From the NCBI GenBank assembly GCA_029204225.1, contig CM055092.1:100310200-100374199 (forward strand): a stretch of 64,000 nucleotides of DNA, given 5' to 3'. Below, in pieces: positions 1 through 64,000 of this stretch. How positions within the stretch are numbered: the first letter of the stretch is position 1; each line of letters starts with the position of its first letter. Made by a program: the position numbers and the translations under genes. Source of the DNA: Diphasiastrum complanatum (taxonomy: Eukaryota; Streptophyta; Lycopodiopsida; Lycopodiales; Lycopodiaceae). The notes beneath the pieces were generated by a model, which saw only the letters and a list, made by a program, of their open reading frames with translations, was not told the origin of the DNA and made no database searches.

Positions 1-985
1 AGGCTCTCTCATAAATACCCAGTGCAGTAAGTAGAGGCTCCGCAAGGGTCATCCACTGAGTGACCATGCTTGTGCTAGGAAGAATCATGATGTCCGTTGC
101 AGATGGGACATCACAATGGATAGTATAGCGTGAAGACTGGGAAGTATCGGTAGGAGACATGATGATCATAAAGGAATTATAAACGCGTGAAAGTGTATCA
201 GAAGGCAATGCAGGAAATTTGGAAGGCTTTGGTCGCAAGAAAAATTCGCAAGAGCTTTGCTAGCACAAGTGAGGAATGAATCGAATTCAGCCAACTTATA
301 GGTGAATTTGGTGGGTCCATTACACTGAATAGTAGTTGGGTTGATCAGTTCTGAATAAAAATTTGTAGGCATGTATAGTACTGTAAAAATAGGCTATAAA
401 AATCTCAGCGAAGGTTTCTAGGGATCTGAACCTATCAGGCGAACATTTTCCAGGTCTAGCAAAGGATGGACCTTCGCCCAGGTACTGTCATAAATGCATT
501 TTTTCACAATCTGAACCTATGGACAACCTAATTTTGACATTTTAAGATCATCTAGCAAATCGACGAAGGTTCATAATGAGGTTATGATGCTCGGCGAAGG
601 TTTCCAAAATGGCATATCACTGAACATTCGCCTGACTCAAAAATTGAATTTTATCTTGTCAAAAACCTTCGCCCACCTCAATTTAGATAAATCAAGGGTG
701 GATGTACAGTTTGACAACTCAGCGAAGATTTCTGATACTGTATTGGCCAAATTTGTCCAAAACAGTGGTTTTCTAAGTCATTTCCCATAAAAAAAATATT
801 GTGCTTTCTTTTCCTTATGCTGATGACTTCCTGACTTTTGCTCATCAATCTTTCCTTATTTTTTTCTTTTTTTTTCTTTTTTTTTAACTGTCTTTTTCCA
901 AAAAAAAAGTCAGCAAATTAAATTTTGAAAACAAACAAAATGAAAAAATATATTGAGATCAGGCTTGTTGAACTGGCGGAGCAAG
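1..985 (-). repeat. 3' spacer of gypsy element 1, motif-rich
   Basis: This stretch lies downstream of the pol stop codon of the minus-strand gypsy element and has no coding capacity I can support. Between about 400 and 740 it carries roughly eight copies, in both orientations, of the word GGCGAAGGTTT / ACCTTCGCC. The same word fills the element's 5' leader (7190-7830). Positions 855-910 are a T-rich tract. The 3' LTR is not visible and presumably lies left of the window. Confidence 0.6.
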
Positions 986-2290
986 CTACCAAAACTTGCG
1001 TAATCGGCTGCCATTTACCAGAGTATCAAATCGTTTTCCATCCAAGTGCTCAAGAATTAATGCGTCATAGTTCAGGATTTCCTTCACTTTATACGGGCCT
1101 TCACCAATAAACTTCAACTTACCCTTGATCAGCTTGGTTTTGTACATCAATGCAAGATCTCATGCTTCCAGATCTTTCTTGTGCAATCGATGATCGTGCC
1201 ATGCCTTGCGGCGGGCTTTCTATGCTGCTAAGGCATGAACTGCCATCAATCGGATTTCACATAATTTGTGCAATGTTTCATGACGAAGTTGTAAAGACTG
1301 ATCATCATTTAATCATTCTGTTGCTGCTAAGCGTAAAGATGGGATTAAAAATTCAATTGGCATAACAACATCTTGACCATAAACCAGTTGAAAAGGGGTT
1401 GGATTTGTACTATTTTTGTAAGCGGTTCTAAATGCCCATAATGTTGCATACAGTTTATGTTCCCAATCAAACCGATTTGCTTCAACTGTCTTTGTCATAA
1501 TGGTGCAGAGGATCTTATTGAAAGATACAGCTTGGCCATTCCCTCTGGGATAATAAGGAGTACTAAATTTGTGTATAACAAAAAAATCTTCCAGTAAACA
1601 CTTTATTGTTTGATTAACAAAGTGTGTATCCCGATCATTGACAATTTCAATTGGACATCCAAATCTGATTATAATATTTTCATATAGAAACTTGGCCGTA
1701 GATTTCGCATCAGCCACTTTGACAGCTTTGGCTTCAACCCACTTGGTCATATAATCAGTTGCAACGATAATGTATCGGGCCTGAGATCCTTGCACAGCGG
1801 GATGAATAGGACCAACATAATCCAGTCCCCATTTTTCAAACGGTGCTTGCAATAAAACCGGATGTAAGGGTTCATAATTCTGTTGAGTAGGTTGTCGTGC
1901 TCGTTGGCAGACATCACATGTCTGAATAAAATTTTCTATCTCTTTATGAAGCGTAGGCCACCAACAACCGGATTGCAAAAGCTTGCGAACAATAATATAT
2001 GTAGAGAAGTGTCCTCCACTCATGCCATCATGTGAAAACATGATTAAATCTGGTACTTCATGCAGTAAAACACATCTTCGTAAAATATTATCTGATCCAC
2101 GACGATACAATTGTCCTGCAATTAATTGATAAGGTTGAGCCTTATGAATCAATTGTCTTTTCTATAATTTTGTCAAAGAGTCATTCGGTTGTCCTAGCAT
2201 CAGGTACTCAACAATATCTGCCGTCCACTCAGGTACCGCTTCAACATAGAACAACGCAGCATCTCGCAGTTCATCATCCACTTCAGTATT
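986..2290 (-). pseudogene. integrase domain of element 1
   Basis: Retroviral-type integrase that would insert cDNA into the genome. The zinc-binding HHCC module is present (HDGMSGGH then CDVCQR). The catalytic core shows the first Asp in GLDYVGP and the second in NDRDTHF. At the third position, where the family has Glu in the NGQAE motif, this copy reads NGQAV, so the DDE triad is broken. The C-terminal end carries GEGPYKVKEIL and a final VNGSRLRKFW before the stop; no chromodomain follows. Three stops interrupt the C-terminal half. Confidence 0.88.
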
Positions 2291-2308
2291 AACTGGTGCG
2301 GATTCAAT

Positions 2309-3862
2309 TCATGAAACCTGATCGGCTAAATAATATTGCTTTCCCTTTCTGACCACAATTTGAAAGTCAAATTCAGTCAATAATAGTAACCATCTTGCAA
2401 TACGTCTAGTATTACATGTCTTATTTACCAAGTAAAGTAATGGTTGATGATCCATATAAAATGCAAAGTGCATTTCCATGAGGTAGTGACGAAATTTCCA
2501 AACAGAAAAAATCATGGCTAGTGCTTCATGTTCTGTCATTGAATAATTCTTCTCTGGAAGATGTCTACTTGCAAATCGTATAGGATAATCCTTCTTATAG
2601 TCACATGGCTGCGTCAAAACTGATCCAATGGCATATTTTGAGGCCTCCGTATGAACATGAAACTCTAATGTCCAATCTGGAGAACGCAGTATTGGTGCTG
2701 AAGATAATGCTTTTTTTAACTTTTCAAAGGCTTCTAACGCCTCTACTGTCCATATAGGAACAATAGTTAATTTGTATATAGGTCGTGCTAAATCCGTAAA
2801 GAAGATAATAAAAATTTGATAGTAGTTCGCATGACCCATAAACACATAAACTCCTCGAATTGTTGTTGGCGGTGGCAATTCCACAATAACTTTGATTTTA
2901 GAATAATTGGTGGCAATACAATGTCTTGATATCACATGTCCAAGCACCACTTCGTGAGAAATCCATATCTGGCATTTTTCTGGATTTAGAGAAATCTGAT
3001 ATTTGCGGCATCTTTCAAATACTTTCTCCAATCGATCCAGGTGGTCTGTATCTGTACTATGAACTCCCAAGTCGTCCAAGTAAATTTCAAGGAATTTTTA
3101 CATATAATCTTTAAAGGCAAATTGCATTACTGTTTGGAATGAACTTGGTGCATTACAGAGTCCAAACGACATTACTTTGTAAGCATAGGTGCCCCATTCT
3201 GTTGCAAAAGCAGTTTTGTGGCGATCGGCAGGTGCAATCTTAACCTGGTTGTAACCACTAAATCCATCCAGGAAACTATAAGCTTCCACTCCAGCAAGGC
3301 GATCCAAAATGCTTTCAGTAAAAGGTAATGGAAAGTGATCCTTCCATGTCACTTTATTCAATGCTTTGAGATTCACACATATTCGCAATTTCTCATTTGT
3401 CTTAGTAACAATGACAATCGATGAAATCCATTTGGTATGCTCGATCTCATAAATGAAATTGGCATCAAGCAATATCTGAAGTTCTTTCTTTATCAGATCT
3501 GCCACATTAGGATTACAGCGATAGAACTTTGTAACCTTTGGTACTGCATCAGGTACTAAAGGTATGGTATGTTCAATGACTGATGTCGGAATACCCTTCA
3601 AATCTTGATAACTCCATGCAAAGCAATCTTGATACTTAATAAGTAACAAACGGCGTGCTTGATATTGTTCAAGAGTAAGTTGTGATCCCACTTGTACAAT
3701 CTTTTCCGGTTCTCCTGGTTTTGCAAGATTCATTGGTTGCATCCTAGCTGGGCCATCGTAAACCTCTTTAGATTCTGGCATGTGTTCTTCAGGTTCACGA
3801 TGTGCTTTAGATAACATGATAACCACATCATCTAGTGTATAACGTTTAAAATGCTCTGGCAT
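2309..3862 (-). pseudogene. reverse transcriptase and RNase H of element 1
   Basis: The N-terminal RT part (3098-3862) has the conserved SFLDGFSGYNQ and FGLCNAPSSFQ motifs. After an in-frame TAA at 3098-3100 the frame continues through the YLDDLGVH active-site box, the SLNPEKCQIW thumb segment and GHANYY. It then enters an RNase H-like domain with EFHVHTEASKYAIG, TEHEALAM and MDHQPLLYL. Apart from the single stop the RT-RNase H stretch is nearly complete, so this block is a good query for related copies. Confidence 0.92.
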
Positions 3863-3940
3863 ATCATGCTGGACTACATTTGCTTGTTCTTTTTCGAAAG
3901 GACTTGTCTTGGATCTTCGTTTAGTCTTCTTAGCAGGAAT

Positions 3941-5370
3941 CTATCGTGGAGGTGATGACTTTCGGGATGATAAATCTTTCTTCACCGGTGAAGACTTCCT
4001 AGACGATGATGTCTTGCTGGAGATCTGACTTGAAGAATCATTCTTGACTTTTCTTTTGCCTTTATCCAATAGAGGTGGCACTTCCTTTGAATCAATCTTT
4101 TGAGGGGGATTTTTCCATTTCAGGACCGTATTATAATGTTGCTTTGTTTGTTTATTCGTCATCGAACATGTGATCCTGTCTCCCTTCAATATAATTGCTT
4201 TGATTGTTGGTTCACCAGGAACATTATGCACTCCAAATCTGGTCGGATCCATATGATGTAGAATCTGTTCATCCGTAAGTTCTGCATTGCCATCATAAGT
4301 TAAGGCATGGCTCATTGGTATGAGATCATCCTCAATTGGATCTGGTACAGGTTCCGTTGATATCCTGGCTACATTCAGCACATTTGGTGGAAATGTGATT
4401 GGCGTATCCAAAGTTCGATCTAATAAGGAAATCTCGCTCATCTCTGATTGAATATCTTGTTGACACATATATCCTACTGTACAATCAATTGTTGCAAGAG
4501 CTTCGTGCCAATTGACAATATCCGTTTGAGAATGGTAGTGAACTCCCAATTTTTTCTCTGGTCGATCAAAAGTGTGATCCGTTGTTGATGAATCGTCATC
4601 CGCTTTTTGAACCACTGGCTTGATAGTCCAAGTCGTAGGATCAAAATTGATTTTGCCAGTACCCTAGTTATGAATTACTTGCGCAACTCGTAACCATGGA
4701 CGTCCTAAGAGAACTCGATAGACATTTGGTGCTTCTGGTAAGTCCATCACGACGAAAGTAATGACGAACTGTACTCCTGCAATCCTGACAGGTATATCTT
4801 CCACCATTCCTCGTGGATAAACTGTCGTTTGATCAGCTAGCTTAATAGCAAAAGTAGCAGGCTTAATCTTTGTAAGACCCTACATAGCTTTGTAGAAATC
4901 AGGTTAACTCCTGAACCGCCATCTATCATGGCTGTTTCTTTAAAAAATTGTCTATGTTGTATCGGTAGAGTGATATTTTTTTGTTCACTTTCCCAAGCGG
5001 CTCCAACATGGAGTACATCATTAGATTCTTCAAATCCAGCACAAAAAAACGGCTCCTAATGGTCTTTTGATGCTTCTTGAGCTAACTTTTGTGCTAAGAC
5101 TTCTTTTGCTTTTGGCACCAACTTTAGGAACTCTCCCAATAAAATATTGATCTTGCTAGACAAAATATTCATGAGTAATTCTATATACGGTGCTTCCGGT
5201 TCAGTCATCTTGAAGGGTTCTTCGTGATGATGTAATTGATCATTCATATCCATACGTAAATTTCTTGGAGGCTGCAATGGTGAAGACTGAACTTCAGTTG
5301 TTACTTAAGCAGCTTCAAGTTCCTCTTCTTCTTGCAGATGTTTAATCCATTGTCTCATATCCTGATATCT
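3941..5370 (-). pseudogene. aspartic protease and linker of element 1
   Basis: Two frame segments join across a frameshift near 4905. The first holds the catalytic aspartic protease motif AMIDGGSGVNL at about 4905-4935. The second holds the flap and the C-terminal hallmark VLLGRPWLRVAQV at about 4665-4720. A Ser/Lys-rich linker (3941-4100) leads into RT. Upstream, 5056-5277 is an unremarkable helical linker. The product would have cut the polyprotein; the frameshift makes that unlikely here. Confidence 0.75.
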
Positions 5371-6936
5371 TCATTTTTCTGCATTAAGATTTGGATAGAC
5401 TCCTGATGATGTTGTTGTATCGTTCAATGGTATAGAATCAGCGAGTACTGAATCCACTACTGGTTCTTTTTGCTTTTGTGCTCTGGTGACCACCATCAAG
5501 GGTGCACTTGGTTTATTCTGAGCTACTGATCCTTGCTTGATTGTTATCAAATTTACAGGTGCTGTAGCTGGTGGTGGCTTCGGTCTTGCTAGACAGTCTT
5601 TATAGCAATGCCCATATCCACAGTCATGACAGAATGGTACAAATTTTCCTTTATTTGGACATTCTGCAACTCTGTGATTTTCTCCACATGCAAAGCATCT
5701 AAGTGGTGCTCTGGCCCAATTTCTCAAGGCTTGTTGTTGAGCGGCAGCATAGATGGCATACTGTTCTGAAGATCCACCTTCCTGATCATTACCATAGCTC
5801 CATTGCTCAGCACTTCCGTAAGGTTCTGGTTCCATCAAATTGGCAAGAGGAGCGGAGTGTTTTGGTGGGGCAGGCAAAGCTAGACGTTTCAGATATCCAA
5901 GAGTATATTGTTGCAGTCTTGCTGCTGGATTGCCTCCATACTGTGGATCTCGATATCCCATCTGGGCATACCATTGCTGAATTATCCGAGGGTTGAAGTT
6001 GCAAAAGGCAGTCTCATGGTCAGGTGAATTACACAGATGGCAGACATTGATTTCCATTCATTTTTTCAATTGAGGACACTCATTCACTATGTGATTTCCT
6101 ATACAAATAGAACACCAGACATTTTTCCTGGTAGGAAAAGTCTTTGCAAACTTCTCAGGTTCCTTGTTCGCTTCTCCGTGGAAATTTTCCAATGCTTTGA
6201 TCTTCTCATCAAATTGCAACTGCAACTTTTCCATCTGTTTTCGCTGGATCTTCCCAAGTTTCTCAAACTCATTGAGCATCATTTCTGCAGTAGCATTGGC
6301 ATTCGTTGATGCAATAGTGGTGGATGTCGTAGTAGTCTGCCCTGCTGTATAAGACAACATACTGACATTTGGCTCATCAGCTGAATCTTCATCCTCCTCC
6401 CGAGTTGCATCGTCCATCACATTTTGCAAAAGTGCATACTTATTATGGCATTTTAGCTCACGTTTGATCCGTTTAGGTAGACCTGACAAAAACCACATAA
6501 TCATGGAATTTTCATTAATCAGCTCAGGCTCACATTCAGATCTAAGACGTTTCACCCTTTCGATGTAATCTCGAACCATTTCCCGCTTTTCCATTTTAAT
6601 TTTACTTAAAAGTAGGAAAGGGTCTTCCATAAACTTCCGCAGTTTGAACCGTGTGATAAGGGCTCGTTTAACAACCTCTCAATCTGTACGCTTGGTTTCA
6701 TCTTGGTTATAGTACCAATCTTGTGCTGCACCTGTTAAGGCCATAGGAAACAGCTTAAGTTTATCTTGAGGATAAATCTCACCATAGACCTCACAGGATT
6801 CAGCATAGATCTGAAGAAATCTAACTGGATCTGTTAATCCATTATATTTGGGTAGATCCAATCGGGGTGCTCTTCTAACAATAATTGGATTGACCTCCTG
6901 TGGAGCGACTCCAAGAGCAGCTCCAGGGGCAGCCAT
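5371..6936 (-). pseudogene. gag of element 1, with zinc knuckles
   Basis: The N-terminus (6679-6936, ATG at 6936) has the retrotransposon gag signature around PKYNGLTDPVRFLQIY and ALTGAAQDWYY. The middle part (6058-6630) is helical with FLSGLPKRIKREL. The C-terminal part (5371-6057) holds three CCHC-type knuckles: CHLCNSPDHETAFC, CFACGENHRVAEC and CHDCGYGHCYKDC; a fourth CCHC-like set lies near 6065-6115. This would be the nucleic-acid-binding capsid protein. Small breaks near 6640 and 6058 separate the pieces. Confidence 0.85.
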
Positions 6937-8118
6937 CTTTACAAATTTAGATCAAATTGATAATGAGATTGGATATATATTTTTCCAAAAAACTATCTCG
7001 GATTAGATTTGCTAGCTCTATTCCACTTTTCAAGAATCAGATTCTATATGATGAAAAACTACCCAAAATTCGATCAATCGATACTTCTCAAAAATGATAA
7101 ATCTCTCAGAGTCCAACTCAGAACATCTCAGATTTAATCCAAATTTTGACAGAGACTTGATCTGGAAAATCAGAAACTAAAAATAGGACTGGCGAAGGTA
7201 GTCTCAATGAAGGATCAACAGTGCTATTTTGGGATAAAAACTCTCTGAACACTTTTCTGACAATTTCTTGGGAAATAACCTTCGCCGACTTCTCAGATGG
7301 AAGACCTGACACAGATAAAACTATGGACAACCGGACGAAGGTTTCTGACACAAGAAAATACAGTTTTTGTAATCTGGCGAGGGTAAAAATCAAGATTTTT
7401 TGTGATTTGATCAAGAAGAATCTTCGCCGAACTCAAAATTAGTAGTTTACTATAGATAGAATGTTCTGGAAACTCGGCAAAGGTTCTGGCGAAGGATCAA
7501 GAGTAATATTGGTAATTTTGCAAAAAAGTGACTTTTTTGACAAAAATATGACAATATGACAACTGATCCTCTGAAAACCTTTCTATTTTTGGTATTATTC
7601 TTTGCCGACCTGGTAGCAGATAGATCTGAATCACATCTAAGCATAGTGAATCGGGCGAAGGTTCTTTTTAGTATTTTTTAGGGTTTTGATAATTTTTGGT
7701 GTTTTTTATGTGGTTTTTCTGATGTTTCTGGAAATCTGTTGGGAATTAATCTTTGCCCTTCAAACTGAAGAAACCGAAGGTGTTTGAAACTTGACAAAGG
7801 TTTCCTGAAAGAGGGTAAAAAGTTCTGAGCTCTGATGACGCTTTTTGCCTCTTTTTGACCAAATTTGACAGATTTGATCGATTTTTGTTATTTTCTCTGA
7901 TATCTCAGATCCAAATGGATCTTAAGATTGGTGATCTGAATAGCTTTTCCTGTTTAATAATCAGATTAGATTTCCAACAAGCAAATCCACTCAAATCTAG
8001 CAAAATCAATCCCAAACTAACCCTACAATGTAGATTTAACACTATTCATGCCACGACAAGATGCCTAATGCAAGCTAACCATCAACCAAACATGCTGCAA
8101 ACTAAAAAATTGGCATAG
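6937..8118 (-). repeat. 5' leader of gypsy element 1 with inverted word array
   Basis: This 1.2-kb untranslated leader lies between the primer site and gag. From about 7190 to 7800 it contains about eleven copies of GGCGAAGGTT or its complement AACCTTCGCC, mutated to varying degrees and spaced 30-100 bp apart. The ORFs that appear here are short and share no similarity I recognise. The same word recurs in the 3' spacer of the element. Confidence 0.7.
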
Positions 8119-8137
8119 CTCCCCGGCAACGGCGCCA
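8119..8137 (-). promoter_or_regulatory. primer binding site, tRNA-Asp type
   Basis: On the minus strand this reads TGGCGCCGTTGCCGGGGAG. It matches the complement of a plant tRNA-Asp 3' end and is the primer site known from Athila/Tat gypsy elements. It sits four bases from the LTR end (TACA), which fixes the orientation of the element and the LTR boundary at about 8142. Confidence 0.9.
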
Positions 8138-8141
8138 AAAT

Positions 8142-9000
8142 TGTAGTGGGTTTCTTTCCTTGCCTAACCTGAATCCAATATCTAGTCAATCTAGCATCAA
8201 AGAGATGGAGTTAGTTGTCACGCGGAGGTTCGTTCCCATGAGAGTGATAGTATAGTTTAGAGGATCTAACACTAACATTCGTTAATACTAAGCATTAACA
8301 CTACATCCATTAACCCTACTTCCATTAACCCTAAATCCATAACAATGATAGAAACTTACTCTTCACCCCTTCCCTTTCTCTCTCACAAAAAGCATAAGAA
8401 ATAGCAATCCCAATAATGATCAAATCCAACAATTAGCAAAATCACAAAGGAAGCATGAGAAATGGAGGAAAAGAGAGGAAGAGCAAGGACAGTCATCAAT
8501 CCATTTCTAAAGAGAACCAATCTGCTTTATTGAAATGAGGAAACGAACATGAGGAGCAACTCGAGTTGGTCCCTTTTTATAGTAGAGAGGAGGATCATGG
8601 CCTTTGAATCATGTTGGTCCAGTCTTGCCTCTCTTTTTATTCAAATTTAAAAAAGTGTGGGAACCATCAAAATTGGAGGGAAACCCAACTTTATTCACTA
8701 ACCTGACATTTAGGCCTTGCGACATTAAAAGTCCCGCAAAAAGGCCTAAAGTCCTTTTATTAACATTCTAATTAATCAAATAACTATGTGATCATTGGGT
8801 TGGACTTACACACGCAGGGTGCCAAATCCCTATCACTTATTAACTAGGGTTAGGGTGGCCTTGGGATCTGCAAACCCTCTAACACTACCACTTCCGCATA
8901 GCAACAACCTAAAGACTTTGTATTCATCTACGTAATCAATCTTATCAATTCTGATGATTTCAAAGTCAGAGTCAAGTAGAGTCAATTGAGTCATTTGAAT
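8142..9000 (-). mobile_element. 5' LTR of gypsy element 1 (outer end approximate)
   Basis: The inner boundary is set by the adjacent primer site. On the minus strand a TATA box (TATAAAAA, 8576-8583) is followed about 50 bp later by a poly(A) signal AATAAA (8526-8531). This fits the U3-R-U5 order of an LTR read leftward. The outer end near 9000 is a guess because the partner LTR is not in the window. Confidence 0.6.
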
Positions 9001-9949
<949 letters not shown>

Positions 9950-10302
9950 CCCTTTGTCATAAATTACTCACCTTCTTTCTTTCCAATATTTAACAACAAC
10001 CAAAGCAATAATCATGTACAATCGCTAATTTTTCTCGTCTTGTTTCACAAGATTGATATAATTAGTCTACCTCTCCTTTTCTTGAATCCACAAGATTCAT
10101 TGATCATCCCTTCATGTTTATGTCAAAGTAGTAATTTACACAACAATGACCAAAATATTAAACCAACATTGCACAAAAACAAAGAGCATCACATCAATCA
10201 AAGCCAAAGGAAAAACAAATCAGTCAAACATTTCAAGCTCTTGTTCTTTATTACAAATTTGCACACAGAATGAGAATGTATTTTGTGGACTGACAACAAC
10301 AG

Positions 10303-13082
10303 GTGGAATCTAGCAGCGACACCATAAAAGATATACAAGTTCCTTCTGTGCTTCCTGTGTTCTACAACGCATGGTTATTTGAAAGTAAGATAGAGGCCTC
10401 AGCTGGCCTTGCTCTCAAAATCATGGAGGAGTTAGAAGAGTGCCTGACCACTTCCCAGTGGTTAAGAACGTGCTGTGAATATGCTTGGAAAAAGAATCCT
10501 GATACTATATTCTTGAACCTCATGCTTCCAGTAATTTTAACTGTGGTGCTAGGAGGGTGGATCGCATGGCTCGCCTGGAAGCTACTATCACTAGCCAATA
10601 ACTCTACCATTACCAGTGCGTTCCAATATGGATTAGTGCCTGTGACTGTGTTTGTTATGACATGGACCGTGTTGAGAACTGTGTTTAATGTCATACATCC
10701 TGTGACCCAACAACTTCTGCAGTCCACTGCATACTCTACGAGCCATCAAGAAAAGTTGGGCTACCAGCTACAAGTTATAGAAGACATTCGATTCTTTAAA
10801 GATCAGATAAGCAAGAAATCAACAAAACTATGGATTGTTCTTGGATGGTTGTGGTGTATGCTTGTCAAAAACAGAGACAATATAGCTGGAACCAGCATTC
10901 CAAAGCTGCCACCTAGCGATAAGCTACGAATTGTCGTCTTCATAGATGATCTTGACAGATGCAAAGCAGAGCATTATGTATTTCAAGTGAGTATCCTCCA
11001 TACCCTCGCCTCTGAAATTTATTTTTTTTCATGGTGCTCCTCGCTTTCCGTTTTTTGCTCTCCGGGTGCACGCTGCAATCACTAATTTCGCCAATGATGG
11101 TCCAGATGGTGAGTGCCATAAATGTAATATTGTCCGTGTGCGATATAAATGTTGTGCTGGGCGTGGACGTAAAAATGTTACAGCAGGCGATCACAAGTCA
11201 GCTTAGAGAGGGCTCAGAAGGAAAGCTCATTGGGCAATCAGAAACTTCCGAGTTTGCAGAAAAGTTCTTGCAGAAGATCATCCAAGTGCCCATATATTTG
11301 TCAGAACCAGGTACGAAGGAAATGATGTCTTTCCTGAATGCACAACTTGGTGTTTCAAAGGATATGAGTAACGAGGACAGCAAGAATGATGATAGCATCT
11401 CCCGTACTGCTTCTGAAAATGAAGTCAGCCAGCTCGAACGTAGCCGCAGAACAGAAGGCACAATTAGCGAGCTTGCTATCGAAATGGGTAAGTCCTAGCA
11501 GGAGAGTTTTTGCACTTTAAATTCTTGTCGCACTGCAAATAGAAGATATCATTCGTACTCTCCCGGAAGCATGGACAAATAAGGAGATCACCACTTTTTT
11601 CAGCCTAGGAGTAAGATGGGAGATTCTTCCATTGACATGCAGGTGCCATGATACCAGATTTTAAATGGTTCACTACTTTTTCTCTTGCAGATCAACCTGG
11701 AACAAGTACCGTAGATTCGCGAATTGGAAAAGGTCTGATAAATGCTCAGTGCCAAGCAGATTAACTTTTTCCACAAAAGAACTTAAAATTCATGCGAAAG
11801 TGTGTAGTGACTAGTGACCGTATATGCTTGAGCACAGGTGGTGGCCAACTGTCGAGGAGAGCTACGGCAGCTTCGGAGCTTGGTGTTAATGAGGATCCTC
11901 TGTTGGTTGGCGAGGGATCTGAGGAGCTTGCTATCGACGATCTTGTATTGATCGCTACCTATACTGAGAGCGAGAAGAGAGCTCTGATTCATCTGCTTGA
12001 ACAAGCAATTGATGATCGCAAGCAGCCTCGACAATGGAAGCGCTTCCTTAACTATCATCGGCTTGCGTGGAACATCCTTTCCCAAGAAGAGGAAGTCAAA
12101 TCCCTGCATGGATGGCAAGTGCAACTTATAGTGTGGGTGTTTGTGTGCTGGCAGTGGAAGGACGAGATGGACCTGATTATTAAGGTATGTATGTCACATA
12201 GCAGCAACCACTAACTATCATAAGTAGCACGACATATCTCGTAATTCTGTTTTGGTTACATCAATTTCCTGTGTTGCTCTACTCTACTCTACTCTTGCCA
12301 AAAACAACTTAAACAGCAAGATCAGATCCTATACCATCCTATCCCAAAGCAGCAGCAGCTAAACAAGCCATGTTTTTTTAACAGCAAGTCTTAGATCAGA
12401 TCCTATACCATCCTATCCCAAAGCAGCAGCAGCTAAACAGCTATGTTTGACTGAATGTGTATCCTTTGCTGTTGCATTGCAGAAATGGAGGGAACTAGTT
12501 CGTGAATATAGCTCAGTGTTTGAACAGAGAAGGAAACAAGGACGTGCTTTAATAATCGACGAGATCACAATGGAATTAGAAGAAGAAGAAGATCCAGAGA
12601 ACATCCATATCCCAAACACTAAGCTCAAAGGCTTGACTAGTAGCAGTTGTGATGTCAAGGCCAAGCAGACCCAGAGGCTGCGCCTCAAGGATGGCAATAA
12701 TATAGGAGGAGGAGGCACACCCTCTTTGAGCCAAATTGTGATAAGACTAGATCTGATTGTGAAACCAGCCGAGTTAGAGAGCTCAAAGGAGAGGAAATCA
12801 AAAAGAAAAAGGCGGATGGAAAAGATGTTGGAGACCCTCAAGGGAGAATATGATGTGAAAATGAAGTCAATCTTGGCCTTCCAACACTTTCGCTTCCACT
12901 GTGCAGTAGACTACCTTGGATATGACATGGTAGAGGGAGGTTTGGATGGGGATAACATTGCTCTAGATATAATGGAGCGAAAGATTAGCAATCCTAGGTA
13001 TGTAGATTCTAGTAATACTCCCACAAAGCTCTTGATGGAATATGCACAACTTAGGAATCAATCAAATCACTTAATATACTAA
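10303..13082 (+). CDS. KAP-family P-loop NTPase, 5' part missing
   Basis: Exons proposed from splice sites: 10303-10986, 11106-11487, 11543-11642, 11691-11732, about 11833-12184, 12483-13082 (stop). The first exon follows CAG and has no ATG, so upstream exons, including Walker A, are missing or out of view. It carries the KAP signature VFYNAWLFE, two membrane helices (residues about 70-93 and 108-130 of the exon) and Walker B VVFIDDLDRC (about 211-220). Exon 2 continues with NVVLGVDVKMLQQAI and FLQKIIQVPIYL, typical of the domain's C-terminal half. Exon 5 has RQWKRFLNYHRLAW. The last exon is acidic then very basic, with a predicted helical tail. KAP NTPases are membrane-associated ATPases; the helices inserted before Walker B are a family hallmark. 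The phase at exon 4/5 is uncertain and gene versus fragment is unresolved. Confidence 0.72.
12317..12442. repeat. tandem duplication in KAP intron
   Basis: A segment of roughly 55 bp beginning AGATCAGATCCTATACC and ending AGCAGCAGCTAAACA occurs twice, about 75 bp apart, just before the last exon. The copies are almost identical, so the duplication is recent. Confidence 0.85.
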
Positions 13083-13235
13083 TTAGTTTGTTCAATTGTT
13101 GGTAGAAAGTGATTACTACATCATTACATAACATCCTTATATGATGGTAGTGTTAATATACTAATTAGTTTGTTCACTTGCTGGTAGAAAGTGATTACCT
13201 AATCACTACATAACATTCTTATATGATGGTAGTGT
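13071..13235. repeat. 82-bp tandem duplication at the KAP stop codon
   Basis: Two copies with a period of 82 bp, starting at AATATACTAATTAG. The first copy includes the stop codon of the last KAP exon, so the coding end may have been set by this duplication. Confidence 0.85.
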
Positions 13236-16200
13236 TGTAAGAATATTATTGTGTAACATGTAGTGCAAAGTGTATTAATAATACTTTAGATTGAATAACA
13301 CCTCTTGAATACGTAAATTTCCCATCTTTGATAAAGCAGTGAAAGAAAGTTGATCAAAAAACATCACGACATGCTATGCCTCTACATTTTTTAACATTCT
13401 TGGTTCACAATTAAGAAATCAAAAATTTAAACTATGGGCTCACCTACCATGACTTATCGAAGGCATTTTAAAATATCGCCATGCACTTTGATGATGTTCT
13501 AAGGTCTAGTTGGTAGCTTGTTGGTGGATGTTTCGAAACTATAGCCTTGCAATTTCTTATGACATTCTGAAACATGGTATCAATGCATTCAAGTGTAAAG
13601 TGTTTAGATCAAGACTACAGATAAAGATAATGCACTTTCATTTAGCATTCCACAAGATAAAATAAGCCATTTCAATCTACAATATGGTGTAACATGTCAT
13701 AAGATATTAATGAATCATTGAGGTATGCAATTTTCTATAGCGTTCCAAATCGTGGCAAATAAGTCATTCAACTTTGTTGCATTAGAAGTGTTTTATAAGG
13801 TAGCAATGAGACATTTTGAGGTTTGCAATTTAAGATAGCATTGCATAAGCTAGCAAGGTGTCATCACAAGTACATGCATCAACATAACACAACCCTCATC
13901 AAGAAAGTATAAAAACTTGCATTGCAATTAGGTATGAAAGCTTCCTTCCAAAAAGAAAGTTGTTATGTGGTGCACATATTGACGAGAACTTAACGAGATT
14001 GTTTTGCAATCTATAAATGTACATTCATGACATAACATTATTTAAACTCACTAGCAAAATGTCTTTATAATTAAACATTGCACAAAATTGATTTCTACAC
14101 TATGACTCATGTATTTCACACTTGAATTGTGCAGTATGTGAATTTAGATTAGTTAAATGGATTACAATTTCACCAAATAAAATTGTACATAAAATTAAAA
14201 AACTACGAATTTGAAGCTTGTAGTTGTTCTCTCTTTTTAAATCTACTTCACATAAACATTCCACACGAGCAAAACAACTCAATATCAATGTCAAGCATAA
14301 TAATGACATAGAAAGCACCATAGAGAAACTTTCAACCAACCTAGTTTCACATATGTTTGTTCACTGGGAATGTTTGCAACTTTACAAAAAGGTTTTTTCT
14401 CATAGTCTTAGAAGCATCATCTTTTATCATGTGAAATGTGTCTTGTGTTTCTTTGGCTTTTCTAATCTATTCTATTTGTCCATATCTTTTCTCATTGTTA
14501 GAACAAGTGAAATCACAACAAATAGAATCTATTCATCTAATGCATACAACCATCAAACAAATATTCCTTCACAATGAAATAGGTACAAATTATGGAAGAG
14601 AGCAAAGCATAGCCATTGTTGTTATATTCTCCACTCGTAATTGACAATGAAGACAATGAATATAAGATTATTGTGAGCCCCATGGTAATTCCCAAAAGAT
14701 GGAAAACCATGTGTGGTCATAGGGGCCGGTTGAGCCCTTTGGTATTCAGTGACTATTCAGGAATGTCAACCATAAATAAAATTATGGTTTCCATAGACTA
14801 AACAAATAGTACCAATACACATCAAACATATGTTTCATATATCAATAGAAAGCTATCATTAAGAGCTATGGAGTAAAGTTTGTAAACTTGATAATACAAA
14901 TTCCAGCTCTCCATCTTTATTAATAGTTTATTATTTAGCTTAAGTACACCAACAAAAAGAAAATTTTACCAAAGTGTCTTTAGCTTTTTTCATTCATCAT
15001 TGACTAAATGTTTTTGCACATGCAACAATATTAGAAATGATCCTAAATGTCTTCATCCATTGACTACTTTTGCTCCAAGTATATATTCAAAATCTTCAAT
15101 CTTCTTCATAACTTGATTATGAGCATTCATTGCTTTCAAAGATCTTGGATCATTAAGTATTTCAATCATCATCACAACTACCCTTGGTTCACATTCACAA
15201 ATTTAGGAATCAACGAAGGCCCCTTGTGATTGTTGTTTATGTCAATCCATCAAAGAACTGTTAGTTATGCGTTTTCACCTTCAAAACAAGTTCATCTACG
15301 AAATGAGAAAGTTGAGTTGACTCATACTATTTTGAAGTCCTCCAAATTGTGAATCTAGATGTGAATCTTCTTCACAAGCATAACCAAAGATATAAAAAAA
15401 GAATTTAAAACCATTGCCATATTGACCATATTTGGGAGGAAGTGAATTGCAATCATTTTCTTGAGACATGGATTCTCTAATAGTATTTTCTTGGATATCA
15501 CAAGCTGCATGGTCAAATGTAGTAAGCCAAGAGCTGGCAAATCGTTTAGTCCAAGATATCCTCCTATGACTCAACATTCCACTTTAGATGCCATTAATCA
15601 AGGCATCTTCTCTCTCTGGAGATGGGTCAATGGAAACTCTCACATTACCTCAAATAGTGTCAGACCCGAAGCACTTGGCTCTGATCTATGACACACATAT
15701 AAATTCAATCACTAGTGACTCTCTATGAACATTGTCTACTTGCATTCCGTTCAATTATAAGTCCTCATTATCCACTTTAGGCACCTATTCCAAACTTGAC
15801 ATTTTGGGCCCCTCCCCTTGAATCCCCTATGGTCATTTAGGCACCAACAAGGTCTTGGTGATGGATACTATCTATTTTTGCCGGATTTGTAGGCAAATGT
15901 CTCTCTAGAGCAATGTCCTAAACCATCTACCTCAAGGTTCTTTATGAGATTTATCATTTCAAGGAGGCCTTCGCCTTCTCCTACTAGGTCCTTTTTGTGG
16001 ACTTTCAATAGTCTTACATAGTACCAATGCAATTAGTAATATCCCTTGGGGAAGAACTCTAGTAATGCCCTTTATAACATCAAGTCATGGAGTTTCTCTC
16101 TATAATTTTGATCCCCTAAATATTCATGCTAGTTCACCATGTACTTTTTTCTTGACTTATGAATATAACACATTGCCTACATTTTTGTAGGACCTCCCTT

Positions 16201-18950
16201 GTCAAAAATCATGAATCTGAGTTATAGATGAATGCAAAATTGACAAATCAAGAGAGATTTATTGATCGGATGGGAGCCATTGATGAGAAGGGAGATCTAA
16301 CAAAAACACCAAAGGTAAAAAAATGCCAATCAAGGCCTCAAAGCCAACTTACAACTTTAGACAAAGATCTTGATAAATTCCTTGATGAAGTGGCTATCCA
16401 AAGGTCAAGGCGTACTTCAAAAGGCCACTCCAATGAATGTGTAGTGAAGAGACTTGAAAGCCTTATCCTCATCCTTAAGGCATAAAGATACTTTTGTCAC
16501 CAGAACAGGTAGCCTTGAGTCTCTTCATGGAAATGCACGACACATACTTTGGCTATATATGACCCCATCATAAACAAGAATAAAGAGAGGTGAGATCAAA
16601 GAGAGAAAAGAGTTAGATTTTCCCATATTTGCTCGAGTTCATCATGATTTTGAAATCTAGATGTGTCATTTTGTTGTTATTCCATGTTGCATTTTGCACC
16701 ATCATGAGTCCAAAAGTTTTGTCATTCCTTTGTGTTGATGATGTGGATATCCCTTTAGTCACTATAATTTTTACTTGGTTCCTATTTTTGGAGTGATTTT
16801 GATGGGTGCTTGAGAACTTGAAGTTTGATGCTATGTGAGTCTTGTGATAGAGGGAAGGATATTGTTGCTTACTATTACTATGGACCTACTATTGAGGGCA
16901 TATTGGGATCATTAGTTCTTGACTTGGAGGAAGTAGGGTGTATTGTGTAGTGAGTGTGAGGTGTACTCTAAACTCATTTTGAGAATTTGTTCTATCATTT
17001 TTTTGTTCTTTTAAAGTTAAAAATGGTTCTTGACTCTATTTCTTAAGAGGTTGCTAAAGTGGTTGCATGAGTACAATGAAATGTTTGAAAATCGAGATGT
17101 GTTTTTCTCTATCTTTAGTTTGATGATAGAATTGATTGATGTCATCTTGGTGTCTTGATAAGCATGATGGACTAGTATATTGATTCTTGATCAAAGATAT
17201 AGGATGTGCAATCTTGTTGGAACTAATCTTGCCCTATCGAAAAGGGGGAGATATACTTATGATGGATGAAACATACCATATGAGCTCAAAAATCAATCCA
17301 TTGATATCTTAATGTAGGACCACATCATCCAAAGATCTCATTGGAGTAGGTGGGTGTTGGAAAAAGCACCTCTTGGCATCTAGAAAAAAAAAATGGCTTG
17401 AGATTCTAGCTCAATACATTTGTGTAGGAAGTTACACCATGAAAAGATACCTTGTTGGTTAATTGATGACATGAGAGTAAAATTCAATCCTTTTGAAAAA
17501 TTGTAGCCAAAGGATATAGTCATCATCCCTTGAATAATTTTGATGCAGATCTAACTAGCATGATCTAACTAGCATGGCTCTCTCATGTCTATTAGTGACC
17601 TGAGTGTGAGGTGAGCGAGAGCCAAGAGCCCCATAGATAGCCATTTTGAGGCTTTGCGATAAATCAAGTCACAACCAGTATGAGTTAATGGGGGGTTGGA
17701 GTTGCATCCCACACTCGAAGGTGCGAGAGCCGTGATCATGATTAGCAGGAGACATGTGTAATCATGGTCAAGACATAGCTCTCTTTGAAGGATCACGAGG
17801 GAAAAGGTACACAAGGGATGAAGAGTTGAATGGAATCATTGGCCCATTGATAACTCCATATCTTTAGAGCCCATGAGAGACTTAGTTTATATGTGGGCCA
17901 CTGGCAAGTAATTTTGTGTGGGGTGGTGGACCGCACTTCCACGTGCTATTTTGAATGATTCAAATGCTTAAACACATGTATATATTGGCGCCCTACCTAA
18001 TGGACAGGCAGCCGCCTACCAAAATGCGTGAAGACAAATATTTACCTGATGATTGTTGATAAGAATGAACACCATTTGCATGCATGACGGATTTATGACC
18101 AAGGTTTCTGCTCAAATGAAGCTTATAACTTTGTGCAGGAGGCCCTATAAGCAAATGGTTTGCTTCAGTTTTATTCTAGAATACTAGTGATGAATATGAA
18201 ATACTTTTGCTTAGATGCCATGAATGTGAAGACTTCTTGTAAATGGACAACAATATGTTTGATACTTCTTACTATAGGAATTGAGTGTGTTGCTTCTTTT
18301 TTACAATAGGAACCAAAAACAATTGGGTATTCTACCAAATCCTATGCAAAAACTTGAAACAGTTATGTGAGTCCTTGCTCACAACAAAAAATCAATCACT
18401 TTGAATTTGGATCTGGCCTCTATCTTCTGATGAAGCACTTACAATTCTGATGTCAAATTTTTCCACGATTTTGAAATGAATAAAAAACACTTTGGAAACA
18501 CACATGCAACTCAAACACAACCCTTTGTGTGAAAATATTTGACCAATTCCATGTGAAATTCTACATGCATGTCAATCTAGACATTGTCAACATTATTGCA
18601 TGTCATACTAGACCAACTAGACTTTATGCATGTCATTGGAACTTGATCTATCTAGCCCAAACTCACCCTATTCTACAAGGATATGTGCTCAATTCACATA
18701 CCTTGGATATGTACAAAGTATTTACATGGGTAGGACCCCCCAAACATCAACAAACATAAGATAGAGATGTTTTACAATTTTTAACAAGGATGGCTGCCTT
18801 TGTTGTGATGGTGCACCCTCTTGAGACACTTTTACAGTCATCCATGAGTGATGCCAACTTGCATTGTTGTAGGAGTGCAATCAGAATCCAACATCACGGG
18901 AGTAACACAGTCCGAAATCCCTCATTTTTTGAAGGTACTGTAGGATTCGC
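13236..18950. other. gene-poor AT-rich stretch
   Basis: No coding region, RNA gene or element end that I can support. Short frames (for example 14224-14577, and the charged 85-codon frame at 16228-16485) match no family I recognise and lack flanking splice signals. It may contain old, unrecognisable transposon sequence. Confidence 0.4.
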
Positions 18951-18951
18951 T

Positions 18952-19862
18952 TCACAATCTTTCAGTGTATAGGACTTGGTTCATGTTGAATTGGCTCATC
19001 CTAAACACGGCATAAGTAATGTCGGGGCGCATGTTATCCGCTAGATACATCAATGATCCAATTAGCCTCTTGTAAGGCATGTGTTGCATGGCCTCCTTCT
19101 CTTCGTCGATTTTTGGACCATCTTCGTTTGTCAGAATCGTTCCTGCAAGCATTGGGGTGTTGGTCCCTCTGCAATGTGTCATCCTGAAATCATCTAGGAT
19201 CTTTTGGATGTACCTAGACTGATGAAGGTATAGCTCTCCTTCATCATAGTTGTGGTCAATTTGCAAGCCTTGATAGCATCTAGCTTGTCCTAGGTCTGTT
19301 ATCTCGAAATGTTTCGAGATGTTCCTCTTCACTCGCGCAATCAGCTCTTCGCTTCTGTATAGAATCAATGTGTCATCCATGTAGACAGCAATGATTATGA
19401 TCTTTCCGTTTGTGATCTTTACATATACATTGTAATCAACCATCAGTGGTTGGAAACCCAAGGATCGTAGAGCATGATCCTTCTTCTGGTACCACTGTCG
19501 CGTGGATTGCTTCAAATCGTAGATCTTGTGTATTCGGCAGGCGTAGATGGCAAGTGACGTGCAAATGTAACCAGGAGGTTGGTCAATGTAGACTTTTTTG
19601 TCTAATTTGCCAGGTCAACAAGCGTTAGGCTATCTTCAATGGAGGAGGATAAGACGGCTACTGCCTTGTCGTTCCTTTCTCTCCACTCTCGTAGCTCTCT
19701 GTCGGTGGTTGTAGGCATCTCTTCGATGCCGTCCACCCAGGGCCATAAGCTTTCTTCCTTCAAAATGAGAGAGGTCTTTACCTTCCATGCTAGGAAGTTA
19801 GACCTGGATGAGTCGAGGATGGTGCAGATCTTCGACTGTATGCTGCTTATAGATGCCATCAT
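18952..19862 (-). pseudogene. Ty1/copia relic: gag joined directly to RT
   Basis: Reading leftward, 19862-19602 encodes the N-terminus of copia gag (FLAWKVKTSLIL, ESLWPWVDGIEE; UBN2-like). From about 19602 it passes straight into the reverse transcriptase (YIDQPPGY, DLKQSTRQWYQK, the catalytic VYMDDTLIL box, KHFEITDLGQA, RLIGSLMYLA). The nucleocapsid, protease, integrase and first part of RT have been deleted. RNase H is cut off at 18952. The RT piece itself is open for 187 codons. Confidence 0.88.
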
Positions 19863-20089
19863 TGTGAACTATATTTTTCAGCTTGTTTCTAACTCTTCGT
19901 TCTGAATGTATGATCTCCTAGATCTGATAGCCTTCATATATCTGATTGGGTCTTGTTGTAATAAGCTCCAATTGAATTTGAAGTTATTAAAAGCTCTTAT
20001 ACCACTGTTGAGAAGCCAAGTGGCAATTGTTGCACGAACGAAATCGAAAGAGATTCATGTTTGCACTCTCTTCTCTTCGAACCTCGATT

Positions 20090-20101
20090 GCTCTGATACA
20101 A
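20090..20101 (-). promoter_or_regulatory. copia primer binding site, tRNA-iMet type
   Basis: On the minus strand this reads TTGTATCAGAGC, one mismatch from the usual TGGTATCAGAGC. It lies about 230 bp upstream of the copia gag above and marks the end of its 5' LTR. Confidence 0.7.
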
Positions 20102-20102
20102 T

Positions 20103-20690
20103 TGATGTGTATCTTAGCATGAACAACGGGGTCACTGTACTCAGAGAGAATTGATTTTGACCAGTGTGTTGCTTGATCAAATCTACAATGTTCTAGAGTG
20201 TAGACAAACACTGCTGACCTACATTTTAATTTGTTTAAGCATTCAACAAGAATGAGCTAGTGTGTGGAATAAAAATAAATAGTTGAACATGTACTGGCAA
20301 TGATCAGATACCAAAACATTCGATATCATTCAAGATAAAGAAAAACATGTGCATTACAGCTACTGTATTATCGATGACCTTTTCTTGAGCGTTGTGCGAC
20401 AAACCCACCCAGCACATCGGCACTAGAGATACTATGTCTCTCACGAATTATATCTGATAGTCTCGCTTACTAGCGGTCTCTTGGACATCGGCTGGAAATT
20501 CTATGCCTAGCTCACATTGATATTCAACCGATTTTCTTGTGTTCGTCCTGTTTATATATGGATTGAGAGAAATCATTTAGTCTAATCACTGATTACAAGA
20601 ACGACTAGTTAAGCATGTTTGAACGGCAGAGGTGCTTCTCCTCTTTGTACTTTGCTTGATCTCATTTGTACTTGGAACGTGAAGATCCAC
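20103..20690 (-). mobile_element. probable 5' LTR of the copia relic (outer end approximate)
   Basis: It starts immediately outside the primer site. A minus-strand TATA box lies in CCATATATAAACAGG (about 20548-20562). No second copy of this LTR is seen left of the RT fragment, so the element is truncated. The outer boundary is uncertain. Confidence 0.5.
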
Positions 20691-21615
20691 CATTTTTTGG
20701 TCTTCGGGTGTTTTGAGCTTCGTGGCTTTGTGTCTTCCTTTGGGTCTTCGGCTTCCCCTTCGAGGTCCTTCGGGGTATACTTGTTTAGAGTTTGACCTTG
20801 GCGAGCTTGTATGGCATGGATTTGCCCATGCTACAAGGAGCTTGAACTCCTATCGATCTTCCTGGGAGGTCCATGGGGCTAGTATGGCACGGATCTGCCC
20901 TAGTACCTAGCACTCATGCAAGACTCAAGTCTCTTTGTATTTTATGTATTACAAGATAGCTTCTTATGTGTAGAATGTTAATGTGAACTTAATACATTTG
21001 GTTTGTCCTTATACTGATCAACATGGCATCTTCCCTAATTGTGAAAAATCCAGCAACTTGACACATGTGGGAACAAGTGTGAATGATCATTACCGTGCTT
21101 TATGGTGGCACACAAATTACTTGCAGAGTAATACTACAATCTACCAACAGATCTGAAGCTAGAGCACAATTTAGAATGCTACAGATCAAAGCTACATTAA
21201 TTCCTCACAAATAGAAAAATTACACAAGCAAACTAATGTATGAAGAAGACACCAATCTCGAGTTAGAGAGAGAATAAAATTACAAGCAAAATAGAATGAG
21301 ATCCAATTTTGACATTATGACCTTACCAAAGCTTGATTTATCATTAGAAATGAAAGAGAACCTCATGTAGATATATAGAGGGAGCATAAATTTGTGGTAC
21401 TACTAGTATTTAATGAATTTCCTACACCTATTCAAGTGTAAACTACTACCATATTGACACCTAACAACTTGCATGCAGAAATTGCACCAAACTTCTACCT
21501 ACTTTCTTCAATTGTCAATTTCTCAACTACATATGTACAAAACTACGTGCATGTGTCCATTACTATATTTGCATGCCTTGCATGTCACAATGGAAACTTA
21601 GGACACAATGCATTT
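20691..21615. other. unassigned sequence
   Basis: No gene found. 20690-20900 contains a short imperfect repeat around GGCATGGATTTGCCC and GGCACGGATCTGCCC. The rest is AT-rich without recognisable features. Confidence 0.4.
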
Positions 21616-21891
21616 TGTTAGAAATCAATGATAAACTTCATTGTTACAATTCTTAGTTACTGTTTACGATGTACTTTATTACTAGTTGTAACTAGCCGTT
21701 GGCTACTCTAGTAGTCTACTCCTAGGTTCTCCCTCTCTATCAAGGTTCAGGGTTTATATGTACATTTTACATTCAGTATGTTGTAGTGTGATAGATTGAT
21801 AGTGTGTGTTCTTCTTTCGGCTTCTTTGGTGATTGCTTATGGTGAATGCTTGATGTTGCATATCTGATTGTTGACATGGTATCAGAGTAGC
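21616..21891 (+). mobile_element. copia-type LTR (21616-21876) with primer site
   Basis: The 261-bp segment begins TGTTAGAAATC and ends TTGACA. It is followed directly by TGGTATCAGAGTAGC (21877-21891), a tRNA-iMet primer site. That is the structure of a 5' LTR of a plus-strand copia element. Its own gag does not follow: from 21911 the sequence is antisense copia RT, so only the LTR and primer site survive. Confidence 0.8.
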
Positions 21892-21910
21892 AATAGTCCT
21901 GCCTGCCTGA

Positions 21911-23745
21911 TCAGTGGATACAGCTTGTCACAGGCTCCACAACGAAGTGAGAAAGTCCTTCACGGGATGTGAAAGCTTGGAGAGATAGAAATGGCTTAGG
22001 GGTGTCAATCCCTTTACAATCTTTCATGCCAAACCTTTCAAGAATGGAAGTAGCATACTTTGATTGACTTATAAAAGTAAAATCACTACCTCTAACAACT
22101 TTTATTCCAAGTATGAACTTTAGAGGTCCTAGATCTACCATATTGAATTCACTAGACAAAGAAGCTTTAAAATTTCTTATGCCTTCACCATCAGTTCATG
22201 TCAATATGATATCATCAACATAAAGAACTAAAATGATGATCTTTCCATCATTACATTTGATGTACAAAGAAGGCTCATAAGAGCTAAAAAGCCAAGGGAA
22301 TAGAGAAAATCATGCAACCTAGAGTACCAAGCTCTAGGTGCTTGCTTCAAGCCATATAGGCTCTTCTTTAAGTGGCGATAACTCCATTGAGATATGTTGT
22401 CTATACATCCATTTGATGTATTTCCAAATCTGCTACAACGACAAATGATAGCAAAAGTCGAATAGAAGAATGCTTGACTATTGGATTAAAGGTCTCAGTG
22501 TAATTGACGTTGTATACCTGAGAAAATCCTCTGGCGACAAGTCATGTCTTTCTTCTGTTGATGCTTCCATCTGCATTGTACTTGACTTTAGAAATCCATT
22601 TGCAATCAACTACGTTTCTGCTAGTAGGTAATTCGACAATTGTCCATGCCTGGTTCTTGATAAGAGATGAATACTCTTTATTTATAGCTTCTTTCCAGAG
22701 ATCTGAATCAAGTTGACTGAGTGCCTCTTGGATAGTCGTCGATTCCTAAACAAGATAGGCTGTAGACACGTCGATATATCTCTCAGGTGGTCTACTAGTC
22801 CTTGAAGATCTTCTGGGTAGTACATGAAGTTGATCATTTCCATCATGTTGTAGTTGCTGATCTGCAACATCATCATCTTTTGTTTCGTCGTTGATTTGTT
22901 GTTTGTCAAAAGTAGAAGAGCTTGGACCTTCAATGAGAATAGTCGACTGAGGAACTGGAAAGTTCAATGCGTCAGGAGAATCTGAAAGGTCGGCTACATG
23001 GGGACTACCCTTTCCTTTGAGGTCTTGAAACTGATCTTCAATGAAGATGGCATTCCGGCCAATGAATATACTTGATGGGATCGAACAACTTGTAGGCTTG
23101 ATCTGAAGTAGTGTAACTGATGAAAACACATTTGATACTCTGGCGAGTTTCTTCCTGAGATCATGAGGTATCTGCGCAAAAGCAGTACATCCAAAAACTC
23201 ATAAGTTTGATAAAGAAGGTTTGGTACCTATCCAAACTTCGAATGGTGTTTTGTCTGAGAGGCCTTTAGTAGGACATCTGTTCTAAATATAGGTTGTTGT
23301 TGAAACAGCTTCAGCCCAGAAGCATTTCGGAAGTGTCGCATGTGATAACATGCACTTTGCTGATTCAACTAAAGTTCTGTTCTTTCTCTCAGCAAGACCA
23401 TTTGACTGAGGCGAATAGGAGGTGATGTATTGTTGTTCAATGTTGTTGTTAAGACAATACTCCTTGAATTCGTTGGAGATGTATTCTCCCTAGTTATCTG
23501 ACCTCAATGCTTTGATTCGTTTGTCAGTTTGATTCTCAGCATGCTCTTTGAATTGTCTGAATATGATGAAAGCCTCTGATTTCTGTTTAATGAAATAAAC
23601 AACTATTCTTCTAGAGAATTCGTCAATAAAGGTAATGAAATACTTTGCATCTAGCAATGAAGGAGTTTGCATAGGTCCACATATATCTGTATGAACAACA
23701 TCTAACAAATCTTTTGCTGCATGCCTATGGTTTGATCTAAAATGA
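21911..23745 (-). pseudogene. Ty1/copia relic: integrase to RT
   Basis: Reading leftward, integrase starts near 23745 with LLDVVHTDICGPM, then ITFIDEFSRR, ALRSDN and the PQSNGLAERKNRT box holding the catalytic Glu. A linker rich in Ser/Asp (22746-23129) ends in the typical RRSSRTSRPPERY. RT follows with LVARGFSQVYNVNYTETF and breaks up into several frames, then recovers at 21911-22159 with VDLGPLKFILGIKV. It is cut before RNase H. At both ends it abuts unrelated element pieces. Confidence 0.85.
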
Positions 23746-23764
23746 GCGTCAGAGATCTATTAAT

Positions 23765-25195
23765 CTGACATGAGCTCTCCTGATAATTATGAAGTAAGGA
23801 AGGGGCAGCGAACGAATTTATAAGAAAAATCTAGGGCAGGCGTCGGATGCAAGCTATCATGGGGAATGTCGGTGGAATTTTGGGTCCAAAAAAGTAGAAA
23901 GGACCCGAAACATTGATAAGTATCAAAAAAATTTCAGTCACGTGAAAAAATCACGATTTTTTCGAATCGATACAAACTCGAAAAAATCTTAAAAATTAGA
24001 GTCGAGTATCCAAATTTTCAAAGTATGTAGAAATTTCCAAGGAACAACAAAAACAAAAGGTATTGAAAAAATTACAAAGGATCGACTTTCGAGCCCGTGC
24101 TTAAAAATCGAAGTGTTCACATAGTTTTTGTATTTTTCAAGTGTATCAAATAGAGGGTATTGTAAAAATTTGGGTAGGAATATACATGGAAAAAAATAAG
24201 TCTAATCATCGGACACGAGAAAAGAAAAGAGAAAATAAAAGAAAATGAGAAGAAATTCTGAAATGCACCTTAAACATGATCTATGGTAAAGGTGTCTTTA
24301 TAGTATCATCGTAGATGGCTACCATTGACTAAGGTGTCAAATGGTATGCCTTCTAGCGTCTCTAATTGAAAGACCCCTTTCGAATAACAACTCGAAAGTT
24401 GAATTCTAAAAGAATCAACAACCATCGTGCAATTCATCCAGTTTTGCAAGGTTTATTCAATAGGTAAAGAAGAGCATGATGGTCGGTATAGAAAACAAAA
24501 AACTGGCCTAGCAAATAATATCGAAATTGTTGAACAACATAGACCATTGCTAGTGCTTCTCGATCTGTTGTAAAATAGTTAACCTTAGCCGAAACAAGCT
24601 GACGGCTCAGGAAATGAATTGGAAAATCATTTTCATATTCTCCGGGTTGTGGTAAAACAACACCAATAGCATACTTACTAGTGCCCATATGCACATGGAA
24701 TTCCTTAGTATAATCAGGCACGCGAAGAATGGGCGTGGTAACTAAAGCCTGTTTAAGATCTTCAAAGTCTTTAATCATGTCTTCTGTCCACATTGGGTTG
24801 GTAACGATTTGATATACTAACGCGCTTTATCAACATAGTGTATTATAAAAATTTGATAATAACCTATGTGGCCTAGAAAGATATAAATTTCTTTCATTGT
24901 GTCAGGTAGGGGCATTTCAAGAATGACTCTGATCTTTTCCGGATCAGTACCATTTTGAGAAATAATATGGCCCGGTACCACACCATGGGTAACCCAAATC
25001 TGGCACTTGTCTGTATTCAATGAAATTCTGAACCTTCGACAACAAATGAACACTTGTTCAAGGGCATCGAGATGCTTATCTTGAAGGAATACACACCAAG
25101 ATCATCGAGATAAATCTCTAGATTCTTGTGCAACAGATCCTTGAAAGCTCGTTGCATCACCCTTTGAAAAGTGGATGGGGCATTGCTTCTGCCCA
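23765..25195 (-). pseudogene. gypsy relic: RT-RNase H with integrase deleted
   Basis: From 25195 leftward: NAPSTFQRVMQRAF, LEIYLDDLGVY, RISLNTDKCQIWVTHGVV and an RNase H-like domain with EFHVHMGTSKYAIG and TDREALAMVYVVQQF. At about 24380 the frame passes from VVIRKG of RNase H to the last residues of a gypsy pol (PFDTLVNGSHLRRYY), so nearly all of integrase is gone. Then 24280-23765 is non-coding, like the 3' spacer of element 1. Same lineage as elements 1 and 2. Confidence 0.82.
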
Positions 25196-26310
25196 GAACT
25201 TCACAGGTAGGTGTGCTTGATGTAGCATGGATATGGTTGAGTTGAGAAGAGTTCGATTCTTCCTTTCTGCAATCTTGTTCTGTTGAGGTGAATAGGAAGT
25301 GGTCTACATGGACATCTTGTTAGAGATGTATTTGACGCCACCATCAGTTCGGAGTGCCTTCCCTTTTGTAGACGTTTATGTCTCAACCATGGCCTTGAAT
25401 CTCTTGAAGCATTCAAAGGCTTCATATTTGTGCTTAGTGAACATGACTGTAGACCATCTAAAATAGTCATCTATTAAAGTGATAAAATAGATTGCATCTC
25501 CTAAAGGACAAAGTTGGCATTGGACCACAAAGATCGCTATGTACAAGATCCAATACATGCTTTGTTTTGATGGAATGTAATTTTGGAAGCTTGCTTCTAG
25601 AGTGCTTCCCATAGATGCATGATTCACAAAAGAAAGATTTCTTATCTAATGAAGAAGGGAAATTCAGTCCATCAACTAAATTATTACAATGCATATAAGA
25701 AAGTGATCTTGTATTCACATGTCCAAATTGACTATGCCATAGAACAGCACTGTCATTTACATTTTCATTAGAGATACTAGCAAATGCAGCTAGAGTACGT
25801 AAAGATTTACGACTCTAGTGCATGTAGTCAGAGTAGTATCTTTCTTGAGTATTGTACACTTCTCAGATGAGAAAGTAACAGTGTAGCCCTCATCAGTTAT
25901 CTTAGAGACTAATAATAGGTTCTTTGATAACTGAGAAACATGAAGGACGTTAGGAACACAAATAGATAGATGTTGTTGAAGGTGATCTTCATTGTTACTT
26001 TGTCTTCCACACGTATGGTGGTTGAATCTCTGAGGTAGATGAATTGATCTCTGTTGTAAGCTGCATACTCGGTAAACCATTCTTTGCGAGAGGTCATGTA
26101 TTGGGTAGCACCGTTGTCCAAGTACCAGCTATCATAGTCTTCGTTGCTGCTGCTGTAAGCCATTAACAAATGTGTATCTTGCTCTTTGAATTCTGCCGCG
26201 TTGGAGGAGTCAGGTTGTTGTTGTCGTTGTTGCTTCTTTGTCTTGTTGTAGATCCAGATACGACACTCCTTGATGTCATGATTGGCTCTCTTGCAATATC
26301 TGTAGAAAAG
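25195..26310 (-). pseudogene. Ty1/copia relic: nucleocapsid to integrase
   Basis: Reading leftward: a degenerate zinc knuckle YRYCKRANHDIKEC (first Cys replaced by Tyr), the protease region WYLDNGATQYMT (25909-26169; usual DSGA reads DNGA), the pre-integrase zinc region with FCESCIYGKHSRS, LDLVHSDLCGPM, and the core up to IAERKNRTLL and KFWAEA. It ends exactly where the gypsy RT fragment begins, in another frame. Confidence 0.85.
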
Positions 26311-26329
26311 CTTCTTGCGTGATCAGGAC

Positions 26330-26830
26330 GTCGCAAATCCTCTCACTTCGCAAATTTCGGGAAGTGGCTGGCAACATGCCTCATTCAAAATAGACGACCT
26401 TCGACATTTTCTCTCTCTTCGAGATTTTGTGAAAAACCGAAGGTGCTCGTAAACAATTTAAGGTGCCCTTAAAAAGTTGAAGGTGCTCTCAAAAAGGCGA
26501 AGATGTCTTTAACAATTTAGCTTTTCCACACTTTTCGGGAAAATGTGAAAAAACCGAAGGTGCCCTTAAAAACAAGGCAAAGGTGCCTTTAACACTTTAA
26601 CCCTTAAAAATAGATGACATTCTGGAATTTTCTCTCTCTTCGCATTTTTCAAAAAAATGCGAAAAAGTCGGTGTTGAAAATAGTTAAATTGTTGAACTGT
26701 GAGCAAGTTGACTTCTTCAAAATAATTGAACTAAAGAAGTCGAAGGCAAGTGTCGCAGTTTTCAAAAATTGCAAAATATGCGAACTGTGCGACACTTAGT
26801 GTATTTCTGGAGACTGTCTCTCCAAAAATA
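26330..26830 (-). repeat. motif-rich copia leader
   Basis: Upstream of the copia relic (minus strand). It consists of repeated short words such as CCGAAGGTGC, AAGGTGCCCTTAA and ACCTTCGACATTTTC, with hairpin-like pairs such as TTCGCATTTTTC / AAAAATGCGAA. No coding sense. Confidence 0.55.
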
Positions 26831-28030
26831 GAGACATTTTTACCATTTATGTCAGAGACATTTATTGGGACCTTGTCGCTTTCTCTTCTTTCAAGTTAAT
26901 GGGTTGAGTTCAAAATTATAGAGTCATGTGGTCTCATTCATGGTTTGAAAACTTTTGATTTCCTCTGGTTTCTAAGATAAACATTTGTTTGTAAGAACCC
27001 GATTTTCACTTATCCACCCATGGGCTAGCATAAGTCCACCTTGGTTTTGGAAAATAAATAAATAATTGTTTGTAAAAATTTGTGGTATTGATATGTTGTT
27101 TTCTTTTATGTTGTGTGGTGTCTTTGTGTAGATGAGTAGAGTCAAATCTCAACCCTCAAGCAAAGAGAAAGAGGTCCACACAAGGATGAGTTATTGTTTT
27201 GACATTTACCTTTATTTACTTGTAAGCCTAAAACATAAAAATTTATTAGGCTAGTCTTAAAATACCAGGAGATAAGCTCATTTTAGAAAATGGTTTACAC
27301 CCCCCCCCCCCCCCCCCCCCCCCCTTATGCCTACCCTTCACATCAATACTAGCATAAGGTACAAGGAAGGCCACTTGTTGAAGGTAGGCCCTACGTGAAA
27401 TTGGATAATGTAGCATATACATCAATTAGACATGCGATAATGGCCCTACTGGTTAATAGGAGTAAGTGAAAGTATGTCGTGACCTGCCATGGCAAGTGGA
27501 CATATGTCATGATCCGGTCGTGTTGGCATTCTTCTTGCCACATAGCATGCCACCTAGGGCCAAGTCTCACTTTTTGTGACAGGAAGGGAGTCTCCTTGAA
27601 GAGACTTTAACATTTGAGAGAAGAGTATTTTGGGTCCTCTACACTTGAAAACCTTCTATGATATTCCATTACTAGTGGGATCAAAACTCAAAGTTCAATG
27701 TCAAACACGTGGCTCAATGTCAAAATTGTAGGTCTTGGAAGCTACAAAAGTAGTCATATCTTAAAGTTGAATGGAATATTGATAGGCATCCAATGATAAG
27801 AGCTTGGCTTGTGGGTTTACCCAATGCCCACCCACTTTATAGCCCACATATTCGTGTGACATCACCTTGTGCCTTTGTGCCCCTGTGGGGTCATTAGTCT
27901 TGTTGGAGTCAAGGGTGTTGACTCAATTGGTTATCTTGACATCCAAAGTTTCTTTGGTCTCAAGTTCGAGCCTTCCCTTGGAAACCAAGAAGCATTAGTC
28001 TTGTTGGACAAAGTTTGATGGCAAGCTTTG
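26831..28030. other. unassigned sequence with poly-C tract
   Basis: No gene recognised. 27298-27324 is a run of about 27 C residues, a place where read and assembly length is unreliable. Confidence 0.5.
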
Positions 28031-28039
28031 ATTCTTAAG

Positions 28040-28235
28040 GTCCAATTGGTGCTTGGATGAGAGCTAAAACTTAAAGTTGAAGGCCTCCTTCATGATCATT
28101 GCTGCTTGGATGAAAGTTTTAAGGTTGCTTATTGGAGGTTGTTGATTGGTGCTTGGACTAAAATTTGAAGGTTGCCCATGCTTGGATAAAATTTTACTCT
28201 TAATGGATGATGATACTTGGATGAAATTTGAAGGT
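28040..28235. repeat. degenerate short tandem repeat
   Basis: About five irregular copies of a unit near TGCTTGGATGAAATTTGAAG (often followed by GTTGCCC), separated by variable spacers. Old minisatellite-like sequence with no coding sense. Confidence 0.5.
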
Positions 28236-28239
28236 TGCC

Positions 28240-31100
28240 CTTTGAGATAATTGATTATTCTATGAAGTTTGAGGAGCGCTTTAGGACATTGTGAGTATTG
28301 TCCTTCATGATGTTCTTGCTTTTTTTACAAAGTTTAAAGTATACCCTTCATGCTTGTTTACCTATGTATTGTTCCTTAATAAGCCAGTTTCATATCATTC
28401 TTGTCATATGAGGGCAATCCTTCCAAGTTAGGTTGTTAATAAACAAACAAAAATGGAGGCTAAGAAGATGTTATTTGTGATTTCTATATGGAAACCCAAA
28501 GAGATGCTCAATGGTAAGCCATGTTGGATAAGAGCTGCTACTATGTCCTCCTTGACGTAGGCTTCAATCTTGACTACTATGGAATCTAGATATCTTGAAG
28601 CCTTATGCTCCAAACTTTTCTTGGCCTTTCTATGAATGTACAATGTATATGCTGTGCAAAATTTGATCATGCTACAAGAGAAACTATAAGTGCAACAAAA
28701 AAAACTAAAGCTGAAATTCCATGGCTCATGGAGCCTACAAAGCCTACTCCAAACTCCTTAATTTCACCAAACCAAGGACTGAAAATTGCCCTAAATATAG
28801 TTGTGGAAGGTCTTTTGTACCCGACCAACGATTGAAGAACATGTGTTCTTGTGTGTCTATGATTTTGTTAGCTAGTTCTCTATTATTTACCAAGATAATG
28901 ACCCTCTTAATTGTTTTAACCCTCTCCTATGATCTTCTTCTCTTAAATCACAACCTTTTCCAACAATTAATGGCTTCCATGTGACTACCCTATTTTATAA
29001 TTTGAAGTAGGATTGTGTTGACAATCTAGGCTTTGGGCATCTCATTTCAACAACATTTGTAATATCCAAAGCACTACACTCAAGGCTTGTACATCACTCC
29101 CCCCCAATCATAAAAGACCTCAATCTGTCTCCTTTAGATGATTAGCACAAAAACGTGTATACATCTAATTTTCTACTTTAGATTGGATTCATAGCAATGT
29201 TTGTGGTCTAATGTTGTTTTATTTCTCCCTCTTCCTGCACTCTTGTTAAACAATACATATATATTATTTTTGGAGACAAAAGTGTTGCATTGTCTAACCA
29301 AGAGGCTTTCAAAGATTGGCAAGTTTTGAAAGTGCCTGTTGTGTGGAAGAATTGACTAGTAGTTGCTTTTGTTGAAAATAATTTCTGGGTTCTCTCACTT
29401 ACGCCTCTTTGTATAAATAGTCAATACTTTTAATCTGTTTTCTAGTTATTAAATGTATGTGTGAATGCCAATTCTTCTTATCGGCTCTCTGCAACATCTC
29501 TAATGTGCTACTTAGTTCAACAACTCATTTTCCTACTAGTTAAGTTTTGTAAGATTGTTAAGCTAGCTAGATATTTTTTGTAAGACATCAATTAGGGCCC
29601 TCCCAATGATCTTCTATTTGGTTAAAGTCTTGGATGGGCCTTTCTGGACCCTCGACAATGGTACATTATTGTAGTGGTAGGGTAGATTTGACGGAATCTT
29701 GCCAAATAATTGATTTCTAATGAGAAAATATTAGTTTGTCAATCTCCTACGAGTTTTGTAGGCTTTTGAAATTAGTCAAGCATAGTTTAAAGTTTTATGG
29801 ACATTCATGCTTGTGATTTCATGCATGTAGTCCAACCCATTTTCCAAAAGCACCTTAAGCATAATCATCTAGGCATTTTGAATTTTAAAGATTTTTGGCA
29901 TTTTAGTTTTGGAGTTTAGAAATTTTTCTCAAATTTTCCCTTACTTATTGGGCAATTACAATATGAATCAATCATTAGAGAACTTGGCCCTACTCCTATA
30001 GCGATATGACTAATTTTTTAGATCAAAATCCAAATCTCAATATTCGATAGGTTTCTCCAATAAGTTGTAAGTTGTAAGTTGGCTGGGACTTCCTTCCTTT
30101 GCTTTAAGTCACAATTTCGACTTCAACTTGATTATTAGTTTCATATTGTTTTCTTGCTAGAAAATCTAGAAATTTGTTCGACATGGTGAATAACAAACTG
30201 CTTTGTGGGGTTTTTGTTTTTGATTAGCCATTACATAGCAAGATGTTCGCTAATAAAATTCCATAGAAATGTTTGTGAATGAGTCCAAGGTAGTAGTCAA
30301 CTGTGGTCTTAATTCAGAGTCAGTAGCTACTAGTTGATTAGGTTTCAAGTAAATATCATGCAATAATGTTTGAGTATTGTATTATAATGGCATATAATTT
30401 GACTAATTCAGGCTTTATAATAGTTGCACATACAAGGACATACAAAAGAGAGCAAGAAAAAGTTTGATGAGCTCAAACATGTAGTTTTTTGAAACCTAAA
30501 AAGCATCCCTATCCAAAGATGGGTAGGAGAGCATTCTCAATCTAGATTGAGGGTGCAAGGTCAGGTCCACCCCACCCTCATCCTAAGATTTGGATCGCCA
30601 AAAAAGTGATATCACGAGGGAAGCCTCTCCATCAGGATGGAAACTTCTCGAAAGGTGGATGAGACATGAAAACTTCTCGAAAGGTGGATGAGACATGAGA
30701 CTAGAGTCTCTAGGCACCCTAAAGTCAGAGTTGAATACTAGTATAAGGTGTTCCATATCTTTGTATGTGAGTGAAAATTGACAAAGGCCTTTAAGAATGA
30801 ATTGTACTTTTTGGCATTAGTACACACAGTCCACTATTCTTTCACTAGTCTCCCCTACTACCTCTTCCTCCTCCTAGTTCTCCCTAGTCATGTATAGATG
30901 ATAGCCCCCCCCCCAGCAAAAGGAAAAATAAAAAAAGCACGAAAACTCTCGCTATTCATATTTCTTCTCTATTCATGTTTCTTCTGGATCGTTCTCTTTC
31001 TCTGTTCACGTGTCTACCCTATCATGAAAGCATAGCGCAGCAGCAGCGATGTGGTCTGATGTAGAGGTTTGCCGCTATGACGCATTCAGGCTGCTGAACA
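28240..31100. other. unassigned sequence upstream of the ceramide synthase gene
   Basis: No gene supported. Two adjacent 28-bp copies of AAACTTCTCGAAAGGTGGAT plus GAGACATG lie at 30637-30692. The short frames at 28428-28984 resemble nothing known to me. Confidence 0.4.
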
Positions 31101-31177
31101 ATGCCATATGCTCATTTTCTATGGCTGCTGTCAACGTTGCGGGGACAAGGGAAGCAGCAGTTGGATTGCCATATCAA

Positions 31178-31640
31178 CAATCTGGAAACTGAAGCAGCTG
31201 TTATGTTCAAAACAGTATTCAAACCAAGCAGCAAACCAATAGCTGTTTTGGTAAATATTCAAACAAAGCAGCAAAGCGGGAATCCAAGCACGACGACGAA
31301 TATAAAAGACACGGTTCATTTGTGCATCTTAAATATTGTTACAAGCTAGCAAAGATTTGCGATGCCGGCAAAGGTTTGGTGAAGAAGATCTAATAATATA
31401 GACGGGGATGGAGTCAGCAGTTCAAGTGCAATAGAAAAGATCTGGAAACTGAAACAGCTGTTTTGTCCAGAATATTAACATAAGGCAGCAAAGCAGTAGC
31501 TGTTTTGCCTAATATTCAACAAAGCCAGAGAAAGCGACAAACGCCAAAGACACTGTTCGTTTGTGTTTCTCAAGAAGCAAAGATTTGCGAAGCAGGCAAC
31601 GGTTTGTTGAATAAGCGATAGTAATATCAATGGGGATAGA
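31178..31640 (+). repeat. duplicated leader and start region of the ceramide synthase gene
   Basis: Two diverged copies, at about 31178-31420 and 31438-31640, spaced about 260 bp. Both begin ATCTGGAAACTGAA, contain AGCAAAGATTTGCGA and end around the start codon. In the first copy the position of the start codon reads ACG. The next ATG there (31408) opens an eight-codon frame closing with TAG at 31432-31434, which would be an upstream ORF if transcription starts further up. Confidence 0.75.
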
Positions 31641-34600
31641 GTGGCCAGATTGGGAGGCAGAAAGCTATCCGACGTTGGAGGATCTTGCCATCATGGCTCC
31701 CGTTTTTGCAGCTCTGTTTCCTACCATTCGCTTTCTCTTGGATCGCTTCTGTTTTGAGGTCAGCTTCTCTAACTAGGGTTTACCACAACACTTTATATTT
31801 CCTTTGAAAAGATCTTCGCATTGATATCCTTGAATTCTACTCCTTTTTTTCCCCTTGCTAGCATGAGCTTATATGGCAGATGTGTTCGTTTAACCTTTTG
31901 TCATTCTCATTTATTTTGAGGTTTTCTAGATTAAAGGCCTGAGAATATTAATCTGCTGCGTGAATGTAGGGGAATGGGGAGTCCTTGAAGCAATGATGGC
32001 TATGGAGGGATAGCGGTTTAGCAGATTGATTTGGCAGTTCAATTTTGATGTGTGATTAATCTATCGAGCAGATTATTATGCATTTCCTTGTACTGCTGTT
32101 TCCTCGACCATACTGTATTCTGAATGCGTTGAGTCCTAGGAAAATTCTATTCCATTCATAGAAGTTCTTGTCAAGTGCTTGCCAAAGGATTCAAAAAAGC
32201 CCCAAAGAAATTTCCAAATTAAAATTTCTTTTAGGAAAAAGGGGGGAATTATTGAATTTTGCTAGGTGCACTAGATACTCAATTTGATTCCCAAATGTAA
32301 AACCCTTTGATTTAAGATTCTTTCTTTGGACCTATGGATTGGTTGCCTATTTTGAAACCCATTTTGAAATGGAATGTATTTCAGAATGGCTTTTCGAATG
32401 CATTATGTATAGAAACATGGGTCCTTTAATTTGTTTTTGTGGAACAGATTTCTTTAATATTGTTTGCAATTTCTCAAAAATTAGTGATTAATAGAGATGT
32501 GTATTTCCAGGGTGGGGTGTGTGTGTGTGGGGGGGGGTTCCCCTTCTTGCATGGATTGAGGCACATACATCACTTCCCAAAAACTCAGGATAATAGTGAT
32601 CAATCTAAATCTCCTCTCTAAGGTCTTCAAGAAAACATGGATCATCAACAAGTACAAATGATATTTTTGCTTTTTCTTTACCTCTTTACCTTCATTTGAG
32701 TGTGCTCTTCATTGGATTGCGATGCCATGAATAGATATTGATCTTCTTCTTGCCATTTTCCCACGAAGTTTGTTATAAATCATCTTCTTCACCATCTTGA
32801 TGGGTTATAATTTGGTCTCCAATTCCTCTTATAGTGTTTGCATATTGCTTGATTTGACATTCAGCTTCCACATGGCCTATTTTACCTCTATAGAAACATG
32901 GCCCTTGTCTTTGATTCACCTTAGAATCATTCTTGAATCTACATTTGGGTTCATAAATGATTGTGTTTCCGACAATGGAAACAATTCCCTCTTTTTTGTG
33001 GAACAGATTTCACAACTAATGTGTCATGCCCACGTTCGGACTGATCTCAAATTATTATCCTGAAGGTTGTCAGTAGGCCTACCTCGACCCGTAAACTAAT
33101 TATGATTATGAGGGGTTGGGGCCCTCTTGGATTTATGGTCATATTAAATGGTTGGAGGCCTAAAAACTCGTGATGGTGGATTTGTATGGGTCTATCTGTG
33201 ACTCATAGGAGAAAGTGTATGAGGTGGCCTAGTTAGGCTGCGGAGTGTCCAATGAGGTGTCACAGTGCACTACTAGTGGTGCATGGGCCTTGGAGGGTAT
33301 AAGTATACCCATTGACCTCTCATTAGTGTACGCTTGATTTTGATTTTGATTTTTGCTTTCAAGTCCAACACCCGGATTCAAAGACTAGGCAAACCGCAAC
33401 AAAGAAGCAATAGGGAATCGGATGGTGGGTAAACCAACCCAACCATACCTAGATTGATCGGATCTAGCCCCCAAGCTATGGATCAATCACTCAATAGGAG
33501 AGAGGAGTCACACCGTACACCCGGTATTTCACGTAAGTCGACTTAAGAAAAGTCTAAGTAGAGGGGGACATCTTGGTTCTGGAGAATCGAGATCGATTGC
33601 ACCTGTTGGAAGAATCATCGGGTGTGACTCGACTTGAACTTGAAAAGATTTTGGATACCAAACTTAAACGCTTGCAAAATCGTATAGTTACCGAGCATCT
33701 GGTTTGATGGAAAGGTGTACAGACGATGATGACTTTTGGGAGCAGGATGGTAGCTTGAAAAGGAACTTCTCTAACTTTAAGTTCTGAGCATAAGGGGGGC
33801 AGAATGTCATGCCCACATTCGGACTGATCTCGGGGTTATTATCTCATAAGGAGGTCAGTAGGCATACCTTGACCCGTAAATTAATTATGATTATGAGGAG
33901 TTGGGGTCCTCATGGATTTATGGTCATAATTAATGGTTGGAGGCCTGAAACTCAAGATGGTGGATTTGTATGGGTCTATCAGTGACTCATAGGAGAAGTG
34001 GATGAGGTGGCCCAGTTAGGCTGCGGAGTGTCCAATGTGGTGTCACAGTGCACTACTAGTGGTGCATGGGCCTTGGAAGGTATAAGTATACCCATTGGGC
34101 TCTCACTAGTGTATGCTTGATTTGATGATAGTAGCTACATGTTTTGCGTTCGTTTTGGGAAGTCCAATTGGTAAGCCAAGGTTCCTATCCTCTTTAGGAT
34201 ATTATACATTCCCGTGCGTTTAGATCTTCCTATTTAACTTGTCCAGTGCCATAGTTGCTTGTCAGACATGTTTACCCGCTCTATGCATGGCATAATTGTT
34301 TTTAATTGGTAGAGCCCTAGTTTAATCACTTGCCTTCACGGGTGATTTTGGGTGTCATATCATGAGCAGCCTACCTTGAAACATGCAAGAAAGTAATTTT
34401 GGTCCAGTATTTTATACTATTACTCTGTTTATATTCATGGAAGTTTTTCCTTTCTAATTATAAGTTGTTGATAAATATAAAAGGTTCTTACTTTTATCAA
34501 AGTAGGACAAAGAATCTACCATTGCAAAACTTATGGGTTGTTGCTTGCATGCTTGAACTTACTTGCAGATTGTGGGAAGACGATTGTTTCAAAAGAAGCA

Positions 34601-37600
34601 CGAAGCATCTACAAAGAAGCTAATTGATGATGATAAAATAGAGCTAGAGAAGAAACTTGTCAAGTTCAAAGAATCAGGATGGAAATGCGTGTACTACTTG
34701 TCAGCTGAGGTATTTGCTTTATTAATAACATACGAAGAACCTTGGTTTTGGGATACTAAATACTTCTGGAAGGGTCCTGGAGAGCAAGTTTGGCCTGACC
34801 AAAAAGTCAAGTAAGGTTTTTCTATTTACATCCTTTAAATAGATGCTAAGAAGGTTTAGTACATTCTTAGTGAATGATAGTGGAAAATCAAAGCTCTTGC
34901 TATTACGTGAGTGTTTGACATGGACTTCAATTTACAAATAAGCTAAAAGCTATCAAAAAAAGGAAAGTGTTGTGTCCTTTGTGTAAGCATTTCATTCCAT
35001 GAATTTGTCCTATTTTTGCCCCAATTATTACTTGCTTTGGTTCTTCAAACTTGGGAATGTGGTTTGCTTAATTAGAGTGCCTTTTACAAGTTAAGCGAGT
35101 AGGTTTGAATCATAGTACCCCCTGGTACCGCTGGTATGGTACCGCCGGTACCATATCAGTGGTACCATCGGTACGGTACCGCCCTGGGATCCGCAATACC
35201 AAGGCGGTACCATTTCTAATATTTTTTTTAATTTTTTAATATATTTAATAATTTCTTTTTGCCTATTACCTACCAAAAAAGGACAAAAGAATGGAAAAAA
35301 AAGGGGTATTGGGTGTAAAAAAAACGGGTACAGTACATGGTGCAGGGGACTGGTGCAGTGGCACATGGGCACTGTGGGTGAGCAGACCATGGGGCCAATG
35401 GGAGACCAACACAAGGGGGGAGCATCACATGGGGGCAGGTACAAAGGCACATGGGCTCTGTGGGTGAGCAGACCATGGGGCCAATGGGAGACCAACACAG
35501 GGGGGGAGCATCACATGGGGGCAGGTACAAAGGCACATGGATGGATCATGGGGATCCACATGGCCGATCAGGCTGTGGGGATAAATAGGCACTTACAATG
35601 CCATTGTGGTCGGCATTTTCAAAGGCTGTGAGAGAGCTAGTAATAGACAGTGAGAGAGCAAGCGAGAGCCGGTGACAAGCTGTTTGAGAACCAGGGTGCT
35701 GTGAGAGGGTGTTCAAGGACCAGGGTGCTGTGAGGAGAAGGTCGATCGAGATGGCAGAGCGCATACCACCGAAGCCCGAGGGCGAAGCCAGGAGGAAGCT
35801 TGAGGAAGATATCCGAAGGCACAACGAGAGACATCGAAAGCAAGAGGCAGATATCCGAGAGATGCTGTGACAGACTCGACAGAGAAATCCGGAACCGGAG
35901 CCACCCGCCCCCGTTGTGGATCCTATCCCCGCTGTTGAGTTGGATCTGGATGAGCAGATCGGAATGAATTTCACACGACGGCAGCTCATCATGGTCAGGG
36001 AAAGGGCGGCCAGACGTCGGGCTAACTAGGAGGCAGCTCGGACTAACCGGGAGGCAGAGCAAGAGCGACAAAACAATGCACCAGACGAGGGCGAGGAGTC
36101 GGTGGAGGATCAGTGAGGGATGTTTAGAATAGATAAGGTCCAGCCGTATGTGGCAGACTGTTGCTATGTAGTTTTCGGCAGTTTATGGTGCATCAAATAA
36201 CTAGATGGCTGCTTAAAAAAGTGACAGTATATGTGATGTTATCTTGATACAACAGTTGAATATATACATAGTTGTTTTTTGTGCAACGCGAGCCTGGTCA
36301 TGTAAGATGCAATCTCTGTAATTTTTTTAAATGCAGATGTATTACATGTGTTTATGAAATGTCGTTTGTGGGTGTAGGGGTGATTGTTGTGCTCATGATG
36401 TAGGTGCATATATGTGAAGCTAGCATTCACTTCAAACGAAATTAAATGAAAAAAGGATTCACACACGCACATAGAATTCGACATAAAATTGAAAATACAG
36501 CATCACATGTACAGATCGACATACGCACAATGTGCAACAAATAATGTAGGCCAAACACTGTATATAATGTGAAAAATCATCTGAGTACAATGGTAGATCG
36601 TTTGCTAGAGACAAACTTCTGAAACTAAAACAACGGAGCCACAATCAATGCTCTGGCTCTGACTCAGACGAATGCTCTGGAGACAACTCAGGGCCCCGAG
36701 CTGACTCTCGCAGCCGATATCTCTGCCTGCTGTGTATCCAAGGAGGAGGACTCATCACCCTCATCCTCCCAATCTGCCTCCGCATCAGCCCCTAAGCAGG
36801 CCAAACCAACAACACCTGCTCCAACTAGTTGTGATACTGCACCTCTACCTGTACCTGGAGCCCTACGTGGTCGTCCTCTCCTCCCTGGCAGTTTCTGTGC
36901 CTTGCCTTTCTTGTTCGGTGCACCCTTGGGCCTTCCTGGTCTCTTGCGGACAAGAGGAGCTGGCAATGCCTCGTCACCCCCATGCAAATCACCTGGCTGG
37001 CTAGGCTGGGCCGAAGCTGAGGCCGGCTGGGATAGGGAAGCAAAAGAGCACCTGAGCGAGGAGGATGAGCTCGGGGAGTGTGTGCCCGTGGGGCTGCTGT
37101 AGGTGGAGGAACTGGCTGTGCAGGAGGCGAGTACAGCGGCAATATGTACTGAAAGGGGCGTTGCGGTGGCCGGTAATGGTACATCCTGGGTGCTGTCAAA
37201 GGGGGAGCCAGTGGAGTGGGTGCTGCCAAAGGATGAGGATGTGGAGTGGGTGTTGCCACTGGAGGAGCAGCTGGAGGAGCCACTGTGGATGTGGGCGTTG
37301 CGAGAGAAAACCTGGGCACAGATGGTGGCCTGCCATGGAGACCTGGTGCTACAGAAGTGGACGGCGATGGAGGGACTGCAGGCCTAAATGGCATCGGTGG
37401 CACTGGAGGAGCTGTGCGACGCACATACACCCTTTGAGGAGCTAGGGGAACTGTAGGCACCTCATGCGGCTGCTCTGGCTGGGACTGTGTATGGCATGCT
37501 GGCAAGAGATGATGGGGGCGCCCTGACACTCGGCATCTGCTGGGCCTCTGAATCCAATGTGGCAACCAAGTCGTCCAGTTGGGCATTTGAATACAAATGC

Positions 37601-40600
37601 TCTGGGCTCTGGGACTCATCCTGTGCACCAGCCTCTAAATCATCCTGTGCACCAACCTTTGAATCATCCTGTGCACCAACCCCTGAATCAACCCGAGCCT
37701 CATCCCGTGCCTCATCATGTGCACCCTGTAGACCCTGCATGGCCTCCCAATCTGTGCAATCAAAGTCATCTGGTGCCTCCTATGGTGTGCTGTCGTAGTA
37801 ACGGCCATGACTTTGTATTGCACGCATCCAAACATATGCTGGACCGGCATCTAAATCACTCTGCCCTCTATGAAGAGCCTCCTCCATCATGTCGGCATAG
37901 GTAGGTATGCCACTGGCCCCCCCTGTGTGCCTTGCCTGTCTCCCGGTATAACCTGTGGCATGTGTCCCACCTCTGCCACGTGATGCACCTGTGACCCCTG
38001 CCCGTGGCGTGTGCTCTGCACCTGTATCATCCGCCTCATCCCTCTCTGATCTGGCTAACACAACCTGAATGGGCTCATCCTCATCATGCTCATTCTCTGA
38101 CACTGGCTCATTTGCCTCATACAATGGGGGCTCTCTGTGCTCAAGCCCAAGCTCTCTCTCTCTCTCATCTCGGCAAGCTCCCTCTCTCTCTCTGCCATCA
38201 ACTGTGTGCCCAGGTCATCTGCAGGCATGGGATGGGTACTGTTCGTAGGCAAGTCAACCTGGCGCTCCAAATCAGATATCTTCGTCTGCAAGGTTTAAAA
38301 TTTGCATGTCAGAGAGACAACTTTATGAAGAAATGAAACCAACGTACTAGGAGTCAACCAACATGCTATGGGAGAATAGCTAATCACCTGCAATGCGCTC
38401 GTAATGGTCGGAAGTCTCCTGGCGAGACGTGCGTTGGTGCTATAGAACACCAACCGCTCCAACTGACTCACTGACAACCGGTTTCTTCTCCTCGTGTGAA
38501 TCAGTGCCCATGTGCTCCAATTACGCTCACACACGGAGGTAGCACAGTCCTGTGGTACGTGCAATGAAATGCTTCAGCACATGTGCACGGGTGTAAGGTC
38601 AACGAAACACAGCAATGGAGGATGAAATGAGATGCATACCTGAGAAAGGACACGCAGTGCAAGACGCTATACGGATGGATAGGTGCTACCGAACATGGTC
38701 CACCATGTAATGGGAAGCTGCCTCCTCTCTGGATCCTGAGCAGCCGGGTGGCCGAACGTGCCCATGCCCAAACGAAATGCAGCGAGCTCCTCCATGAGCC
38801 TGATAGGATCCAAACCTATTTGTGGACCCACCCTGTGAATGTACTGAAGCCAATCGGCCTCGAGCTCCCTGTCTGCGATTTGTGTCGGAGAGAGGAAGAG
38901 GGGATGCAGCATGTGTGCAACGTTGTGGATACTCCTGTGGAAGTAGTTCCACCGCGTCTCCCATATGAACTTCAGCTCTGTCATCCTGCAGGTGAGAGGC
39001 ATGTGGTTTAGGGCATTATGAAAATAACTTAACACTGACAGAAAAACAAACTAGCAATTACTAAAAAGATAAAGGCCAATTACATTACTATACTGCTTAC
39101 CTCTCTGGCTGCAAGATGGGCAGCTGCAGGAACTGTCCAATCCGGTCCATGAGCTCATATACAAGTCCAAGTGTCGACCCCTCGCTGTCAGCCATGCGGA
39201 GCACAATGTAGAGTGGTCGAAGCAGTCCTGACAATGTCTGTGCATCCCTCCAGAACTGGTCTCCCCTCACCGTGGAAGAAAAGTGCTCCCCATCCTCAGT
39301 GTGCGGAAATGTACTGGCACCCCAAAGATCACTGGCAACCATCTGTAGAAGTTGGGCCCTGCACCTGATCAAACGGTCGATGACCACCAAGTCGAATGCA
39401 AAGCGCGTGGGGGCTGGCTTACGGAGGTCCAGATGGCTGAACACCCGGAACATGGCAAGAACACGCCTCTTTCTGGTGACAAAAGTCACCAGGAAGAGGG
39501 CCTCCCGGATGATGGCTCTAACCCAGGGAAGTGCACCTATGTCCCCCATGAGAAGGTCTATGCCGTGCGCCGCACAGGGGGTATGGATGATGTGAGGGAA
39601 CTCGGCCTCTAGTAGGACACCCATCTAAACACAGTTGGTGGCATTGTTCGTCACCACCGTAACGACATGTTGGGGGCCTATGGACAGTATGGAAGACCTA
39701 ATGACACCGTACATGAAATCTGTAGATATGACTCTCCCCTCCCCTACTGCAATCCACGGCTCTCAAAAACTGTGTACCCATGCAGCTGGAGACCAAGATG
39801 TTGAGGATCGGCCGCCTCCTGACATCAGTCCAGCCATTGGACATGATGCTACATCCATATGTGGCCCAGTGGCGGCGTAGAGGCTCCATCTCTCTAGACA
39901 AGGACTCAACCCTATCTCTCAGCATGTGTGTGCGGACAACCTCCGAACCAGGGACTCTCCAACCAGGGCTGACAGACTGTGCAAGGCGGAATGCCCTTTT
40001 GAAGGGCTCAAAATCGGTGATGGCAAAAGGTAGGTTCAGCTCGTAAATCAAACTGGCCACGGCCTGTGTGGCCTCTCTGTCCATGTGCGGCTGATGCGCC
40101 CCACGAATGGTCTACTGCACAAGGGCTCTACCTGGTGGGCGACGGGTGGTGGACCTCCAACACGGTGCACCAACCGTGACAGGAATGGACGATGACGCGA
40201 CAGGTTGGGCACTGGTGGATGCATCGGCTGTAGATGTGGAATGGGGAGAGTGGGATGCACTGGCAGGGATGGGTGCAGCAGCATAGGTGGGGTGCACTGG
40301 TGGAGGGGCAACATCTGACATGGGGTACGAAAACTGTTGGCCGAGGAGGTCATCCGGATGGGAAGGGAAGGAAGAAGGGATCTCTTCCACATCCTCGAAG
40401 GCCTCAACAATAGCATCCTAGGCCTGCTCGGGTGGCGGAGAGTCCATGAGAAAGTCGTAAACCGGGGGCGTGCGAGCAACAGGACGTGGAGGTGGAACCA
40501 CAGTGGCAACTGGCGGACGCGAAATATGGATGGACAGACTAGGATTCGAACCCAGGACCTCCCTCATACTGGATGGCCGCCCTGTTTGATAGTTATCTCT

Positions 40601-43600
40601 AGAGTGTGGATTGATATTCCAACACCCCCCCTCAAGCCACACTTGGTTGGGGTCCTAGCTGTCACCTGCCCCACAACTTGGGCCACCTAAAAGGATTCGA
40701 ACCCAGGACCTCCCTCATATCGGATGGGATGCTCTACCACTAAGCTATCCGCCCTGTTTGATAGTTCTCTCTAGAGTGTGGATTGATATTCCAACATTTC
40801 TAAGATTATTGCCCGTGCATCATGATCGTGTCTGAGTTGGGCATGAAGTAGATCATAGGTCCTCAACAAGATGAGTTTACTACATAAAACTAAAACCTTC
40901 AAATCATCAATTATAAACTGAATGAAGGTCACCCTACTTATAGCGTTATGGACAATAATGAAAACTTGCAAGTAGCTACTAAATATGGTTAGGGTATATA
41001 TTAGCACGGCAAGGGGTCCCAAGAGGATATGTGCCTCTACTACTTGAGGCCAGTGTAGCATTCAAATGTTTGCAATGTGTGAAACTCAAACGTTCGAAAC
41101 GTGTTTGAAACGTTGTTGAGCTTTGTTAAGTGTTTTTTTGGAGTTTTGACGTATCCAAGTGTGAATTCAAGGGTTGAAAGGTTAGCTGAATGGACCCAAT
41201 TATTGTTTGTGAAAATTTAAGATGAAGACCTTGCTAATTGCCAACAAGTTGTGGGATGTTGTCACATGTTTCAAATTGAAGCTTGAAGACGACACAACCA
41301 ACTCTGAATGGAAATTGAAAGATGGTAAAGCTTTTGTGCTCATCATTCTCAATATTTCTGACACTCAAATTGGCCATATATCTGAAGCTCAAACTTCAAA
41401 AGAAGTATGGGACATCCTGAGTGCACATGCTATGAGGGACGTGACTTCCAATTGCATCTCAGAAGGAAATTCTTCTCACTCAAGATGTCAAATAATGATT
41501 CGCTTCATAATCACATTAACCAATTTAAGAATCTCTTGCAGCAAATGGCAGCTGTCCCATCAACTATCGACGATCAAGACGCAATTAGGACATTGCTATC
41601 GAGCTTGCCTTCTACATATAAAAACTGGGTGATGATCATGACGACACACTCAGATTTAACTCTCACCAGAATTATCACTATATCCAATTAGAGTAGCTTT
41701 TTAGGTCGTAGGTCGCAATTGGTGCTTAGCCACAATGTGCTGTCACTTATCTTAATAGGGAAATCAGTTATCTTCATAACGAACCGAAACTTGATCTAGT
41801 TAGCCTTCGACAATCCTTTGATAGTCGAGTGTGTCGAAGCCTCCTGTTGTTCGATTCCCTTGTATTTCTGCAAACTGTGTAAAAGAATGCTGCAAAGCTG
41901 GATAAATGAATGGATGTAGGTTAACTCTAGGATTATAGGAGAATAATCCAACAAAAGGCATATAAGACTAAAATGTACATGTCAAATATGTGGTATCAGC
42001 GAGAGCATATAAAATGTCTCCAAAAATAGTAAAAAGTACTCGTAGATATACTTAATGAGTAATCCAAACAGAACAATGCTGAATAAGATATGAACTATAG
42101 AAACATGTACTGATATAAATAATGATTTGTTGATATAATGTCATCATCATGTTCTGCTGGGAATGAAGAAGGATGTAATCTGTGCTGCGATAGGGAGTAG
42201 AGTCGGAGTGTGCTGTTGGCATTTTCTAGAAGGCTGGTTCCGAGATGTGTCTATCCTCATGGTACGTTAGAAAGCTCTGACCTCAACGTGATTCTCCTAG
42301 CCTTATATTACATAAAAAACAAGTGCTTTTTTAGTGTTTAAATTGCAATGTACATTATAATCAATGAACGATTAATCTTGAATCCAATGGTGATTTTGAA
42401 ACGACGATTGATTATAATGTAAATAACTCTTATTCTAGTTCAAAATGTATGTTTCTATGCTTGGTTAGGGTTGCCTTTTGAAGTTCATGTTGAGAATATT
42501 CCAAGCTTCCAACGAAGTTCGAACGCTTCAAATATGACTGATTTGATTATCTAGGGATGTTGAGAGTGATAAGGGCGAAGGCCTTCCCATTCTTCTGCTT
42601 CCATTTGATAATGGCCGCTCGATCTGCAATAGGCTTAACCTCAGTACTTTCAACAACTTTCCAAAGCTAAGCTTGAGTGGCACACTTACATTTAGGCAGT
42701 AACAGTCCCGTTTCGAAACGTTTTTTTTTTTCCTTTTCGTTTTGAAAAAAAAAATCCGATTCGAACGGTCCATTCGAATCGGACCATTTTAAAATGGCGA
42801 TTCTTTGAACGAATCGCGATTCGAAGAAACTATGAAGCTGAAGTTGTGGAACTGGGTGACTCCATTGATCCGCGTCTGGCATAGGTCCTGTCGTAATAAG
42901 AACATCTTTCGTACCTTAAGTGCCACACAACTTGGGTCCTCATATGTGATGAGTGAGTGAAATGTAATAGAAATGTCTCGAAATAAGCAATGTTATCTCC
43001 CTTTGATCTCATAGTAAATTGGGCATTGGAAGATGGTGTTCCTTGGACTCTACCTCATCCAAGGAACAAAATTGGCAAACCCTCCTCTTTTGGAATACCT
43101 TGGAACCGTCCCTTTCAATCCCAATTTGCTGTGAAGTAGTACGTAGTTGACCAAGTATGAACCTGAGACCATGAGATAATTCAGAAGCCAGATAATGTGG
43201 CAAAATTGGGAACCTTGTTGTATCCAACTCTAAAAATGAGTCCGATAATAGTCGGGTTTGGCCCTACCAAACTCGATCAAAATGTGCTCTATATATAAAA
43301 CGTTTGATAAACTGGTGAGTAACTAAAGGGAGGTATGTGATAGAAATGCCAAATCTTTGAAAGAGGTGAGATTCTTGGGAGAACTATGACAACCGATAAC
43401 CATGATCATGGAGATGTTGAGAAGAGGTGAGAGTTGCCTATGTGTATCTTTACTCAGAAGCTGGAAACAACTGGACTCGCTGGATATATGTGGCAAGCAA
43501 GAAGATGGCTCCAAGTTGTAGAGGTGGAACTGCAAATTCAACAAGAATAATCTGACGTGGGACAGAGGCCTTAGCTCGTATCATACGTGATAACAAATAG

Positions 43601-46600
43601 TCTGTAGTTGTGAGATACTAGCCCAGTCCGATGAGGTGAGACCTGTACACCATGCTGTTGCTGCATATAAGGCTGTGGGGTGTCAAAGAGCTCGGGGGGT
43701 CTCGAATGTACTTACAGAAACAAATTCACTCTATCTGGACAAGGGAAGGCCTTCCCAAGACAAGCAGTAATATGGGGTGAATAAAAAGCATGTTGAATAT
43801 GGGATGAGTAAAAAGCATATGGGGTGAATAAAAAGCATGTTGAATATGGGATGAGTAAAAAGCACCCCTAGGTAAGTTTAAGATGAAACTACCTCCAGTG
43901 GTTGACCGTCGAAGATAATTGTTTGTCACTGCATGAAAGCCTTGGAAGTATTGAAGACCATAACATTGGTCTTGTCAATGTTCACCCCCAATCCGCATCT
44001 GATACAAAATGCATGGGAACAGTCCAATTGTCTTTGTAAATCCTCTCTAGTCGAGGAGACTACAACCACATCATCTGCATAGAGAATGATGGCAATCAAT
44101 AAATTGCCCAGTCTGCAACCTATACCGCCACACTGCTCAATGACCCACCCTCTCCAACTCATCAATATACAATCCAAAAAGTGTAGGTGAAAGAGAGCAA
44201 CCTTGCTTCACCCCAATGGTGCTCCAAAAATATGCTTAGAAATGCCACTACCGTTCCGGAAACATGCCAAAACTTTTTTGTAAAGTGTTGACCGCCAAGA
44301 TTGTATCAATAGAAAAATCTAGACCATAGTCTATGAATGAATAAGGAGCGTGGGACAAAATCAAAGGCCTTCTCGAAGTCCACAAGTGAAAAAACAACAG
44401 TAGAAAGAAAGAAAGCTTGTTTTGACCAAGTCCCTTATGCAGATGATGTGATACTAGTTTCACCTACCAAAATAGTATGAGATAGACAACTTCTACTAGG
44501 CTTGGGAAGGGTCATACTAGAGAGATTTTGTTTCCGTAAGTCTATTCGAGATGCCTCACGTAAGTGTCGGCTTTTTGACATCGATGTTTCCCCTACAACC
44601 TTATATGCAACAACAACATGGCACATTTGTATTACCTCATTGATTGGGCCAGTATCTGGCGACTACAAATCACTATGCTTTTCACATATGATACGGGCTA
44701 TGGGAATCAAACCCGACTTCTATCGGGTTCACTTTTTGGAGACGAATGTATCAGGGATCCCACTTCTAGCACACTACCTGCATTCTGGGTTATCGCATGG
44801 TCTTAGATCTATAATAGGTCAGCTCCATGTCTCCTCACATCAGGTTGAGGTTGAGATTGGACGGTTTTCGAGTACCCCACAAGAGGGTAGGATTTGCAAA
44901 TTATGTTCTCTAGGTAATGTGGAGGTAGCGAGTTTTAGTTCTTCCCTTATGAATCTATGATTTGTTCTTGGTTGGTATGTGTGAGTGCTAATATGATTAG
45001 TACACTCCTATCTAGGTGTAGGAATTAGCCATAAATTTCAAATAGATGGTAATTGTAGTAGGGATCGTGAACAAAGTGGTGGTGTATTTCGTCCATGTGT
45101 ATAATTTATCATACTTGCACATGGCGTTCCGGAACGCGTCCCGGAACGTGACCTCGAAACGCAAATTTTTTTTCTTTTTACATATGGGTGTCAAAAAACA
45201 GGTTGTTTGATGGGGGGGTTGATAATAGTTTTTGTAAATTTTTTTATCCACTGTAGGAGCCTACAGATCCCTGATAATATGGAGGTATTGCTGATTCACT
45301 GAATCCCGACAAATTGATTCACTGATGTAGGGTTTAGGGTCTGTGCTCATAACACTGTCATGACCGTGTTATGTGGAGGCCTTTTGGCATAATGTTAGAG
45401 CTATGGATATCTAGACTCGGAATGCCCTATGCATCATATTTATTGCTGATGCACTGATTAGGATCATTTGGATCAGCTTGGCTTTGAGAATAGGATATGT
45501 AGATCAGATATCAGGAGCACCAGTCAAGCAATGTGATTCCATACATGCACACATTGATATGCATACGCTCAGACTTGATTTTGCTTCATTAAAGTCTAGG
45601 ACTCCTAGAGTACCCTTGAGCTAAACCCTAAACCATAGAAGGAATCAAATTGAAACCTGAGGGCATTCATATCATCTGACATCTGAAAATTTGGCATAAT
45701 TTCACTACCTCCACCTAAGAGAATGGTTAGACATTTTTTCCATGTCTACAGCTCACATTTTTTGGAATCAAGCCTGTAAAACATATCGGAATTACAATGA
45801 ATCTGCTATGGCCACCACCATGAGGATGACAAGTGAAAATGCTTGAAGCAGGCCAAACAGACATGCAATTATGAATGGTTCATGAGACTCACCCATCTGT
45901 AGGAGGTACTCATCCTATGTAGTGGACGAATTCACATATGGTTGCCTAGTAAAATGGATTCATTGTGCTTTTTTTTACTTTGTTAGTTATGAAGTTGAGG
46001 TTTGTAAAACTATATGCAGCGAATAATCTTATTGTTATCTTTTCGCATGTGTGATTCTTGGTAATAAGTCTATTATGGTTTCATTTAACCATGTTTTTTT
46101 GGTTTGTAAGAAATAGTTATTGCTTTGCAATGTATTTGCAGGTTCAAACTGAAAGTCTTGTACGCATTTGCAACTGGGTTTTACATGTATAGTATTGTAG
46201 CTCTAATTTTTTGGGAGACAAGGCGCAAGGATTTTGGTGTGAGTATGTCACATCATGTTGCAACATTATTCCTCATCGTGTGCTCTTACAAGATCAGGTC
46301 TATACCCATTGTTACCTCGATGTGAAATTATTGTTGATTATTGTACATTTGAAAGTAGGCATCTATTGAAAGCTTTTGTGTGCTGTTGTGCTCCTACAGA
46401 CATTATGTTTATTAACGTCCACGAATGCCTATATGGCCAATGGTACCCAACTCAAGTACAATATCAATGTCTTAAATTCCAAATAACATAAAGCAAAAAC
46501 TTCTCCAAGACTATCAAATATACTAAGCAATGTGACTATAGGTTCCTTGAGAAAGCATAGAAAAGTCTTTCCGAAGAGCTTCAAGGCCACTGTAGTCTAA

Positions 46601-49600
46601 TAGGTGATGAAATTCTGTCTCGGTACTCTTGTTTTTAAAAAGGAGCATGTGCACTCCTCCCCACATGACTTCGGAATGTTCCATTCTCCTGTTTTTTAAT
46701 GTAAACGTGAATTGGCCTGCTTTTTCTTCATAGAGATGTTGGCAACAATTTGGTGTCGAGTAGTATCTACTACTATAGGGTTGAAACATTATTTATAGTA
46801 CTCTGTTTTCTTCAACAAAGGAGGCTTTTGTAACACATCATTGAAATTAGTGTGTACAAAAGGTTTCAACTCAATATTAGCCAATTCTTTATTCTGGATT
46901 TAGAAGGCAAACCACCTTGTAATGTCCAGCCACCATCTTAGCCTTTGAGGGTGCATGCAACAATGCATAGCCACTTTACATAATTTATCATTTTCCACGT
47001 CTTCTACTCTTTCGATGTAGTTGATTGTTTTAATAATCGCCAAAGCTTTCAATGGAAGGACAATTGTTTCAGCCGACAAGATAGGATAGGGGGGCGGTTT
47101 GCTTCATTCCGGTGCAGCCCCTGTTCCGGAACGCTCGTTCCGGAATGGGAGCATTCCGAACAGCAAAACGCTGTCCAGAACGCAGTATTTAAAAAAAGAT
47201 TATAGACATATTCTGCATTATATAAACAGTATATTAATTACAAAGTTCCAGGTGCCGTGGTACGGCACCTGGTACGGCAGGGCTGCCGTGGGTGCCGTAC
47301 AGGTGCCATGGAACTTCAGTTCCACGGTACCCACAGCACCTGTTTTTTTTTTTTTTTGAATTTTTTTGAAGTCATTTTTTAAGTGAAAAACCAAAAAAAA
47401 AACAGGTGCCCTCTCTCAAGCCACACTTGGTTGGGGTCCTAGCTGTCACCTGCCCTACAACTTGGGCCACCTAACCATGGCTTTGACACCATGAACTGTT
47501 AGGTCTAACTTGGCTCTGATACCATGTTAGAAATCCATAAATCATAAAATGGATGGACAGACTAGGATTCGAACCCAGGACCTCCCTCATACCGGATGGA
47601 GCTATCCGCCTTGTTTGATGGTTCTTTCTAGAGTGTGGATTGATATTCCAACAAAAACTTTGCCTATTCTCCTAATAATGGTAAACGGACCACAATACCT
47701 AGGAGACAATTAAGCTTACACTCCTGTTTTGAGGGTTTTAGAGTCATCTGAGACTCGAAGAAAAACTTTCTCACCAGGGAAGAACTGAACATCCCGTTTG
47801 TGCGGATCTGCATACTACTTAGCTCGATCCTGGGCTTGCCTAATGCTACGCTTAGCATGTTCTACCATCTGGTTTAGGTCTTCTAAAAAGTTTTTTGTTG
47901 CTTCAACTTTTTCCTGTTTAAACCGTACTGCTATGAGCGTGGCTGAAAACCATACTCAGCATGAATGGGTTGTATTCTGTAGCTGAATGTTTGGTATTGT
48001 TATAAGCAAACTCAAGTATTGGAAGATATTCCTCCCAATTAGTCTGCTTTTTATTGACCTATGCACGAAGCATATCCTCCAGCACCTAATTTACTCTTTT
48101 TGTTTGACCGTTCTGGTCTGTAGTACCCATGTTTAGTTTAGTATGGAGATGATGGAATACTGGCCTCCAAAAATTTCCATTAAACTTACTGTCCTAGTCG
48201 TTGACTATGCCGGAAGGGAGACCGTATAATTTAAATAGCCCATCTATAAACAACCTTGCCAACTCTTGAGCTCTAACGGTTGTTTTGGTCGGAATAAAGT
48301 GAGCCATTTTGGTTAAACGGTCAACTGTGACCCATATAGCATTATGACCCTTCTGGGCCTTAGGCAGGCCTACTATAAAATCTATGGAAATACTTTCCAT
48401 TTACCAGCTAATATTTCTAGGGGCTGTAACAACCCTCCTGCCTTTGGACGCTCTGCTTTATTAATCTGACACTTCTGGCAATTGGTTACATATTGTTGGA
48501 CGTCCTATTGGGCCAGAAGAATTGCCTACGAAGAGTAGATTCAAAGGGCAAGATACCAGTGTTAGGAACAACGTAACAACGTCGAAGGCGAAGCTAGTCT
48601 GATCCACCCAGCCAATGCACTCTTAGAATACCCCTCCTAAGTTTGCATGGGAGTGGTAGGTGATGGTTACTGCCAACACCCACTGTTCATGCTGCATGCA
48701 CTAGATTACTGTTGCATGTGAGGTCCCAGTCCATCACTGATGGCATGACCCTTGACTTTCATGCATGCGTCCGCATGTGTCTGCATGTGTCTGCATGGGC
48801 ATTACCAGCCCTCATACCTACTGTACGGTATGCTTGCATGCCATTGACTCACACTGTCCTCTGACCTCTGGTGGTTAGCTGTTCCCAGATGTTGGTTCGG
48901 TACTGTTATGGTCTTGTAACACTTAGATGAATGCATAAGAGACGTTCTTGTACTCTTTCGATTTCAGCCCACTTGGTGCGATCAATGCTGCCCCCCCATA
49001 CTCGATTTCAGCCTACTTGGTGCGTGCAATGTTGCCCCCCAATACTTCGCATTCATATAATAAAATTGGAGCCACCAATGTATCAGATAACATTTCCCTT
49101 TTTTCCCATCTCCAAAGTTTTAGTTTTTTGCAAGCATTCTCCATTCTATGAAATGATTTTCAGCCACCTATAACTCTTTTGTCCACACAAGAGCGCCATT
49201 TCAAGTTATGTGATTGTCTTATCCTTAACTGTGACTATGACAATCAGTATGAGGAGCCACAATGATGGTGAATTAGATATGAATGAACATCACGATTCCT
49301 ATGGAGACCATTTTGAACGTTATGAAAGCCATTCTGATGAACATGTGTATTAGTCGCATCAACCTAACACAAGTGGTGGTTTTTATAGTATTGACGTACT
49401 AAAGGACTCGGAACGCGAGCGTCCTCAAGTTTGGCTGTCTAGCACCATAGCTCTCCCACCATGATACAGGCAAGAGCCTGTTCTCTCGGACACGTGCAAG
49501 GTCCTTGCCGAACAGCCCCAAACAATGCCTGCAGTTGAGCAGCGATGTGTGTGAGTACGCTTGAGCCCACGCAGGAAAATTGAGCGAACGACAGCGTACG

Positions 49601-51974
49601 ACAGAGCAAGAGTTTACCTCTAATTGAGCCTCTGCTTCTTGAGCCAGCAGCGGATACCAGTGTCGCTGCTGAGGAGGCGGATGTATGAGAACCAGTCCGC
49701 ACGCAGCTCTACATCGTCATACTGCCTCTCGCTCTGAAACAACGGATGCAGTATGTGGGCCACACTGTGAATGGGCCGGTGAAACTTATCCAATCGTCGC
49801 CGCCACAACCGCTTGATAGGCTCCAACCTGTGGACCATACCATGTGGAGGCAACAATTACATACCATCGTGTTGCGGCAACAAGACGAAACAGCCCATGG
49901 TCTACTCACCCACAATGCCCATGTGCCTCTGTACTTGCCCCCATGTGATGCTACCCCCCTATGTTGGTCTCCCATTGGCCCCTCGGTCTGCTCACCCGCA
50001 GTGCCCATGTGCCACTGCAACAGTCCCCTGCATCATGTACTGTACCCTCTTTTTTTACACCTTGAACCCCTTTTTTTACTTTTTTTTCGTTCTTTTTTGG
50101 TAGTTAATATGCAAAAAAAAATTACTAAAATATATTAAAAAATAAAAAAAATATTATAAATGGTACCGCCCTGGTACCACGGATCCCAGGGCGGTACCGT
50201 ACGAAATGGAAGAAAGGATGGTGAGACGGAAAAAAGTTATACCTGGTAGGGTCCAGCTCAGAACGCTGGAGAGACTCGCCTATGCGGTCCATGAACTCGT
50301 AAATGAGGCCCATCGTGCACCCCTTGTGATCAACGAGCCTCAAAGCAGAGTAGATGGGGCGCATCACGTCCATCAGCTGCTGCATATCCACCCAGAAAGG
50401 CTCCATGAAGAGGATATCGTGGAAGGCCAAGCCCTCTGGGGTCATGGACAGGTCCATGGCGGTGAATTCTGCAGAAGTAGCCATGCGCCGCAAATCACCC
50501 TTGAGCTTGTGTAGCCGCTCAAGCATGATGAACTGGAAGGCGAAGCGGGTGCGAGCGGGCTTCTTTAAGTCGAGCCTGCATTGACAAACGGAATGAGAGG
50601 CACACATGATACGAGCCAAAAAAAAAGAAGCATCTTGAACGAGCCAAAAAATAAGTAGCATCTTGAACGAGCCAAAAAATAAGTAAAAGCTTACCTGCTG
50701 AATGTGCGGAAAAGGGCAGTGGTGCGGCGCTTGTGTGTGACGAAGTCCACAACCGCAAGTGCCCTCGTGAGAATCTCACTGAACCAAGGCAGGCACCCGA
50801 TGGAATGCAAGAGGAGGTCCAGTGAGTGTGCGGCACATGGAGTCCACACAATGGAGGGCCCTATACTCTGCCATAAGAAGCTCTCCCATACCGCGGCAGT
50901 TGGATGCATTGTCCGTCACAACCTTTCGCGATACATTCACACGATCAGTTCACAGCTTGGAAACACATTGTAATCAATCGAAAACTACGCAAAACTTTTG
51001 TATCAACATTAAGCAGTAAATGACCAAGCAACTAACGTGCTGTGGCTTGACCTCCTCTATCGTTGCTCGGATGATGCCGCAAATGTACTCGGCCGAATGC
51101 ACTCTCCCTGCCTCGGAGGCATCGATGCTGCGTAGGAACATGGAACCGTAACAACTAGAAACAATCACGTTGATGAGTGGACGTTTACGACGATCAGTCC
51201 ACCCATCAGCCATGATGGAACAGCCGAATCTATCCCAAGCCTCCTGCAGTGCGGCTAGTCTCTCTCTGATGGATGCAACCCGCTCCTGGAGCAAAGGGCC
51301 GCGTAGTGCGTCGGCTGTGGGTGGTGTATAGCCGGGCCCGCAGACTGCAACTTTCGAGATAGTCTCTCGAAAGATGCGGGATGATGCCATGATAAAGGGG
51401 AGGTTCAGGTCATAGAACATCTGTGCTATGGTCCTGGTGGCCTCTCTGTGCTGCCCCTCTCTGAAAGATCCCGGCATGGACATCTGTCTGGTGCCTCGGG
51501 ATGTGGATGGCTGGGAGGACGTGGATGGACGATGCGGATCTGGAGGTGGTGGCATAGGTGTAGGTACTGGCGGAGGGGGTACGGGTGGCTGTGGCGGTGG
51601 TGGAGGCGGTGGCGGTGGCGGTGGCGGTGGTGGGTGCGGATGCGACGGTGGGGGTGGGGGCGGTGGCACTAGGTGTACCAGTGGAAGGGGCAGTGGTAGT
51701 GGATGCACCAATGGAAACAGAGTCCGCGACATCTGTGGACGGCTTGCCGGGCTCAGCACCTGGCTCAGAATATGCCTCGAGAATGCGAGCCCTCTCCGCA
51801 GAGGGGATGACTGTGCAAACGCCGATCCCGTAGCGTCCCGCTGTGGATCGAACTCGCAATCTCCCCAAATGTGCTCGAACCCGAGAGGCGTTCCATGTGA
51901 ACTGCTTTCGACAAAAAGGGCAACGCCACTTTTTGTCGAGCATCAACTTCACCTCATCCCAAATGGGACGAGCA

Positions 51975-52021
<47 letters not shown>

Positions 52022-52294
52022 CACAAGCACGCAAATCTAATATCTCTCTCTCTCTCTTCTCCTAAACCCCAAACCCAGGCACGTAGACCCTAAACCCTAA
52101 ACTCACACGCACACACACACCATGCCTCGTACACGCGTGCACACACACACAAATCCTCTCTCTCTCTGTCTCTCACACTCTCTGTCTCTTCCTCTCTCTC
52201 TCTCTCACACAAATCACCACACACACACATCTGTGCATACACAAATCAACTAACCCACACACACACACACACACACACCATAACCCTCACTCAC

Positions 52295-52348
<54 letters not shown>

Positions 52349-54358
52349 GCTTCTGCGGACTGTTCCGCTGCCCGCGCGCCCTTTTTTTTTTTTAAATAAA
52401 AAAACGCGTCCGGGCCCGGACACGTTCTGGGCCCTGGACACGTCCAGAAAAAAAATTTAGATTTTTTTTTGGGACGCGTCCGACCCCGCGTGTGGGGGTC
52501 AGACGCGGACGCGAAAAGGCCGCGTCCGGCCCGGACCCCCATGTCTGGGCTGGGCCAAGTAATTTTTTTCCTGCAAAACAGGGTTACGAACTTATAAGGA
52601 ATCTTCGAGCATATTTCAGCTCTGATATGTTTCAAGCATGTTAAAGCAATGCAAACATTTGCATTTGTCTTTGTTTGTTAACATTTTTTGTAGCTATGAA
52701 ATCGCACATTTTTGAATAAACTGTCAGTCATTCAGTGTTTTTATCAGATTCTTAAGTAAAAGTAAGATAACTTATAGAGGAATGAATTTAGTATGGGCAA
52801 TAATCGCGTATTGGTCTGTCTGTATATTGATGGCAGCTGACATTTGCTACCTTTGGCAACATTTTCCAGGTTTGCGCGTATAGGCTCAGTTGTTCTGGCT
52901 TTGCATGATGCGAGTGACGTCTTCTTGGAGATTGCTAAAATGAACAAATATGCTGGAACTCCTATTGTTCCTGACATTTTCTTTGTGCTTTTTGCTGTTT
53001 CTTGGGTTCTCCTGCGACTTATTTACTATCCATTCTGGATTATCTGGAGCACAAGGTAAAGCATTAACTGTGCGACATGTATTTAGGGTTTAGGGCTAAG
53101 TGCTCTTGCGTTTTTTTCGTTTGTGAACATAAAAGTTGACACTATCTAGAAGCTGCCAACAGTCAAAAGCCCATATGACTAGTTTGTGCATGCATGACAA
53201 ACCTAAGATTATTGAAGGGCCTGGATGCTCCTGATCGTAGAAAATTTCCTTTCATGGTCCTGCCCGAGCACATGAAGTATTAAGATTACTAAAGACCTGG
53301 TTTCTCTCAATTTTAGAAGTAGAGCCCATGATCTCCATTAACATATCTCTACATTCAAGCTGCAATGCCTCATTTTGTGCACTGTCTCTGGGGTTAAGCA
53401 TGCTTTCCTAGTCATGATTGTAAGTACTTGCGTCAGATCGAGCTCATGTATTCTGTCAAGCAACTGAAGTAGCTCTTAGATTATTTGAGCACGAATCAAG
53501 TTCTGAGTTAAGATTATGAATGCCAAACACTTCCATCTACAGCTGATCTCCAACTTGGGTCTCCATATTGTATACGGTTTCTGTCGTGACTTGGGGAAGG
53601 GAGCAATTCAGCTGTACTCCATATCCTCCCACTGCAATATCCCTTGCAACTTTGTTTTGGTGGCCTGGTGACCCCATTGGCATTACATTTCTGATATATC
53701 CTTTCCCCATGCTAAATTCCAATGATAAAATGGCAAAGGCATGGTTTTCCTTGAACATGGCCTCTAAAATTTCTATACTTTCCTGCTTTCTTGCAGCTGC
53801 TGTGTTTCATTCGTGTAGCGTCATTTTCTAAAGGTTGCAATGGTGTTGTTCCAGCTATGAGGTTCTTCAGGTTTTGAGCAAAGAGGTCCATCGAGGCCAT
53901 GGACCCATCTTCTATTATATCTTCAACATGCTACTTATCAGTCTGCTCGTCCTTCATGTCTATTGGTGGATTTTAATTTACAGAATGCTTGTAAAGCAAA
54001 TCAGAGCCAGAGGAAAAGTTGGCGATGACGTCCGTTCAGGTAAGTCCTGACCTTTGATACCAGTTTTGGGTTTTTTTTACAGCATTCTGGTTGGTAAGTA
54101 CATAATGTATGTAAAAAACAACCCATTAATTTTTCTTATGTGTAAAAAGGTTATGTTTTGTATGGAATGTGGGAATTCTTCCATGCTGCAAATGACGGTC
54201 GGAATGAGGTCATTCTTATGCCATGTTTCTGTGAAGCTCCCTTAAGGAGATGTGGGTAGGTTATTGAGATTTAAACAAGCAGAATTATATTGAATTTGAA
54301 TGCCATGCCTGACTATTTGGTACTCTTATTTGCAGATTCAGAGGATGAAGATGCGTAA
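31630..54358 (+). CDS. LOH: ceramide synthase (LAG1/LOH family, TLC domain), six exons
   Basis: Exons: 31630-31758, 34569-34810, 46142-46297, 52870-53055, 53855-54039, 54336-54358. All junctions are GT-AG and in phase, giving 306 residues, the usual length for plant LAG1 homologues. The enzyme N-acylates sphingoid bases with acyl-CoA to make (dihydro)ceramide in the ER membrane. Exon 1 ends in [14 protein letters not shown]; exon 2 has [14 protein letters not shown] and [11 protein letters not shown]. The Lag1 motif spans exons 3-4: SHH at 160-162, [19 protein letters not shown] with His188-Asp189. Several membrane helices follow, then the exon 5 segment [15 protein letters not shown] and an acidic tail DSEDEDA. 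The start is chosen because [15 protein letters not shown] matches the family N-terminus. No break is seen, so it is probably functional. Introns 2 (11.3 kb) and 3 (6.6 kb) are full of transposons. Confidence 0.95.
31759..33021 (+). other. first part of intron 1
   Basis: Intron sequence without recognisable elements. It contains a short (GT)n/G-rich run at 32515-32540. Confidence 0.6.
33022..34124 (+). mobile_element. gypsy-type LTR element without coding region
   Basis: Two direct repeats of about 320 bp, at 33022-33340 and 33805-34124, start TGTCATGCCCAC and share TATAAGTATACCC near the end. The right copy is preceded by a polypurine tract AAGGGGGGCAGAA, as in chromovirus-type gypsy elements. 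The 465-bp interior has no gag or pol. This is a deletion derivative or non-autonomous element in intron 1, in sense orientation. The LTRs have diverged visibly, so it is not recent. LTR ends are approximate. Confidence 0.78.
35100..35215. repeat. palindromic word array, GGTACC type
   Basis: About ten occurrences of GGTACC or GGTACCGCC-like words in both orientations within 115 bp, followed by an A/T homopolymer-rich stretch (35217-35270). Confidence 0.8.
35216..35545. repeat. dispersed repeat with 109-bp internal duplication
   Basis: Together with the preceding array this is an inverted copy of 49890-50205 in intron 3. The segment beginning GGCACATGGGCACTGTGGGTG and the following GGAGACCAACACA are present twice in tandem here but once in the other copy. 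Confidence 0.8.
35752..36117 (+). pseudogene. charged coiled-coil-like ORF beside hAT element 1
   Basis: From ATG 35752 a frame rich in Glu, Arg and Gln runs to a stop at 36115-36117, broken by a TGA and a TAG that look like C-to-T changes of CGA and CAG. Segments include [34 protein letters not shown] and ERAARRRAN. It is oriented opposite to the neighbouring transposase and may be a second protein of the same transposon, or an unrelated captured fragment. I do not recognise a family. Confidence 0.4.
36118..36687. other. non-coding part of hAT element 1 region
   Basis: No coding sense or known motif seen between the charged ORF and the 3' end of the transposase. Confidence 0.4.
36688..40519 (-). 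pseudogene. hAT-superfamily transposase with DUF659 and C-terminal AT-hooks
   Basis: Order on the minus strand: Pro/Ser-rich N-terminus (40500-40090), DUF659 (39698-40084: [17 protein letters not shown]), the middle RNase H-like region (39097-39624: [31 protein letters not shown]), a helical part (38667-39035: [16 protein letters not shown]) and the hAT dimerisation domain (38295-38564: [19 protein letters not shown]). Splice sites bound some blocks, for example donor GTATGC near 38640. Beyond the hAT domain lie an acidic repeat region, a long Pro-rich stretch and two AT-hook-like motifs ([15 protein letters not shown]). The Pro-rich part sits in another frame, so at least two compensating frameshifts exist, plus a stop before the middle domain. 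The BED finger is missing; its place is taken by a TRIM. Antisense in intron 2 of LOH. Confidence 0.82.
40526..40796 (-). mobile_element. TRIM (miniature LTR retrotransposon), copy A, tRNA-like LTRs
   Basis: On the minus strand: LTR (40796 to about 40692, starting TGTTGGAATATC), internal stretch (40690-40637), polypurine tract (40636-40625, ending in seven G), and a second LTR (40624 to about 40526) with the same start. Each LTR carries a tRNA-like sequence. The 5' LTR has the A box TAGCTTAGTGG (40737-40747) and B box GGTTCGAATCC (40693-40703). It breaks off after the B box, losing its end and the primer site. The 3' LTR lacks the D arm but keeps the acceptor 3' strand (40532-40538). No protein is encoded. 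Confidence 0.75.
40693..40754 (-). ncRNA. tRNA-like sequence inside TRIM LTR
   Basis: It begins with GGGCGGA, which can pair over 7 bp (two G-U) with TCTGTCC preserved in the sister LTRs. D arm GCTTAGTGGTAGAGC folds as a 4-bp stem. The T arm CTGGG-TTCGAAT-CCTAG has a canonical loop. The anticodon region (TCCC...GGGA) is two bases too long for a standard 17-nt arm, so this is not a normal tRNA gene. A and B boxes fit the pol III consensus exactly. Confidence 0.65.
40797..41221. other. unassigned intron sequence
   Basis: Includes a short inverted AAACGTT word cluster at 41075-41115 (AAACGTTCGAAACGTG), probably the leader of the copia gag that follows. Confidence 0.4.
41222..41691 (+). pseudogene. 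copia gag fragment (UBN2-like), frameshifted
   Basis: [32 protein letters not shown] and, after a frameshift near 41440, [17 protein letters not shown] and [13 protein letters not shown] are typical of Ty1/copia gag. It ends at 41691 without nucleocapsid or pol. It is in sense orientation within intron 2. Confidence 0.8.
41692..42680. other. unassigned intron sequence
   Basis: No gene or repeat end recognised. Confidence 0.4.
42695..42830. repeat. palindromic word array, TTCGAATCG type
   Basis: TTTCGAAACG, ATTCGAACGG, ATTCGAATCGG and CGATTCGAAG words in both orientations, together with A and T homopolymers of 10 or more bases. Same build as the arrays at 35100, 45120, 47100, 47250 and 52390, with a different word. 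Confidence 0.7.
42835..44470 (-). pseudogene. LINE (non-LTR) reverse transcriptase relic
   Basis: Reading leftward: part of the RT fingers (44248-44463), the catalytic box [15 protein letters not shown] with [15 protein letters not shown] (43926-44177), and much further on the C-terminal zinc-finger-like segment [18 protein letters not shown] (43009-43227). YADD followed by the thumb motif identifies a non-LTR RT. Stops and frameshifts abound. The intervening part is poorly preserved. Confidence 0.8.
44426..44960 (+). pseudogene. second LINE fragment, opposite orientation
   Basis: It starts with [14 protein letters not shown] at 44426, then loses most of the RT and continues in a 152-codon frame. 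That frame ends with the same C-terminal segment as its neighbour ([30 protein letters not shown]). The two LINE pieces therefore lie head to head and meet near 44425-44470. Confidence 0.75.
45118..45250. repeat. palindromic word array, TTCCGGAACG type
   Basis: GCGTTCCGGAACGCG and TCCCGGAACG words followed by T-rich homopolymers. The same word occurs at 47095-47180. Confidence 0.65.
45251..46141. other. end of intron 2
   Basis: No element recognised. The exon 3 acceptor follows a pyrimidine-containing tract at 46092-46140. Confidence 0.5.
46298..47090. other. start of intron 3
   Basis: No gene or element recognised. Confidence 0.45.
47095..47400. repeat. two adjacent palindromic word arrays
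   Basis: 47095-47185 uses TTCCGGAACG/CATTCCG words. After 60 bp of AT-rich sequence, 47249-47342 uses GGTGCCGTACGGCACC words in both orientations, ending in a 15-base T run (47343-47357) and further A/T homopolymers. Confidence 0.75.
47409..47653 (-). mobile_element. TRIM copy B with complete 5' LTR and primer site
   Basis: On the minus strand: LTR 47653-47525 (129 bp, TGTTGGAATATC ... TTTCTAACA). It is followed directly by the primer site TGGTATCAGAGCC (47524-47512, tRNA-iMet), then the internal stretch shared with copy A, up to a purine-rich GGCTTGAGAGAGG near 47409. The 3' LTR is missing. The LTR contains the tRNA-like sequence with B box (47565-47575) and acceptor 3' strand TCTGTCC (47555-47561). 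About 15 bases covering the A box and D arm are deleted. This copy proves the LTR end and primer site of the family. It sits at the end of a chromovirus integrase relic. Confidence 0.8.
47654..48560 (-). pseudogene. chromovirus-type gypsy integrase relic
   Basis: Reading leftward: zinc-region remnants near 48480-48560, the core [23 protein letters not shown] with [15 protein letters not shown] (48194-48400), and at 47660-47790 the C-terminal region GEKVFLRVS and LSPRYCGPF. This is the Ty3/gypsy chromovirus branch, different from elements 1 and 2. Many stops are present. Confidence 0.82.
48561..49395. repeat. unassigned sequence with a 44-bp tandem repeat
   Basis: 48959-49046 contains two 44-bp copies of CGATTTCAGCCCACTTGGTG plus a tail with a C run. 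The preceding 390 bp (from TGTTAGGAAC at about 48564) could be part of an LTR, but I cannot define both ends. Confidence 0.45.
49890..50205. repeat. dispersed repeat, inverted copy of 35100-35545
   Basis: It contains the same GGTACCGCCCTGG words (50160-50205), the A/T homopolymers and the CCATGGTCTGCTCACCCACA-like part as the intron 2 copy, but in reverse orientation and without the internal duplication. It lies inside an intron of the hAT transposase. Confidence 0.8.
50610..50690. repeat. short tandem repeat in hAT intron
   Basis: Three imperfect copies of GAACGAGCCAAAAAATAAGT (about 28-bp unit) within the 119-bp intron 50576-50694. Confidence 0.8.
51980..52346. repeat. (CT)n and (CA)n microsatellites
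   Basis: (CT)n at 51980-52018, 52041-52057 and 52298-52346, with (CA)n runs at 52109-52150 and 52255-52280 between them. The first tract touches the transposase start codon. Confidence 0.95.
52375..52565. repeat. palindromic word array, CGCGTCCGGGCCCGGACGCG type
   Basis: GC-rich words such as ACGCGTCCGGGCCCGGACAC, ACGCGGACGCG and CGCGTCCGGCCCGGAC in both orientations, with T, A and T homopolymers at 52382-52393, 52446-52453 and 52463-52470. It lies 300 bp before exon 4 of LOH. Confidence 0.75.
53056..53854 (+). other. intron 4 of LOH
   Basis: Ordinary intron of 799 bp with GTAAAG donor and TTCCAG acceptor. No transposon recognised. Confidence 0.7.
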
Positions 54359-55640
54359 GAAGATATTTGAAGACTAATACAGGTTTCCCCCATGTATACT
54401 TGATTCATACAAGACAAACTTTGAGCCTTTTTTTGCCCAATTTAAATTCTAGTATATTCATTACAACGGCTCTATGCAACCTTCTACAGTACGATAAAAG
54501 TGCCTTACAGAGATTGGTTGTTGTATGGTAAGTCTTCCCTGGTCCGTGGTCCTTGGGAAAAAAGAATTGTCTCAAAACTCTGGAGACCATGGCAGCCCTA
54601 TTTAATTTAACTATTGAAAAAGCTACATTCATCAATATTTTTGGAGTTTTCATTAACTTTCACAAAAGATGCAACTTCAATCTTCAACATGTGCTTTTAA
54701 CCGACTATGGTCAGCTCAAAGCCGCAATATCAGTCAAATGGCATTGAGATACATCCCCTCACATCATTAATCAATTGAAAGCAGTTGTCGTCCACCAAGC
54801 TACATTCTAGGGGAAAACAAGTGAATATCAAAAATTTGTTGAGCACTTGAGTTCTGTACCCTCACATATAGCTTGGTGGATGAAACCCTCTTTCTTTATG
54901 AATGTCAGAGATTACATTTCTCCTTTTGAGCATGTTGGGATGGACTTTTTTTTGTACTTTTGGGGGTTATAGTAGTATTGCCCAATTTTGTCAGCTTTGT
55001 ATAATTTTTAGTCATATGTATCAAATACTTGGTTTTCTTGTTCATCATGAAAATAATTGTTTTTGAGAACTGCATTTGTATAGAGTTGTACATATTCGGT
55101 GCCAATGTTTGGGAAAAAAAAAATTCACAAGGATATGTAATTTGGTTATTGAGAGCCATTGCCATATCTCTTGAAACTTTAATCATAAAGTATATGTTGA
55201 GCAGATGAAAATTATGGTTGGCAATTTAATAGTTCTTGAGGAAACTTTTACAATTTCTATTTTCAAATAATGTAATGTACCATAAATGATGGTGTTATAG
55301 CTTGGTGAGATACTTAGCTTCTTCATAAGCTCATACACCAATCTGACAAAATCTTGACTTTCTTGATGCTTGCTAAGCTTTTTGTAAGGTGTGCAAGCTT
55401 TTAATAAGTGGGGAGGCTACAGTAGATCATGCAGGTAAACTTTTAGTTCACCTATGGCTAATATGTTTTAGATTGTTGAAACTTGAAGGCATGTGCTGTT
55501 TAGTGATTTTCAGTAGATTGCAATTTCTACTCAAATAGGATAAAAAATTATAAGTTTCATAAACAGCCATTAACCTTTCAAAAGTATAGATGCATATGCC
55601 GAAGTAAACTCTATCTGAAATTATGAAAAATTCAAATGCT
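54359..55640. other. 3' flank of LOH
   Basis: No gene recognised. The 3' untranslated region must start here; I cannot fix its poly(A) site. Confidence 0.45.
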
Positions 55641-55649
55641 AAAATGGTT

Positions 55650-55861
55650 GGTCTAGTTGTAACTTCATTAGACTTCTCAATTGATGGGATAGCAAAGTGG
55701 ATTTAAAATACCTAGGGATTATTGTAGAGTAAAACTTCAAATGGAGAGGGAAAAAGTCTAGTTGTAACGTCATTAGACTTCTCAATTGATGGGATAGCAA
55801 AGTGGATTTAAAATACCTAGGGATAATTCTAGAGTAATATTTCCAAATGGAGAGGGAACTT
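55650..55861. repeat. 106-bp tandem duplication
   Basis: Two nearly identical copies starting TCTAGTTGTAAC, with TTAGACTTCTCAATTGATGG inside each. Differences are limited to a few bases. Confidence 0.88.
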
Positions 55862-56819
55862 GCTCTCCAAAATTGATTCCGAAGGCTATTGTGTCAGTCA
55901 TGTTTCATCTTATGATAGAAGAGCTTTATCGTCTAAAAAGGTTTGTAAGCCTTGGCTTTTCATGAAGAGCTAGTGACTAATTCTGTAACTATTGAACATG
56001 AGGCCTCTTCCTTTTCAGTACTCATATCTCTCACCTTGAATGGTATTTTCAATGTACTTTTGAGTGTGAGCATGATCACTATTATCATATTTTTGAGAGC
56101 AAAAATGGTAGCTATGAGTATTGGAAACTTGTGCAACCAAAAACTACCATTTTTTTGTTTTTCATGAAGATTGATTACAAATTGTGATCCTTGTGATCAT
56201 TGGCTTTTGTGATATTGTTGTTGTAGGGTCTTATACAAGGACAAACGGCGGTTGGATCGTGTCTTTTTAATGTAGGGAGTAGTGAATCTTATCTTGTCCC
56301 TCAAAGGAGGAGCGTGTTAGAACCAGTCTCACTTGCATTATTTTTTGTATTCTACTTTCGATCCACACACTTTGATTTTGTTTCAAAATTTCTCACACAT
56401 TGGATGCAATTAGGGATTGGTGATAATTCGTCCCTTGCTTTGATGGTTTTATCTTTTTGGTGTCCAAATCTTTAGGTAAAATCAAACTTGAAAAATTCAA
56501 AACTTTGTTATGCTTAAATAGAATGTATGGATACAAACTCAATAAGAACTTCAACAAACATCAAACATAAGATGAAATGAAGTTGCTTTGTTAGAATACA
56601 ATCAACAGTTTCCATTCTTCTCTTTCTAGATTGTTAGATTTTTAGGCAACTCGATTAGTCTTAACTCTCTAAATTAGTCTATCAATCAATGTTAAGCTTT
56701 TATACAATATGCTAGTGGTCTCGTCTTGAATTATTTTTGACATAATTCAGTTTGTTTGAATCATGGTTATGGTTGACACAAGTCCTTAAAAGATTTGGAC
56801 CATTTTTTTTTATTGATTT
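55862..56819. other. unassigned sequence
   Basis: No gene recognised. 56280-56330 (CTCAAAGGAGGAGCGTGTTAG) resembles the purine-rich end plus LTR start of a copia element, but no partner is visible. Confidence 0.35.
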
Positions 56820-56835
56820 TGAAGTCAAGGTAGAT

Positions 56836-57934
56836 TCAAATAATTTTTTCATACTCTTCCACTATGGTTAAGTAGATATCCATCGATCCTATTGTATCAT
56901 TCATTTGTAGAGCCCAAATGTGAAAGAGTGTGAGCAACAATAGTGTGTGGTTCTTTCGCTCAGCTACTCCGTTTTGTTGAGGAGTGTAGCTTGTAGTAAA
57001 TTGACGGAGTACGCCACATGTTGACATATAGTCCTTCATCTCATTTGATAGGTACTCTCCCCTTGAATTAGTAAGGCCTTGATTTTTTGACTAGTCTGAT
57101 TCTCAGCATATTGCTTAACTTCTTTGAACCCATTGAATGTTTCTGACTTGTTTTTAATGAACATAACATTGGTAAAATGGGAGTAGTCATCAATGAATGT
57201 AATAAAGTATAGAGCCTTACCCAAGGAAGGTATGCTCATAGGACCACATAAGTCATTGTGTATCAGTGACAGAACGGACTTGGCTCTTCTGGCTTGTCCT
57301 CTTGAAAATTTGGTTTTAGGTTGTTTGCCTAGTAAGCAACAACACTAAATTTTCATAGGAGGATGGAAGACTGGCAAGAAGAGACATTATAGAGTCTTCT
57401 TCTGATATAGGTGATCCTATTGTAGCCAGTTGGTTTAACAACTGTTTGACTCGTTCAGATGGTCGCTTACTGAGGTGCCTTCGCTCATTTTGAATATCAA
57501 CATCTTATTCCACAAGAAGAGGTCAGTGGACACATCTAAGGTCTCGTAGATGCTTGTAAGGATATCCCACACTTCTTTGGAGGTGGTGCTGTTTAACACG
57601 TGAGCAATCTGAGTGTCTTTCATATTCAAGGATACAATGGCAACTGCTTTGCCATCCTTTGCTTCCCATGCTGGAAGCAATTCAAATTCTACCGATTTGG
57701 GTATTGAACCATTTACAAACCCCCATAGCTCTTTCTCGATCAGGATCATTCTCATTTTGAACTTCCACATTTACAATTACAAGATTGATTAACAGCTGTA
57801 AAACTGATCAGTGGATCAGTTCGTTGATGGAGCGTGAAGACTTTCAAGTCTGACAGCGACAGTCTGTGTATTTTTGGCAAACTGGAAATGCGACACTCCT
57901 TGTCCTTTTGGACGTTGCCTTTACTTGAGGGCAT
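56836..57934 (-). pseudogene. Ty1/copia relic: gag joined to integrase
   Basis: Reading leftward: gag (57770-57435: [35 protein letters not shown]) continues after a frameshift with QLLNQLATIGSPISEED. It then jumps near 57300 to the integrase (HNDLCGPMSIPS, ITFIDDYSHF, TPQQNGVAERKNHT). Nucleocapsid and protease are deleted. The integrase ends at about 56836 and RT is absent. Confidence 0.83.
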
Positions 57935-58200
57935 CGTTCAGGTTTGGAAAACATCTTCGACATTTGAGAAGCCACCTTCGGCATTTGAGAAGACACCTGT
58001 CGCCTGTTAGAAAATCCGTGTAAAAACACAGTGTCGGGTTTTTCCCCTTTTCGGCTGTTGAAAATTGCATGTAAAAATGCAGTGTCGGGTTTTTCGCATT
58101 TTTCGGCTGTGCAAAAATGCGAGTACAAAACCGAACTGTTGCGACAGTTAGTTCAAAAATGCAGACTGTTTAAAAACAGTTTATTTTCTGTAGGTTACTT
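57935..58200 (-). repeat. motif-rich leader of the copia relic
   Basis: Repeats of CATCTTCGACATTTGAGAAG / CACCTTCGGCATTTGAGAAG and of AAAAATGCAGTGTCGGGTTTT. It lies upstream of gag, as in the copia relic at 26.3 kb. Confidence 0.6.
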
Positions 58201-58260
58201 TTGAGAGATTAAAAATTAGAGAAGAAAGGAGGGCTGTTGGGATGAGTAGGAGTTAGACTA

Positions 58261-58583
58261 AATTCCAACAGCTTTTTGCAAATAAGCTGGCATTCTTACG
58301 GTACCTCAGCGCGCCAACATATTTGTGGGTCAACCCAGAATACTGCCCTCTCAAAAGATGTGAACCTTTCACACTGGAGTTCATGGCCAACAAGATTTAT
58401 TGGCCTATTCTTATAGAGTATGTACAAACAGAAGATCCGGCCCGAGATCTAATTTCAAATTGCAGCCAATGTTATAAGCGGTACCATCGGTGTCCAAACA
58501 GGGATGTGTGCAATAAGGATACCTACGACGACACAACCCGACAAAGAGCAACTGCCATTGGCATGGGACCGCCAATCCAATAA
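58261..58583 (+). CDS. unrecognised Cys-rich ORF ending before a polypurine tract
   Basis: An open frame of about 107 codons without an obvious start (an in-phase TTG at 58323 has no special status). It contains YCPLKRCEPFTLEF, NKIYWPILIEYVQ and a cysteine cluster NCSQCYKRYHRCPNRDVC that could bind zinc. It stops at 58583, directly before AAAGAGGGGGAT and an LTR-like start. The position suggests the last coding part of an LTR element. The YW followed by a Cys cluster is faintly like an integrase zinc finger, but I do not recognise the family. It may be a fragment. Confidence 0.35.
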
Positions 58584-59150
58584 AGAGGGGGATAATGTTG
58601 TCATTTATGTTAGCCCAACATAGGAATTTATTGTGACATGTGTTTTGTAAGTCCACAAGTAAATAAAGGTTATGAAAATCTTATACTTAGACCTTTTACT
58701 ATTTAAGTTTAATTATTACAAACAATCCTTTGTAATAGTTCAACTTAGAAAGACTAAGTTTAAGATTGAATTTTCAAGTTAAGTTTATTGTAAGTGCACT
58801 TCATTTGTTTAAAAAATGCACTTTACAAGTTAATTAGCATTAAGTTTAGACATAGTGCCATAAGCATGTTAGAGCATAGGCCCACCACTCTTGCTATATA
58901 TGGAGGTGGATGAGTGCCTTCAACAACAATTGTATAAGCCATTGAATTAATAGAAACACTTTTGTGTCATCCTTCTGTGCTTGCTTGTGTTCCCATTGGT
59001 GATTAAATACCTTGTGGTAGGTGCTCGAGCCCTACTAGGCCTTCTCCTTTGGATTGTGTAACTATGGGATAATTAATTCATCCTCCATCCCTTGTGGAGT
59101 TAATTAGATTTGTTTATGCTTTTTTCACTAGATGGGGGGTAGCAAAGTTT
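58582..59150 (+). mobile_element. polypurine tract and LTR (3' end approximate)
   Basis: AAAGAGGGGGAT (58582-58593) precedes TGTTGTCATTTATG at 58596. A TATA box (TATATA, 58895-58900) lies 300 bp in. The segment is followed by a leader and gag of gypsy element 2, so it may be that element's 5' LTR, although a polypurine tract is expected before a 3' LTR. I found no tRNA primer site after it. Confidence 0.5.
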
Positions 59151-59159
59151 CTCTGATTT

Positions 59160-60020
59160 TTTGCATCAAACCTCACCAACAAAAGTCGCCCACTTGCACA
59201 AGACCTGAACAAAACATTAGTTTTCTGATTATCCCTTGTGCGAGTTTTTGTAAGGCAAAAAAGTGGGCCAATCACCTATTTTGGCCTGTTCTTTGACAAC
59301 GATCACACACCAAATCACCTTAGGAACTCACCCACATCATCAAGAATACAGATTTCACAGTGCCAAATCTCTCAGTACCCTGTGCGAGTTCTCTGGAGCT
59401 CATCCTTGTCAAAAAAATTAACTCAAACAAAAAAATTTCAAAAAAATCTTCAAAACAAAACTCGCCCACTGTCATTAGGGCTCAAAAACTAGTTGCATGA
59501 GTTCCTAATGACCTGTGCGAATTCCTTACAGTGAAAAAAAGTTTGAATTTTGAGCAGTCAATGTCATTTTTGCCATTTTTGGTCAAACCAAACTCGCACA
59601 TATACTGAGGACCACAACTAAAATTCGCCCGTGCTATTTTTAGTTTTCTCTGTAAATTTCTAACTCATCTATACCTTGTGCGAATTTATCATGGCAGGAA
59701 AACGTGATTTTGGGTGACTTTAAGTAATTCTTTTCATAAATAGAACTCGCATAGCTATCTGCACTGCTCTGCAAAACTCGCACATAGCCTTAGGAACTTG
59801 CCCATAGCGAGACAACTTTGTCTTAAGGTTGAAATAAAAAAAAAAAAGTTTTTGTTTGAACCACAAGGACCTTGATTTGCTTATTAAAATATTGAGGTTC
59901 ACAACTCGCACACTCTACCGTTGACTGAGTCAACTATTTTATGAACCTTAGAAGCCTGTGCGAGTTTTGGTTGTGTTCTGTGAACCAAGAATTTTCAGAG
60001 AAGTTACACGTTTTTACCCA
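59160..60020 (+). repeat. 5' leader of gypsy element 2 with inverted word array
   Basis: About fourteen copies of the word TGTGCGAGTT or its complement AACTCGCACA / AACTCGCCCA alternate over 800 bp, about 20-100 bp apart. The word differs from that of element 1 but the arrangement is the same. No coding sense. Confidence 0.75.
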
Positions 60021-60026
60021 ATGTAG

Positions 60027-61500
60027 TTGTTGATCACCTTCTGTGTGCGTCCGTTGCAACATCACTTTCTGTCGTTGAATTCATGTCCTATTACTGATAA
60101 CACCTTGGCGAGACAACTGATTATAGGCGACATGAGTAAGGAAGGTGCCCTTGTTCCACGAATTGAAAGACAAATTGAAAATGCCTACAAATTCTATGGT
60201 GATACTTTTGAGAATGAAAAATTATGCCTATTTCCTATGATATTACTTGGGGACGCTAAGGAATAATATCTTAATCTTGAAGAATCTGATATAGTCCCTT
60301 ACGGCAGCCCTTACCAAACGATTCAAACCTTACAAATTGACTCAAAGCCCTTTCATTCAACTATCTCACATCAAGATGAGGAGCGACAAATCTGTACGCA
60401 CCTACATTGGACTCTTTAAGCATCTCAAGGTGGAATGCGTTGATGAGAAAATCACAAAAAAAATGGCTATCAAACTCTTTTTGGTAAGCTTACCTAAATC
60501 TATCAGAAGAGAACTTAAATCAGTCGACTCATATGACCAGTTGAAAAAAGTAATGGATGACACCATTAGAGAAGAAGATGAAGGATCCGATGATGACTAT
60601 GATCATCGTGATCGCAAGGGGAAAGCTCCTATTAAAAATGATCCACCCTCTAAGCACACCTCTAGTCCTAATTCCATTGATTTGCTACAACATATGAATA
60701 TCTGGCAAAAAAAACTCAACAAGCCCAAATGGATAAGCTTACAACTAATTTTCAAAAAGTGCTTAAAGATATGGCTGACAAGACTACCCTTCCGGGAGAA
60801 TGTGTAGTGCTCTATCTATTCTGAAAACCATACTACCAACGAATGCCCACATGTGAAAACATGTTTCCTACCAAATGCAACAATACCGACCCCCTGGTCC
60901 ACCCACCTTACAATCCTCAACAGACTTATCAGTGACTAGGACAATTTTCATCCAAGACCCCCAGGCCCGCAACAGTTTCAGCCTAGACAGCCTTATGTAG
61001 TGAATCAACCTCAGCCACAAGCACCTGCTCACTACGTTGATCCCGACCATGTTGATTCAACTACATATTACGTTGAAGAAACCCAAGATGATAGTTATCA
61101 AGTGGACCCAACATACCAATATGATGCTACTACTGTCACTTATGATCCAAACCAACCATACTATGCAGCTCCACAAGTAAGTTATGCGGCACAACCCATG
61201 TCTGCCTTGAGGGGTTGTTTTGTTTGTGCTGGGAGACATCCTAGCATTAGTTGTCCTGATAAGCTCAAATTCCCACCCCTATGTAGTAACTGCGAAATCG
61301 AGCATGTGCAATAGATGATGGATCTTCCACTACCGAATCCATGTTGGAACCATATCATGAAACTCAAGAAATGGAACACTACATGCAGCCTATTGATATC
61401 ATCAACTAGAGTCATATTTTAGCAACGATTGATTATGTCAATGCATAATATTGTGCCATAAATACTGGAAGCTCAGATAACGAAGAAGGGCCAGGTGAAC
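60027..61500 (+). pseudogene. gag of gypsy element 2
   Basis: Segments: ENAYKFYGDTFENEKLCLFPMILLGDAKE (in two parts around residue 55 of the first frame, closed by a stop at 60264), then FIQLSHIKMRSDKSVRTYI and FLVSLPKSIRREL (60337-60807), a Tyr/Gln-rich region and a zinc knuckle CFVCAGRHPSISC with CSNCEIEHVQ (61000-61314). It is homologous to the gag of element 1 (compare FLSGLPKRIKREL). Stops at 60264, 60805 and 61312 break it. Confidence 0.8.
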
Positions 61501-63881
61501 CATGAATCACTTTGGATACTCCCATCTTTAATGTCCAACTCATTGAAATTCTCCCACACAATGATCAATTGTTGAATCGTTGTCTGGCTACCAACTAATG
61601 AATCAGTCTCGTTGTATGTAGATGAAGAAAGTGTGTTGAAATCCCATCCACCCCATGACCTAGAAGAAATTTCTGACATGGCTATTTTAGAATACATGGG
61701 AGCACTTTCACAACGTCTTATCCCAGAATCTTCTAGGCCATTATCGCTGTTAGCAACAGTAAGCAGGTTCAACACTAAGCCGATTAAGACTTACCGTGTC
61801 AAAAAACCTACCTTCGAGTGGGATATCCATGATACTGAGTCACTTTTTGCTTTAGATGAGTCTCTTCTACATGAAATACCTGATCCCAAACCCCATCTGC
61901 GTAAAGACCAACCATCATTTTCTATTGACACTTTGAAGAGAAAAATGGCTATGAAAGAGAAAATGAACCGTTCCATCGTAATGGAACCACCCAAGGATTG
62001 GACACAGAGGTGCGTGACGATGCACCTTCAGGGCAAGCATCTCCACCATCAACTACCAAACCTTCCACTTCCAAGTCCACAAGGAAAATCAAGCCTAAGG
62101 TGCCTTATGCACCCGAAGGCCTCGACATGCCACAATACTTCAAGGACTATATAATTGAGGACGTTACTATCCAGCTTCCCCAAGCCCAACGTGAACCACA
62201 GGGGGATCCCCCTTTTGATGGACCAGCCCAAACGGTCATGTTAAATTTGCAAGATTCAGAGGAGGATGAGGACAAAATTGTCCATATAGGTGTCCACCTT
62301 AATCGAGAGCAGCGTAGAGCACCAGAGAAACTCCTTCAAAGGTATTGCCATATTTTTGCATGGTCATACAAGGATATGAAAGGTGTGAGTCCTACGGTAG
62401 CCGTACATCCCATACCTTTACAACCTGATGCTACCCCAGTAGCTAGTCGTCCCTATAGATGTAATCCCATCTACCGAGCCAAGATCAAGGAAGAGTTACA
62501 ACGCTTATTGGAGGCCGGGTTCATCTATGAGGTCAAACATACAGAATGGGTGTCGCCGATCGTAAATTTACCTAAGAAAAATGGAAAGCTTCAAATTTGT
62601 GTAGATTTTAAAAAGCTTAATGCGGTCACTAAATATGACCATTTCCCTATTCCATTCGGAGAAGCCATATTAGAAAATCTAGCTGGAGATGAGGCTTATT
62701 CCTTTTTAGACGGCTTTAGCGGTTATAATATGATAGAAATAGCACTTGAAAATCAACACAAAACTGCTTTTGCCATGGAATGGAGGACGTTTTGTTGGAA
62801 GGTGGTGCCCTTTGGATTGTGTAACGCTCCTAGTACTTTCCAACGCGTCATGCAAGCAACCTTCATAGACCTGATAGGAGACACGCTAGAAGTCTACTTA
62901 GATGACCTAGGAGTTCACTCTGAAGCATCTAGACATTTAGCTGTACTTGAAAAAATATACATTGTGCCAAAGGTTTGGTATATCTCTAAATCCCGAGAAA
63001 TGCCAGATCTGGGTTACCCATGGGGTTGTTCTAGGACACATCATATCCCGGAATGGAATTGTCACTGATCCTGAAAAGGTTCGAGTAATTGTAGAGATGC
63101 CAATCTCTAAGACCGTGCGTGAGGTCGTGATTTTTATGGGCCATGCCAATTACTATCATTGTTGCATACGTGACTTTGTAGGTAAGGCATGCTGGATGTA
63201 CCGATTAACCATAGATCCAAAATAGGTACAAGAGCATGGCCATGTGTTTCAAGATCTCAAAACTGCTCTAGCCAGTGCCCCCATTTTACGAGCACCCGAT
63301 TATTCTAAGGAATTCCATGTGCACACGGAGGCTTCCAAGTATGCCATCGGCACTGTCTTGACGCAACTTGGTGAGGATTCCAAGGATTATCCTATCTGAT
63401 TCTTAAATAGACAACTAATCCCGGCCAAGATGAATTATACCACTACTGAAAGAGAAGCATTTGCTATGGTGTACGCGGTTCAAAATTTCACCATTATCTT
63501 TTGAAAAAACCCTTTGCGTTTTACACTGATCATCAGACGTTATTATATCTTTTGAACAAGACATGCACAACTAGACATATAGCACGATGGTTGTTATTAC
63601 TTTGAGAATTTGAGTTTCAAGTTGTTGTTAGAAGGGGTTTGCAACATTTTTTAGCTGATCATCTTTCACGAATCTCTAGCAATGACAAACTGACGAAAGG
63701 TGTTAATGATAACCTTCCTGATGCTATCTTGGTTCAAGTAGATTACACCCTAGTTTGGGCCCACGACATCAATGAATACCTTACTACTGGCCAAATAGAT
63801 CCAAATCTACCTAAACCAGCTCAAGGACAACTACATAAAATAGGGATAGATGGAATTCAAGACGAAGTATCCTATCGATGA
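61501..63881 (+). pseudogene. pol of gypsy element 2: RT and RNase H
   Basis: 61612-62154 is the linker before RT; 61998-63068 overlaps it in another frame and holds RT: HIFAWSYKDMKGV, RPYRCNPIYRAKIKEEL, YSFLDGFSGYNM, FGLCNAPSTFQRVMQ and the active site VYLDDLGVHS. A frameshift near 62950 moves to SLNPEKCQIWVTHGVV and GHANYY (62947-63225). RNase H follows with EFHVHTEASKYAIG and TEREAFAMVYAVQNF, then a broken stretch and FLADHLSRIS (63639-63881). Integrase lies beyond the window. Same lineage as element 1. Confidence 0.88.
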
Positions 63882-64000
63882 AGAGTGTGACGGGTTTACT
63901 TACTCGATCTCAAGCGTGCCGCATGCATAAAGCCAAAGTTCAAGCCTTAGATCTGCGACCAGCTTGGAGACGGGCCATGTTTTTGTTGGAAGTGTGGCTT
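63882..64000 (+). other. continuation of element 2 pol
   Basis: The window ends inside the pol region after RNase H; no separate feature can be defined. Confidence 0.5.

Follow-up and report, generated by a model that had tools for sequence, protein, structure and literature searches.

A probable Helenus-type miniature LTR retrotransposon, present as two decayed copies with a tRNA-derived segment in the LTR, in a 64 kb stretch of Diphasiastrum complanatum DNA

The region around positions 40531–40796 of the 64,000-nucleotide stretch of Diphasiastrum complanatum DNA analyzed here (the window) raises the question of whether a tRNA-like segment with RNA polymerase III (pol III) boxes can be an integral part of the long terminal repeat (LTR) of a small retroelement and, if so, what kind of element this is. 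The first-pass annotation had proposed a miniature LTR retrotransposon whose LTR folds as a tRNA cloverleaf, a possible parallel invention to Cassandra. Our analysis makes it very probable that the window contains one family of TRIMs (miniature, gene-free LTR retrotransposons), in two decayed copies, which carries a tRNA-derived segment in the LTR and belongs to the plant Helenus kind.

The first of these, copy A, is a small element which, as a correction to the first-pass annotation, lies on the minus strand, from 40796 to about 40531, and consists of two LTR pieces, 5' and 3', that flank a short non-coding interior. The two LTRs with identical starts that had been described are indeed found, as TGTTGGAATATC occurs exactly at both 40796 and 40624, and these starts lie within directly repeated stretches, one of 48 nt (98%) and one of 36 nt (94%). 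By itself TGTTGGAATATC is the less telling evidence: when up to two mismatches are allowed, 15 sites in the window match, compared with 9.1 expected, and only three of the 15 are exact, all of them in the LTRs under study. The polypurine tract (PPT) GAGGGGGGG closes the interior and directly abuts the start of the second LTR, in agreement with the initial description. Only 67 nt of interior are left between the LTR pieces, and neither these nor the remaining sequence of the element have coding capacity, which bears out the coding-free interior noted before.

A second and incomplete copy, copy C, lies on the same strand from 47653 to about 47409. Its LTR comprises 129 nt, from TGTTGGAATATC to GGATTTCTAACA, and ends in CA, and the primer-binding site (PBS) TGGTATCAGAGC adjoins it without a gap. 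With gaps counted, this LTR is 89% identical to the copy A 3' LTR over 108 columns and 82% identical to the copy A 5' LTR over 105 columns, the latter including a 15-nt gap, and the three LTRs together form an alignment of 144 columns. The interiors of the two copies can be aligned over 66 nt at 95% identity, the copy C part being 47474–47409. Taken across copies A and C, the TG...CA ends of the LTR, the tRNA-Met PBS and the PPT support the claim that this is a miniature LTR retrotransposon. The features, all on the minus strand, are as follows.

40692–40796, minus strand: copy A 5' LTR, 105 nt, truncated after box B (alignment to the copy C LTR)
40737–40747, minus strand: box A, TAGCTTAGTGG, the sole full copy among the three LTRs of the window (pattern search and LTR alignment)
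40693–40703, minus strand: box B, GGTTCGAATCC, of the copy A 5' LTR (pattern search)
40625–40691, minus strand: copy A interior remnant, 67 nt, with the 5' LTR end and the PBS missing (match to the copy C interior)
40625–40633, minus strand: PPT, GAGGGGGGG, directly before the second LTR start
40531–40624, minus strand: copy A 3' LTR, without box A and without roughly 24 nt at its end (alignment to the copy C LTR)
40542–40552, minus strand: box B, GGTTCGAATCC, of the copy A 3' LTR (pattern search)
47525–47653, minus strand: copy C LTR, 129 nt, without 15 nt of box A and the D arm (LTR alignment)
47565–47575, minus strand: box B, GGTTCGAATCC, of copy C (pattern search)
47513–47524, minus strand: PBS, TGGTATCAGAGC, of tRNA-Met type and abutting the LTR (sole exact match in the window)
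47409–47524, minus strand: copy C interior, 116 nt including the PBS, with the 3' LTR absent (match to the copy A interior)

Each of the three LTRs is damaged in its own way. The copy A 5' LTR breaks off directly after box B, where it is joined to interior sequence, and as a result neither the 3' acceptor strand nor the LTR end nor the PBS remains. In the copy A 3' LTR the acceptor strand TCTGTCC is retained but 21 nt that hold box A are missing, and the copy C LTR lacks 15 nt of that very stretch, the two gaps sharing one end point, before CCATCC. The 3' acceptor strand is therefore present only in the two LTRs other than the copy A 5' LTR and, since different parts have been lost in each, the full cloverleaf is contained in none of the three. 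Clearly, the cloverleaf with acceptor, D and T arms that had been attributed to a single LTR is a composite: GGGCGGA, the A box and the B box do lie together within the copy A 5' LTR, but TCTGTCC, which had been listed with them, is found only in the others. This serves as a warning, as a cloverleaf read across two differently damaged LTRs overstates the intactness of the promoter. Both copies look dead, copy A being without a PBS and copy C without a second LTR; these statements on decay have as their basis three LTRs of two elements. No target-site duplication of 4–6 nt was found at copy A, the 3' end of which is truncated, and the flanks of copy C, which has no 3' LTR, hold matches of 4–5 nt only, within a T-rich stretch.

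Within the LTR alignment the tRNA-like segment occupies columns 43–114, downstream of 42 columns of shared sequence, and runs in the sense direction, with its parts in tRNA order: GGGCGGA, TAGCTTAGTGGTAGAGC, an anticodon-arm-like stretch, CTGGGTTCGAATCCTAG and TCTGTCC. Such parts occupy corresponding positions in each of the three LTRs, which belong to two separate elements, and this supports the view that the segment is a component of the LTR, as had been suggested. The B-box pattern GGTTCGANTCC has three matches in the 64 kb against 0.07 expected, all inside these LTRs, and TAGCTTAGTGG with a box B 30–60 nt away occurs once in the window and in none of 100 shuffles. Conservation of box A is poorer, and alignment of the copies in the window upholds the shared position of the segment but not a shared full promoter: both full boxes at tRNA spacing, with starts 44 nt apart, are found in one of the three LTRs only (copy A 5'), and the copy A 3' LTR is without box A. 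The copy C residue TAGCT...CGG can still be matched to a relaxed form of box A, but the distance between box starts is then 29 nt instead of 44.

In a structure drawn by eye, 97.4% of the 38 cells scored on the three LTRs are paired, as compared to 34–62% when the partners are slid by 1–3 columns, a control which is biased in favor of the structure because this was drawn from the very LTRs that were scored. The corresponding shuffle control says nothing, since the observed value is reached by every one of the 500 shuffles, and across the three LTRs no pair has a compensatory change. The anticodon arm as drawn, with 4 pairs and an 11-nt loop, is unlike that of a working tRNA, which has 5 pairs and a 7-nt loop. 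The tRNA search of the LTR that had also been proposed did not return a tRNA: ARAGORN called none and Rfam gave no match at the gathering level, the scores against its tRNA model being 18.5 bits (copy A 5' LTR), 16.4 bits (copy A 3' LTR, in a register that extends back into the PPT) and 19.6 bits (copy C), all below the 29-bit threshold. Even so, tRNA is the top-scoring Rfam model at either place. A functional tRNA gene was rejected as an explanation on the basis of these ARAGORN and Rfam results. On folding, the LTR pieces do not stand out from shuffled sequences, of which 165, 143 and 103 out of 200 fold at least equally well. The T arm is present in the predicted folds of two of the three pieces, from copy C and from the copy A 3' LTR; the latter piece, as folded, ended before the acceptor strand, so that the acceptor arm was tested by copy C alone. 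When both strands of the window are scanned with a fixed geometry, 18 of 20 pairs are reached at one position and 17 of 20 at six, which shows that such pairing is not rare and makes pairing alone weaker evidence than the boxes.

In respect to the mode of priming, TGGTATCAGAGC has a single exact match in the window, and four sites when up to one mismatch is allowed, against 0.20 expected. The text consulted on Cassandra gives this same sequence as its PBS (PMC7215508). According to the part of PMC6317226 used here, all plant Copia lineages that prime with a complete tRNA use tRNA-Met, and most chromoviruses are primed by it as well, so that this PBS is not diagnostic of Copia. From the PBS type together with the precedent of fungal Helenus, a Copia element appears the likelier helper, and our best reading is that of a decayed Helenus-type TRIM whose mobilization in trans depended on an element primed by tRNA-Met, probably of Copia type. 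No autonomous partner was found in the window, where no other stretch resembles the LTR or the interior beyond matches of 13–22 nt; by the same search there are no further copies besides the two described. One of these short matches (21866–21887) runs from the end of another LTR-like stretch into its PBS, this stretch being otherwise unlike the present LTR by eye. An exact 27-nt LTR-start pattern has no matches in viral and prokaryote contig collections, a result which is uninformative for a plant element.

Other retroelement remains in the window include some of Copia type, RVT_2 at 18955–19512 (minus strand) and Retrotran_gag_2 at 41222–41500 (plus strand), and there is also a gypsy reverse transcriptase. 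The window further contains a KAP NTPase gene at about 10.3–13.1 kb, a piece of which matches one Taxus protein at 43% (1 among 337 candidates); with a longer joined query the best matches, among the 7997 candidates scored for sharing most words, are from Cryptomeria (36%) and Adiantum (30%).

An intact ancestor of the family may have worked as follows. RNA would be made from the 5' LTR, either by pol III, which boxes A and B would invite, or by pol II; tRNA-Met would anneal to TGGTATCAGAGC and prime first-strand synthesis; the second strand would be primed by the PPT; and reverse transcriptase and integrase would presumably be supplied in trans by a Copia-type element. Judging from its sequence, pol III transcription of the element is plausible. 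A weak point of the pol III reading is a TTTT run, which is found within the copy C LTR at LTR positions 105–108, downstream of the tRNA-like part, and again in copy A at the junction that follows box B: with this run in the LTR, pol III transcription of the whole element would have to continue through it in the 5' LTR and end at it in the 3' LTR.

The alternative that survives best concerns this very step and its odds are included in those of the best explanation. It holds that the element was an ordinary TRIM driven by pol II, in which a tRNA-derived SINE or tRNA fragment in the LTR is passive baggage and the boxes have no role in transcription, and we give it a substantial chance, though one that falls short of even. 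That one of the three LTRs has lost box A and another has it cut, although the LTR is otherwise well preserved, would agree with it, as would a fold signal that does not exceed that of shuffles, the failure of ARAGORN and of Rfam at its gathering level to recognize a tRNA, and the early end that the TTTT in the copy C LTR could impose on a pol III transcript. On the other hand, box B is exact in all three LTRs, one LTR retains both boxes at 44 nt from start to start, and the losses may postdate insertion, in copies that are dead.

A more far-reaching proposal we regard as possible but rather doubtful: a TRIM family outside Selaginella would have independently acquired a tRNA or SINE within the LTR of an element primed by tRNA-Met, pol III would have made RNA from this LTR, and box A would have been lost repeatedly at one boundary after insertion. 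If true, such a repeated loss at one boundary would show how promoters of this type get switched off.

Readings that do without an LTR element, or without a tRNA origin, fare much worse. A head-to-tail tRNA-derived SINE is very improbable and was rejected as the main reading: the presence of boxes A and B in a tRNA-like part, the short and repeated nature of the sequence and a T run after copy C, on its strand and near the 3' break, would suit a SINE, but this would not account for TG...CA ends, a PBS abutting the LTR, a PPT abutting the second LTR, 42 shared columns upstream of the tRNA-like part, or the fact that copy A is without an A-rich or simple tail. Slightly more improbable still is an ordinary LTR that resembles a tRNA by chance: the sub-threshold ARAGORN and Rfam results and the frequency of good pairing in the window speak for it, but the number of exact B boxes, the A and B boxes at tRNA-like spacing absent from every shuffle, and a by-eye structure far above its slid versions led to its rejection as the main reading.

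The preferred reading, a decayed Helenus-type TRIM, can be set against known systems. Cassandra resembles it in being a plant TRIM with the PBS TGGTATCAGAGC, a PPT and a promoter derived from a small RNA in the LTR, as described in the parts of PMC7215508 and PMC10853983 used here. However, the Cassandra LTR has a 5S rRNA promoter, whereas tRNA-like boxes are found here, and Cassandra itself was rejected, as the Rfam search shows no 5S rRNA match. TRNA-derived SINEs (SINE2) have in common with it the pol III boxes A and B of tRNA origin, but differ in that the boxes of the present element lie inside an LTR accompanied by a PBS and a PPT, and that copy A is without a SINE tail.

The closest likeness is to the Helenus TRIMs, which the sections consulted of Kojima 2024 (PMC10886601) report from fungi, animals and one plant, Selaginella, as elements of 311–1263 bp with PBS and PPT, and with 5-bp duplications in plants and fungi. 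Those sections present pol III use as lacking experimental proof, and many Helenus families as having no callable functional tRNA. In agreement with this description, copy A has two LTRs and a short interior within less than 1000 bp and no protein-coding part, its PPT lies beside the 3' LTR (40633–40625; copy C has no 3' LTR), and an exact PBS lies beside the LTR of copy C (47524–47513), that of copy A being missing. The LTR includes a tRNA-derived segment with a box A of the form TRGCY...YGG and a box B with GGTTC, both full in one of three LTRs and box B in all three, and likewise it yields no callable functional tRNA. There are also differences. The sole plant family listed in the same source, Helenus-1_SMo of Selaginella moellendorffii, has an LTR of 120 bp and an interior of 85 bp, as compared, by description only, to 129 nt (after the loss of 15 nt) and at least 116 nt here, and the fungal families described there mostly use anticodon-loop primers, in contrast to the 12-nt tRNA-Met PBS, as in Cassandra, of the present element. 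The literature search gave no account of such plant elements besides that of Kojima (PMC10886601). With a host other than Selaginella, the plant range of Helenus-type TRIMs would widen from one published species, and the LTR can be used as a query for fern and gymnosperm genomes. From its sequence the Diphasiastrum family appears to fit the Helenus features, target-site duplication aside. The idea of a parallel invention to Cassandra was right in itself and is not new, as Helenus elements were described in these terms in 2024 (PMC10886601, in the sections used here); the element is a further example of this published kind rather than a new invention or element class.

Alignment of the LTRs shows that sequence of box A, a putative pol III promoter box of the tRNA-like segment, is missing from two LTRs belonging to separate elements, at 40576-40577 in copy A (probably a decayed Helenus-type TRIM) and at 47599-47600 in copy C, a second and incomplete member of the same family. 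In this alignment the gaps differ in size, amounting to 21 nt in the 3' LTR of copy A versus 15 nt in the LTR of copy C, and they have a common right-hand boundary directly before CCATCC, which may mean that deletion has recurred here or that the two LTRs have a subfamily history in common.

Where the interior of copy C breaks off, an inverted repeat ends whose arms, at 47336-47357 and 47388-47409, are 91% complementary. Near the break lies a GC-rich stretch with a further inverted repeat at 47245-47275; the 3' LTR of copy C was perhaps removed by another insertion.

The surroundings comprise the following features:

21616-21888, plus strand: LTR-like stretch, starting with TGTTAGAAATCA and ending in TTGACA, then a primer-binding site (PBS)
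1313-6630 and 60337-63068, both strands: gypsy-type element remains
39100-39621 and 50128-52027, minus strand: ORFs
10303-13082: gene in pieces with apparent introns, KAP P-loop NTPase match

The PBS adjoining the end of the LTR-like stretch, TGGTATCAGAGT, has one mismatch to the tRNA-Met PBS. Within the gypsy-type remains, the ORFs tested at 1313-3859 gave integrase, RT and RNase H matches, and an RT match lies at 61998-63065. The minus-strand ORFs (39100-39621 and 50128-52027) are possibly hAT-like transposase remains. The ORF at 39100-39621 has a DUF659 match that stays under the cut-off; of the ORFs at 50-52 kb two were tested and neither gave a Pfam match, though by eye the ORFs resemble each other. 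Among the candidates scored, the proteins nearest to the KAP NTPase gene are of conifer and fern origin.
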